Shown in pieces: positions 1 to 64,000 of a stretch of DNA of 64,000 bases; the stretch's first letter is position 1; every line of letters begins with the position of its first letter. Under the pieces are notes generated by a model. The model ran no database searches and had not been told where the DNA came from. It saw only the letters and a list, made by a program, of their open reading frames with translations. Origin of the DNA: Agelas oroides (taxonomy: Eukaryota; Porifera; Demospongiae; Agelasida; Agelasidae); the NCBI GenBank assembly GCA_949130485.1, contig OX422188.1, positions 5,623,807 to 5,687,806 on the forward strand, in the 5' to 3' direction. A program made the position numbers and the translations under genes.

Positions 1-359
1 TGCATGCAATATGTGTGTGCATGCATAAGTACACAAGAGTAGGGAATCGGGGGCATGCTTCCCCAGGAATTTAGATATGATCGATCACTTCTGAGGCCAT
101 CCTGAGGCAACCTGAATCCAATGAAAGAGGCTATGGATGGTCGGTAAGGAAAGGAGGAAGGTCTGGTACTTCAAAAAGCGCTTGCACCTACTCTGCATTA
201 TGAATATTTAATTACCTCAGCCAAAGCCTTGGTAGAGCCAAAGCTTTACCAGTCCTACCACTTGCACCGGCCCTGCATATGTGTGTGCATTAATTGCGTA
301 TGCACAAAGTGTATGTCTGTATGTCTCGTATAAACCTTTCATTGTTACACCACTGGTAG
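1..359. other. No gene recognised upstream of the first visible exon
   Basis: I see no splice-bounded open stretch here. It is probably intron of the plus-strand receptor that starts outside the window, because the first recognised exon (360) begins in the middle of a codon. Confidence 0.4.
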
Positions 360-512
360 ATCGTGGCTCCTGCCGGGCTGCTGGCTACACAGGCTGCTGC
401 TCATTGTTAACTGACCCTTTTGGGTGCGCCGGTGAACCTCCAATATGCTACTGTGATACCTCCTGTCAAATCTTTGGAGATTGCTGTTATGACTTTGCAG
501 ACTTGTGTCTCA
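360..512 (+). CDS. Exon: somatomedin-B-like module
   Basis: A 51-codon exon with symmetrical 1-1 phases, from acceptor gtag to donor gtgagt. It has ten cysteines. The C-terminal half, YCDTSCQIFGDCCYDFADLC, fits the SMB consensus CxCDxxCxxxxDCCxDYxxxC well, while the N-terminal half carries an extra pair. SMB modules are compact disulphide knots in vitronectin and similar secreted or surface proteins. The 1-1 phases fit exon shuffling. Confidence 0.75.
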
Positions 513-3500
513 GTGAGTTTGATCAGCATAGTTAAAGTTGATGGACTCCAGCAACCCTTATGAGCAACTTGACTAAACTTTAAAGCTAGAATGCATTTTA
601 GTAAAACAAGCTAGAACTAAAACTAAAATTAAAACTTCTTACTAGCCTTTATTATATTTAGTAATTAAACTAAACTACCAGATTGAATCTGTAGCATGAT
701 ATACCAAATACAATTCTCTATAAAACAACACTATAGTTTAGTATCCTGCAGGATGAAAAGTGTATCACTAGATATGCATGCCTTTGCATCATGGCTGAAT
801 ACAAAGCACTTCCTTTATACCCCAGAGACCCTTCTCCTCAACATACTGCAAGTAATGAATTTGGTGTGGGCCTGGGAACAAAACTTAGTCTCATCGCACA
901 TTTTTCATCTCTAGTTATCTATGGCTTAGTTGATAGACCTGCATTTCAAGGCTGACAAGCATTGATGGATTGGCTTTGTTTCACATGCATGTATATACAT
1001 AGTATTGTGTATGTGATACCAAGCCTGGTTGTACATACCTGCTATTGGCCGAAATGTGTTCTGTGCAGTGAGTGACTTTGCATAACATCTAGGCCTGCTT
1101 TTTTCAGGGAGATGTATATATAAAACCAGATGTTTATGAAGTTGAAATCTTGTACATTATCCATTTCTTCTCTGAAACAACAGCTCCGACAACAGCTCCG
1201 ACAACAGCTCCGACAACAGCTCCAACAACAGCTCCAACAACAGCTCCGACAACAGCTCCGACAACAGCTCCAACAACAGCTCCAACAACAGCTCCAACAA
1301 CAGCTCCAACAACAGCTCCAACAACAGCTCCGACAACAGCTCCAACAACAGCTCCAACAACAGCTCCGACAACAACTGTACCACCAAGTACGTAAGGACA
1401 AATGTAGTTACTAGATACTGCAGGCTATGGTGTAGCCTCATTCTCAGGCTCTCCTCATGCACAACCAGACTACTCAAACAAGAATATGTATACCAAAAAC
1501 TCTGTAGTACCTACAACACTTTTGTCCATCGCTACCTTTGGAGTTTGCAGAAGTACAGGAGGTGTCTGAAGAATATCATTAGTGAATGTATTGGCTTGCC
1601 TTCTGTTTAGCATAGGCACACAGCCTTTAAAACACACACTGTCTGCCTCATATCTATACTATGTACCATTATACTCAGCACTGTATGTTTCCACACAACA
1701 TACAAGTAGCTATCAGCAAAATGAGACTATTACTCCTCATTCAATACATCATACATGTCCGTTGTCCTGCAGCTCCACCATTCCTCCCCTTCCTGAACCT
1801 GAGTGCCACCTCTGGTGTCAACACTGTGTACCTAGGTCGCTTTGATGATGGAGCATCACATGCCATACAGATACCAGGGGGTGTTCCTTTTGGAAACAGT
1901 GTACAGAACTTTGTCTTTGTGAGTGCCACAGTAATACAACCACACAATCCCTACAGCACATTGTAAGGCTGTCACATGATCCCTGCAGCACATCATGTGA
2001 CAGTCACACACCGCACCGCAGTACATTGTATAACTGTAGCTCTCTGTGAGAGAATAAGACAAGGATTTTTTTTACTTATAAACATTACACTATTCCCTTC
2101 AGGTTGGCACCAATGGCGTAATTTCCTTCCAAGAGCCATTCTTTTTCCATATTCCATTACTCTTTCCTGGCCCATTCTCTGATATTTCTGCTGCTTATAT
2201 TGTGGCTCCATTCTGGAGTGACGTAGACCTCCGTGTGGCTGGGAATGTATTTTATCAAGTAGTGACACAGGGAGCTAGTCAAGAAGCTAATAATGTGCTT
2301 ACACAAGTCAGTGATTTTGTGTCCAACCGGACTTTCTCTGGTACTTGGATGCTGGTGGCAACGTGGGATCAGGTCCACCCTTACCCTCATGGAGACATTC
2401 CTAGCCTTTATCCCCAGGTACGTATGTATTTCCCTTCTCCTCCTCTCCTTCTTCCCTTCCTCATTCCCCTCTCTTCCTTGCCTCACTATCTCCTCGTTCC
2501 TTCTTCTTTCACTTTCTCTTCCTTTCCCTCTCCCTCCTTGCATGCTGTTCTTCCCCATCTTATTTCCTTTGCTTCTCCATCATTTCATTTCTCTCTTTCC
2601 CTCTTTCACTCCTCCTTGAACTTCATTTGCCCTCCCTTTCCTCCCTTCTCCTTAGTCTCCCTATCATCCTTCTCCCTTGATCTCTTTCCTCTCCCTCTCT
2701 TCTCCCTCTTGTCTCTATGCCCTCATTTTTGCCTCCTTTTTCAGTCCCCTCTGCCCTCCCCCATCACCTTCAGGCTATGATCTGTTTTGTGTCATCTCTG
2801 ACACTCTTAATTGATACCCTCTTTACAGCTATAACATGAGTAGAATGACATTGTTAATCACTGTGTATAACATCTACCACAGACCAACTCATTCCAGGCC
2901 ATTGTCATCACAAACCATACAACCACATACACTGTCTTTACCTATCGCTGTGGCTCCATGGAATGGTCAACCAGCTTTACATACTCTGCCACCATTGGAT
3001 ACAATGGTGCCAGCAGTATCTTCTTCAATCATCCTCTCTCTGGATCTAATGCCAGGGGAATCGCTTGTGTCAACTCACCAGCACAATGGAGTAACCTGGT
3101 GTACAAACTGAGTATTGAATCATACACTACCACACAGCCACCCACTATTGAACCAGGTATGTCCCCACAATACAGGAGGTTGTTGTTAGCTTGGTCCCAG
3201 CCTTCCAACCATCTAGCTTTTGATTGTATTCCAGTATACAAAAATGGAGAGGAGGTCCTCGTCCATTTAATCACATGTAAAAGATTCGACAGAGGGGGGT
3301 AGGAGTTCTTGACTGAAAGAACAAGCTTGAGGTCTACCGTATAACGCTAAATTTTCGCGGGTCTTTAATTTTGCGAATTTTGGAATTTTCAACCGTTTGC
3401 GAAATTATTTCAACGAAAATTTTTGACATGTAAACTACAGTTTTCACATGCAAGAGCGTTGATGGACAACATCCCGGGGCTATGCTGCCAAATCCACAAG

Positions 3501-6500
3501 GGACACTCTCCAAAGAGATACCTTCGAAGTAGGCATTGCTTTGCTGACAGCTGCGAGCTTGAGCACGGACGACAGTGTGGACAGTGAGTATTAAATAGAA
3601 CTTGCTTGTATGCCACGCCCATACTACATTACATTGCGGCGGGCACATGGTTTAGACAGCGAATTCGCGCGAAATTATTTTAACGAAATGTTCAAAAACT
3701 GCCATTCACGAAAATTTAGACCCTCAAAAATTTAGCGCTATACGGTATTCTTGTATTGCTGTCCAACCACTAGAGTTCTGAACAATGGCAAAGTGGAAAG
3801 CTTACTGCTTGTTGTTCAGGATGAAGAACATGTGTTTGAAATCTATTTCTCGTGTCAAACGGTCATACTGTTATTGTTAGCCAATACTATTATCCATTAT
3901 TTCGTGCCAGGGTGGCTCAGTAAATCTCAGATACCGGGTATACTGTACAAAACTACACATCGATATATTGATATCGCAATCATTGAGTGTGGGTATAAAC
4001 CTCATTAGCTGCATAATCTTTTCTTCTTTTAGACCAAGCCTACTACCTTCCATTCATCAATGAAACTGAGGGGAATCTGAAGACATTCTCAGGTTGTGAT
4101 GACTGCAGTACGGGTGCTATCAATTTCACTCAACCGTTTGCCTTTGGCTCTGAACAGGAGCACACAGCCTATGTAAGAAGCAATTTGGGTTCATTTCCTA
4201 GCTTTGTACACGGAAACGTTTTTTCAGAGAATCATGCATTTATACCACCTCCACACATGGTACATAGCACTACTAAAACTGTATACTGTACCATGAAGTT
4301 TGTGTGCATTAGCAGGAATTATACACAAGATGAATGCCAACACTACAGGTTTGACTAATGTTGGCAAAGGAAGGTTGAGATTCAGCCTGGACTCAAACTA
4401 TTTAGATGCTCTTACCACTAGCTGAGCCACAGTGATGGAGTTCTAGCAATGGAAATGAGGAGGGTGTAGCTTTATAGACACACTTTGATTTTCAGGCTGA
4501 ATCTGACTATGCAATTTTTACAACAATTTGTCAAAGTGATACCTCCCCTCTTGTATGACAATTTTATATAGTCTGTATTTTTCCTGATTGGTTAGATTGG
4601 AACCAATGGTATTGTTGCATTCCGAGAGGAGTTCCCACACTATCGTGCAGTGCTCTTCTCAACAAACTTCAGTGGTTCTGCTTATGTGGTGGCCCCTTAC
4701 TGGGCAGATGCTGATGCCCGATTAGGTGGAGAGATACGCTATGAGATATTTTACAGAGAATGTAACACCACCTCCAATCGTCTTCTGGATAGAGTGGGTA
4801 CCTTCATCACAAACGAGACTGGAGTCAAGTTCACAGGTTGGATGGAAATAATTACCATACAGATCTTAGTGAAGAATATACTTTACACACTGCATTGCAG
4901 AAAACACATCCTCATGGGGAAAAAAATAATTCAAATAAGTTGTTGAGGAATTTTAGAACCCTCTCTCTGAGTTATTAGTTGTCCAGTATCTCTGGCCATT
5001 GCTAGTATTTGGTTGCAGATCATCTTTACAATTAATACCCAACATACCCATGCAACTTTAATGATGAGTGTCAACATGAAGTAGGGGTATATAGAATCTA
5101 AACTAGCCTTAGCAGTGATTATGATGCTGGGCTAGTGTGCATATACACACATTGCAATATACAGAGAAGCAACACAAAAATCTTTAACAGCTACCCTTGT
5201 TTGAGAGCCCTGGTTGCCTAGGTGGGCCCGTGCCTCTTGTGATATATTGCCTATATCAATGCATGATTGTATGATTGCATGAAATCAAGGGCTTGTTCCC
5301 ACCACCACAATAGCAGAGGTCGAATTCATGCTCACAAAGTAAATGGTGATTGACTTCCCATACATGTTCTCAATCCCAGTACCTGCTCTACTACTGAACT
5401 TAATCTTTTATAGGGACTTGGATGATGGTGGTGACGTGGAATAAAATGCATCCATGGCCTCACGGAAATGGGCTTTATGATGCTTATGTCAACTCTGTAA
5501 GTACATAATGTAACGTGTGATATAACTATCCGAATACATGACTTAGGATACTTGTCCCTGTCAGTCATATATTGCATCATAGTTAAGGATAAGGAGTACT
5601 GTTGCATAGAATGGTACAAGACTGAAGCTCTGTCATATGAATCAGAAGAACGTGTGCAACTGCTAATGTGTGATTAAATATGTATATTGGTATTGGCCTA
5701 TCGACTGCAGATGATCTGCCATAGAATTAAGTAGTCATCAACAAATATGTAGCTACCAACATTATGTGCTATGCACATAAAAATGCAAGTTGATTCCTAA
5801 TAAGTTTTCCTACTGAGCAGATGTTAATAGATGATTTTTGCATCCATGCAACAGACAAACACATTCCAGGCCATATTGATCACTAATGGAACAAAATCAT
5901 ATGCAGTCTTCACCTACATGTGTGATCGTATTGAGTGGTCAGACGAAGCCACCATTGGGTTTGATGCTGGTGGAGAATTCTATGCTAACCATCCACTCAG
6001 TGGACAGTTTGTCTCCAATGCCATTGACTGTGTTCACCAGCCAGACTCTGTATGGAACAATGTGATCTATGACCTGGTTCCCCGGCAGCTAAGCGTAACA
6101 GGTGAGCACAAAAGTAGCTGCATGGTCTAATTTATACCTTCATAATAATATGAAGTGCTTGAAGATAGTAAAAAAAAATTTTCCACCTGGTCATACCATA
6201 TATAGTGGGTTTCTTTTATGGGAGAGAATATTTTGTGAATTTCTAGAGTTTTTTGAGAACATTTTTGCAAATTGTGTGAACCATTAATCACACTCACAAC
6301 TGGCATGTGAACATGACTTGAAACCGTGGACTAGTGCAGTCTACATCGACTATGTGGCATCTGAGGCTACCATGTACATCTACAGAAACATTTGGCAGAC
6401 TCCTACGCATTGGTAAATTCTGCCTTGCCAGCGAGAGGAAGGCAACATCCACCATCCTAATCTCTCACAATGTGAGACTACACACTTGAAGTCAGTACTC

Positions 6501-6804
6501 CGCATGTAACTGTAAGTAACTTACCATGGACGAGAATAGATCGTAAATGGTGTGAGCAATGTGCCGGTGTTCAGAGGTGATTCGGTGTGTGCATTTTCAT
6601 ACATAAAATTTTTCGCAAATTGCTGACGAACCACAAAAGTTGCGAAAGTGTTCTCCTGCAAAATCCCTGCTATACTGCAATCTCTTTATTATCATATCAG
6701 TATACTTACTTAGAACGAGTGGACACCAGTAAGAATTACTATTGATATACAAATATAAGGTATGATAGAATGCTTCTGAGAGCGTAGCTATGTACATGAT
6801 ACGC

Positions 6805-6845
<41 letters not shown>

Positions 6846-9800
6846 ACAGTTTCGACACCCAACACAAGTTGTCCAACAGGTAACTCTTAATTTAAGTCTG
6901 TCTGAGTTTCATTTTCATGGCACAAGTTAACTGACAATTAAGCAGATATTGTTCATGCCATGTCAAAGTTAGAAAGGAGTGTGGCCCACATGCTAGCAGT
7001 AGTTGCTTTCATTGGTACATGAAGCATCCAAGTTTTAGGGAAAGTTGGAGATCAAATGGAAAGCCAAGTGCTCTGAGGCTAGATAACATTATCTGTTGTC
7101 ATTGTTTGTGGTATCTGAGGTTGAGTTGGTAAACAATTGTTTAAAACAAAAATGACAATTTGTTAGTGAAAGTTTCAAAGTTTTTAAGTATACAAGGAAT
7201 TGACAGCACACAATATGTAGTTACCTTCAGTGCTACAGAAATGCATACCCATACTAGGTGATAACACTTGTAACCTCCCTATATACTGTAGTTAAAGTAA
7301 CACATCATTCATTTGGGTTGGATGTTGCCACATTCGGTGATGGTAGCACTAAAGAAACTAGAAATCTAAACCAGAGTAGTAGGGTTAAGTGTTGAAAGTT
7401 GAAGAGTGAGAGAGCAACATTTGTTTAGGTGCTGACACTAGTTTGTTTACTGGCATATTAGTGTTAGTGATGTGTACATGAATGTGCGTCTTTTACAAAG
7501 CTTTCTTTGTGTATCACTATCACTTTTGAAGTGACCCCGACAATTCCAAGCCCCACAAAATCAACTGCACCAACTCCAGCAGTTTCTCTTTCGACATTAC
7601 ATACCCCAGCAATTCCTACTCCAACGCAATCTACCATCCCCACACAACCTTCAGGTATATGATATAGACAATGACATGATCTATTACTGGTTGCGTATAC
7701 GCCGCGTGATATGCTGCTCAAGTTCTCAAGTCGATACTGAACATTGGGGCTAACATTACTACTGTATCCTGCCAGTGTTACTCCTTCTGCTATTCCTTTC
7801 ACCTGTTCTGCGCGTTTCTCACTGTTCTCGTTGGGATTTTGGTCTTTTTTGTCAATTGGTGAGCTTTTATTGGAATTCTGTATCTGTTGTAGTTATCTGG
7901 TTCTGTGGTTGTGTGGCTTATACTAACATAACAACTTGTTGTCTTGGTGTGTTCTAGTGGGGTTGTGAGCTTCAAGGCCTCTGCCTGCCTTCCTTGCTAT
8001 ATGGCCCTAGTTGGGTGAGTGGGCTACTACTCACTTATTACTCAGATATAAGCCAACTTCAACTTGTTACTCCAGTGATGGACAGCCCATTGGTAAATCC
8101 TGTTCTGGCATATGTAAAAGCCTTTCGACTTAGAGGTGACTTGGATTCCCTTAAGCATGCTGCCCTTGGTAAATTTGCTACTGCTCTTCTAGCTGAGGCT
8201 AAAAGAATCCTGTGGGACAAATGTTCATTGTCTTCACTTGGTCTTCCCCTTACCAGTCGCCGTACTACAGAAAAAAGGTCTCAGGCAGCTGCTGACTTAG
8301 AGGACATCATAGCAGCATTTGCTAAACTTGATGACAACGGCAGTATTCCTATGATCTTCTGTGAGGCCAGTGACCTTGTCTTGCTCCCTCCCATTGTCAC
8401 TGATCCGGTTTGTGAGATGGTCCATGAAAATAGTAGGAGTTTGAGGGGTCTGGAGAATGAGATTAAGGAACTCTCCTCTAAATTTGACAAGCTTAACGCA
8501 GTAATTAGTAAAGTAGAGGGAAGTCTCTCTCAACATTCTGCCGAGTCTTATGCAAGCGTTACTCGCTCTTCCCCTCAGATTGCTCAAGCTAGAATTTCTT
8601 CCCCTCTCAGTGGCAACTTAATGCCTACTTATGCTTCTCGCAGTCATAAACTGATTCTGTTTGGCTTACCTGAGCACAACACCCTCGCGGAACTAAAGAA
8701 TGAGATTGATAAAATTTTATCGTTTCTGGTTGGATCTCATGTTCCCTTGAGTGATCTCTATCGCCTTGGTCGTAAGAAGTCAGGCACCACCACCCCTCTC
8801 TCTCGTCCAAGACCTGTGTTGTTGACCTTTACCTCACTGATGGACAGGCGTCTTGTGTTATCACGTGTGCGCAAGCTGAAAGAGTATGATACAACTGGCC
8901 TGTATTTGCGACCTGACCTCTCCATAGATGAGCGCGCTAAACGTCGTTCTGGTAACCCTTCTAGCAGTAATCCTCAACCTCCATCTTCTGATTCGGGTGA
9001 TAGTCATCCTCAAACTACCCCTCTCCCCTCTGATTCTGGTACTCCTGGCGGTGCTTCTGGCACCTTAACTGCACCATGATTTCTCAACTACGTATAATTT
9101 CGTATAACTGTAGAGGTTGGCGTGGTAGTTCTCCTTATGTTTCTGATCTCCTTTCCTCATGTGATATTCTCTTGATTCAAGAGCACTGGTTGTTTCGAGA
9201 AAACTTTAATGTTCTTAATATAAGTGATCAATTTATCTATACTGCAGTTAGTGGAATGGACAGCTCCAATCTTTTAGTTGGGCGTCCTTTTGGCGGCTGC
9301 GCTATTATGTATCGCAAGTCCTTACTTGCTTGTGTCAAGTCCATTCCTACTAACTCTAAACGTTTCTGTGCGGTCAGATTGATTGACTCAAACAATTTTA
9401 TCATTCTGTTGATTAATGTCTATATGCCGACTGATTATGGGACATCTGTCTCTAATGTTGAATTTATTTCATGCTTAAGTGAGATTGAGGCGTTTATTGA
9501 TTCGCAGTCATTCGATTCTCTTATAATTGGCGGTGATTTTAATGTTGATTTCTCTCGTGCGTCTAATAACTCTTTATCTCTCAGTGACTTTATGTCTTCT
9601 TTAAACCTATCTGCTGTTGATTGCCTTTTTCCCTCAATTCCTTTCACTTATATGCGTGATGATGGTTCTGCAACATCTTGGGTAGATCATTTCCTATGTA
9701 GCGAACAGTTGGTGTCCTCTTTTTTCTCTGTCTCTCTTGGTGGATCTGGCTCAAACCTTTCTGATCATCATCCACTTGTTGCTGTCTTTAACTGTTCCTT

Positions 9801-12074
9801 GAACGTTACTCCCAATTCTGCGTCTGTGTCCTCTTCCTTTGCGTCTGCGTCCCCTTCCTCCGCGTCTCAGTCTAAACCGTCCATTGCTTGGCATCGTGCC
9901 TCTCCAGATCAAGTATCTGCTTACTGTGATCTTGTTGTTCGCTCTCTCCCTGTTCCTCCAACTGAAGCTTTATGTTGTACTAACCCTGACTGTACTAGTC
10001 ATCTACATGTGCTAGAATTATACTGTGACTCTCTTTGTAACACCTTGAAAGTCTCGGCTGAACTGACTCTTCCTCTCTCTAGACAAGGTCGTGTTATTCC
10101 TGGTTGGAATAAAGCTGCATCTATGCTTAAGTCAAAGGCCAATTTCTGGCATAAAGTTTGGAAAGAAGCCGGCTGCCCCTGCTCTGGGGTACTTTTTGAC
10201 ATCAAACGCCGTTCACGTTCTCGTTTCAAATATGAAGTAAGACGTCTTAGGCGGCGCGAAAAACACATACGACGATCAAAGCTTGCCGAAGCCATGAGCT
10301 CTAAGGATGTTAATAGTTTTTGGTCTCAAGTAAGGAGAATAAACTCAAGCAAGTCTTCCTCTTCATCATCTGTTGTTGATTCTGTGAGTGGTGCACCGCA
10401 CATTGCCAATGTTTTCTCTGCCAAACTTGAATCCCTTTTGAACTCCCGTTCAACTAGGGCCCGTGAGGAACTTCTGTCCTCTTTAGATGTTTGTGATGAT
10501 GATCTTCAGTCTTTTCAGTTTTCACGAGACTGTGTTGTCTCTGCACTCTCTCATCTTAAGCCAGGCAAGCATGACGGAAGTCCTCTATCCTCCGATCATG
10601 TTATTAAGGCTTCCCCAGTGTTAGTCACAATTTTACCTCCTCTTTTTACAGCTTTTGTTCGCCATTCATACCTCCCACCCAACCTCAGGAACTGTATCCT
10701 TAAACCGATTCCCAAGCCACATAAAGATCCTACCTTATCTGATAGTTATCGACCCATTGCCCTTGCCCCAACATTGAGTAAAATCCTGGAATGGTGTATC
10801 CTTTTACAATATTCTGAATATTTTGCGACTTCCCCACTTCAGTTTGGGTTTAAGAAGCATATGTCTACCGCACTCTGTACTGGCTTAGTTAAGAACATAT
10901 CAGCACACTACATGTCTCACGGCTCCTCTGTCTTTGCTTGTCTGTTAGATGCCAGCAAAGCATTTGATCTTGTTGATCATTCGTTGCTGTTTCAGCAGCT
11001 ACTACAACGAAGGACTCCCAGTTTTTTAGTTCGCTTCCTCATCAGCTGGTATAGCTCTCAATCTTGTAGTGTTTCTTGGGATGGTGCCAGCTCTGATTCT
11101 TTTAATGTTTCTAACGGCGTTCGTCAGGGAGGAGTTCTGTCCCCTGTGTTGTTTACTATATACATGGATATCTTATGGAATAAGCTTAAAGAGTGTGGAG
11201 TTGGCTGTTACTGGGATGGTTTGTTTGTTGGTGCTCTCTGTTATGCTGATGATTTGATCTTGTTGGCTCCGTGTCCTTCTGCTTTACGCACTATGCTCAG
11301 TCTATGTGAGTCCTTTTCCAATTCCTATGGTCTCAAATTTAATGCTGGTAAAACTCAACTCATTCGTTTTGGTTTATCTCCTTCTGACAAGTGTACAACT
11401 GCTATCTATTTTTGTGGTGAACTTTTAGCGTTCCTCAATTCTGTCTGTCATCTAGGTCACATTCTGTCTTACAATCTCTCAGACAACGATGACATTGTTT
11501 TTAAGTCCCGGGACTTGCTTAAAAAGGCTAATCTTTTGTTCTGCAACTTTAAGTTCTGCAATCCTCACACCTTAACGTTTCTGTTTCGCTCATATTGTCT
11601 CTCATTGTATGGATGCTCTCTGTGGCGGCTAGACTCCCCATCTATGAACCTGATTGAAGTTGCCTTCAATAAAATTTTGAGGCGTATCTGGAAACTCCCG
11701 TCTAATTCTCATACTAGAATAGTTCATAGTACTGCCCGTCTGTTGAGTCTCTTCAATGTTGTCTTTGCTCGTTCTTTATCCTTGTTATCTTCTGCTCTGT
11801 CCTGTCCTTCGTTCCCTGTTTCTTTTATCTATCGTGTTTCTTCCAACCTTGTGTATACTCCGTGTGGGTTCAACCGTCTCCGTGGACATAACTATAAGAA
11901 GACTTATTATCCTGAAGACCTTTTTTGTGCTAACATAATTAGAGATATTAGAATTAGTTGTGTGTCTAGCAGTGACTTTGAATATGTAATTTCTGTTATC
12001 TCTTCACACTAACTTAATTTACATTTTAATTTAGTTGTTTGTCTCTTACACCTATGTTGGTGTGTTTTCTCAAT

Positions 12075-12116
<42 letters not shown>

Positions 12117-15100
12117 TACAACAGCATTAAACAAACAATTAGACCTTCTTTAATCTTGATACTGCTCTTTCATGCCAATGCTTTATACGGTAGTGGCCCT
12201 TGCAACCCTATTGCTCCATATATGTAGTTTGCTGTACATGATGTTAGAGTTGGCTCTAACACCAATGTTGTCATGAATTCTGAGTGTGCATGTACGAAAT
12301 GTTTAATACCGTAGTGAAGTGGATCCAAGTTTTAGACATGCACAAACAATGCATCGTTTGCTTAGGTGGGGTTTGCTCAGACTTGCCCATGAAATTTTAG
12401 AGTATACTTGATCCAGTAGTCAAGCCATACACTGTCAGTGGGACATTACAACTGTACTGCTGTCACTTGAGCCAATGTATAGCTGTCTTATCCAATACTA
12501 CATAGATGCCACCTTCCCATCCACCCCTCCTTCCTTTTTCTCCCATTCATCCATTTCTCCCTCCCTCTCTCCCTCAATTTATCCCTGCCTCCCTCCCTCC
12601 TTCTCTCCCTCCTTCGCTCCCTCATTCCTTCTCTCCTTCCCTCCTTCTCTCCCTCCCTCTCTCCCTCCCTCCCTCCTTCTCTCCCTCATTCCTTCTCTCC
12701 CTCATTCCTTCTCTCCCTCCCTCCTTCTCTCCCTCCTTCTCTCCCTCCTTCTCTCCCTCCCTCCTTCTCTCCCTCCCTCCTTCTGTCTTTCCCTTAGGTC
12801 TTCCTGGTAGTGTCCAGAACATAAATCCAATGCAGGTGACAGCAGATGTAACTCGCCTCATTGTTTCCTGGGACATTCCAGCTGTCACAAATGGTCAGCT
12901 TATCTCCCACCAAATAGTTGTGACCCACCGGATAAATGGACAAATGATTGCTGTGTATAACGAAACTGTCTCTGGAAGTACCTTCACTGTGATCATCACA
13001 GGACTACGTAAGTATAATTTAATGTTGTAGCTGTAATCTTGTGTCTTAGTATATCAGTTCAGGGGCGTCGGGAGTAGAATGGGATAGGTAGGGCAAGAAA
13101 AATTTGGCCTCATTAATTATTCATGAAGAGTGTGAACGCTTACACACACTCAAAATCCATGCTCGGGCTATTATAGCAACGCCAGACTATGCGCCAGTCA
13201 GTGACTGTGAGGCGTGATCGATATATATGTAGTTCAGTAGCAGCTGCACTTTCCACGCTTGCTAATAATTAAGTAATAACAACTAACGAGTTGGTGTGCA
13301 ATAACCGCGATATGCACGCTAACGAGTGTAATAAAATGTTTATTATCCATTACCACAACAGCGTCGTGTCTCAACTCACACAAACAACCGAGTAACTTGC
13401 TGTTCGAACGCACCGGTTCTAATTAAAGCACACCGTAGTTGCTAGGATACCGCGTAGTTCCAGCCGTGCAATAACACCCGTGCAATAACTACCCGTGCAA
13501 TATCGTGTGATATTGCACGGCACGGGAATAGGAAAATACTGTTGTAGAAATATCAACTGGATAATTATTACGTTTTATTAACTATTATTTATATTAAATC
13601 CACTAATTAAAATGGCAAATGTCAGCTATATTATAAATATTGGTAGGGCCTGCCCTATCACCGCCGACGTCTATGCAGTTGCAAGTAGCATACGTATCTT
13701 ACGGAGTGGTCTGTTTATACAGTCTGCATGGAAAGGAAAGGTGCTTATTATGACCATTGTAACAGTGACATCCAGTGATCCAGAAAACTGAGAAGCTTTA
13801 TATTACACCTTAAATACAGAAGGAAACCATGCACATCCAATCTGACTGCATATTGGTTAGTGCCATGGTGCACCTACTCTAGGAATGAAGCTTTCGTTTA
13901 CCAACAAGCATGATAAACAAGGGTGCTAGATGGCAACCCCCCTCAAGGGGGTCAGTATACCTTCGATATACTCTTGACCTAACAGTTCACTTAAGGTTTT
14001 CTTTAAAGAAACGGTTAAGTGTTACGTAAGTACCTACGTAGGCAAACTTGCACAATCTTGAGGACACTATGAATATGTAAGCCTAAAATGTTTGGCTAAG
14101 ATAACTACTGTTTCAGCATCTTGGGCTGTGGCTTAGACTTGGAATATATAGTAATTGCCCCCCTACACACACACACTCACACACACACACAACACACACA
14201 CACACACAGAACGTTACATTCCCTACTACATTTCAATCCGGGCAAGCAATGCTGCTGGCTATGGATCGGCTGGGACAACAGTTGCATTCACTGAGGAAGG
14301 AAGTAAGACACTAGAATTCTGAATGTAACCATCATACTGTATGATATATCCCACATAAGTCTGTACCATTGGAGATAGTTATAATTATCATACGTCTAAC
14401 TCACGCTAATGTATGGGAGTCAACAGGGAAGCCTTGCAGCTGTACGCAGTTTATAAAAAGCTGTATTTTTTACTACAAGTCACGCGAGAATCCGCATCAG
14501 TACTACAAGTCACGCAAGAATCTGTATCAGGTACTACAAGTCACGTGTGTGCATCTGAACGTGCAATGAAATTAAAGGTTCATATGATGAAATCATTATC
14601 ACCATAGTACTAAGCTATACCGGGAAAAAAATATCACTCATTTGTTGCCGTTGGCATTGATACTCGTGCTGTGCACTCGTACCAATACAGACGGCAACAA
14701 ACTCGTGATATTTTCCAGTATAGCTTCGTACTATGGTGATACTTATACATTGTGGTAGGTTTAATGCTTACAAGTGTGTAGTTGTATAGTGATCTTCCTG
14801 CTAATACCGGTATTAACTCTTCCAATTTTATTTGAAGATGGCCAATCACCATGACAGTGAAATCTTAATCAGTGGATGGTCACTACTGTAAACATACTAT
14901 CATACTCATGTCACTATAACCTGGGTTGTAATTCGGGAAGCAGGTATGCAGTATACTATTGTACTCCAAGTAGCCACAAGGTCACAGTAGAGCAATGCTG
15001 TCTAAATATTCAAGTACGTTCAGAATAGCAACAGATTAAAGATAGATGTACCATAGTCTCGCAAAAGAGTGACCACCTTCGAAAGAGCGCCCGTGCACCC

Positions 15101-18100
15101 CCTTTTGGTCCAATTTCCTGTATATGGGGTCAAATTTGAGAAGCACAGTGTCAAGCACTATGCACATCTGAGACTAAGAAAACTTCGCATTACCGAAGAG
15201 TGGTTTTGTGTCGTAGCTGGCTAATGGGCCCGTCGCTCCCTAGCTACACCATGCTCACGGTGGCATTTGCTGTAACGGTGTTGTGTGCCGTCAGAACTTG
15301 AGCTTCCAGGGCCGCCGGCTCCATTGTACGTTATTGTTCGTCCAATACTTCAGCGATTTTGAGGGCAATGAGTAGCTGTAAACATACATGGGCGCTCTTT
15401 TGTGGTTATATGCAGAAACACTTAAAAGAGCGCCCACCCCCCGCTTTGGCAGGCTTGTAAGGTGCACAATCTCTATTTTAAAACCATTACTTTTCTTTGA
15501 AGTTGTTATTCTGCTTCCTCCAGCACCCACTGCCCCTCCTACAAACATAGCCATTGAGCGCCTGAACAGCACTCACATGAATGTTACATGGATGCCCATT
15601 TCACTAGAAGAGGCCCGTGGCTTCATCACAAACTACACTGTGACCTATGAACCAGCTCCAAGCACTGGAGGACCCCAGAAGAGAGATCATGATCGATCAT
15701 CAGTCACTGTGAAAGGTACCATGGCAGTAATCGGTGGACTAAGCCCCAATCTGGCATACTCTGTTACTGTCAGAACAAACACAGCAGCAGGAATGGGTGT
15801 GGCCAGTGAACCAAGTACAGTGTCAGGTACGTCACCCATTGAGTAAAGTTCCGGAGCAATTTAGTATTATGAATTTTGCAAAACTCATCAACATGACAAG
15901 CAGTTAAGGTAGGACAACCTTGAAATGCGAATTGGGCCGATTCTGCTCATGAATAATTAATGAGGTCGGGTGACCATAATGGCACAATTGAAATTCATTG
16001 GTTTGTTTACACTTTCCCATGGCGGCAACCAGAATCAACAAGTGGGACGTGTCCCTTTGATGTGGCCTGCGGCCCTTTGTAGTGGTCTGGCGGCACTTTC
16101 ATGTGGCTGGGCGGAACTTTGAAAAAATCCTCCAACACTTAAGATTTTCTAGCTCGTTGAATGTGACGGTTGGCTATCTGTGTGTGCAAAGCTTGCCAGA
16201 GTGGGCTTGAATGTTTGTGAGTGTACTGGAAAGGCAGAGAGCCATTCTGGAAGACGGGTATCATCACACAGTTGTCTGGCAAAGGTACTGTAGAAAGCTG
16301 ACTTTTCGGGCTTGTAGGCTCCGCCCAATTTTATGCTAGCGGGAATGTGTGTAACTTGGCTCCATTCTAGGGGCAATGACAGGGAGTAGGTTTGTGGGCA
16401 CAACTCCCTGGCCTGGAGGTGAACGGGAAAAAGCATACATAGTTTTGTAGGGGGTGAGTTGAGCTTTCTGAAACTGGGCTCAGTTTTGGTTGGTTTGAGT
16501 GGAGGTGTGTCGAATTTTTCTTCAAAGCCAGCACAGCCAAAATGACTACTTTTGAGGTCAAATGTGTGTTTTGGCCTGTAGACTGGAATTGAAGTGGTCC
16601 CAGGACAAATCCATACGTAAAGTTTTTACTTGTTTTGTGTGTGTGTTGATGATGTGGTCAGACTAGGGGTGGAGCCTTGGAGAGGGTACAAATTTCTATT
16701 TTAGCTGAGGGACTAAAAATTGAGTTTTTTGGCATTATCAGGTAGAGAAAGCAGTTTGGTACAAACTTTTTGTGAATCTTGTGTACACTTTGACATTACC
16801 CATCCATCCGTCCACATTACTCGGAGATCTGTGATTCAAGGTTGTCCTACCTTAACAACAAGTACACATGCACCATAGACTCAACAAATGTGTCCCACTC
16901 ATTTCAGATTCTGGAATGAGAAGGCAATTGAGTTATTGCCCAGCTAATTTTGTGTGATTCCCAGTCACTGTTATACATTGTAATCAATGCCTGTTTGTTT
17001 TTTTGTTTGTTTTTTGTGTTTTTGTGTTCATGCAGTTCCGAATGTTGGACCTACAGACCAGCAGACTGGTCTTAGCAGTGGAAGCACAGCAGGCGTGGTG
17101 ATAGGAGTCATTGGGGCGGTCACTATACTAGTGATCTCCATTGCTGCACTGATTTTCATTTGGTGGAAAAGACAACAATACAAGGAAGAAAGCTACGCCG
17201 TGTTTCAGTGAGTTCTGTGATTGTGCAGTCGTTATGTATGCATGAATTAATTGACTGAGCTAAATTCCATATAAAGATCTCTTATTCACATGCCTGCACT
17301 CAGGATTGCACTTTTCTTGTTGTATATAGAAAGTGACCATGAGAAGGGTGGAAGGGCTATATAAACCAACATTAGTAGAGCCTAGCCTCGTTCCCAGGCT
17401 CCCCCACTCTGGAACACACTGTTTGCAATCGTGAAGGTGGGAAGAGGCTGTTATCTTTTCTCACATGAGCAAATTCAAGGGTAGAAAGGGGTAGAAAGAC
17501 CTTAATTGTGCATGGCATACCTGGGGATTAGAACAGCAAAAAAAGTTCAGGTACCAGGCAACTTGCTATATACATGTATCTAGCTAGCAAGGTGTGACAT
17601 ACGAAGCATTGAATGTATAATAAATTATACAAAACAATGTTGTCCGAGCCTTTGTTGATCATGTCATGCTCACATGGGAAAAGACACCAGGCTCTCCCAA
17701 CCTTCACAATTGGTAATACTCATATTCTGGAGCCGGGAAGTCTGGGAATGAGGCTAAGTAGAGCCGGCCTTTGGACACCTTGCTAATCAAGACGCTTCAG
17801 TCAGTTTCAACTTGATATAGATAGAGTTAATTATTTCTACCCCCTCCCCAATTACGACACCTCACATATTTGGTAATTCAGTGCATTATCTTTTGCACTG
17901 TACCTGTAAAACTGTCATGATAATTGTATTTTTCCTCTTTCCCCCAATCACAGAAATAATCAGGAGTCGGTACACATTCATGGTGATGCCAGTGAGATCA
18001 TAGATGAGAAACCAGTGATAGGTGCAGAGCTGGTATCAGAGAAGAAGGGTATCTTGGCATTTGGTAGCAGTCATGACACAAGTGGAACTGTGACCACCAG

Positions 18101-18341
18101 CTACCAGCCATTCAAGGAGGAGTTGCCAGCCTTCAGCAATCCCATGTATGACACCATGGGATTAGATGACTCACAAGCCTTGCTACAGTCATCAGCCATG
18201 AACACTACATATGAAGTAGTTGATGAGCGTCCAAAGGCAGCAGAGTTTAAAGAGACAGAAAAACCACCACCCGATTACGAGACTGTGAAACAGAGTCGTG
18301 AAGAAAACCCATATGAGGTTGATCCAGTGCACAAAAACTGA
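360..18341 (+). CDS. SMB-NIDO-NIDO-FN3-FN3 single-pass receptor (5' end outside window)
   Basis: Fifteen exons join in one frame: 360-512, 1184-1387, 1773-1918, 2103-2417, 2883-3156, 4033-4172, 4596-4836, 5414-5496, 5855-6101, 7532-7654, 12798-13007, 14210-14302, 15524-15826, 17036-17207, 17954-18341. All junctions are AG/GT and the exon lengths sum to exactly 1029 codons plus stop after the split first codon, which strongly supports the model. Order of parts: somatomedin-B-like module, Thr-Thr-Ala-Pro repeat, two NIDO domains, Ser/Thr/Pro stalk, two FN3 domains, one TM helix (GVVIGVIGAVTILVISIAAL) followed by WWKRQQ, and a tail of about 130 residues with four tyrosine motifs. NIDO and SMB occur in animal matrix and adhesion proteins, so a cell-surface adhesion or recognition receptor is likely. 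Ligand is unknown. The signal peptide and first exons are not in the window. This domain order matches no family I can name. Confidence 0.82.
1184..1387 (+). CDS. Exon: Thr-Thr-Ala-Pro mucin-like repeat
   Basis: A 12-bp tandem repeat (about 16 units of acaacagctccR) encodes repeated TTAP, a likely O-glycosylated rigid spacer between the SMB and NIDO parts. I chose the donor caa|gtacgt over the nearby gtaagg because it keeps the 1-1 phase of the neighbouring exons. The other plus frames are also open (Gln-rich) and so are both kinds of minus-strand Cys/Leu-rich frames, but only this frame joins the flanking exons. Length is probably polymorphic. Confidence 0.75.
1773..3156 (+). CDS. NIDO domain 1 (three exons)
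   Basis: Exons 1773-1918, 2103-2417 and 2883-3156 together encode a nidogen-type NIDO domain of about 200 residues. It starts with PFLPF and LGRFDDGASHAIQIP. The core is VAPFWSDVDLRVAGNVFYQ, followed by TWMLVATWDQVHPYPHG and NSFQAIVITN, and it ends with SATIGYN..HPLSGS. The motifs APFWSDVD and TFQA are typical of NIDO. The middle exon is phase 0 on both sides. Intron 2418-2882 is rich in C/T tracts. Confidence 0.85.
3157..4032. other. Intron between the two NIDO domains
   Basis: It contains the TA-flanked MITE at 3335-3747. I see no other feature. Confidence 0.6.
3335..3747. mobile_element. MITE with TACCGTATA terminal inverted repeats
   Basis: The left end TACCGTATAACGCTAAATTT and the right end (revcomp TACCGTATAGCGCTAAATTT) form a long inverted repeat, with a further inverted gggtct/agaccc motif inside. 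A TA dinucleotide at each outer edge fits a Tc1/mariner-type target duplication. The element is about 410 bp, has no transposase ORF and is non-autonomous. Confidence 0.7.
4033..6101 (+). CDS. NIDO domain 2 (four exons)
   Basis: Exons 4033-4172, 4596-4836, 5414-5496 and 5855-6101 encode a second NIDO domain homologous to the first. Its core is VVAPYWADADARLGGEIRYE, then TWMMVVTWNKMHPWPHG, NTFQAILITNG and NHPLSGQFVSNAIDC. Where NIDO 1 has one exon (2103-2417), NIDO 2 has an additional intron (4837-5413) splitting a glycine codon before TWMM, so the duplication was followed by intron gain or loss. A Cys-Asp-Asp-Cys pair near the start is absent from NIDO 1. Confidence 0.85.
6102..7531. other. 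Intron after NIDO 2
   Basis: A 1.4-kb intron. The only recognisable feature is the (CA)n tract at about 6808-6842. Confidence 0.5.
6808..6842. repeat. (CA)n microsatellite
   Basis: About 17 perfect CA repeats. The Cys/Val minus-strand ORF over it is an artefact. Confidence 0.95.
7532..7654 (+). CDS. Exon: Ser/Thr/Pro-rich stalk
   Basis: A 41-codon exon, 1-1 phase, between ttgaag and gtatat. It encodes a low-complexity linker (TPTIPSPTKSTAPTPAV...IPTQPS) with loosely repeated PTP/STP motifs, likely O-glycosylated, placing the FN3 pair away from the NIDO pair. Confidence 0.75.
7994..9079 (+). CDS. LINE ORF1 protein (RNA-binding, RRM-like)
   Basis: 361 residues. A helical, probably coiled-coil stretch around residues 140-175 (LRGLENEIKELSSKFDKLNA) is followed by an RRM-like region around 215-315 with KLILFGLPE, DLYRLGRK, RPRPVLLTF and VRKLKEYDTTGLYLRPDLS. 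This arrangement is typical of ORF1p of CR1/L2-type elements, which coats element RNA for retrotransposition. The C-terminus is Ser/Pro-rich. It overlaps ORF2 by 4 bp, suggesting termination-reinitiation. No stop or frameshift interrupts it. I cannot say whether the first ATG is the true start. Confidence 0.75.
   Translation: MLYGPSWVSGLLLTYYSDISQLQLVTPVMDSPLVNPVLAYVKAFRLRGDLDSLKHAALGKFATALLAEAKRILWDKCSLSSLGLPLTSRRTTEKRSQAAADLEDIIAAFAKLDDNGSIPMIFCEASDLVLLPPIVTDPVCEMVHENSRSLRGLENEIKELSSKFDKLNAVISKVEGSLSQHSAESYASVTRSSPQIAQARISSPLSGNLMPTYASRSHKLILFGLPEHNTLAELKNEIDKILSFLVGSHVPLSDLYRLGRKKSGTTTPLSRPRPVLLTFTSLMDRRLVLSRVRKLKEYDTTGLYLRPDLSIDERAKRRSGNPSSSNPQPPSSDSGDSHPQTTPLPSDSGTPGGASGTLTAP
9076..12012 (+). 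CDS. LINE ORF2: APE-type endonuclease and reverse transcriptase
   Basis: 978 residues, uninterrupted. The N-terminal endonuclease shows IISYNCRGW, the catalytic Glu in LLIQEHW, IIGGDFNVDF and SDHHPLVAVF (about residue 228). The RT shows SYRPIALAPTLSKILE, QFGFKKHMST, CLLDASKAFDLVDH, GVRQGGVLSPVLFTIYMD, the catalytic CYADDLILL (about residues 721-729) and GLKFNAGKTQLI. The endonuclease nicks target DNA and the RT primes cDNA from the nick. No zinc-knuckle or RNase H is evident at the C-terminus. The intact catalytic residues suggest recent or current activity. Confidence 0.92.
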   Translation: MISQLRIISYNCRGWRGSSPYVSDLLSSCDILLIQEHWLFRENFNVLNISDQFIYTAVSGMDSSNLLVGRPFGGCAIMYRKSLLACVKSIPTNSKRFCAVRLIDSNNFIILLINVYMPTDYGTSVSNVEFISCLSEIEAFIDSQSFDSLIIGGDFNVDFSRASNNSLSLSDFMSSLNLSAVDCLFPSIPFTYMRDDGSATSWVDHFLCSEQLVSSFFSVSLGGSGSNLSDHHPLVAVFNCSLNVTPNSASVSSSFASASPSSASQSKPSIAWHRASPDQVSAYCDLVVRSLPVPPTEALCCTNPDCTSHLHVLELYCDSLCNTLKVSAELTLPLSRQGRVIPGWNKAASMLKSKANFWHKVWKEAGCPCSGVLFDIKRRSRSRFKYEVRRLRRREKHIRRSKLAEAMSSKDVNSFWSQVRRINSSKSSSSSSVVDSVSGAPHIANVFSAKLESLLNSRSTRAREELLSSLDVCDDDLQSFQFSRDCVVSALSHLKPGKHDGSPLSSDHVIKASPVLVTILPPLFTAFVRHSYLPPNLRNCILKPIPKPHKDPTLSDSYRPIALAPTLSKILEWCILLQYSEYFATSPLQFGFKKHMSTALCTGLVKNISAHYMSHGSSVFACLLDASKAFDLVDHSLLFQQLLQRRTPSFLVRFLISWYSSQSCSVSWDGASSDSFNVSNGVRQGGVLSPVLFTIYMDILWNKLKECGVGCYWDGLFVGALCYADDLILLAPCPSALRTMLSLCESFSNSYGLKFNAGKTQLIRFGLSPSDKCTTAIYFCGELLAFLNSVCHLGHILSYNLSDNDDIVFKSRDLLKKANLLFCNFKFCNPHTLTFLFRSYCLSLYGCSLWRLDSPSMNLIEVAFNKILRRIWKLPSNSHTRIVHSTARLLSLFNVVFARSLSLLSSALSCPSFPVSFIYRVSSNLVYTPCGFNRLRGHNYKKTYYPEDLFCANIIRDIRISCVSSSDFEYVISVISSH
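12075..12116. repeat. (TAA)n 3' tail of the LINE
   Basis: About 13 perfect trinucleotide repeats immediately after the ORF2 3' UTR. This simple-repeat 3' end is usual for CR1/L2/I-type LINEs instead of poly(A). Confidence 0.85.
12517..12796. repeat. Polypyrimidine (CCCT/TTCTC)n tract upstream of an FN3 exon
   Basis: About 280 bp of almost pure C/T on the plus strand, made of ctccctc and cttctc units, ending directly at the acceptor cccttag|GT. It acts at least formally as an exceptionally long polypyrimidine tract and could form triplex DNA. ORFs over it (Ser/Pro/Leu) are low-complexity artefacts. Confidence 0.85.
12798..14302 (+). CDS. FN3 domain 1 (two exons)
   Basis: Exons 12798-13007 and 14210-14302 (both phase 1-1) encode one fibronectin type III domain. 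It contains the conserved Trp in LIVSWDIPA, GQLISHQIVVTH in strands C/C', FTVIITGL before the split, and YIPYYISIRASNAAGYGSAG in strands F/G. The intron 13008-14209 sits between the E-strand and F-strand regions and carries a 616-bp transposon plus CA repeats ending at the acceptor. Confidence 0.85.
13060..13675. mobile_element. Non-autonomous DNA transposon with CAGGGGCGTCGG ends, 5-bp TSD
   Basis: The left end CAGGGGCGTCGG and the right end CCGACGTCTATG are imperfect inverted repeats, with a second inverted gatagg/cctatc motif inside. Both edges are directly flanked by cagtt (13055-13059 and 13676-13680), a 5-bp target duplication. It contains short internal palindromes such as caatatcg/gatattg. 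No ORF is visible. Superfamily is uncertain. Confidence 0.65.
14471..14546. repeat. 30-bp tandem repeat, about 2.5 copies
   Basis: Units start with tactacaagtcacg at 14471, 14501 and 14532. Divergence between units is small. Confidence 0.8.
14597..14741. mobile_element. Hairpin MITE with TA target duplication
   Basis: The left arm TATCACCATAGTACTAAGCT and the right arm AGCTTCGTACTATGGTGATA pair over almost their full length, and the pairing continues inward (gatattt, acggcaacaaa). The outermost TA on each side fits a Tc1/mariner-type TSD. The element is 145 bp. Confidence 0.7.
15524..15826 (+). CDS. FN3 domain 2 (single exon)
   Basis: A 101-codon exon, phase 1-1, encoding a complete FN3 domain: PTAPPTNIAIERLN, the core Trp in MNVTWMPIS, ITNYTVTYEP, VIGGLSPNLAYSVTVRTNTA and a GMGVASEPSTVS end. 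The TRTNTAAGMG segment matches the tyrosine-corner and G-strand pattern. It is the membrane-proximal ectodomain module. Confidence 0.88.
15827..17035. other. Intron before the transmembrane exon
   Basis: It is almost filled by the TTAA-flanked element 15904-16855. It ends with a T-rich stretch and acceptor catgcag. Confidence 0.6.
15904..16855. mobile_element. TTAA-flanked non-autonomous transposon, about 0.95 kb
   Basis: The left end TTAAGGTAGGACAACCTTGA and the right end TCAAGGTTGTCCTACCTTAA are a perfect inverted repeat of at least 20 bp. Both ends carry TTAA, the target specificity of piggyBac and Kolobok elements. The interior has only a minus-strand reading frame of doubtful meaning (16149-16436) and no recognisable transposase. 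Confidence 0.8.
17036..17207 (+). CDS. Exon: transmembrane segment
   Basis: It encodes a short Gly/Ser linker, the hydrophobic helix GVVIGVIGAVTILVISIAAL with an IFI extension, and the stop-transfer sequence WWKRQQYKEE, so the C-terminus is cytoplasmic (type I topology). The exon begins in phase 1 and ends in phase 2, the same pattern as the TM exons of the minus-strand receptors further on. Confidence 0.9.
17383..17756. mobile_element. Mutator-like MITE, TAGCCTCGTTCCCAGGC family
   Basis: The ends TAGCCTCGTTCCCAGGCTCC and (revcomp of the right end) TAGCCTCATTCCCAGACTTC are inverted repeats. A 9-bp direct repeat agtagagcc flanks it exactly (17374-17382 and 17757-17765). Nine-bp TSDs are typical of Mutator-like elements. 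Its interior resembles the elements at 27187 and 46412 (cttttctcac, gtagaaagaccttaatt). Confidence 0.85.
17954..18341 (+). CDS. Exon: cytoplasmic tail with four tyrosine motifs, stop
   Basis: About 129 residues, acidic and Ser/Thr rich. The tyrosine motifs are NPMYDTM (contains NPxY, the phosphotyrosine-binding-domain and endocytosis signal), TTYEVV, PPPDYETV and NPYEVD, which resemble SH2-docking sites (pY-E-x-V). These imply coupling to tyrosine kinases, an inference from motif form only. The stop codon is at 18339-18341. Confidence 0.88.
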
Positions 18342-18458
18342 GTTTGAAGAACACATACATGACTAATTATGTCCTTTCCTTAGTGCTTCGTGTAACTGTT
18401 GGGTCACAGACAGAATTATGAAATGTTGTTTTTTAATTCATTTGTATTGTACCTACAA

Positions 18459-18464
18459 AATAAA
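18459..18464 (+). terminator. Polyadenylation signal AATAAA
   Basis: A canonical AATAAA 118 bp after the stop codon, followed by a T/G-containing region. It is the likely 3' end of the plus-strand receptor transcript. Confidence 0.75.
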
Positions 18465-19590
18465 ACATAATTATTTGTAACAATTAAAGTTTGTAAGTCA
18501 TGGAATGGTGCACCATTGATTATGATTATTTGCTAAAGATGAGCTAGAGAGAGGGTGCTATACTTCACTATGCTGCATTGTGAGCCAGGACCTCATTTGC
18601 AGTGAACTCTGATGGCTTTATAAGAGGATCCAAGTTCTGCCTGGAAGGATCCAAGATTGGCAACTACCATTGGTAGTTGTCTGAGGCACCTACTCAGTGT
18701 TGTTTACTCTGCATCTGAATTCACAGCAACTTGTGGTTGCTTGCCTTCAAGCACAGACAACAGGCTGACCGTAGCTTATCTACTTTGTTAATGAACAACC
18801 ATGCATTCACTAGATATAGAGACGGTGGTACTTTAATTCCCATTTGCACTCTGGTTATGTTATTCTTGTTGATCAAATGATATTTTAGTAAGCTACACAA
18901 GGTATGTATGCGGCCACCGATCAATGCAAGTTTTCCAGGCAGAGAAATAGATACCTACCAGTAGTATTGTCAGCAACTGCAGTTAGAAAGTTTTTGTTGC
19001 TTGGCTGTGCCTTGTCCTTGATTAAACTTGTAACGGTTGAAAAGTGACCAGAATTACATTACCCATAGTGGCTCCTAGCTTTTTGGTTGATACTTTATGT
19101 GCCATGTACACGGCCTTCTGTGTGGGGGTTAGCTAGTTGCAATAAACTTTTCATTTCAGCCACATGTAGTGTGCCATGTGCAATAAGTCAATTGTCACAT
19201 GACTGCACCAAAATGTTTCTTATATTGTGGTTTCTACAAAATAGTTCACAGCAGCAAAGGTGTTTATCACCCAAAGATGAGCCCCGCCCACATAATTAAC
19301 ACACTGTTGTTTCAACCTTGGGTGGATTTGTTTGGGATCAGTCTAGCAGTGATGTAGCAATGTTTCACAAAGCCAACACACAAGCATGTAAAATAGCACT
19401 GCAGCTGTCTGTATAACTGAATGCTTCAATTGAACAAGTGAAAAGTTATAAATTTGGTAAAAACCATAGAAAAACCATAAAACCATAGAAAAACCATAAA
19501 ACCATAAAATCATAGAAAAACCATAGAAAACTAGCTCTTTGACTGAAAACTCAAACTGACCTACCATAACAGTAGAAAAAATGAGTGGGT
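18465..19590. other. Intergenic region between convergent genes
   Basis: I see no gene. It has an aaccatagaaaaaccataaa-type short tandem repeat at about 19464-19530 and a single inverted-repeat end of the TAGCCTTG family beyond, at about 19929. Confidence 0.5.
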
Positions 19591-19726
19591 TTACGCAGAC
19601 TTAGGAAGTGAGTCCATGGAGGTGGCCTCTCCGTGTTTTACTTGGACCACTTTGTCTTTACCACTCTCTTTATTTCTGGGTTTCATTGGGGTGACTGCAG
19701 TTTTCTTGTGCTTGAAGCTACGGATA
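19591..19726 (-). CDS. Exon: basic cytoplasmic tail of the orphan receptor
   Basis: After the acceptor cctacag the exon adds one base to the split Val codon and reads 44 further residues to TAA at 19591-19593. The composition is strongly basic near the membrane (RSFKHKK), as expected for a stop-transfer region. Confidence 0.6.
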
Positions 19727-21855
19727 CTGTAGGATTAATGATGTGTGCATACAAGTTGTGTGCAATTTACTCTTACGAACTTTGCAAGTGTTTACTGCAT
19801 CATACACAAAACAAACAGGTAATACTATGTATGCTTTGCAAGAACTGAGGGAGGGGCTAAGGTTGCACTTGTATGCACAAAGACAATGTACCTAAAACTG
19901 TCTAAAATTAATCACACAGTCATTGTAGCCTTGTTCCCAGGCTCTTGTGCATGGGCTAACAGTCATTGTAGCATTGTGGTACCATCTCAATCCCTTCTTC
20001 TCCCCTTCCCTTTTGCATGTGAACTTACACACAAAATACAATGGCGATAGTCAGGAGGATTACTAGGATGAGAGCAACTACCACACCGACTGCAATTCCA
20101 ACAATGTAGTTCGTGCTAAGACCCACGGATGGGGGTGATGGGGAGAAGGATGCAATGGGGGAGGATGTGGTGAGGTAGGGTGTGGGAAAGGGAGTCTCTG
20201 TCACTATAGGAAGAAAAAAGAAACAGATTGCCAACAGGAATGACAACAGTAAGATTTAATGAGCGTCTGCCTGTCTGGCTGATAAGCACAGCTCTTGGAT
20301 GGACGAAAGCCTAGCAGTATTACTATCACGATGAATCTCACTTGATTATTGTTTCAATAAGAATTTGCAACATGTATATGTGCGCAGTCCAACTGCCAGA
20401 ATACAAATTATTCTCCCATGAAAGCATCTCTCCATAAATTCCAACAAAGATATCAGCTAATTACTTGTAATGATTTGTGGTGTAATGAACCTAAAGTATC
20501 ATGCACAGTGCAAGAGTGTTTATCCATTAGCAGTGTAGCAAAGTGAAGTGTATAAACATCTCGGATGGTTTTAAAGCAGGCTATTGTTATGAAGCTCTGA
20601 GAAAAGAAAGTATAATGCACATCAACCGACAAGTTGATCAACCGCCCTGACACACAGTCATCATGGTTGCTCCCTCGCTGAGTGGGTATACCTGTAATGT
20701 GAATACTTTTGTAGCTGACTTTGAAATTTGCACCTTGAGAAGTACGGAACAAAAATGGCTGAAAGTAATATTAGTCATCCACAGGACTTATGGCTGTGCA
20801 GCCCTCAATGAAAAAGCACAAGTAGAATGCCCCTAAGACGATAAAAGCTACAGTTTTCTGAAGTAATGGCACTCCATGCAGTTAACATTTGTGTTGATGT
20901 CACCGTGTCACACCACATCTGGGCCAGTTGTGGTAGCCTCGTACGTAGGCCGTTCATTAAAACGGCCTGGGTATGAGGATAGTTCTGGGTTTATTTTTAG
21001 ACAATCACTTTATCATTGCCAAAATTTAGTTTATCATACTGAGCAAGAGCGCATAAGAACGGGCAGCTAGAGTAAGAGCGTGTAACTACGTAAAATTCGA
21101 AACTGGGCGGAATTTACCGCGAGTACTATAAATAGTAACATGTACTGCGGAGCTGTGCGTAGACATAAGCCATTGTTGCTAAGCACATGACCGGGTGTTC
21201 TATTTTTAGTACAGTTCAATAATTTTGCCCGTACTATGGGCTTCTATTGGAGTTACATGCTCTTACTCTAGCCGCCAATTCTTATGCGCTCTTGTACTGA
21301 GTGATGCCTTCATAATGTTGACACTGAACCATGCAGATGCAGGGTTCTATATTGTACTTACTGTGTGCACACATAAAGTGGAATGTGTGGATGGCTGTGG
21401 CAGTGGGTAGCATTCAACAAATAAGTTTTCGTTCCCCTGACAGAATTCTTCAAGCTCATGCTGCTCTATCTAGAGGACTGTAACTATTATTTATTGGTTG
21501 TATATAATAGTTGTGTTTCCCAGATGGACTTTGGGCTCATGCTGTTTTGTCTGGGGAAAGTACCATATTTGTTGGATCTTACCCCTAGCAACCCTGCTGC
21601 CACATCCATTATCACCATCACCCACCACCACTTCGCATTCTTCAAGCTCAAAACATTCAACAAATAAACTTGGAAGTATTTGCAGAACCCTGGTACATGT
21701 ACCAGAAAACCTGTTACTGACCAACTATCACCTGTTCTTACTTGGTTGCAATATGGAGGAGGAGTCACCAGAGAACTCCATGGAGGTTGTGGGTGCTACA
21801 CTCATTGATGGTGATGACATCACTGGAGTGCTACTCGGGAAAGAGCTAATCATCT
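19591..21855 (-). CDS. Single-pass receptor, 3' part only (stalk, TM, basic tail)
   Basis: Three minus-strand exons join in frame: 21742-21855, 20029-20203 and 19591-19726 (140 codons plus stop). The first is a Ser/Thr/Met/Pro stalk (SSFPSSTPVMSSPSMSVAPT). The second continues it and carries the TM helix NYIVGIAVGVVVALILVILL. The third is a short basic tail (VIRSFKHKKTAVTPMKPRNK...SLPKSA). Phases are 1-1, 1-2 and 2-stop, identical to the other receptors here. I could not find signal peptide or ectodomain exons between 21855 and 24548. They may be unrecognised, lost, or supplied by the next gene upstream, since its EGF exons also end in phase 1. No tyrosine motifs are in the tail. Confidence 0.6.
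20029..20203 (-). CDS. Exon: Pro/Ser stalk and transmembrane helix
   Basis: Acceptor cctatag and donor GTAAG bound the exon. The stalk TETPFPTPYLTTSSPIASFS precedes a 25-residue hydrophobic helix ending IVFCV. A real coding exon is supported by the matching phases with the two neighbours. Confidence 0.75.
20204..21741. other. Intron of the orphan receptor
   Basis: It contains the hAT-like MITE 21044-21294. A plus-strand stretch interrupted by it (about 21030-21405) reads DAFIMLTLNHADAGFYIVLT and is mentioned in the findings. No gene can be supported. Confidence 0.4.
21044..21294. mobile_element. hAT-like MITE, 251 bp, TSD tactgag
   Basis: The ends CAAGAGCGCATAAGAA and TTCTTATGCGCTCTTG are perfect inverted repeats, extended by agctagagtaagagcgtgtaact-type pairing. 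The 7-bp direct repeat tactgag flanks it (21037-21043 and 21295-21301), possibly 8 bp with one mismatch, which fits hAT-type insertion. Confidence 0.8.
21742..21855 (-). CDS. Exon: Ser/Thr/Pro stalk of the orphan receptor
   Basis: A 114-bp exon between acceptor ttgcag and donor GTAAGA, phase 1-1, no stops. Low-complexity Ser/Met/Thr/Pro composition fits a glycosylated stalk. On the plus strand the same DNA also reads as a 42-codon frame beginning ATG at 21752 with a possible donor, but the minus model connects with the TM exon and is preferred. Confidence 0.5.
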
Positions 21856-22292
21856 CTGCAACTATTGGCAAGCAAAGGTGAAAATAACATTCTATGACCG
21901 AGTGTATGTTTCATGTAATCCACTTTCATAGCTATTTCAGTCGTATGTCCACATACATGCTTCCATGTTGGTAGGCAAGTGATTCGAACAATTGTATGGC
22001 AAAGTTAATCTATGAGCTTGCTTTGAGGTACGGAGCATGCATTTAGTTTTAATTCAGATTATGCTAAGGGCTAGTAAGGATAAGCCTTGTTAAAACCATT
22101 GTTTCACCTCACAAGATTGTGGCATGATGTAATGCTGCAATATAAATGCACACCCTCCGTTATGCAGAAATCAGGGAACAATTCAACGTTTGTCATATTT
22201 GACTGCTCATGATATACGTTCACCAATGATGACACAGTTGCAGACATGCAACAAATTACATTGGTCATTTGGACAGACAGTGCACAGATGTA

Positions 22293-23192
22293 GTCACAAG
22301 ATGGGAGTCACAAGATGGGAGACACAAGATGGGAGTCACAAGATGGGAGACACAAGATGGGAGTCACAAGATGGGAGACAAGATGGGAGTCACAAGATGG
22401 GAGACACAAGATGGGAGACACAAGATGGGAGTCACAAGATGGGAGACACAAGATGGGAGACACAAGATGGGAGTCACAAGATGGGAGTCACAAGATGGGA
22501 GTCACAAGATGGGAGACACAAGATGGGAGACACAAGATGGGAGTCACAAGATGGGAGACACAAGATGGGAGACACAAGATGGGAGTCACAAGATGGGAGA
22601 CACAAGATGGGAGACACAAGATGGGAGTCACAAGATGGGAGACACAAGATGGGAGACACAAGATGGGAGACACAAGATGGGAGTCACAAGATGGGAGACA
22701 CAAGATGGGAGTCACAAGATGGGAGTCACAAGATGGGAGACACAAGATGGGAGACACAAGATGGGAGACACAAGATGGGAGACACAAGATGGGAGACACA
22801 AGATGGGAGACACAAGATGGGAGTCACAAGATGGGAGACACAAGATGGGAGACACAAGATGGGAGACACAAGATGGGAGACACAAGATGGGAGTCACAAG
22901 ATGGGAGACACAAGATGGGAGACACAAGATGGGAGACACAAGATGGGAGACACAAGATGGGAGACACAAGATGGGAGACACAAGATGGGAGACACAAGAT
23001 GGGAGTCACAAGATGGGAGTCACAAGATGGGAGACACAAGATGGGAGTCACAAGATGGGAGTCACAAGATGGGAGTCACAAGATGGGAGTCACAAGATGG
23101 GAGACACAAGATGGGAGTCACAAGATGGGAGACACAAGATGGGAGACACAAGATGGGAGTAACAAGATGGGAGACACAAGATGGGAGACACA
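22293..23192. repeat. 14-bp minisatellite, about 64 units
   Basis: Units of gggag[t/a]cacaagat run head to tail for about 900 bp with essentially one variable position (t or a), one shortened unit near 22377 and one variant (aac) at about 23160. All three plus frames are open because 3 x 14 nt encode the same 14-residue peptide in every frame. The 297-348-codon ORFs are therefore artefacts. Confidence 0.97.
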
Positions 23193-23394
23193 TGAATCAA
23201 TCAACTCCATCATGTGGACCTGCCCACCCTGTCTGAAATATTAATTTATATCCACTAGAATTGCACAAGAACTAACATACCATCCACTTAACTGACATAA
23301 GGTAATGTGAATCACGCACCTGTGGACACAACCCTGCTTATTGGTTGCCGCAACTCAGCAGGCAATTTTCCCCGAAGCTATCCAATCTAGCCAG

Positions 23395-23660
23395 CCTATA
23401 CGCGTACGCGTAAACCCGTTACCAGTTAAAATCAGTTAGTACTACTCCACAATCTAGGCTATATCCTACGTCCAAAAATCACTTTGACCGTTACTTGCTC
23501 GGTTTAAACGTAGTTTGGACACTACGTACTCACCTACTACTCTGCAGAGAGTACAGAATGTAGAAGTCCTGTTATTCGCGAAGCTTTCTCGGTTGCTATA
23601 GAAACGTGTAATTCGACCCCTGACGTGACCCCGCCTAACTGCAAACTGCGCATGCGCCGA
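23395..23660. promoter_or_regulatory. CpG-rich block with NRF1-like palindrome: candidate promoter
   Basis: The stretch is visibly richer in CpG than its surroundings (acgcgtacgcgtaaacccg, tacgtccaaaaatc, ttcgcgaagc). It contains TGCGCATGCGC (23646-23656), the NRF1 core palindrome, and tgacgtgacc, a CRE-like half site. On the minus strand a good donor (AGTAG|GTGAGTACG at about 23530) follows, so a non-coding first exon of the orphan receptor is possible. Function is inferred only. Confidence 0.35.
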
Positions 23661-23901
<241 letters not shown>

Positions 23902-24128
23902 AGGTAGTCTCACGCGTAGCCAGACTCTTGCCAGAGCTAGACAGGTGGTTGCTTTATACAGGTTATTTATTTTGTACAGGATTAGTACAACTGGGACCTG
24001 GACTAGTGGCCATAATAAAGAGATGGGCCAGCTGCTTTTTACAGCAAACACAATAGACAGGTTCAGGCTAAAGCTGTTTGTGCCCTAGAACACCACTTGA
24101 TCAGCCTTGTCACTGCTATGGCATGTGA

Positions 24129-24161
24129 AATAATGGTGCCTGGATCACAGGCACCATTATT
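24129..24161. other. Perfect 12-bp hairpin
   Basis: aataatggtgcc (24129-24140) and ggcaccattatt (24150-24161) are perfect inverted repeats around a 9-nt loop. It may be a remnant of a MITE or a structured transcript end. No function can be assigned. Confidence 0.6.
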
Positions 24162-24201
24162 AGTTTGTGAGTCCTATTTCTATTTGCATGGCCGAGCTCA
24201 G

Positions 24202-24357
24202 AATCACCACCAGTGGTGTTATACTATTATACATGTATAGGCAAGGCCAATGGACTGCATTAGTCCTTAAAGATCCTAGCTCCCTCATAATCTACTTGGC
24301 AGTGACAAATGCAGGAACAGCTGATTATTCATCACATGTACAAATAGCATGCAGCGG
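24202..24357 (+). other. Possible isolated plus-strand exon, Ig-like pattern
   Basis: 52 open codons between acceptor gagctcag and donor gg|gtagct. They read YMYRQGQWTALVLKDPSS then IIYLAVTNAGTADYSSHVQ, which loosely resembles strands C' to F of an immunoglobulin fold. No neighbouring exon joins it. It may be a relic. Low confidence. Confidence 0.2.
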
Positions 24358-24547
24358 GTAGCTAGTCATTTTTCATACTCATTACCATTTCTAAGTGGAT
24401 AAAATTGTAATTGTATAAACACTAATGAAATTGTTGTCATGTTGTCTGGCCATCTGATTCGTAACACACACTACTGTACCACTACATCTAGTGTCGAATA
24501 AGTTGAAGTGCAGCTATTCTTTAATCTAAAACTGTCTATAAGGGTTG

Positions 24548-24803
24548 TCAAAGTGCAGTGTCTTCGGGATCATTTTCAGCCTGCGTGCCATCTTTCTTTG
24601 TATCATCTTTCTGTGGTTCATCTTTCTGTGTATTGTCTTTCTGCATGTCGTCTTTCTCTGTGCCATCTGTTTGTGTGTCATCCTCAGTTGGAGAGTCCAC
24701 AGTGGCAAGTTCATTTTGTACAACATATAGATTGTCTGGCTTCTCAAGCACAGAAGTATAGGTGAGCTGAACTTCACGGTAACTTTTCCAACGTTTGTGG
24801 ATG
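24548..24803 (-). CDS. Exon: acidic tail of copy 1, ending in a PDZ-ligand-like motif
   Basis: The exon starts at acceptor catgcag and completes a Cys codon from the TM exon. It encodes a basic juxtamembrane CIHKRWKSYREV, two tyrosine motifs (LTYTSV, NLYVVQ) and then an acidic repeat built on K/Q-K-D-D/N/E-T/P-Q. It ends EDTAL-stop, which fits a class I PDZ ligand (T-x-L). It has no similarity to the tails of copies 2 and 3. The 1.5-kb distance from the TM exon leaves room for an alternative terminal exon at 25423-25489. Confidence 0.6.
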
Positions 24804-27800
24804 CTGCATGGTATCATGTGTGTGTTTGTGTGTGTGGGGGGAAATGAGTGTGTAGGGGGGCAATTACTATTCCAAGTTTAAGCCACACCCAGAGATGCTC
24901 AAACAGTGATATCTTAGCTAAAACTTTTTAGGCTTGTGTACTACATATTCATAGTGCACTCAGGGTTGTGCTAGCCTTGTACCAGCACGCCTACCAGGCT
25001 AGGGTTGTGCAAGTTTTAACAGTTTACTGAGGTACATGACAGTTCACTTTGTGTGTGTGTGTGGTAGCCTCGTTCCAGCTTTCTGTCGCCTGCAGTACGG
25101 TAAAGCGGTTTTTCATTTGCGCACGGGGAGAGCCTGGGAATGAGGCTATGTGTGTGGTATGTGTGTGTGTGTGTGTTTGAGAGTCTTCTTGTTAAGGAGG
25201 GTGGCAGGGAACGTGTCCATTGCACTTTGAGTCAGTGAAAACAAGATCAATGATTTTTCTCTCTTATTCTTCTTTGGAGGCACTTGTTTGTATGTGATAT
25301 ACTATACAGAGTACTATCAAGCTGAGCTACCTGGTACCTAACTATACTGATATTGTGTATGCATGAATTTAACACAGTTTTGCTACTTTCTTTTAAAATT
25401 TACGGTTTATATTTGCTGGTCATCAGGGGAGTTCCCAGTCTGATTCAAACACAGGTTTCAGCTCCTTTAAACTCCCGACCTGTGGATGGCTACAGAAAGG
25501 GCGGAGCCACTCCCATATGTACATGGAGTCCAGCTCAGTCTGGTAGTTGGGACATGCTGCATGTGGGCTTGGAATATCTCACTACATGCGATCTTACACA
25601 TGCTTTGAGTCACCAGTCTTATGGTAGGTAAATGACTATAGACTGTCGCAGCTATTTGACCTTTAACTTGAATCTCTGAGAATCAAACGAGTACTTGAAC
25701 TATTGTTTTTGTTTACAGAAAGTAGTAGCAATGCCAGCAGTTATACTTTTATGACTTATCTCTTAGGAAGGCAATGGATGCTGCTAGATTCTAGCCTCGT
25801 TCCCAGGCCTTCCCCAGCTCCAGTTTTTGATCGCTCCGTTTTTGCATACTGCAAGTTGCATACTGCAAGCGATCAAAAACTGGAGCCGGGGAAGGCCTGG
25901 GAACGAGGCTAGCTAGATTCTTCTCTTTAGTTGAACTCTCTTCTTTCTCTTCTACATGTGACTGACTTTTTCTCATGATGTCATAGGTAGGATATATGAT
26001 ATGATTGCTAATTAGTTGGGTGTCGATCAATAATTGTTATCTACAAGTTGTGTGACTTATCTAATTTTGGTTAATGTTGTTATGTAGACTCAGAGAGAGA
26101 GAGAGAGAGTGTGTGTGTGTGTGTGTGTGTGCGTGTGTGTGTGTGTGCAGAGGAGGGTTGAGAAGTAAGGCGGGGGGGGGGGAGAAATACTGACTTGAAT
26201 CTCTTGAATTTACTACATGAGACTGCTGAGCTCTGTGTACATATCGATTCGCTGAATTTGGTTAAGATCATTGAGTAGTATATCTACTACTCATTGGTAG
26301 TGTTTCACATACTCACCAAAACAATATGCACAGTAGCAACAGTATCAGAACCAGCACAACCCCAAAGACAGAACCAGCAGCAATTGCTGCTATCACTCCA
26401 GGAGAAAGTCCAGTGGCAGTAGTTACAGCAGTGGTGGCAGTGGTGGCAGTAGTTACAGCAGTGGTGGCAGTGGTGGCAGGGACCACTCGAACAAATGTCA
26501 CTGCAGCAAATCCTGCAGCCATGTAGTCATTGGTACCACTCTGTAGGGAATGAAGGATAAACATAAGCAAGCAATCACTTAACGTGGGACCTGGTGTCAC
26601 TGATGTTTAACAGCCTGAAGTTCCTTATCTCTATAATTACTGTAAAAAGATAGAGGACAAGACACACACAAAAAAAATCGCACGGTTACCTGCACTGCAC
26701 TTTCAAGTACTTCAGCTGCTAACACTTGAGCTCCTCCTGCCACTTGTATGTACATCTCAAACTCCAACACTCCTTGAGCATTGTTTCTAATGTTGGTGAT
26801 GATTACATCACTTGGTTGGATCAGGGAAACTTGCCTCCTGAATGTAGATTGAGTGTGAGCAGCGGATGGGGAAAGGAAAAAGACAAAGATATGAAAGAAA
26901 TACACACCATCATAGCTCAAATGCATAATGCTGCTATGTGCACTTTACCTTGTCCTCACTGTCTGACGACACATTTCATTGTTCTCAGCACAGTATCTGT
27001 TGATAACTGTTGCAGTTGTGTTTCTCATTGCTTCTTGCGGTCCTTCAGTAAACTGCCAAGAATACAAATAGCAAATCTGAATGTGCAAATGCTAAGTGTA
27101 AAATGAATCTGACCCTTTTCATTGTGAAAACCTTTAAATATTAATAATTTATAGGCAGCAAGGAAATGTAATACATGTAGTTCAGCTAGCCTTGTTTCCA
27201 GGCTCTCCCGCTCCAGAATGCGAACATTGAAGTTATGCAGGCGGAGAGCAGAGAAGGTCGGACACGGTTGAACTTTACTAATTAAAATGGCTGAGGTCAC
27301 ACTAATTGATTTTTCGTACCTCAACAGACAACTCTCTCGACTTTTACTGAGGTGGGCCCCAGTTTTGAAATCAAGATTCAAGGCTGGGGACAGTTAAAAG
27401 TTAAAAAGCTTTCTACCTTGCAACATCCAAGATCAATTAGTGATGACCTCAGTTGTTTTAATTAGCAAAGGTCAACCATATCCAACCTCCTCTGGGCGGA
27501 GAGAGCCTGATATTTTTTCTCACGTGAGCAGCGTCAATAGTAGAAAGGGGGTAGAAAGACCTTAATTTTGTGTGGGCATACCCGAAGACTCAAACAGCGA
27601 AAAGAGTGAAGGCAATAGGTGACTTACTTCACATATATAGCTAGTGAGGGGCAAATATCCTACATACTGCAGTGGCAGATCTAGAAATTTAGAAAGGGGG
27701 GTTCAGTCACCAGCACGCGAAGCGTGCCGGAAATTTTTGGGTTGCCACGCCCACTTTCGGTCACGTGAACACATTCAAAAAAAATATAGCTGGAAGGCTG

Positions 27801-30800
27801 AACCGAAGGGTCCGTCACAAAAGAAATCTCGTACACTGTCCGACAGTGTTGTTTTAGTTAACTATAACTTTAACTAAATACATTTTAGTATGGCCTTTTT
27901 AAAATTTAGTTAACCAAAACTACAACTAACTATAACTAAAATATCCAAGAACATACAAGAAGAAACCTGTCGGCAGAAATCCAAACTGAAATCCAGAAAT
28001 CCACTCTGAAATCCGAAATCCACATGGATTTCGAAATCTCGTATGCCAAGGCGCGCTGTGGCGGACCCCTCGGGCCGAACTGAATATCTCGAAGCAACTC
28101 TAGGCCTAGTCAAACGTCTGGAGATCAGTAAGGAACTGATACTTGAGTGTGTAACTGTGCCTGGTTGTTGTTGCTGCATGCCACTGCTGCATAATCATTT
28201 GATGGATTCATGCAGTTATGTACGCAAAATACATCACTAGCCGCCAAAGGGGGGTGCATTTGCACCCCTCTTACCCCCCCTAAATCTGCCACTGTACTGA
28301 GCATTGAGTGTATAGTTGGATTAACAGCGTATAAAACATTGCCTTTCTGTTCTGAAAATTCTGTCCCTTTCGTCATGATCATGTGAGAAAAGATACCAGG
28401 CTCTCCCCGCGTATTTGTGTTTCAGTGCGGGGGAGCCTGGGAACAAGGCTATAGTTCAGCATTTTTCTAGACCAGTGTTTGACTACCATTAAGTCCACAA
28501 TGGAAGTATTCATGATTGTTCTTACATTCTCTGCAGTGTATTGAGGTAGGGTGACCCTCAGTGCATTATTGAGAACAATTTGTGTGGGTGTGACTGGGGG
28601 GGTAGAGGTGGGTGCAGCTGTGGCTGGACACAGCATATGTGGATGAAAGAAGATGGTCATGGTCAATGAAGTATATAAGCCATTAAAGAAGAGTTTCAGT
28701 CTAGGTTTACATAACTATTGATACTTAGACAACATTGCAATGATTACAATTAATGACCCTTCAAACTGAGTGCTTTGTATCCATGTATTGAAGTTATAAT
28801 GCATAACCACTAGGGGAATGTAGAACATTGTGGGGCAAGTGTGCATGAGCGAGCGATGCATTGAGTTGGCAAGTTAAGAGACTGCCTCGTGCTGACCTTT
28901 TTTTGTGAACACAGAACTTGGTTTCTCATGCATAGTCCTTACTTTCTAGACAATCTTGAAACACAGTGACTAACCAGGATATCTGCCACCTTCTGTGTTC
29001 TGTAAGTACCGTATCATAGTTTGTTTACGCAACTGCTTGCCCTCGTACAGTAGATGCTTATGCTCCAGCTTTCCCTCTTCGTAATTGCGTCTTCACTCAC
29101 GCTGAAACACTCATATATTCTTTCTGTCGTACATATGCCATATGTCTTAATCATGTCTTAATGCTGCGTTCGGACAAAAGTAAAATTTTCACTCAGCAAG
29201 TTGCAACATGCTAAGTGAAAATTTGTACTTTTGCTCAGTCATGCTTGCCCCAATTAGGCTTAAGGACAAAAGATGATAGGCCAAGTCCATGATTGCTACA
29301 CTCATAGTACATAATACTATGTGGTCAAGATGATGATGTTTAAAATGCGATCACTCCAGTGCACTCTTATGAATACAATTAAGTCTGCAAATCTAGGGAA
29401 ATTTGAGACCGGGTTGGATAAATCTTGTATACCAGGATAGCACAAAGCTGCAGGACATCTTACCAGAACAGTCACTCCCGGTGAACCCAGTGGGACAATC
29501 ACATATCTCTGTGCTAGTATTGAAAGTTCCACCATTTAGACACGCCAGTTCTGCACAGAAATAACATTCTTGTTAACACAACAATCATAACGCAAATGAC
29601 TAGGTACTGTGCATAGTGCAAGAGGACTGAACACACATCAAACTATTGCCACAACATGGAGACGTATAGGTTAGGTAGTTGTACAACTTAAACGTACGAC
29701 AGAAAGGTTCATTTCCAGACCACATTCCATCTGCCTGGCAGGTACGTGTCATGTTTCCAACAAGTAAATATCCATTGTTACAGGTATAAGTGGCCACTTG
29801 GTCCAAAGTCGTTCCCTGGGGAGTATTCACTCTACCATTGTCTGGATTGGTGAGTGCACCACAGTCAATAACTGAAGAGAGAGAAAAGGGTTTAAGTCGC
29901 TACATGCTATAAACAAATCACTCTAGTGCAATTAGGTCTGCATATGTAGGATACTATGGTCAAGATGATGATGTTTAAAATGCAATAAATAGATCACTCC
30001 AGTGCACTCTTATGAATACAATTAAGTCTGCAAATCTAGGGAAATTTGAGACTGGGTTGGATAAATCTTGTATACTAAGATAGCACAAAGCTGCAGGACA
30101 TCTTACCAGAACAGTCACTCCCGGTGAACCCAGTGGGACAATCACATATCTCTGTGCTAGTATTGAAAGTTCCACCATTTAGACACGCCAGTTCTGCACA
30201 GAAATAACATTCTTGTTAACACAACAATCATAACGCAAATGACTAGGTACTGTGCATAGTGCAAGAGGACTGAACACACATCAAACTATTGCCACAACAT
30301 GGAGACGTATAGGTTAGGTAGTTGTACAACTTAAACGTACGACAGAAAGGTTCATTTCCAGACCACATTCCATCTGCCTGGCAGGTACGTGTCATGTTTC
30401 CAACAAGTAAATATCCATTGTTACAGGTATAAGTGGCCACTTGGTCCAAAGTCGTTCCCTGGGGAGTATTCACTCTACCATTGTCTGGATTGGTGAGTGC
30501 ACCACAGTCAATAACTGAAGAGAGAGAAAAGGGTTTAAGTCGCTACATGCTATAAACAAATCACTCTAGTGCAATTAGGTCTGCATATGTAGGATACTAT
30601 GGTCAAGATGATGATGTTTAAAATGCAATAAATAGATCACTCCAGTGCACTCTTATGAATACAATTAAGTCTGCAAATCTAGGGAAATTTGAGACTGGGT
30701 TGGATAAATCTTGTATACTAAGATAGCACAAAGCTGCAGGACATCTTACCAGAACAGTCACTCCCAGTGAACCCAGTGGGACAATCACATATCTCTGTGC

Positions 30801-33800
30801 TATTATTGAATGTTCCACCATTTAGACACGCCAGTTCTGCACGCAAATAGTACATTCATGTTAACACAACAATCATAACGCGAATGACTAGGTACTGTGC
30901 ACAGTGCAAGAGGACTGAACACACAGGAAGACTGAACACACATCAAGCTATGCTGCCACACAGAGATGTATAGGTTAGGTAGTTATAGAAAGTAAACGTA
31001 CGACAGAAAGGTTCATTTCCAGACCACATTCCATCTGCCTGGCAGGTACGTGTCACGTTTCCAACCAGTAGATATCCATTGTTACAGCTATAAGTGGCCA
31101 CTTGGTTGAAAGTCGTTCCCTGGGGAGTATTCACTCTACCATTGTCTGGATTGGTGAGTGCACCACAGTCAATAACTGAAGAGAGAGAAAGGGTTCAAGT
31201 CGCTACATGCTATAAACAAATCACTCTAGCGTAATTAAGTCTGCATATGTAGGATACCATTAGGAATTTAAGACCTGGTTGGATACATAAACTCATATAC
31301 CAGGATAGTGCAGCACTGCAGGACTTCTTACCAGAACAGTTGCTCCCGGTGAACCCAGTGGGGCAATCACATATCTCTGTGCTAGTATTGAAAGTTCCAT
31401 TGTTTAGACACATCAGTTCTGCACACATATATTACATTCATGTTAACACAGCAACCATAATGTCACTGATTAGTCGCCATGCACAGTACAACAAGACTGA
31501 ACACACATCAATTGTTTTCAAAAATACATGTAGAACATATCTGCAGTGCTGTCAAGTGTTTTGTGTGTTTTTTTTGCATTGTAAACACATGGGAAGGTGT
31601 TCCATTTAACACACATTAGCTAGTGGTATTGAGAACTACCACTGCAATGGAGACATATAGGTTAGGTAGATCTAGCAAACATACGACAGAAAGGTTCATT
31701 TCCAGACCACATTCCATCTGCCTGGCAGGTACGTGTCATGTTTCCAACCAGTAGATATCCATTGTTACACGTATAAGTGGCCACTTGGTCCAAACTTGTT
31801 CCCTGGGGAGTATCCACTCTACCATTGTCCGGATTGGTGAGTGCACCACAGTCAATAACTGAAGAGAGAGAAAGGGTTCAAGTTGCTACATGCTATAAAT
31901 AAATCACTCTAGCGTAATTAATAGGATACCATTGGGAACCTGAGACCTGGTTGGACAAATCTTGTATACCAGGATAGTGCAGCACTGCAGGATATCTTAC
32001 CAGAACAGTTGCTCCCGGTGAACCCAGTGGGACAATCACATATCTCTGTGCTAGTATTGAATGTTCCATTGTTTAGACACTCCAGTTCTGCACAGAAATA
32101 TTACACTCATGTTAACACAATGAAAGCAAGCATGTTGCAATAAAGTGCAGGTCCAAGATTGTGCATGGAGTAATTTCCTAGCTTGATATTCACTGGCTAA
32201 TTTGCAGTGTGTAAATCTAGTATTGTGGATTTGTTTGCTGACTTAACTTGCATGCAGCCTGTGTTATTTCCTTACGTCATTCTTAATTTTGCATAACGCG
32301 GTACCTCTGCACCTTTTAACTATTAAGCTAAATTAAACCTATTACCGTAGATCGGGAAATTTTCGCCGTTAAAATATTTTCATTGGTGTGCGGGAGCGAC
32401 GAAAATTAAACACGCGAAAATAAAATATACGTATACATGCTACATTGCTGAACCGGCGAGCGACGAAATATTTTGACGTGAAAATTTAAAATGCAAGTTA
32501 TTTTTATCGTGATAATTTCCCGATCTACGGTAACTGCTGAATTGTTCTTCTAGAACTCAGTTTTAATCTGCAAATGAGGATACTATTGTGCATGTGAGAC
32601 TCAGTTTGCTAAATCTTGTACACCAGGCTAGTGCAAAGCTGCAGGACTTCTTACCAGAACAGTCACTCCCGGTGAACCCAGTGGGACAGTCACATATCTC
32701 TGTGCTAGTATTCAAAGTTCCACCATTTAGACACATCAGTTCTGCACACGAATTACATTCATTTTAACACAACAACCATAATGTGTACTAGGTACTGTGC
32801 ACAGTGCAAATGGACTAAACACACATCAAACTATTGCCACAATATAGAGATGTATAGGTTAAGTTGTAGAACTTAAACTTACGACAGAGAGGTGCAGTTC
32901 CAGACCACATTTCATCTACCTGGCAGGTACGTGTAACGTTTCCAACCAGTAAATATCGATTGTTACAGTTATAAGTGGCCACTAGGTCCAAAGTTGTTCC
33001 CTGGGGAGTATCCACTGTACCATTGTCTGGATTGGTGAGTGCACCACAGTCAATAACTGAACGATTCTGGAAGAGAAGTCAACACTTTAACAAGCCAGTC
33101 ATAAAGTTTTAGTGTGTTACTAGACTCTGACATGCTACTTTGTTGCAACCCATTAACCTTGTGTGCACTCATTCACAACTGTGTGCACTCAAAGCACTCA
33201 AAACTAGCATGAACTGATACATGGGTTCAAATGCATGTTCCACACAAGTTGTTGGCACATTAATTTACTGATGTAAGCTAAAGGACAAATATCCTACATG
33301 CAAAGCATATTGCAATAACATGCATTTCCAAAATTGCAGATCAATTTCCTAGCTTTACTGACTAGCTAGTAGTACATACATCAAGTAATGTGAATTTGTT
33401 TGCTAACTTAGATTGCATGCAGCCTGTGTTGTTTCTTGTAGTTGCTTAATTATGCCATTCTCACATAATATTAAAGGTACGTATTTGGAACACTTGAGCG
33501 TACCTCATTTTGACTTCAATTATGCTGGGATCTAGTTTTTGAAAATTCATCCAAAGGTATGCTCAGCAACTCTGAACAAATTTGTGACTCTAACCACACC
33601 TACTCGTTAGTGAGCTTTCGGTAGTCAAGGCTTGCAACAAACAAATGGTTTGTTCAGAACAAAAACTGCTTACAGTACTAGAAATGGAGCCTCTACAAGG
33701 TGAAAGAGACATTTTCTAAGCCCATTGGGGAAAGACATGTTTCACCCAACAATGATCAAGGCCTTTCTACAGCCCGCCACAACAGCTGCCATGTGCATAG

Positions 33801-35895
33801 CTTCCCATGCATGCCTAAATTAGCCTGCCTCTCCTATGTTCCTCAATTTCTGTATATACCTCCAAAGTGCATTGCACCACCCGTGAGGTCAAAGTAAGAT
33901 GATGCTTATAAGCGTCAAGAATAAGACTTAGGAGCTAGTAGAGGAATTGCAAAAGCAGTTTTATCGTTGTCACAGGGGTGTATGGGCCTACAGCTCAGTA
34001 GATTTTGCAAACTCTACACATTGACTCATTGACTTGTTTCATATCAACATGGAGATCTTTATGTACCGTCATTATTCAAATAGAACAGTAGGAAATTAAA
34101 TAATTTCAAATCTGGCTTCTGCTAGATTAGATTCACAAAACTACCAGGAACACAATTTCTTCTGTTGGATTAGATCTACCGCTGTAATGGAAGCACATTT
34201 TCCAAGAAAAACACTAGCCACGTGCGAGGCCTCTTTGTCCCAGGGAGTGTTGCTTGCAGTACTAAATTACCATAGGCATTCCCAGTAGTGTATAGGCTCC
34301 AGAAACTTCAATCGTCTGAGCATCCCGTTCTGTCTGCCAGCGATTATTCTCCGTACTTGTTTTGATAAGAACACGGTCTGGGTGCACTACAACGCCTCTG
34401 CAGTGACTTCACAAGCATTGCTTTGATAAGAACGCTTCCTGGTGCACTAAACAGACCCGTTCTGACCGTGACTTCGCCGTGTTTTGCTTTGCTAAGAACG
34501 CTTCGTGGTGTCTGCTACTACGCGCGCTCTTCCGCTAAATTGGATTTACTCGAAAATAATTTGTGCAGCTACCTTCCGAATAATTGGATTAACAAAAGTC
34601 GCAAAAATAGAATTTCTTCCGCCAGATTGGATCTACCATTCTATTAGAATAATGACGGTATCAACACCATTAAGTTATGATTGGTAATGCTAATATAACA
34701 TCTACTTACAAGTATTGGGCCTGCAACAGGATAGAAATATGTCAAGCGTTGCTGCACAGTAACAAACCTGAAAGATGAGACACACAGCATACATGCAAAC
34801 TGGTAAACTAATTAGCTCATCAATGTAGTCAATAGATTGTTGATTGAATATGGATGAGTGAACGTGACGTAAGCATGCTACCAATGAGACACAAATCTGC
34901 TACGTACCTCCAAATCTTCTCATAATTATGACCGTTTTCCTAAGTTAGATCATGACCATAAGGTTGTGTGGGCCCACTGACCTTTTTTTTTGGTTCGCAA
35001 AATGTGTTACAGTTTGACCGTGACTTTTTTTTACAAGCACGCATGATTAATAAATACTTACCAAAACTGAATCTGTTCTGGCAGTTGTAGGTACTCTTCA
35101 GATGAGCTGGGACGGGACGGAGCTTCCCAGTACAGGTCAAGAGACATGAGGTTATCAGGTAAATTCTGTGTAGCTGCATTCTGTTTAAATGTGCATGTGT
35201 TTGTATTGTGTGTACGTACATGTACATGTTGGCATGTTTTGTGTGTGTGTGTATGTGTGTGGAGTATGTATGTGTACTTTAATATCATGCAAAGACCTAT
35301 ACTCAAGTGTTGGTTAGTTTCATGATTATTATTCCGTTGTTCCGTTTGTGTTTTGTTCCCCACTACTATAGTATCTTACATCAAAGGGTCCTTCAGAGGA
35401 AGTCAGACTCCGATTGCATTCAACTGTGTGGTATGTGTCCATCTGGGTGACCCATGTCCCCCAGATGGTGCTCCCTGTGTCAAAGTCTTCAGTACTATTT
35501 CTTGCTTCTACCATGAAGCCCTCAAATGTAGAAGTTGAAGTGGAATTTAATTGCACTGCAGGGAGAAAAGGGACATGGATGAACAAAGAGAATACAAACA
35601 CACTATATACAGTCTACTCACAATGGTATGTTTGTCCAAACTGATAGGTTGTGTCCATGTCCATAGGAGTCAATGTATTCAATCTGCTACTTTCTGCATT
35701 CACTGTTCCCACCACTCTCAGCTCATATGGACATGCGTTGCCACATTCCATGGGAGACACAACATCCCCATCAAAATTGGTATGCATCACCAGCATGTTG
35801 TAGCAGGACTCTGATCTTGCTCCATCTCGGTAGCTCAGAGAGAGGGGTAGGTAGGTGAGGGTGAGAGAGGCCAGGAAGAGCACACTGAAGGGCAT
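24548..35895 (-). CDS. Reeler-sushi/EGF-SEA-like receptor, copy 1 (5 sushi, 6 EGF-like)
   Basis: Minus-strand exons in order: 35622-35895, 35380-35555, 35062-35165, 34710-34767 (Reeler); 32883-33066 CCP1; 32655-32741 and 32001-32087 EGF1-2; 31685-31858 CCP2; 31332-31418 EGF3; 31002-31175 CCP3; 30750-30836 EGF4; 30341-30514 CCP4; 30107-30193 EGF5; 29698-29871 CCP5; 29464-29550 EGF6; 28526-28623, 26949-27052, 26690-26837 (SEA-like); 26317-26540 TM; 24548-24803 tail. All junctions are AG/GT and the sum is exactly 947 codons plus stop. The start ATG at 35893-35895 opens a signal peptide (MPFSVLFLASLTLTYLPLSLS). It should be a type I surface receptor. The Reeler, SEA-like and TM parts match copies 2 and 3; the tail does not. 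Ligand and pathway are unknown. Confidence 0.8.
25065..25148. mobile_element. Short Mutator-like MITE, 84 bp
   Basis: TAGCCTCGTTCCAGC and (revcomp of the right end) TAGCCTCATTCCCAGGC ends, flanked by the 9-bp direct repeat tgtgtgtgg (25056-25064 and 25149-25157). It is the same family as 17383-17756. Confidence 0.8.
25423..25489 (-). CDS. Possible alternative short tail exon of copy 1
   Basis: At the position where copies 2 and 3 have their tail exon, copy 1 keeps the acceptor (ctttctgtag versus ctttatgtag) and the split Cys codon, but the exon sequence is unrelated. It reads CHPQVGSLKELKPVFESDW, then two or three residues and TGA at 25423-25425. Phase fits the TM exon, giving a total of 884 codons. 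It may be a real alternative terminus or a fortuitous open stretch left by recombination. Confidence 0.35.
25792..25911. mobile_element. Fold-back Mutator-like MITE, 120 bp
   Basis: Almost the full length pairs with itself: TAGCCTCGTTCCCAGGCCTT at the left, AAGGCCTGGGAACGAGGCTA at the right, continuing through ctccagtttttgatcgc. The 9-bp repeat gctagattc flanks both sides. Copies 2 and 3 carry the same insertion with a shorter loop (45045-45150, 59445-59550), so it predates the duplication. Confidence 0.9.
26089..26147. repeat. (GA)n(GT)n microsatellite with following poly-G
   Basis: Compound dinucleotide repeat followed at about 26171-26181 by a G run. Present in all three units (also about 45327-45382 and 59727-59782). 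Confidence 0.9.
26317..26540 (-). CDS. Exon: end of SEA-like module, Ala/Thr stalk, transmembrane helix (copy 1)
   Basis: It begins SGTNDYMAAGFAAVTFVRVV (last strand of the SEA-like fold), then an ATTATTAVTTATT repeat and the helix GVIAAIAAGSVFGVVLVLIL continuing LLLCILF. It ends in phase 2 at donor gtgagt. Copies 2 and 3 encode the same sequence. Confidence 0.85.
26690..28623 (-). CDS. SEA-like juxtamembrane module (three exons, copy 1)
   Basis: Exons 28526-28623, 26949-27052 and 26690-26837, completed by the start of the TM exon, give a beta-alpha-beta-beta-alpha-beta pattern: ALRVTLPQYT; FTEGPQEAMRNTTATVINRY; SDVIITNIRN; GVLEFEMYIQV; QVLAAEVLESAVQ; FAAVTFVRVV. This is the SEA/ferredoxin-like order next to a membrane, as in mucins and the Notch heterodimerisation domain. 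The GSxxV autocleavage motif is absent, but RTRR|QV, a furin-type site, is formed across the junction of the second and third exons. Assignment to SEA is by pattern, not by alignment. Confidence 0.5.
27187..28451. mobile_element. Mutator-like MITE (about 635 bp) split by a nested element
   Basis: TAGCCTTGTTTCCAGGCTCT and (revcomp of the right end) TAGCCTTGTTCCCAGGCTCC ends, with the 9-bp TSD tagttcagc on both sides. Copies 2 and 3 have the uninterrupted element (46412-47047, 60812-61447). It lies in the intron inside the SEA-like module. Confidence 0.85.
27670..28294. mobile_element. CAGTGGCAGATC transposon, 625 bp, unique to copy 1
   Basis: The ends CAGTGGCAGATCTAGAAATT and (revcomp) CAGTGGCAGATTTAGGGGGG are inverted repeats, flanked by tactg duplicates (27665-27669, 28295-28299). 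Copies 2 and 3 show the empty site acatactgaacattg at 46895 and 61295, proving insertion. The ORF-like text inside is not a recognisable transposase. Confidence 0.9.
29464..30836 (-). repeat. 643-bp tandem repeat units carrying CCP+EGF exons
   Basis: Units offset by exactly 643 bp (29600, 30243) encode identical CCP5 and CCP4, and EGF6, EGF5 and EGF4 follow the same spacing with few changes. Introns are as similar as exons, so expansion is recent. Confidence 0.9.
29464..33066 (-). CDS. Expanded sushi/EGF-like array of copy 1
   Basis: Order is CCP1-EGF1-EGF2-CCP2-EGF3-CCP3-EGF4-CCP4-EGF5-CCP5-EGF6. Each CCP (about 58 residues) has four cysteines and the late Trp: IDCGALTNPDNG, VATYNCNN, RTCQ, MWSG, then C. 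Each EGF-like exon (29 codons) reads CLN-N/G-GT...EICDCPTGFTGS-N/D-C, with four rather than six cysteines, so it is a truncated EGF fold. CCP1 starts in phase 0 through an earlier acceptor (ttccag|AATCGT) that joins the Reeler exons. All later exons are 1-1. A CCP appears to be missing between EGF1 and EGF2. Confidence 0.85.
32343..32532. mobile_element. TA-flanked MITE in the copy 1 array
   Basis: TACCGTAGATCGGGAAATTT at the left and AATTTCCCGATCTACGGTA-type sequence at the right are inverted. TA at each outer edge. About 190 bp, with an inverted gagcgacgaaa/cgaaaat interior. It lies between EGF1 and EGF2 and has no counterpart in copies 2 and 3, which lack this part. Confidence 0.75.
33067..34709. 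other. Intron between Reeler and first sushi exon (copy 1)
   Basis: No gene recognised. The sequence recurs at 48479-50121 with very few differences, and its first part at 62879-64000. Open frames at 33700-33897 and 34423-34647 recur only because the DNA is duplicated. Confidence 0.6.
34710..35895 (-). CDS. Reeler domain with signal peptide (four exons, copy 1)
   Basis: After a 21-residue signal peptide the domain reads YRDGARSESCYNML, CPYELRVVG, MDTTYQFGQTYHC, FEGFMVEARN, TYHTVECNRSLT, LDLYWEAPSR and FWFVTVQQRLTYFYPV. The order G-A-x-S-x-C, then F-x-G-F-[ML]-[VL]-x-A-R and a late L-x-L-x-W-x-A-P is the Reeler (reelin N-terminal) signature, about 150 residues. Reeler domains occur in extracellular matrix and defence proteins. 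Exons 1-4 encode the same protein sequence as copy 2. Confidence 0.75.
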
Positions 35896-36306
35896 CTTGT
35901 GCCTAAGTTAGTCTGTCAATCCAACTCTGTATGTGTACATATATTGACACTTCAAATGACACGAGTATGATGTGAAACTTGTCAGCATGAGTAACTGTAA
36001 AATTAATGAATTCAAATATTGACACCCTAAATGCAACTATAGACAACCTGTATTGGTCCACACCAAACTGGCCAGCAATACAGACATACATACATATGTG
36101 ACTAAAGCATTTGTAGAACAAGCAGTGGCTATCTGAATACTGTGTTACTGTTATACGTGTAATCAAAGTGAAAGCATAACCTAAAATGTTGCTAGTTTAT
36201 CGCTAGTTTGTCAAGGTTATCAATACATTGTAATGGTGTTTGTACACATGCAGCTTGATATCAGTATGGTGTACACGCTTCAGTTAACTCAACACAGCCC
36301 TATTAA
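35896..36306. other. Upstream region of copy 1
   Basis: Expected to hold the promoter and 5' UTR of the minus-strand gene. I see no TATA or CpG-rich element that I would defend. It is repeated at 51308-51719. Confidence 0.3.
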
Positions 36307-36432
<126 letters not shown>

Positions 36433-36786
36433 GGTTTGTGGGGAGGTGGGGGCATACCTCTAAATTAACCCAATAACCATTCTCTAATAGTAGGCTATGG
36501 ATACCTTCCATATTTCAGCTTCTGCTTGGAGCTAGCACTGGAAACTTGAGTTCACCTTCCTCTATTTCGCCTCAAAACATCTAAAGTCTCTTTATTCCAA
36601 TGCAATGCAAGAGTTCTAAGCATTCAGACTGAGAAAACCACACAGCATGGGCTCTCTCCTGATGGAAAGAATTTTCCGAGTTCTGATGACACATACTGAG
36701 TGGCTGCTGGGTGTGCGACTGAGGCATTTCAGTCCCACCTGTAATGTACACATATATAGAGGATTGTGATGGGCGCTGGTTATCCA

Positions 36787-36858
36787 GTTGTCATAGCTCA
36801 GTGGCAGAGCACTGACTGCACAAGCCAGGGTGTCCTGGGTTCGATTCCCGGCAACTGC
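36787..36858 (+). tRNA. tRNA-Cys-like sequence, probably pseudogene or tRNA-derived repeat
   Basis: It has both internal promoter boxes: A box TAGCTCAGTGGC and B box GGTTCGATTCC. A good D-arm (GCTC/GAGC) and T-arm (CTGGG/CCCGG) are present, and the anticodon loop CTGCACA gives GCA (Cys). The seven-base acceptor stem (GTTGTCA against CAACTGC) pairs poorly and the anticodon stem is irregular, so a functional tRNA is doubtful. The minus-strand ORF over it (AGNRTQDTLACAVSALPLSY) is the usual artefact of such sequences. Confidence 0.35.
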
Positions 36859-37537
36859 CGGCCTTTTCACTTTTCTCTATTTTCGCCTCTAAATTCTCTT
36901 TAGCTACACCCACTCAATAGTGAACTTTCAATGGTCAGGGCTTTGCGACCAGCAAATGCCCCTCCTAACTGAAAACTGCCTATAGTTCTAGAAATGTTGC
37001 TTCTACAAGGGGAAAGGAGTGGTTTCTATGCATGCCTGTTTGTGCTAACAAAGTGAGAAATTGTCCAGCCAGTGCCAACCAAGGCCATTTTACAGCCATT
37101 CAAGATGTGCATGGCACCCCGTGCTGAACACCCACACACATCCCCTACCCTACCCTTTTTGCTAGCATAAAACCTATCTTCAAAACAGATTGTGATAACA
37201 TGCGGCCAAAGTCAGACAACACCAAATGGCATCATCAGTGGTTAAAAGGGTTAAGCTACTATACTGTGTGCTTGCTAGTAGGCTTACCTGGTATTTATTT
37301 TGTTTTCATAGCCTAATTGTGCTTGGAGTAATTTGTATAGTCAAACATCCATACTATTTGGGGGAGGCAGACGCTCACTTGAGTGGAATGTAACCGTACT
37401 CTATTCAGATCACTCAAGCATTAGAGTCTAATGATAAACAGCACTAGCTAGCTAACTCTATATGAAATTTCATAGTGGTAATTTGTACATGGAGCAGTTA
37501 GTACATGTACATGCAGCAGTTAGGCCTGATGAAGATT

Positions 37538-37562
37538 GCTATCTATCTATCTATCTATCTAC

Positions 37563-37644
<82 letters not shown>

Positions 37645-37645
37645 T
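37538..37645. repeat. (ATCT)n tetranucleotide repeat
   Basis: About 26 units. The homologous site near 52930 has only about three, a large length difference between units of the array. Confidence 0.95.
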
Positions 37646-38557
37646 TGTCTGTCTAGTAAATAAAAATGTTTATACATCATCATATGACACGTGGATACAG
37701 TTATGTCCAACAGCAACTGTCAAGTACACTATATAGCTGTATAAACCTTGTCTTCAATATGTGTACATGAAATGCTTCAGTTGCACACCCGGCAGCCACT
37801 CAGTATGTGCCGTCAGAACCTTGCCTAGCATCATAGTATAAACAGCACTGGATTGACCCAAGTACAATCTCGGATTCTCCTTTGGTTACAGAGTATCACT
37901 TTTGGTCCGAGGAAGCTTTTGGATATACTTCAGCTCAGCACATCACGGCAAGGCCATGCAACTTACATTAGACATATAAATTACTTTTCAATGACTTGAT
38001 TAGCTTCTAATGATCTTGAAACAACATTATTGGAGAAATGGGTGCCAGTTTCCACATTCTGCGTCATTTTGGCGGGCTTAATAGCTACTGTTAGTTACGC
38101 AATACAAGCATTACTAAAGAGGAGTCAGATAACACATAATTATGGTTAATGGGTAAATGGTTGACGGTTGTGAGTAATAGTTTGTTTTCCACGACTGACC
38201 CCTTCTATATTAACGCCAACGGAGCGTCAACAGTGCTTTAGTTTGTTGCTATTGGTACACGTTCCCTAGAGGGCGAAGCTATTAATTTTGCGGTGGTGCA
38301 CCGTAAGTCGGGGAAGCCAAACGATCCCCGCCTTTGAATTACACAATCACCAAAGAACCGTCTAAGTTAAACCTTTACAAACTGGAACTAAATTGAATAC
38401 ACTCACTTGCTCCAAAGGACTACTGTAGCTAGCTGTGACAAGATGTTTATTTTCCACGTTCCGGTGAAACCTGACTCCCCTACTTTTTGGTGCCCCCGTG
38501 CAAAATTTCCTAGGATTTACGGTACCCGCGCAAATAATCTAAGGAAGTGCCCAGACC

Positions 38558-39014
38558 TAGCCTCGTTCCCAGGCCCTGCGCGTTCGTCGCTTGCAGTACG
38601 AAATTCGCGCAGAGGGCCTGGGCTCGTTCATCACGTGATGTGTGCCGCAGCTTACGTCACGTCCATTCTACCTATAGGCCTAAGTGCTAAAGCTGCCATG
38701 TTTAGCTGGATAGTAGACGTCTATATTCAGATACCTTGCCACATCGTGTTACTAGGTCGACCCTGGATTTCGGCTCCTCGTCTTCTTCAGCTTGAGTTTA
38801 CTATTGTAGTCTATCGTACGCGCGTGACCTGTTTCAGGTTCTTCCAACTCCATTTGTGGTTATCTCTACAACCAATGCTGCAACACGGCGCGGCCATATC
38901 TGGTGTGACGTAAAATTACGGCTGCGGCACACATCACGTGATGAACGAGCCCAGGCCCTCTGCGCGAATTTCGTACTGCAAGCGACGAACGCGCAGGGCC
39001 TGGGAACGAGGCTA
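38558..39014. mobile_element. Mutator-like MITE with about 100-bp TIRs, unique to this unit
   Basis: TAGCCTCGTTCCCAGGCCCT and (revcomp) TAGCCTCGTTCCCAGGCCCT ends pair for about 100 bp, through tcacgtgatg and beyond. The 9-bp TSD gcccagacc lies at 38549-38557 and 39015-39023. The next unit has the empty site aagtgcccagacccccttcg near 53807-53826. The sequence between the TIRs has no recognisable product. Confidence 0.92.
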
Positions 39015-39159
39015 GCCCAGACCCCCTTCGACAAAAACCGAAGGGGCCTGAACATGAGACTAACCTAGCAAAACAGAACAGCAAAACTCATGCACTTCTC
39101 AAGCAAATCTCGGTTGCCTATCAATCGACTTAAAATAGAGGAAAATTCCATGGGTTACC

Positions 39160-39640
39160 CAGGGGACTGCATGATTTAAGTCACCCTTCCCATGGGTGTC
39201 TCATGGGACTGATTTAAGTCACCAGAATCCATGGAACACCCATGGGAACGTTTTAAGTCACTACAGCCTAGGTGACTTAAGTTGCCTAGTGTGCCGTGAT
39301 ATACTACTCTATCCTACTTCTCTTGGGACCATTTTAAGTCAAGTCACCAAAGAGTACGCCTCTGTCACCTCAGATCATCAGAGTACGTCCCTACTGATTA
39401 CCAACTCTGGCAAAATCATCCCCATGAATAATATTCCACACACTATTTCATGGGACCAGATTAAGTCCAAGTATGCCCCTGTCATCTCACATTATCAGAG
39501 TAAGTCCCTGCCAATTATCATGTCTCTGGCAGCCATGAGTAATACACTCCACTGGTGGGACAATTTTAAGTCAAGTTTTGAAGAGTATGTTTCTGTCATT
39601 CTACCTCATCAAAGTAAGCCCCTGTCGATTACCAAGTTAC
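39160..39640. repeat. Degenerate tandem repeat with ttaagtca motif
   Basis: gggac...ttttaagtca recurs roughly every 35-100 bp, with catggg blocks. The diverged counterpart lies at about 53900-54370. The open frame 39196-39744 over it is not credible as a gene. Confidence 0.6.
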
Positions 39641-39889
39641 TTGCATCATTGACTATATATGTTGCAACGCAGCAGTCCTGCATTAAGAATACTGTAATAC
39701 CGTGCAGTCCCACTTCCAGAGTTTTGTTGAACTGTATACCGTAGCAGTGTAGTACTGCAGTCCTGCATGCTTCCAGAACAATGCGCTCCACATCCAGAGA
39801 ACTGTTGTACATGTACAGTAACTTTAGACTATTGCAGTGCTACAGCCCCACCTCCATGCAGAGTACTGTAAATAGCAAATATACAATTT

Positions 39890-40280
39890 TATAGTACCTT
39901 AACGAGCAATGGCACTGCTACAGGCCTATACAGCCCCACCCCCACAGTAGGCACTGCTACAGGCCTACAGCCCCACCACCACAGTATTGTACCACCTTTA
40001 CAGTACCTTAACGAGCAATGGCACTGCTACAGGCCTATACAGCCCCACCCCCACAGTAGGCACTGCTACAGGCCTACAGCCCCACCCCCACAGTAGGCAC
40101 TGCTACAGGCCTACAGCCCCACCCCCACAGTATTGTACCACCTTTACAGTACCTTAATGAACAATGGCTGGTACAGGCCTACAGCCCCACCCCCACAGTA
40201 CTGTACCACCTTTACAGTACCTTAATGAACAATGGCTGGTACAGACCTACAGCCCCACCTCCATGGTATTGCAGCACAGT
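39890..40280. repeat. Nested tandem repeat, ggcactgctacaggcctaca units
   Basis: Units of about 37 bp (tacaggcctacagccccacc plus a spacer) are nested in larger units that add an accacctttacagtacctta block. The counterpart at about 54655-54990 differs in unit number and order. Confidence 0.85.
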
Positions 40281-40747
40281 TCTGATATAGAGGATATACA
40301 GCTTCACCTCCAGAGTACTAAAGCACAGTCCAAGAAATTGCTCATAAAATCACAATAGTGAAATCTGGGAAGCATGACATGTAAGGAACATAAAGTAGCC
40401 TTGCAATTATCAAAGGTCTTCAACTAAATTAGGCACAGTTCTTAAACAATATGTGTTACTCGTCAGATGCTAATAACTGGGCTCAGTGGTGGATGAGGTT
40501 CAATCACCTTGCTATGCAATGTATTCCACCAAAGTATATATATATATGGGATATGACTATATACAAATGCTGTAGAGTGCAGGGATGAAAAGAAACAAAA
40601 ACAACCTATCCCGTTTAAAATGGCTATTTCTCCAAGGTAGATTTTGTTAAGCATATTGCTGCAGAATCAGCTGCGGTGTATGTATTTCCACAGGGACAGA
40701 AGTGAGACAGCAAGGCATTCCACAGCTCAAACAAGGCAAAGCCCGGG

Positions 40748-40998
40748 CAGTGTGGTTTTAGTTTACTGTTTACACTAGTAGTTTAATTAGGCTAGAGATT
40801 CAAATTGTTAGTCTATCGATTAATCACTAAATCTAAAAAGGGTTACTTTTAGTTGTAGTTAACTACCATTTTTGGGTGAGTGGTTTAGTTGTAGTTTTAA
40901 TTAGGTAATGGACTAAGGCAGCATCAATTTTAGTTTTAGTTTTAATTACTAAAAGATTCATCCCTTACTAAGATGCATGATTAACTAAAACAACACTG
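40748..40998. mobile_element. Possible MITE with CAGTGTGGTTTTAGTT ends
   Basis: CAGTGTGGTTTTAGTTTAC at the left and (revcomp) CAGTGTTGTTTTAGTTAATC at the right are inverted. The interior is rich in tagttttagtt and ttaattacta. Similar text occurs near 560-690 and 27850-27950. The target duplication is not clear. Confidence 0.4.
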
Positions 40999-41842
40999 GG
41001 CAAAGGTAACATCTTACTAAGCTTTATCCTCACACTCTGTAATGTACAGTCGCTACAGTATATTTTTTACTGTGTGTTTAAAAACCACTGGGAATTAATG
41101 TGTCCTTACCCGCCTGGTACAAGTATCATACTCAAGTTGATCATTTCAATGTCTTTTGTTATGAAATTTTACTTTTACAAAGTGCTTACGGTTGCTTTCT
41201 TTAGTATGTTGTTCCGGAGGCTGAGGCTGAGAGGTACCTAGTCGAAAATTGATCAAATCTTTCAGAATCAGAAGGAGATGAGTAGGAAAGGCATGGAGAT
41301 GGAGTTGCTCCTCACTGAGTGCCTGCTATCCCTAAGAAAGGTGTTTAATTTATAAGCCCCAAAATTGCACTCATGGATTTGTAATTACCAAGTTTGTTTT
41401 TCGTGCATGGGCAAGTAATTGGAGAGAGCCTCGCCACTCTCTGCCCTGACCAATAGCGCGAGTTAGCCTTGTGTTTTAGCTTCTCGGGCTGAATATTAGT
41501 GTTGCTTACGTAGCCCACTTGCAATCCTCTTGTCCTTCCAAGCGTGCCCATGCAGTATTTGTATGAACAACTTTGATTCACTCTCTCCTTGTGGGGTAGG
41601 CCTCACAGCGCTATTAGCGGCAGCCCTAGCTTTAGAACATTATGAATGAATTCTGTGTAGCTGCATTCTGTTTAAGTGTGCATGTGTTTGTGTTGTGTGT
41701 GCGTGTATACATGTTGTAAAGATGCATGTTTATGTAAGTGTGCAGTCCATGATATACACTCCATCAGTGTATGCTTTAGAGGATCTGTTTAGTATGCGAT
41801 TTTATGAGCAGCTGCTGGAATACAGTCCTTACATAACTATAC

Positions 41843-42620
41843 TTCAAAAGGTCCTTCATTGGAGTCTAAACTTCGATTGCACTCAACTGCATGGTACAGG
41901 AAGTCATTTAGACCATACCCAGACCTCACTTGGTTTGGATGAGTACTCTCGTGTGTCTCAACCATCAAATGTAGCAGTTGTAGCAGAAATTATTATTGCA
42001 CTATAGAGATATTATTAAACACATGCCAAAAAATAGGCGCAAAGAGAGTACATATACATTATAGACTAAAAGGTGCTAGCTACATACATAAACTCCTCAA
42101 GTTCACACAATTGAAAACCTGGAACATGTAAAGAAGCATTCCTAATCTCCCTGATTAGACTAGCCAGAGCATTATCAGAGTTACAATACACCTTAACATG
42201 CCTGAAACCAAAACAACAATTATAACAAAAGGACCAGGGAAAAGATGCAGCAACAGAAAATACATATATTAATATGAACAAACAGAATGACAGGAACAAA
42301 CACACCACAGAATACAGAGAGGAATTAAAGAACATACTTTTACTCCATACAGTCTAATTACAATGATGTGTTTTTCCACACCAATAGGTTGTTTCCAATG
42401 GGGCCAAACGATAGTCTGCAAGCACCAAAAGAATTGTGACTTCATGGAGTACTTGCACTATGTTTATTAGGGTAGACTTGTTCCCAGGCTCCTCTTGGGA
42501 ATGAGGCTACTTTATGTTACAACAAATGACTTACCTTGTCGTGATCATAATAGAAGTGTTTGGTAGGTGTTCTGACTGATGACAGCAAGGCATGGAATCT
42601 TGGATCATGGTACAGATAAC
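41843..42620 (-). pseudogene. Relic of a Reeler-type gene
   Basis: 41843-42000 aligns with Reeler exon 2 of the array genes: MVETHEST, then DFLYHAVECNRSLDSNEGPF against TYHTVECNRSLTSSEGPF. Its first in-frame codons are CAA TAA, a stop. 42362-42415 matches the end of exon 1 (LAPLETTYWCGKTHHC against TPMDMDTTYQFGQTYHC) with splice sites still present, and a further exon-like piece ends with donor AAG|GTAAGT at about 42541. No later exons were found, so this is a decayed, more diverged family member. Confidence 0.7.
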
Positions 42621-43331
42621 CGATTAAGGGAGTGGAGACATGTGCAAAGGTCTATACAGCTAGCTAGCTATATATGTGCACTTGTAATTAATGTAATCTG
42701 GAAAAAGTGAAATACCACATGAATACATCATGTTACCTTATTTTAGAGGAAGTTCAAAATGACCTACATAACCGGAGAGTTTACTCCTTTCCTGTTGGCA
42801 TCCACATCTACGTGAAGTGGTCTGTCAGGACCCTTAAAACAGTGGTTGAAACTTTGAAGATAAGCTCAGACTAAATTAATTTTTAAGGGTTAACTGCAGT
42901 GGCACGTGAGAAGTACTGGTGCATGAGGTATGAAGTGCATAAGTGAGCGGGATCGATCATCGATCCTTAGCCATTAATGCTCTAATTGTAGTATAAGTGA
43001 TTTCAGTAGATGATGGGTCCATGAAGAGCACAGAGTGAAGTATTCACCAGAGCTAGTGTAGAAGTATATAACCACTAATACCAGGCACTTCTCTGTGATT
43101 TACAAGTACTAGGGTACAAGACTATAGGCTACCAATGTATGCTTCCACTGGACATAGACAGTATAAGATTTAGTGGGGAATCTTCAGGTACTAGAATCTG
43201 ATTCATTTAGGATACACAAATGTATCATAGGTCACATTGAGTGGATAATTCAATGTATTATGCCCTTCAGTTTGCAATTTCTAACAAGATCCAGTCAGCA
43301 CACAGGATGTTAAAAGGTTCAGAACAAAAAT

Positions 43332-44130
43332 GTGTGTAAATTACACCCTATAATAGTATGCGTCCCTTCTGGCTGCAGTTCACAAACTGATCTTGATGTT
43401 GCACAGGCAACCATGCATGGTCAGTCTCTGTCACCACATCCTGGAGCTAACTACTGGGTGCATGTACCTAATACTATTGAAATGCTCCAGTTATTTAGCA
43501 GCTCTATAGCCCTCCAGTATAGGCCCAGCTGTCCCCCCAAAAGGAGAGCTGTTGCTTACAATAAATAGGTTGTGACCACAAGTCTTGCATACTGATTATA
43601 CTGTAGGATTGAAAGGGTGTTGTCAAGAATTCATAACAGTAAGAGCACTAAACTTCATGTTAATTACCCTACACAACTAGATTGGGCTAGTGCTAACAAT
43701 GACAGTCTGAATCCTCATCATGTCATGCTCATTACTCAGGCACATGTCAACAGCCCATCACGGCATGTACAAATTAACTTCAATACATTGATGATAGCTG
43801 GGCAGATATGTTTTACTCTCAGACAACTGACCATTGTGTGGTTTGGAAATGAGACTAAAGTAAATAACATTTTGGTCAGAATGTGTTCACGGTGAGTGTA
43901 GCAGTATTATTGCATCTGCATGACCATCTAGACCAAGCAAAGAAATGCTGCCAAATTACTGACAGTGTACCCACCATGCACTACAGCGAGGCTTGATATT
44001 GTGGGTGGACAAACAGTGTCTGTAGCACTTGATTTAGCTGAAATTACCCATACTGTCTGGTTTACAAGGTACCTCAACTTTGAAGGGAGTCGTCACAGTT
44101 GCTGGCATTGCAGTTATTTGGATTTGTAAA
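43332..44130 (+). other. Exon-like plus-strand open stretches of unknown nature
   Basis: 43374-43568 follows a good acceptor (ccttctggctgcag) and reads LDVAQATMHGQSLSPHPGAN. 43617-43895 reads LRQLTIVWFGNETKVNNIL and ends at donor tgttcacg|gtgagt. About 44008-44068 reads LDIVGGQTVSVALDLAEITH then TVWFTR, and the next bases can encode a hydrophobic segment (GVVTVAGIAVIWI). The pieces do not join in one frame. They may be a decayed receptor gene. Duplicated exactly at 57738-58530. Confidence 0.25.
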
Positions 44131-44437
44131 TCAGCAATACTAAGTTGACTAGCCTTGTTCCCATGCTTCTCCATACCATTAATTTTCTGAATGCAGCAGC
44201 ATGATTTCAATAAGAGAATTTCAAATAGCTTTGTGCCCATACAGGCTCCTGAATTTGAAGAGTATAAAAATCACAAATTCCATTCTCTACTTGCTGAGAG
44301 TGATAATCAATCAACAGGTAAATAGTTTTAATGCACATACATTGTTCTATAAGAGTGCACACAAAAACTCTATATAAATTGTGAAGAATGTGCATTTGCA
44401 CCTATGAAGTTTTTTTTTGTTTTTTTTTGTTTTTTGT

Positions 44438-44461
44438 GGGGGGGGGGGGGGGGGGGGGGGG
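44438..44461. repeat. Poly-G run
   Basis: 24 G here against 18 G at 58844-58861. It is the only difference I could see across about 6.6 kb between the two units. Confidence 0.9.
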
Positions 44462-44569
44462 TGCATTTACTTAAACAATTAATTGTTCTGAGAACACCTT
44501 CATTGTGTTATAAATGGACGGAAATACTAAAAGGAAAACCAGTTATGAACAGCAAGGTGGGAAGTCAAA

Positions 44570-44741
44570 TCAGTGCTGTGCAGGTCCATATGCCACATTT
44601 TCTCTCAGCTCAATCCTCTGTACAGGCTCATAAGCCACGTTCTCTCTCAGTTCAATCTCTGTCCCACTGGTGATAGGAATCTCACGCTTTGGGTCTGCTT
44701 GCACTTCCTCATACACTGGATCTGTCTGTTGCTGTTGGTGG
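44570..44741 (-). CDS. Exon: tyrosine-motif tail of copy 2
   Basis: The exon completes the split Cys codon of the TM exon and reads CHQQQQTDPVYEEVQADPKR, then a tandem pair IELRENVAYEPVQR / IELRENVAYGPA and a stop. VYEEV, AYEPV and AYGPA are SH2-docking-like. There is no stretch of basic residues directly after the membrane. Unrelated to the copy 1 tail. Confidence 0.8.
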
Positions 44742-47700
44742 CTACATAAAGGGCGGAGCCACTCCCATATGTACATGGAGTCCAGCTCAGTCTGGTAGTT
44801 GGGACATGCTGCATGTGGGCTTGGAATATCTCACTACATGCGTCTTACACATGCTTTGAGTCACCTGAGTCTTATGGTAGCTAAATGACTATAGACTGTC
44901 GCAGCTATTTGACCTTTAACTTGAATCTCTGAGAATCAAACAAGTACTTGAACTATTGTTTTTGTTTACAGAAAGTAGTAGCAATACCAGCAGTTATACT
45001 TTTATGACTTATCTCTTAGGAAGGCAATGGATGCTGCTAGATTCTAGCCTCGTTCCCAGGCCTTCCCCAGCTCCAGTTTTTGATCGCTCCGTTTTTGCAT
45101 ACTGCAAGCGATAAAAAACTGGAGCCGGGGAAGGCCTAGGAATGAGGCTAGCTAGATTCTTCTCTTTAGTTGAACTCTCTTCTTTCTCTTCTACATGTGA
45201 CTGACTTTTTCTCATGATGTCATAGGTAGGATATATGATATGATTGCTAATTAGTTGGGTGTCGATCAATAATTGTTATCTACAAGTTGTGTGACTTATC
45301 TAATTTTGTTAATGTTGTTATGTAGACTCAGAGAGAGAGAGAGAGAGAGAGTGTGTGTGTGTGTGCGTGTGTGTGTGTGTGTGCAGAGGAGGGTTGAGAA
45401 GTAAGGGGGGGGGGAGAGAAATTCTGACTTGAGTCTCTTGAATTTACTACATGAGACTGCTGAGCTCTGTGTATATATCGATTCGCTGAATTTGGTTAAG
45501 ATCACTGGGTCATATATCTACTACTCATTGCTAGCGTTTCACACACTCACCAAAACAATATGCACAGTAGCAACAGTATCAGAACCAGCACAACCCCAAA
45601 GACAGAACCAGCAGCAATTGCTGCTATCACTCCAGGAGAAAGTCCAGTGGCAGTAGTTACAGCAGTGGTGGCAGTGGTGGCAGTAGTTACAGCAGTGGTG
45701 GCAGTGGTGGCAGGGACCACTCGAACAAATGTCACTGCAGCAAATCCTGCAGCCATGTAGTCATTGGTACCACTCTGTAGGGAATGAAGGATAAACATAA
45801 GCAAGCAATCACTTAACGTGGGACCTGGTGTCACTGATGTTTAACAGCCTGAAGTTCCTTATCTCTATAATTACTGTAAAAAGATAGAGGACAAGACACA
45901 CACAAAAAAATCGCACGGTTACCTGCACTGCACTTTCAAGTACTTCAGCTGCTAACACTTGAGCTCCTCCTGCCACTTGTATGTACATCTCAAACTCCAA
46001 CACTCCCTGAGCATTGTTTCTAATGTTGGTGATGATTACATCACTTGGTTGGATCAGGGAAACTTGCCTCCTGAATGTAGGATACCGGGAGTGTGAGCAG
46101 CAGATGGGGAAAGGAAAAAGACAAATATGAAAGAAATACACACCATCATAGCTCAAATGCATAATGCTGCTATGTGCACTTTACCTTGTCCTCACTGTCT
46201 GACGACACATTTCATTGTTCTCAGCACAGTATCTGTTGATAACTGCTGCAGTTGTGTTTCTCATTGCTTCTTGCGCAACTTCAGTAAACTGCCAAGAATA
46301 CAAATAGTCTTCTGAATGTACAAATGCTAAGTGTAAAATGAATTTGACCCTTTTCACTGTGAAAACCTTTAATTTATAGGCAGCAAGGAAATGTAATACA
46401 TATAGTTCAACTAGCCTCGTTTCTAGGCTCTCCCGCTCCAGAACGCGAACATTGAAGTTATGCAGGCGGAGAGCAGAGGAGGTTGGAGACGGTTGAACTT
46501 TACTAATTAAAATGGCTAAGGTCACACTAATTGATTTTTTGTATCTCAACAGACTAGCTCTCTCGACTTTTTTACTGAGGTGGGCCCCAGTTTTCAAATC
46601 AAGATTCAAGGCTGGGACAGTTAAAAGTTAAAAAGCTTTCTACCTTGCAACATCCAAGATCCATTAGTGACGACCTCAGTTGTTTTAATTAGCAAAGGTC
46701 AACCATGTCCTACCTCCTCTGGGCGGAGAGAGCCTGATATTTTTTCTCATGTGAGCAGCGTCAATAGTAGACAGGGGGTAAAAAAAGACCTTAATTTTGC
46801 ATGGGCATACCCAAAGACTCAAAACAGCGAAAAGAGCGAAGGCAGTGGGTGACTTACTTCACATATATAGCTAGCGAGGGGCAAATATCCTACATACTGA
46901 ACATTGAGTGTACAGTTGGATGAACAGCGTGTAAAACGTTGCCTTTTCTGAAAATTCTGTCCCTTTCATCATCATCACGTGAGAAAAGATACCAGGCTCT
47001 CCCCGCGTATTCGTGTTTCAGTGCGGGGGAGCCTGGGAACAAGGCTATAAACACAACTAGACCAGTGTTTGACTACCATTAAGTCTACAATAGCAGTATT
47101 CATGATTGTTCTTACATTCTCTGCAGTGTATTGAGGTAGGGTGACCTTCAGTGCGTTATTGAGAGCAATTTGTGTGGGTGTGACTGGGGGGGTAGAGGTG
47201 GGTGCAGCTGTGGCTGGACACAGTATGTGGATGAAAGAAGATGGTCATGGTTTTGAAACTACAATGAAGTATATAAGCCATTAAGAAGAGTTTCAGTCTA
47301 GGTTTACATAACTATTGATACCTGGACAATATTGCAATGATTACAATTAATGACCCTTCAAACTGAGTGCTTTGTATCCATGTATTGAAGTTATAATGCA
47401 TAACCACTAGGGGAATGTAGAACATTGTGGGGCAAGTGTGCATGAGCGAGTGATGCATTGAGTTGGCAAGTTAAGAGACTGCCTCATGCTGACCTTTTTT
47501 TTGTGAACACAGAACTTGGTTTCTCATGCATAGTCCTTACTTTCTAGACAATCTTGAAACACAGTGACTAACCAGGATATCTGCCACCTTCTGTGTTCTG
47601 TAAGTACCATATCATAGTTTGTTTACGCAACTGCTTGCCCTCGTACAGTAGATGCTTACGCTCCAGCTTTCCCTCTTCGTAATTACGTCTTCACTCACGC

Positions 47701-50700
47701 TGAAACACTCATATATTCTTTCTGTCGTACATATGCCATATGTCTTAATCATGTCTTAATGCTGCATTCGGACAAAAGTAAAATTTTCAATCAGCAAGTT
47801 GCAACATGCTAAGTGAAAATTCGTACTTTTGCTCAGTCATGCTTGCCCCAATTAGGCTTAAGGACAAAAGATGATAGGCCGAGTCCATGATTGCTACACT
47901 CATAGTACATAATACTATGTGGTCAAGATGATGATGTTTAAAATGCGAGATCACTCCAGTGCACTCTTATGAATACAATTAAGTCTGCAAATCTAGGGAA
48001 ATTTGAGACCAGGTTGGATAAATCTTGTATACCAGGATAGCACAAAGCTGCAGGACATCTTACCAGAACAGTCACTCCCGGTGAACCCAGTGGGACAATC
48101 ACATATCTCTGTGCTAGTATTGAAAGTTCCACCATTTAGACACATCAGTTCTGCACACGAATAACATTCATGTTAACACAACAATCATAATGTGTACTAG
48201 GTACTGTGCACAGTGCAAATGGACTGAACACACATCAAACTATTGCCACAATATAGAGATGTATATAGGTTGAAGTTGTAGAACTTAAACTTACGACAGA
48301 GAGGTGCAGTTCCAGACCACATTTCATCTACCTGGCAGGTACGTGTCATGTTTCCAACCAGTAAATATCGATTGTTACAGTTATAAGTGGCCACTTGGTC
48401 CAAAGTTGTTCCCTGGGGAGTATCCACTGTACCATTGCCTGGATTGGTGAGTGCACCACAGTCAATAACTGAACGATTCTGGAAGAGAAGTCAACATTTT
48501 AACAAGCCAGTCATAAAGTTTTAGTGTGTTACTAGACTCTGACATGCTACTTTGTTGCAACTCATTAACCTTGTGTGCACTCATTCACAACTGTGTGCAC
48601 TCAAAGCACTCAAAACTAGCATGAACTGATACATGGGTTCAAATGCATGTTCCACACAAGTTGTTGGCACATTAATTTACTGATGTAAGCTAAAGGACAA
48701 ATATCCTACATGCAAAGCATATTGCAATAACATGCATTTCCAAAATTGCAGATCAATTTCCTAGCTTTACTGACTAGCTAGTAGTACATACATCAAGTAA
48801 TGTGAATTTGTTTGCTAACTTAGATTGCATGCAGCCTGTGTTGTTTCTTGTAGTTGCTTAATTATGCCATTCTCACATAATATTAAAGGTACGTATTTGG
48901 AACACTTGAGCGTACCTCATTTTGACTTCAATTATGCTGGGATCTAGTTTTTGAAAATTCATCCAAAGGTATGCTCAGCAACTCTGAACAAATTTGTGAC
49001 TCTAACCACACCTACTCGTTAGTGAGCTTTCGGTAGTCAAGGCTTGCAACAAACAAATGGTTTGTTCAGAACAAAAACTGCTTACAGTACTAGAAATGGA
49101 GCCTCTACAAGGTGAAAGAGACATTTTCTAAGCCCATTGGGGAAAGACATGTTTCACCCAACAATGATCAAGGCCTTTCTACAGCCCGCCACAACAGCTG
49201 CCATGTGCATAGCTTCCCATGCATGCCTAAATTAGCCTGCCTCTCCTATGTTCCTCAATTTCTGTATATACCTCCAAAGTGCATTGCACCACCCGTGAGG
49301 TCAAAGTAAGATGATGCTTATAAGCGTCAAGAATAAGACTTAGGAGCTAGTAGAGGAATTGCAAAAGCAGTTTTATCGTTGTCACAGGGGTGTATGGGCC
49401 TACAGCTCAGTAGATTTTGCAAACTCTACACATTGACTCATTGACTTGTTTCATATCAACATGGAGATCTTTATGTACCGTCATTATTCAAATAGAACGG
49501 TAGGAAATTAAATAATTTCAAATCTGGCTTCTGCTAGATTAGATTCACAAAACTACCAGGAACACAATTTCTTCTGTTGGATTAGATCTACCGCTGTAAT
49601 GGAAGCACATTTTCCAAGAAAAACACTAGCCACGTGCGAGGCCTCTTTGTCCCAGGGAGTGTTGCTTGCAGTACTAAATTACCATAGGCATTCCCAGTAG
49701 TGTATAGGCTCCAGAAACTTCAATCGTCTGAGCATCCCGTTCTGTCTGCCAGCGATTATTCTCCGTACTTGTTTTGATAAGAACACGGTCTGGGTGCACT
49801 ACAACGCCTCTGCAGTGACTTCACAAGCGTTGCTTTGATAAGAACGCTTCCTGGTGCACTAAACAGACCCGTTCTGACCGTGACTTCGCCGTGTTTTGTT
49901 TTGCTAAGAACGCTTCGTGGTGTCTGCTACTACGCGCGCTCTTCCGCTAAATTGGATTTACTCGAAAATAATTTGTGCAGCTACCTTCCGAATAATTGGA
50001 TTAACAAAAGTCGCAAAAATAGAATTTCTTCCGCCAGATTGGATCTACCATTCTATTAGAATAATGACGGTATCAACACCATTAAGTTATGATTGGTAAT
50101 GCTAATATAACATCTACTTACAAGTATTGGGCCTGCAACAGGATAGAAATATGTCAAGCGTTGCTGCACAGTAACAAACCTGAAAGATGAGACACACAGC
50201 ATACATGCAAACTGGTAAACTAATTAGCTCATCAATGTAGTCAATAGATTGTTGATTGAATATGGATGAGTGAACGTGACGTAAGCATGCTACCAATGAG
50301 ACACAAATCTGCTACGTACCTCCAAATCTTCTCATAATTATGACCGTTTTCCTAAGTTAGATCATGACCATAAGGTTGTGTGGGCCCACTGACCTTCTTT
50401 TTTGGTTCGCAAAATGTGTTACAGTTTGACCGTGACTTTTTTTTACAAGCACGCATGATTAATAAATACTTACCAAAACTGAATCTGTTCTGGCAGTTGT
50501 AGGTACTCTTCAGATGAGCTGGGACGGGACGGAGCTTCCCAGTACAGGTCAAGAGACATGAGGTTATCAGGTAAATTCTGTGTAGCTGCATTCTGTTTAA
50601 ATGTGCATGTGTTTGTATTGTGTGTACGTACATGTACATGTTGGCATGTTTTGTGTGTGTGTGTATGTGTGTGGAGTATGTATGTGTACTTTAATATCAT

Positions 50701-51307
50701 GCAAAGACCTATACTCAAGTGTTGGTTAGTTTCATGATTATTATTCCGTTGTTCCGTTTGTGTTTTGTTCCCCACTACTATAGTATCTTACATCAAAGGG
50801 TCCTTCAGAGGAAGTCAGACTCCGATTGCATTCAACTGTGTGGTATGTGTCCATCTGGGTGACCCATGTCCCCCAGATGGTGCTCCCTGTGTCAAAGTCT
50901 TCAGTACTATTTCTTGCTTCTACCATGAAGCCCTCAAATGTAGAAGTTGAAGTGGAATTTAATTGCACTGCAGGGAGAAAAGGGACATGGATGAACAAAG
51001 AGAATACAAACACACTATATACAGTCTACTCACAATGGTATGTTTGTCCAAACTGATAGGTTGTGTCCATGTCCATAGGAGTCAATGTATTCAATCTGCT
51101 ACTTTCTGCATTCACTGTTCCCACCACTCTCAGCTCATATGGACATGCGTTGCCACATTCCATGGGAGACACAACATCCCCATCAAAATTGGTATGCATC
51201 ACCAGCATGTTGTAGCAGGACTCTGATCTTGCTCCATCTCGGTAGCTCAGAGAGAGGGGTAGGTAGGTGAGGGTGAGAGAGGCCAGGAAGAGCACACTGA
51301 AGGGCAT
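44570..51307 (-). CDS. Reeler-sushi-EGF-SEA-like receptor, copy 2 (complete)
   Basis: Eleven exons on the minus strand: 51034-51307, 50792-50967, 50474-50577, 50122-50179 (signal peptide and Reeler), 48295-48478 (CCP), 48064-48150 (EGF-like), 47116-47213, 46185-46288, 45923-46070 (SEA-like), 45551-45774 (stalk, TM), 44570-44741 (tail). All splice sites are AG/GT and the lengths sum to exactly 542 codons plus stop, so the model is strongly supported. It has a single CCP and EGF where copy 1 has five and six. The tail carries three tyrosine motifs in a repeated IELRENVAY unit. A type I surface receptor of unknown ligand, perhaps in adhesion or recognition. Confidence 0.88.
45045..45150. mobile_element. 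Fold-back Mutator-like MITE (copy 2 orthologue of 25792-25911)
   Basis: Same ends and the same gctagattc 9-bp TSD. It is 14 bp shorter in the loop than the copy 1 insertion. Confidence 0.88.
45551..45774 (-). CDS. Exon: stalk and transmembrane helix (copy 2)
   Basis: Encodes the same protein as the copy 1 TM exon, including the Ala/Thr repeat and helix. Phase 0 at the start and 2 at the end. Confidence 0.88.
45923..47213 (-). CDS. SEA-like module (three exons, copy 2)
   Basis: Exons 47116-47213, 46185-46288 and 45923-46070. Differs from copy 1 by a few residues (FTEVAQEAMRNTTAAVINRY against FTEGPQEAMRNTTATVINRY). The RTRR furin-type site across the second junction is kept. Confidence 0.55.
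46412..47047. mobile_element. Mutator-like MITE (uninterrupted copy)
   Basis: Orthologue of 27187-28451 without the nested 625-bp element. The right flank has diverged, so the 9-bp TSD is visible only on the left. Confidence 0.8.
48064..48478 (-). CDS. Single sushi and EGF-like exons (copy 2)
   Basis: 48295-48478 encodes one CCP with all four cysteines and starts in phase 0 after ttccag, joining the Reeler. 48064-48150 encodes the four-cysteine EGF-like module. The flanks correspond to CCP1 on one side and EGF6 of copy 1 on the other. Confidence 0.88.
48479..50121. other. Intron between Reeler and sushi exons (copy 2)
   Basis: Nearly identical to 33067-34709. Nothing recognised inside. Confidence 0.6.
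50122..51307 (-). CDS. Reeler domain with signal peptide (four exons, copy 2)
   Basis: Protein sequence is the same as copy 1 for all four exons. The surrounding introns differ at only a handful of positions (for example aacagta/aacggta at 34077/49489), so this part was duplicated or converted much more recently than the 3' half. Confidence 0.78.
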
Positions 51308-51852
<545 letters not shown>

Positions 51853-52206
51853 AGGTTTGTGGGGAGGTGGGGGCATACCTCTAAATTAACCCATTAACCA
51901 TTCTCCAATAGTAGGCTATGGATACCTTCCATATTTCAGCTTCTGCTTGGAGCTAGCACTGGAACTTGAGTTCACCTTCCTCTATTTCACCTCAAAACAT
52001 CTAAAGTCTCTTTATTCCAATGCAATGCAAGAGTTCTAAGCATTCAGACTGAGAAAACCACACAGCATGGGCTCTCTCCTGATGGAAAGAATTTTCCGAG
52101 TTCTGATGACACATACTGAGTGGCTGCTGGGTGTGCGACTGAGGCATTTCAGTCCCGCCTGTAATGTACACATATATAGAGGATTGTGATGGGCGCTGGT
52201 TATCCA

Positions 52207-52278
52207 GTTGTCATAGCTCAGTGGCAGAGCACTGACTGCACAAGCCAGGGTGTCCTGGGTTCGATTCCCGGCAACTGC
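52207..52278 (+). tRNA. tRNA-Cys-like sequence (second copy)
   Basis: Identical to 36787-36858, carried along by the segmental duplication. The same pairing defects make a functional tRNA unlikely. Confidence 0.35.
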
Positions 52279-53654
52279 CGGCCTTTTCACTTTTCTCTAT
52301 TTTCGCCTCTAAATTCTCTTTAGCTACACCCACTCAATAGTGAACTTTCAATGGTCAGGGCTTTGCGACCAGCAAATGCCCCTCCTAACTGAAAACTGCC
52401 TATAGTTCTAGAAATGTTGCTTCTACAAGGGGAAAGGAGTGGTTTCTATGCATGCCTGTTTGTGCTAACAAAGTGAGAAATTGTCCAGCCAGTGCCAACC
52501 AAGGCCATTTTACAGCCATTCAAGATGTGCAGGGCACCCCGTGCTGAACACCCACACACATCCCTTTTTGCTAGCGTAAAACCTATCTTCAAGACGGATT
52601 GTGATAACATGCGGCCAAAGTCAGACAACACTAAATGGCATCATCAGTGGTTAAATGGTTAAGCTACTATACTCTGTGCTTGCTAGTAGGCTTACCTGGT
52701 ATTTCTTTTGTTTTCATAGCCTAATTGTGCTTGGAGTAATTTGTATAGTCAAACATCCATACTATTCGGGGGAGGCAGACGCTCACTTGAGTGGAATGTG
52801 ACTGTACTCTATTCAGATTACTCAAGCGTTAGAGTCTAATTATAAACAGTAGCTAGCTAGCTAACTCTATATGAAATTTGATAGTGGTAATTTGTACATG
52901 CAGCATGCAGTTAGGCCTGATGAAGGTTGCTATCTATCTATCTATAAATAAAAATATTTATACATCGTCATATGACACGTGGATACATGTAGTTATGTCC
53001 AACAGCAACTGTCAAGTACACTATATAGCTGTATAAACCTTGCCTAGCATCATAGTATAAACAGCACTGGATTGACCCAAGTACAATCTCAGATTCTCCT
53101 TTGGTTACAGAATATCACTTTATATCACTTTTGGTCTGAGGAAGCAGCATAAGTTGAATATACTTCAGCTCAGCACATCACGACAAGGCCATGCAACTCA
53201 CATGAGACAGAAAAATCACCTTTCAATGACTTGATCACCTTCAAATGATCTTGAAACAACATTATTGGAGAAATGGGTGCCAGTTTCCACATTCTGCGTC
53301 ATTTTGGCAGGCTTATTACTGTTAGTTACCCAATACAAGTTCCCACTACATTACTAAAGAGGAGTCAGATAACACATAATTATGGTTAATGGTTGACGGT
53401 TGTGAGTAATAGTTTGTTTTCCATGACTGACACCTATATTATGTTAACGCCAACGGAGCGTCAGCAGTGCTTTATGCTATTGGCACACGTTGAAGCGGTG
53501 GTACGCCGTAAATCGGGGAAGCCAAACGATCCCCGCCTGTGAATTACACAGTCATCAAAGAACCGTCTAAGTTAAACCTTTACAAACTGGAACTAAATTC
53601 AATACACTCACTTGCTCCAAAGGAGTAGCTACTGTAGCTGGCTGTGACAACTTC

Positions 53655-53733
53655 TAGTGTCCCCAGACCCTCCGCGCCACGCCTCTCCAATTTTCCGACG
53701 GGGCGTGGCGCGGAGGGTCTGGGGACGAGACTA
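53655..53733. mobile_element. Fold-back MITE, TAGTCTCGTCCCCAGACC relative
   Basis: 79 bp that is almost one perfect hairpin: ccccagaccctccgcgccac / gtggcgcggagggtctgggg. Ends resemble the Mutator-like family. It is absent from the homologous site near 38440, so it was inserted after the units separated. The TSD is unclear. Confidence 0.7.
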
Positions 53734-53899
53734 GTTTACTTCAGCGTTCCGGTGTCTGACTCCTTGGTGCCCCCGTGCAAAATTTCTGCGGTACCCGCGC
53801 AAATAAGTGCCCAGACCCCCTTCGACAAAAATCGAAGGGGTCTGAGCGTGAGACTAACCTAGCAAATCAAAACAGCAAAACTCACTTCTCAAGCAAATC

Positions 53900-54370
53900 T
53901 CGGTGGCCTATCAATTGACTTAAAATAGAGGAAAATTCCATGGGTGTCTCATGGGACTGATTTAAGTCACCAGAATCCATGGGACACCCATGGGAACGTT
54001 TTAAGTCACTACGGCCTAGATGACTTAAGTTGCCTAGTGTGCTGTGATATATACTACTCTATCCTACTTCTCTTGGGACCACTGTAACTAAAGAGTACGC
54101 CCCTGATCATCAGAGAACGTCCCTACTGATTACCAACTCTGGCAAGATAGTCCCATGAGTAATACTCCCCACACTATTTCATGGGACTATATTAAGTAAA
54201 AGTATGCCCCTGTCATCTCACATTATCAGAGTAAGTCCCTGCCAATTATCAAGTCGCTGGCAGCTGGTGGTCCCATGAGTAATACACTCCACTGGTGGGA
54301 CAATTTTAAGTCAAGTTATTGAATTTGAGGCACATGCTTCTGTCATTCTACCTCATCAAAGTAAGTCCCT
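53900..54370. repeat. Degenerate ttaagtca tandem repeat
   Basis: Counterpart of 39160-39640 with several deletions. Confidence 0.55.
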
Positions 54371-54654
54371 GTCAGTTACCAAGTTACTTGCATCATTGAC
54401 TATATATGTTGCAACGCAGCAGCCCTGCATTAAGAATACTGTAATACCGTGCAGTCCCACTTCCAGAGTTTCGTTGCACTGTATACCGCAGTATTGTAGT
54501 ACTGCAGTCCTGCTTCCAGAGCAATGCAGTGTTAAAGCTCCACATCCAGAGAACTGTCATACATGTACAGTAACTTTAGACTATTGCAGTGCTAGAGCCC
54601 CACCTCCATGCAGAGTACTGTGAATAGCAAAATTTATAGTACCTCTAGAGAAAT

Positions 54655-54990
54655 GGACTGCTACAGGCCTACAGCCCCACCCCCACAGTATTGTACCACC
54701 TTTACAGTACCTTAATGAACAATGCACTGCTATAGGCCTACAGCCCCACCTCCACAGTAGGCACTGCTACAGGCCTACAGCCCCACCTCCACAGTAGGCA
54801 CTGCTACAGGCCTACAGCCCCACCTCCACAGTACTGTACCACCTTTACAGTGCCTTAATGAACAATGGCACTGCTACAGGCCTACAGCCCCACCTCCATG
54901 GTATTGTACCACCTTTGCAGTACCTTAACGAGCAATGGCACTGCTACAGGCCTACAGCCCCACCTCCATGGTATTGCAGTTCTGATATAG
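54655..54990. repeat. Nested tandem repeat, tacaggcctacagccccacc units
   Basis: Counterpart of 39890-40280 with different unit number and more ctccac variants. It evolves faster than its surroundings. Confidence 0.85.
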
Positions 54991-56255
54991 AGGATATACA
55001 GCTTCGCCTCCAGTGTACTAAAGCACAGTCCAAGAAATTGCTCATAAAATCACATTAGTGAAATCTGGGAAGCATGACATGTAAGGAACATAAAGTAGCC
55101 TTGCAATTATCAAAGGTCTTCAACTAAATTAGGCACAGTTCTTAAACAATATGTGTTACTCGTCAGATGCTAATAACTGGGCTCAGTGGTGGATGAGGTT
55201 CAATCACCTTGCTGTGATATATTCCACCAAAGTATATATGGGATAAATTATCTTTGACTATATACAAATGCTGTAAAGGGGTACTTTTAGTTGTAGTTAA
55301 CTACCATTTTTGGGTGAGTGGTTTAGTTGTAGTTTTTAATTAGGTAATTGACTAAGGCAGCATCAATTTTAGTTTTAGTTTTAATTACTAAAAGATTTCA
55401 TCCCTTACTAAGATGCATGATTAACTAAAACAACACTGGGCAAAGGTAACATCTTACTAAGCTTTATCCTCACACTCTGTAATGTACAGTCGCTACAGTA
55501 TATTTTTTACTGTGTGTTTAAAAACCACTGGGAATTAATGTGTCCTTACCCGCCTGGTACAAAGTATCATACTCAAGTTGATCATTTCAATGTCTTTGTT
55601 ATGAAATTTTACTTTCACAAAGTGCTTACAGTTGCTTTCTTTAGTATGCTGTTCCGGAGGCTGAGGCTGAGTCGAAAATTGATCAAACAGAATCAGAAGG
55701 AGATGAGTAGGAAAGGCATGGAGATGGAGTTGCTCCTCACCGAGTGCCTGCTATCCCTAAGAAAGGTATTTATAAGCCCCAAAATTGCACTCATGGATTT
55801 GTAATTACCAAGTTTGTTTTTCGTGCAATGGCAAGTAATTAGAGAGAGCCTCACCACTCTCTGCCCTGACCAATAGCGCGAGTTAGCCTTGTGTTTTAGC
55901 TTCTCGGGCTGAATATTAGTGTTGCTTACGTAGCCCACTTGCAATCCTCTTGTCCTTCCAAGCGTGCCCATGCAGTGTTTGTATGAACAACTTTGATTCA
56001 CTCTCTGCTCGTGGGGTAGGCCTCACAGCACTACTAGCAGCAGCCCTTAGGATTGTATTCCAGCAGCTGCTCATAAAATCGCATACTAAACAGATCCTCT
56101 AAAGCATACACTGATGGAGTGTATATCATGGACTGCACTTACATAAACATGCATCTTTACAACATGTATACATGCACACACAACACAAACACATGCAACA
56201 CTTAAACACAATGCAGCTACACAGAATTCATTCATAATGTTCTACATAACTATAC

Positions 56256-57020
56256 TTCAAAAGGTCCTTCATTGGAGTCCAAACTTCGATTGCACTCAAC
56301 TGCATGGTACAGGAAGTCATTTAGACCATACCCAGACCTCACTTGGTTTGGATGAGTACTCTCGTGTGTCTCAACCATCAAATGTAGCAGTTGTAGCAGA
56401 AATTATTATTGCACTATAGAGATATTATTAAACACATGCCAAAAAATAGGCGCAAAGAGAGTACATATACATTATAGACTAAAAGGTGCTAGCTACATAC
56501 ATAAACTCCTCAAGTTCACACAATTGAAAACCTGGAACATGTAAAGAAGCATTCCTAATCTCCCTGATTAGACTAGCCAGAGCATTATCAGAGTTACAAT
56601 ACACCTTAACATGCCTGAAACCAAAACAACAAAAGGACCAGGGAAAAGATGCAGCAACAGAAAATACATATAATTTTATTAATATGAACAAACAGAATGA
56701 CAGGAACAAACACACCACAGAATACAGAGAGGAATTAAAGAACATACTTTTACTCCATACAGTCTAATTACAATGATGTGTTTTCCACACCAATAGGTTG
56801 TTTCCAATGGGGCCAAACGATAGTCTGCAGGCACCAAAAGAATTTTAGAATTGTGACTTCATGGAGTAGTTTGCACTATGTTTATTAGGGTAGACTTGTT
56901 CCCAGGCTCCTCTTGGGAATGAGGCTACTTTATGTTACAACAAATGACTTACCTTGTCGTGATCATAATAGAAGTGTTTGGTAGGTGTTCTGACTGATGA
57001 CATCAAGGCATGGAATCTTG
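56256..57020 (-). pseudogene. Relic of a Reeler-type gene (second copy)
   Basis: 56256-56413 repeats the exon-2-like relic with the same early stop, and 56772-56824 the exon-1-like relic, here with a one-base deletion (ttttcc against tttttcc) that breaks its frame. The small inversion at about 56045-56230 places the adjacent acgcacacaacacaaacaca-like block in reverse orientation relative to 41640-41830. Confidence 0.65.
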
Positions 57021-57737
57021 GATCATGGTAACCGATTAAGGGAGTGGAGACATGTGCAAAGGTCTATACAGCTAGCTAGCTATATATGTGCACTTGTAAT
57101 TAATGTACTCTGGAAGAAATGAAATACCACATGAATACATCATGTTACCTTATTTTAGAGAGTTCAAAATGACTTACATAATCCGAGAGTTTACTCCTTT
57201 CCTGTTGGCATCCACATCTACGTGAAGTGGTCTGTCAGGACCCTTAAAACAGTGGTTGAAACTTTGAAGATAAGCTCAGACTAAATTAATTTTTAAGGGT
57301 TAACTGCAGTGGCACATGAGAAGTACTGGTGCATGAGGTATGAAGTGCATAAGTGAGCGGGATCGATCATCCTTAGCCATTAATGCTCTAATTGTAGTAT
57401 AAGTGATTTCAGTAGATGATGGGTCCATGAAGAGCACAGAGTGAAGTATTCACCAGAGCTAGTGTAGAAGTATATAACCACTAATACCAGGCACTTCTCT
57501 GTGATTTACAAGTACTAGGGTACAAGACTATAGGCTACCAATGTATGCTTCCACTGGACATAGACAGTATAAGATTTAGTGGGGAATCTTCAGGTACTAG
57601 AATCTGATTCATTTAGGATACACAAATGTATCATAGGTCACATTGAGTGGATAATTCAATGTATTATGCCCTTCAGTTTGCAATTTCTAACAAGATCCAG
57701 TCAGCACACAGGATGTTAAAAGGTTCAGAACAAAAAT

Positions 57738-58530
57738 GTGTGTAAATTACACCCTATAATAGTATGCGTCCCTTCTGGCTGCAGTTCACAAACTGATCTT
57801 GATGTTGCACAGGCAACCATGCATGGTCAGTCTCTGTCACCACATCCTGGAGCTAACTACTGGGTGCATGTACCTAATACTATTGAAATGCTCCAGTTAT
57901 TTAGCAGCTCTATAGCCCTCCAGTATAGGCCCAGCTGTCCCCCCAAAAGGAGAGCTGTTGCTTACAATAAATAGGTTGTGACCACAAGTCTTGCATACTG
58001 ATTATACTGTAGGATTGAAAGGGTGTTGTCAAGAATTCATAACAGTAAGAGCACTAAACTTCATGTTAATTACCCTACACAACTAGATTGGGCTAGTGCT
58101 AACAATGACAGTCTGAATCCTCATCATGTCATGCTCATTACTCAGGCACATGTCAACAGCCCATCACGGCATGTACAAATTAACTTCAATACATTGATGA
58201 TAGCTGGGCAGATATGTTTTACTCTCAGACAACTGACCATTGTGTGGTTTGGAAATGAGACTAAAGTAAATAACATTTTGGTCAGAATGTGTTCACGGTG
58301 AGTGTAGCAGTATTATTGCATCTGCATGACCATCTAGACCAAGCAAAGAAATGCTGCCAAATTACTGACAGTGTACCCACCATGCACTACAGCGAGGCTT
58401 GATATTGTGGGTGGACAAACAGTGTCTGTAGCACTTGATTTAGCTGAAATTACCCATACTGTCTGGTTTACAAGGTACCTCAACTTTGAAGGGAGTCGTC
58501 ACAGTTGCTGGCATTGCAGTTATTTGGATT
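57738..58530 (+). other. Exon-like plus-strand stretches (second copy)
   Basis: Exact repeat of 43332-44130. Identity is due to the duplication and says nothing about selection. Confidence 0.25.
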
Positions 58531-58969
58531 TGTAAATCAGCAATACTAAGTTGACTAGCCTTGTTCCCATGCTTCTCCATACCATTAATTTTCTGAATGC
58601 AGCAGCATGATTTCAATAAGAGAATTTCAAATAGCTTTGTGCCCATACAGGCTCCTGAATTTGAAGAGTATAAAAATCACAAATTCCATTCTCTACTTGC
58701 TGAGAGTGATAATCAATCAACAGGTAAATAGTTTTAATGCACATACATTGTTCTATAAGAGTGCACACAAAAACTCTATATAAATTGTGAAGAATGTGCA
58801 TTTGCACCTATGAAGTTTTTTTTTGTTTTTTTTTGTTTTTTGTGGGGGGGGGGGGGGGGGGTGCATTTACTTAAACAATTAATTGTTCTGAGAACACCTT
58901 CATTGTGTTATAAATGGACGGAAATACTAAAAGGAAAACCAGTTATGAACAGCAAGGTGGGAAGTCAAA

Positions 58970-61900
58970 TCAGTGCTGTGCAGGTCCATATGCCACATTT
59001 TCTCTCAGCTCAATCCTCTGTACAGGCTCATAAGCCACGTTCTCTCTCAGTTCAATCTCTGTCCCACTGGTGATAGGAATCTCACGCTTTGGGTCTGCTT
59101 GCACTTCCTCATACACTGGATCTGTCTGTTGCTGTTGGTGGCTACATAAAGGGCGGAGCCACTCCCATATGTACATGGAGTCCAGCTCAGTCTGGTAGTT
59201 GGGACATGCTGCATGTGGGCTTGGAATATCTCACTACATGCGTCTTACACATGCTTTGAGTCACCTGAGTCTTATGGTAGCTAAATGACTATAGACTGTC
59301 GCAGCTATTTGACCTTTAACTTGAATCTCTGAGAATCAAACAAGTACTTGAACTATTGTTTTTGTTTACAGAAAGTAGTAGCAATACCAGCAGTTATACT
59401 TTTATGACTTATCTCTTAGGAAGGCAATGGATGCTGCTAGATTCTAGCCTCGTTCCCAGGCCTTCCCCAGCTCCAGTTTTTGATCGCTCCGTTTTTGCAT
59501 ACTGCAAGCGATAAAAAACTGGAGCCGGGGAAGGCCTAGGAATGAGGCTAGCTAGATTCTTCTCTTTAGTTGAACTCTCTTCTTTCTCTTCTACATGTGA
59601 CTGACTTTTTCTCATGATGTCATAGGTAGGATATATGATATGATTGCTAATTAGTTGGGTGTCGATCAATAATTGTTATCTACAAGTTGTGTGACTTATC
59701 TAATTTTGTTAATGTTGTTATGTAGACTCAGAGAGAGAGAGAGAGAGAGAGTGTGTGTGTGTGTGCGTGTGTGTGTGTGTGTGCAGAGGAGGGTTGAGAA
59801 GTAAGGGGGGGGGGAGAGAAATTCTGACTTGAGTCTCTTGAATTTACTACATGAGACTGCTGAGCTCTGTGTATATATCGATTCGCTGAATTTGGTTAAG
59901 ATCACTGGGTCATATATCTACTACTCATTGCTAGCGTTTCACACACTCACCAAAACAATATGCACAGTAGCAACAGTATCAGAACCAGCACAACCCCAAA
60001 GACAGAACCAGCAGCAATTGCTGCTATCACTCCAGGAGAAAGTCCAGTGGCAGTAGTTACAGCAGTGGTGGCAGTGGTGGCAGTAGTTACAGCAGTGGTG
60101 GCAGTGGTGGCAGGGACCACTCGAACAAATGTCACTGCAGCAAATCCTGCAGCCATGTAGTCATTGGTACCACTCTGTAGGGAATGAAGGATAAACATAA
60201 GCAAGCAATCACTTAACGTGGGACCTGGTGTCACTGATGTTTAACAGCCTGAAGTTCCTTATCTCTATAATTACTGTAAAAAGATAGAGGACAAGACACA
60301 CACAAAAAAATCGCACGGTTACCTGCACTGCACTTTCAAGTACTTCAGCTGCTAACACTTGAGCTCCTCCTGCCACTTGTATGTACATCTCAAACTCCAA
60401 CACTCCCTGAGCATTGTTTCTAATGTTGGTGATGATTACATCACTTGGTTGGATCAGGGAAACTTGCCTCCTGAATGTAGGATACCGGGAGTGTGAGCAG
60501 CAGATGGGGAAAGGAAAAAGACAAATATGAAAGAAATACACACCATCATAGCTCAAATGCATAATGCTGCTATGTGCACTTTACCTTGTCCTCACTGTCT
60601 GACGACACATTTCATTGTTCTCAGCACAGTATCTGTTGATAACTGCTGCAGTTGTGTTTCTCATTGCTTCTTGCGCAACTTCAGTAAACTGCCAAGAATA
60701 CAAATAGTCTTCTGAATGTACAAATGCTAAGTGTAAAATGAATTTGACCCTTTTCACTGTGAAAACCTTTAATTTATAGGCAGCAAGGAAATGTAATACA
60801 TATAGTTCAACTAGCCTCGTTTCTAGGCTCTCCCGCTCCAGAACGCGAACATTGAAGTTATGCAGGCGGAGAGCAGAGGAGGTTGGAGACGGTTGAACTT
60901 TACTAATTAAAATGGCTAAGGTCACACTAATTGATTTTTTGTATCTCAACAGACTAGCTCTCTCGACTTTTTTACTGAGGTGGGCCCCAGTTTTCAAATC
61001 AAGATTCAAGGCTGGGACAGTTAAAAGTTAAAAAGCTTTCTACCTTGCAACATCCAAGATCCATTAGTGACGACCTCAGTTGTTTTAATTAGCAAAGGTC
61101 AACCATGTCCTACCTCCTCTGGGCGGAGAGAGCCTGATATTTTTTCTCATGTGAGCAGCGTCAATAGTAGACAGGGGGTAAAAAAAGACCTTAATTTTGC
61201 ATGGGCATACCCAAAGACTCAAAACAGCGAAAAGAGCGAAGGCAGTGGGTGACTTACTTCACATATATAGCTAGCGAGGGGCAAATATCCTACATACTGA
61301 ACATTGAGTGTACAGTTGGATGAACAGCGTGTAAAACGTTGCCTTTTCTGAAAATTCTGTCCCTTTCATCATCATCACGTGAGAAAAGATACCAGGCTCT
61401 CCCCGCGTATTCGTGTTTCAGTGCGGGGGAGCCTGGGAACAAGGCTATAAACACAACTAGACCAGTGTTTGACTACCATTAAGTCTACAATAGCAGTATT
61501 CATGATTGTTCTTACATTCTCTGCAGTGTATTGAGGTAGGGTGACCTTCAGTGCGTTATTGAGAGCAATTTGTGTGGGTGTGACTGGGGGGGTAGAGGTG
61601 GGTGCAGCTGTGGCTGGACACAGTATGTGGATGAAAGAAGATGGTCATGGTTTTGAAACTACAATGAAGTATATAAGCCATTAAGAAGAGTTTCAGTCTA
61701 GGTTTACATAACTATTGATACCTGGACAATATTGCAATGATTACAATTAATGACCCTTCAAACTGAGTGCTTTGTATCCATGTATTGAAGTTATAATGCA
61801 TAACCACTAGGGGAATGTAGAACATTGTGGGGCAAGTGTGCATGAGCGAGTGATGCATTGAGTTGGCAAGTTAAGAGACTGCCTCATGCTGACCTTTTTT

Positions 61901-62878
61901 TTGTGAACACAGAACTTGGTTTCTCATGCATAGTCCTTACTTTCTAGACAATCTTGAAACACAGTGACTAACCAGGATATCTGCCACCTTCTGTGTTCTG
62001 TAAGTACCATATCATAGTTTGTTTACGCAACTGCTTGCCCTCGTACAGTAGATGCTTACGCTCCAGCTTTCCCTCTTCGTAATTACGTCTTCACTCACGC
62101 TGAAACACTCATATATTCTTTCTGTCGTACATATGCCATATGTCTTAATCATGTCTTAATGCTGCATTCGGACAAAAGTAAAATTTTCAATCAGCAAGTT
62201 GCAACATGCTAAGTGAAAATTCGTACTTTTGCTCAGTCATGCTTGCCCCAATTAGGCTTAAGGACAAAAGATGATAGGCCGAGTCCATGATTGCTACACT
62301 CATAGTACATAATACTATGTGGTCAAGATGATGATGTTTAAAATGCGAGATCACTCCAGTGCACTCTTATGAATACAATTAAGTCTGCAAATCTAGGGAA
62401 ATTTGAGACCAGGTTGGATAAATCTTGTATACCAGGATAGCACAAAGCTGCAGGACATCTTACCAGAACAGTCACTCCCGGTGAACCCAGTGGGACAATC
62501 ACATATCTCTGTGCTAGTATTGAAAGTTCCACCATTTAGACACATCAGTTCTGCACACGAATAACATTCATGTTAACACAACAATCATAATGTGTACTAG
62601 GTACTGTGCACAGTGCAAATGGACTGAACACACATCAAACTATTGCCACAATATAGAGATGTATATAGGTTGAAGTTGTAGAACTTAAACTTACGACAGA
62701 GAGGTGCAGTTCCAGACCACATTTCATCTACCTGGCAGGTACGTGTCATGTTTCCAACCAGTAAATATCGATTGTTACAGTTATAAGTGGCCACTTGGTC
62801 CAAAGTTGTTCCCTGGGGAGTATCCACTGTACCATTGCCTGGATTGGTGAGTGCACCACAGTCAATAACTGAACGATT
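58970..62878 (-). CDS. Reeler-sushi-EGF-SEA-like receptor, copy 3 (5' part outside window)
   Basis: Exons at exactly +14400 from copy 2: 62695-62878 (CCP), 62464-62550 (EGF-like), 61516-61613, 60585-60688, 60323-60470 (SEA-like), 59951-60174 (stalk, TM), 58970-59141 (tail with VYEEV, AYEPV, AYGPA). Every exon and intron base I compared is the same as copy 2. The Reeler exons should begin near 64522, outside the window. It is either a very young duplicate or an assembly duplication. Confidence 0.8.
59445..59550. mobile_element. Fold-back Mutator-like MITE (copy 3)
   Basis: Same as 45045-45150, including the 9-bp TSD gctagattc. Confidence 0.88.
60812..61447. mobile_element. Mutator-like MITE (copy 3)
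   Basis: Same as 46412-47047. Confidence 0.8.
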
Positions 62879-64000
62879 CTGGAAGAGAAGTCAACATTTT
62901 AACAAGCCAGTCATAAAGTTTTAGTGTGTTACTAGACTCTGACATGCTACTTTGTTGCAACTCATTAACCTTGTGTGCACTCATTCACAACTGTGTGCAC
63001 TCAAAGCACTCAAAACTAGCATGAACTGATACATGGGTTCAAATGCATGTTCCACACAAGTTGTTGGCACATTAATTTACTGATGTAAGCTAAAGGACAA
63101 ATATCCTACATGCAAAGCATATTGCAATAACATGCATTTCCAAAATTGCAGATCAATTTCCTAGCTTTACTGACTAGCTAGTAGTACATACATCAAGTAA
63201 TGTGAATTTGTTTGCTAACTTAGATTGCATGCAGCCTGTGTTGTTTCTTGTAGTTGCTTAATTATGCCATTCTCACATAATATTAAAGGTACGTATTTGG
63301 AACACTTGAGCGTACCTCATTTTGACTTCAATTATGCTGGGATCTAGTTTTTGAAAATTCATCCAAAGGTATGCTCAGCAACTCTGAACAAATTTGTGAC
63401 TCTAACCACACCTACTCGTTAGTGAGCTTTCGGTAGTCAAGGCTTGCAACAAACAAATGGTTTGTTCAGAACAAAAACTGCTTACAGTACTAGAAATGGA
63501 GCCTCTACAAGGTGAAAGAGACATTTTCTAAGCCCATTGGGGAAAGACATGTTTCACCCAACAATGATCAAGGCCTTTCTACAGCCCGCCACAACAGCTG
63601 CCATGTGCATAGCTTCCCATGCATGCCTAAATTAGCCTGCCTCTCCTATGTTCCTCAATTTCTGTATATACCTCCAAAGTGCATTGCACCACCCGTGAGG
63701 TCAAAGTAAGATGATGCTTATAAGCGTCAAGAATAAGACTTAGGAGCTAGTAGAGGAATTGCAAAAGCAGTTTTATCGTTGTCACAGGGGTGTATGGGCC
63801 TACAGCTCAGTAGATTTTGCAAACTCTACACATTGACTCATTGACTTGTTTCATATCAACATGGAGATCTTTATGTACCGTCATTATTCAAATAGAACGG
63901 TAGGAAATTAAATAATTTCAAATCTGGCTTCTGCTAGATTAGATTCACAAAACTACCAGGAACACAATTTCTTCTGTTGGATTAGATCTACCGCTGTAAT
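62879..64000. other. Intron of copy 3 up to the window edge
   Basis: Same as 48479-49600. Nothing recognised. Confidence 0.6.

Follow-up and report, generated by a model that had tools for sequence, protein, structure and literature searches.

Two tandem receptor genes of the sponge Agelas oroides join a Reeler-Sushi-EGF ectodomain to a cytoplasmic tail of the type found in receptors of another chromosome

In mammals, paired receptors of the CEACAM and KIR families exchange their tails, and unequal crossing-over was proposed as a one-step route of such exchange (excerpt of PMC2110893). Host-transposase fusion genes are formed in another way, via splice sites located inside the transposon (Cosby et al. 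2021, as described in an excerpt of PMC8290160). Expression changes of genes that encode Sushi, EGF-like and Reeler domains were described in a sponge after exposure to microbial patterns (excerpt of PMC6208332).

We analyzed a 64,000-nucleotide stretch of the Agelas oroides genome (C6:5623807-5687806, further called the window) and searched it within the G000 assembly (259 Mb, 141 contigs). The minus strand of the window contains three receptor genes in tandem, further called copies 1, 2 and 3. The domain order of these receptors is signal peptide, Reeler, Sushi/EGF, stalk and transmembrane segment (TM).

26317..35895, minus strand: copy 1 exons 1-19, with signal peptide, Reeler, 5 Sushi, 6 EGF-like, stalk, unnamed domain and TM (gene model; Pfam Reeler and 5 Sushi)
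26317..26540, minus strand: TM exon of copy 1 (gene model; 224/224 nt identical to copy 2)
44570..51307, minus strand: copy 2 gene, with signal peptide, Reeler, 1 Sushi, 1 EGF-like, stalk, unnamed domain, TM and captured tail; 547 aa (gene model; Pfam)
59132..62878, minus strand: copy 3, 3' part from the Sushi exon; the 5' part lies beyond the window (gene model)

The gene model of copy 1 has 20 exons and encodes 952 aa, that of copy 2 has 11 exons, and both contain zero internal stops; the frame of copy 3 is open from the Sushi exon to the tail. Pfam identified Reeler, five Sushi stretches and EGF-type matches in copy 1, and Reeler with one Sushi in copy 2. The Pfam scan of copy 2 gave no EGF match, so that its EGF-like label denotes likeness to copy 1 exons, and Pfam had no name for the stretch between stalk and TM. 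The original prediction spoke of receptors with the same ectodomain parts. This was true in kind and not in number, as Sushi and EGF-like exons count 5 and 6 in copy 1 and 1 and 1 in copy 2. The ectodomains of copies 1 and 2 are otherwise near-identical, as in paired receptors, with 3 codon changes in 811 nt from the signal peptide to the first Sushi and 7 codon changes in 572 nt from stalk to TM. The TM exons (26540-26317, 45774-45551 and 60174-59951) match, as had been claimed, and all end in phase 2 at gtgagt. Copies 2 and 3 are 99.3% identical over 7.8 kb, repeated with a period of 14.4 kb, and have 0 differences in 1017 exonic nt. We therefore treat them as products of one recent duplication, that is, as one observation and not two.

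Copy 1 and copies 2 and 3 share 94-98% identity in blocks as far as 25480/44732. When the window was compared with itself by BLAST, homology ended at 25480/44732 and 25480/59132, and the block up to the break was 95% identical over 2203 nt, gaps counted. Beyond the break this search found no match of at least 120 nt between the two 3' ends. The predicted end of homology, the acceptor of the last exon at 25489/44741, agrees with the BLAST end, which lies 9 nt inside the exon. Past the break each type of gene has its own tail exon, and both tail exons enter in phase 2, continuing the TM frame.

24548..24803, minus strand: copy 1 tail exon, native type, with basic juxtamembrane part, LTYTSV, YVVQNELA, KDD repeats and DTAL end; stop at 24550-24548 (in-phase gene model; related tail in gene 5; ATTAAA at 24525)
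44570..44741, minus strand: copy 2 captured tail exon, HQQQQ..YEEV..ENVAYEPV..ENVAYGPAQH; stop at 44572-44570 (gene model; relatives on C1)
58970..59141, minus strand: copy 3 captured tail exon, the same as in copy 2 (sequence comparison)

The copy 1 tail reads CIHKRWKSYREVQ, followed by the KDD repeats, EDTAL and stop. The tail of copies 2 and 3 reads CHQQQQTDPVYEEV, followed by ENVAYEPV, ENVAYGPAQH and stop. The contrast between a KDD tail and an ENVAY tail, both in phase, was therefore correctly predicted. We considered whether 24548-24803 could be part of another gene and ruled this out; the exon is in phase, ATTAAA at 24525 stands 23 nt past its stop, and gene 5, described below, has a relative of it that also starts with CIH. 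Its assignment to copy 1 thus holds.

Copies 2 and 3 have an ectodomain, a TM exon and a beginning of the last intron of copy 1 type, and their tail with approximately 580 bp past its stop matches a large receptor cluster on chromosome C1. We conclude that they are chimeric receptors, and we give a probability of roughly 0.8 to the chimera at the DNA level, together with its direction and frame. The absence of differences between copies 2 and 3 in 1017 exonic nt could raise the suspicion that the junction or the duplicate is an assembly artefact, or that these are dead, unexpressed chimeras. We find this improbable, as the junction is present twice on a 10.5-Mb contig, a difference of 0.7% separates the 7.8-kb blocks, a third copy of the flank (97%) exists beyond the copies in the window, and the frames are open.

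The likely origin of the captured tail was visible in whole-genome searches. All 88 candidates for the ENVAY tail were scored, and of the 88 matches at E<=10, 86 were on chromosome C1 and the other two were copies 2 and 3. A C1 TM-plus-tail query (150 of 162 candidates scored) gave 131 matches at E<=0.001, of which 127 lie on C1 and two on C6; the remaining two fall on C113, a small contig, and on C16, the latter with a stop. The matches do not equal genes, as two C1 frames of 433 aa were counted several times. Among the weaker matches, many extend mainly over the TM part. Both C6 matches were copies 2 and 3, and they started at query residue 27, past TM and juxtamembrane part. TM, basic juxtamembrane part and tail start lie in one open frame in all 12 C1 loci displayed, of 28 fetched; in L027 the open frame breaks later. 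The exon of copies 2 and 3 starts at HQQQQ, that is, inside this C1 exon type. The closest C1 tail is that of L011 (91% over 149 nt). This locus is not among the 12; an insertion separates its TM from its tail, and since it is interrupted in this way we do not claim it as the donor. An Ig match in L011 sits 3' of its tail and was left uncounted. Sushi was found above the cut-off in 2/6 upstream pieces of C1 ENVAY receptors scanned.

43992..44569, minus strand: 3' UTR and 3' flank of the captured tail, C1-type (local alignment to L027)

The gapped alignment of 43992-44739 to L027 scored 438, with a maximum of 54 in 20 shuffles. The C1 fragment in copy 2 is approximately 750 bp long, and the C1-type sequence of approximately 580 bp lies past the stop. 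The similarity passes the likely poly(A) signal at 44332, which suggests that DNA, and not message alone, was copied.

Farther along C6 there are two further genes of the family, genes 4 and 5. Their tails lie at C6:5699989-5700207 (gene 4, ending in LQEIVTAL) and C6:5709455-5709703 (gene 5, ending in IQEVVTAL), and the gene 5 tail starts with CIHNTYISYK where copy 1 has CIHKRWKSYR. Copy 1 shares an L[TS]Y.. stretch and a TAL end with genes 4 and 5, and both features are absent from copies 2 and 3. The copy 1 tail matched gene 5 with E of 0.25 and 0.11 when the tail only was searched in the whole genome, and with E of 1e-7 in a small local search. The tails of genes 4 and 5 matched each other with E of 1e-6; the link from copy 1 to gene 4 runs only via gene 5 and the TAL end. 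A paralog on C20 has a weakly related tail ending in VQEV (E 0.001 in a small search; absent from the whole-genome matches listed). As the whole-genome matches of the tail are weak, we base the native status of the copy 1 tail type on its position, exon start and TAL end. These features support the TAL type of copy 1 as the likely native tail of the family.

The opposite direction, in which ENVAY would be ancestral and copy 1 would have gained the acidic tail, is extremely improbable. Two of the three copies in the window carry ENVAY, though by one duplication, and the resemblance of the copy 1 tail to those of genes 4 and 5 is weak. However, genes 4 and 5, and weakly the C20 paralog, have tails of copy 1 type, ENVAY tails otherwise belong to C1 receptors, and a last-intron repeat runs uninterrupted in copy 1 but is truncated in copies 2 and 3.

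25149..26147, no strand assigned: dispersed repeat of approximately 1 kb inside the copy 1 last intron, uninterrupted at the break position, ends approximate (aligns with L004-L008 and 39 other break-crossing places)
44732..45385, no strand assigned: the same dispersed repeat in copy 2, cut at the junction (alignment to repeat copies)
25791..25912, no strand assigned: palindromic element of approximately 120 nt inserted in the repeat, in all three gene copies (self-inverted match; repeat halves abut here in other copies)

In copy 1 this repeat runs on past the break to approximately 25149, and in copies 2 and 3 it ends at 44732/59132. With 25149-25792 as query we scored the best 40 of 679 candidates, best first, which favours long copies, and 39/39 other long matches crossed the break in one piece; five short repeat pieces adjoin four of these 39. 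Within the repeat, copies 1 and 2 were identical in 304/310 and 171/171 aligned bases (gaps not counted), while the first of these stretches was 90-92% identical in the other repeat copies listed. It follows that the repeat was inherited from the common ancestor of copies 1 and 2. Judging by its copy number, the repeat is probably a transposon. Rfam matches on its palindrome and one weak SCARNA7 match were all below gathering scores, and we took them as noise.

A break inside a many-copy repeat could be explained by homologous recombination of two full repeats, one in the copy 1 intron and one beside an ENVAY gene, which swapped the tails. Such an event should leave repeat on both sides, whereas in copies 2 and 3 the repeat meets a C1-type exon with 1-3 nt of microhomology. 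Further, the C1 tail loci fetched, with approximately 1.5 kb on either side, contain no copy of the repeat except the small palindrome. We find this explanation very improbable. The original prediction proposed recombination in the last intron, and a rearrangement there did join one ectodomain-TM module to two unrelated tails. It does not look like an exchange between homologous last introns, as the break lies in the middle of the repeat on one side and inside a C1-type exon on the other.

44732..44744, minus strand: junction and most likely acceptor; pyrimidine tract and TAG (44744-44742) derived from the repeat, 1-3 nt at the join fitting both repeat and C1 exon (repeat and C1 alignments)

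The copy 2 junction reads CTCCGCCCTTTATGTAG / CCACCAACAGCAACAG. At the same site the repeat reads CTCCGCCCTTTCTGTAGCCATCCACAGG, and the C1 exons read TCCCACCAACAGCAGCAG in L012 and L013 and CTTACCAACAGCAACAG in L011, which gives 3 or 1 bases common to both sides of the join, depending on the choice of C1 gene. Both the AG and the pyrimidine tract ahead of 44741 derive from the repeat. The core of this candidate acceptor was identical in 5/5 other repeat copies fetched, and copies 2 and 3 deviate from it at one base (A in place of C).

Among the 93 AGs of the copy 2 intron and exon, four are in phase and open to the ENVAY stop, namely 44819, 44741, 44666 and 44615. Pyrimidines occupy 13 of 20 positions before 44741, and 9, 11 and 10 before 44819, 44666 and 44615, respectively. 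Further, we scored acceptors with a matrix built from the 18 acceptors of copy 1, which is biased, because most of these sites come from copies of repeated Sushi/EGF introns. It gave 0.28 for 44741, 1.18 for 44666 and -0.76 for copy 1's own tail acceptor. The top-scoring AGs of the copy 2 intron, 45101 (10.27) and 45118 (6.33), lie inside the palindrome and have no open frame to the tail. In copy 1, a splice from 26317 to 25489 would give a predicted short tail, CHPQVGSLKELKPVFESDWELP. We consider it likely that 44741, where the AG comes from the repeat, is the acceptor used. The pyrimidine tract and the repeat core argue for it, and we do not put it more firmly because of the low matrix score and the other in-phase AGs.

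A rather unlikely alternative accepts everything in our main reading except this acceptor, and so overlaps with it. The DNA chimera would be real, but either 44666 or 44615 would be used, or the intron would be retained, which adds W and a stop and gives a tail-less receptor; the repeat would be only the site of the break. The in-phase 44666 has the higher score on the gene's own matrix, and the intron of copy 2 reads TGG TGA directly past TM. Both 44666 and 44615 sit in C1-type sequence, so that their use would make the part of the repeat unnecessary. On the other side, 44741 has the better pyrimidine tract (13 vs 11 of 20) and keeps the C1-homologous frame from the junction onward.

A piece of a C1-type exon, beginning just past TM and juxtamembrane part, is joined to the middle of the repeat with 1-3 nt of microhomology. 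According to our main reading, GGCTCCGCCCTTTATGTAG of the repeat would serve as splice acceptor. If this acceptor is used, the TM exon is spliced in phase to the C1 fragment and a new receptor arises. Such a receptor would keep the Reeler-Sushi-EGF sensor and would probably signal through C1-type tyrosine motifs in place of a PDZ-ligand-like tail.

The route may have had three steps. First, the C1 fragment may have been inserted upstream of the ancestral gene, in the interval that separates gene 1 from gene 4. A tandem duplication, extending from the last-intron repeat of gene 1 to the middle of the C1-type exon, would then have created copy 2 in one step, its right edge being the junction. 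A later duplication of 14.4 kb would have given copy 3. A third copy of the captured flank (C6:5694234-5696976) adjoins gene 4, is 97.3% identical to the copy 2 flank, and ends at or within approximately 10 nt of the ENVAY stop. The one-step route predicts the remainder of the C1 fragment beside gene 4 as well, but it is missing there. Direct insertion of the C1 fragment into a duplicated gene is compatible with these data as an alternative route. We find it quite unlikely that the ENVAY tail is a portable cassette, for which an intron repeat with a ready acceptor docks any in-phase tail; in that case one sensor would be connected to two pathways in this genome, and rewiring of receptors by tail capture with the help of a repeat would be recurrent.

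Both tails contain 3 tyrosines. ITIM motifs have the form [SIVL]xYxx[ILV], and each tail has one match of this kind (LTYTSV in copy 1 and VAYEPV in copies 2 and 3); at least one was present in 8/10 C1 tails taken. Among 2000 shuffles, 9.9% reached one match for the copy 2 tail and 5.3% for the copy 1 tail. YxxI/L was absent from both tails, and the TM sequence has no charged residue. The idea that the tails define activating or adaptor-binding behaviour did not find support here, and neither did an activating/inhibitory pair, as opposed motifs (ITIM vs ITAM or charged TM) are absent from these tails and TM. Copies 2 and 3 are without the TAL end, which we take to be PDZ-ligand-like, and without the acidic repeat and basic juxtamembrane part; they gained two NVAY repeats and YEEV. 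Judged from these motifs, the tail swap would likely shift the partners from PDZ-type scaffolds to SH2- or PTB-type proteins serving C1 receptors. Loss of the basic residues past TM could weaken anchoring.

In summary, these results suggest that a receptor can change its intracellular output with the sensor unchanged, and the change is traceable almost base by base; this locus displays the donor family, the acceptor gene, the break point, the likely splice site and the later amplification. With the C1-type tail, one and the same ectodomain may signal differently. If expressed, the copies form a natural pair, with closely similar ectodomain and different tail, in which roles of tails in an animal receptor family can be tested. 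In the partial library of literature searched, judged by titles and abstract openings, tail capture by receptors of this kind was not described. Each of the processes is known, and their combination as seen here did not occur in that literature; we regard it as a new variant of receptor tail exchange.

A close likeness to copies 2 and 3 is found in the C1 ENVAY receptors, which share the tail sequence, HQQQQ start, two NVAY-type repeats and 3' flank. They differ in having TM, basic juxtamembrane part and tail in one exon, the juxtamembrane part being absent from the C6 chimeras. The host-transposase fusions, as far as the excerpt of PMC8290160 describes them, are similar in that an intronic element offers an acceptor that creates a fusion protein, both being predicted in our case. 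Unlike them, copies 2 and 3 captured the tail of a host receptor and not a transposon protein; the predicted tail matches C1 host receptors and has no transposon-encoded domain, and the repeat gives at most an acceptor and a few nt. With the CEACAM and KIR receptors, as presented in the excerpt of PMC2110893, our locus shares near-identical ectodomains and differing signalling tails within a gene cluster. For those receptors the excerpt describes a joint movement of TM and tail exons, whereas in copies 2 and 3 TM stays and the tail alone changes. Further, in contrast to what that excerpt describes, the break lies in a repeat, ITIM/ITAM opposition is absent, and the donor family is on another chromosome, so that the tail was probably exchanged across chromosomes and not inside one cluster.

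About 200 bp are inverted between the sequences that lie 3' of the captured ENVAY tails in copies 2 and 3 of the receptor genes (window 41633-41829 vs 56049-56244). The third copy of this flank, located beside gene 4, a further family member on the same chromosome (C6), has the segment in the orientation of copy 3. A fragment resembling a Reeler exon edge was observed at window 41670. Beside gene 4 the captured flank stops near the ENVAY stop codon (locus L081, C6:5696500-5702500, about 460-1150), and the sequence abutting its end resembles, on inspection by eye, part of a retroelement integrase.

The closest C1 relative of the captured tail is the tail at locus L011, where an insertion parts it from the TM. 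The insertion site lies within a few codons of the start point of the captured fragment on C6. The ENVAY motif has been multiplied inside single C1 genes: two open frames contain several consecutive units each.

C1 features
L011 (C1:8686258), locus about 960-1475: insertion between TM and tail, inverted ends CAGGGCCGTAGCCA / TGGCTACGGCCCTG
G000:C1:20570819-20571934: 433-aa open frame, consecutive ENVAY units
G000:C1:20788797-20789912: 433-aa open frame, consecutive ENVAY units

Ectodomain length is changing besides the tail: the Sushi-EGF exon pairs of copy 1 (window 29314-31257) are tandem duplications of approximately 643 nt with 95% identity.

Other open frames were found in the window.

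Open frames in the window
7958-12009: a pair of long open frames (373 aa; 992 aa)
2082-18338, + strand: open frames with NIDO- and FN3-like domains, by eye

Judged by eye, the 373- and 992-aa frames look like a non-LTR retrotransposon with endonuclease. The + strand frames perhaps form a single gene; a tyrosine-rich tail-like stretch (YDTM, YEVV, YETV) was seen by eye on this strand at 17910-18338. At 22279-23192 there is an array of approximately 65 units of a 14-bp repeat (MGDTRWETQDGRHK), with no stop in any of the three + strand frames.
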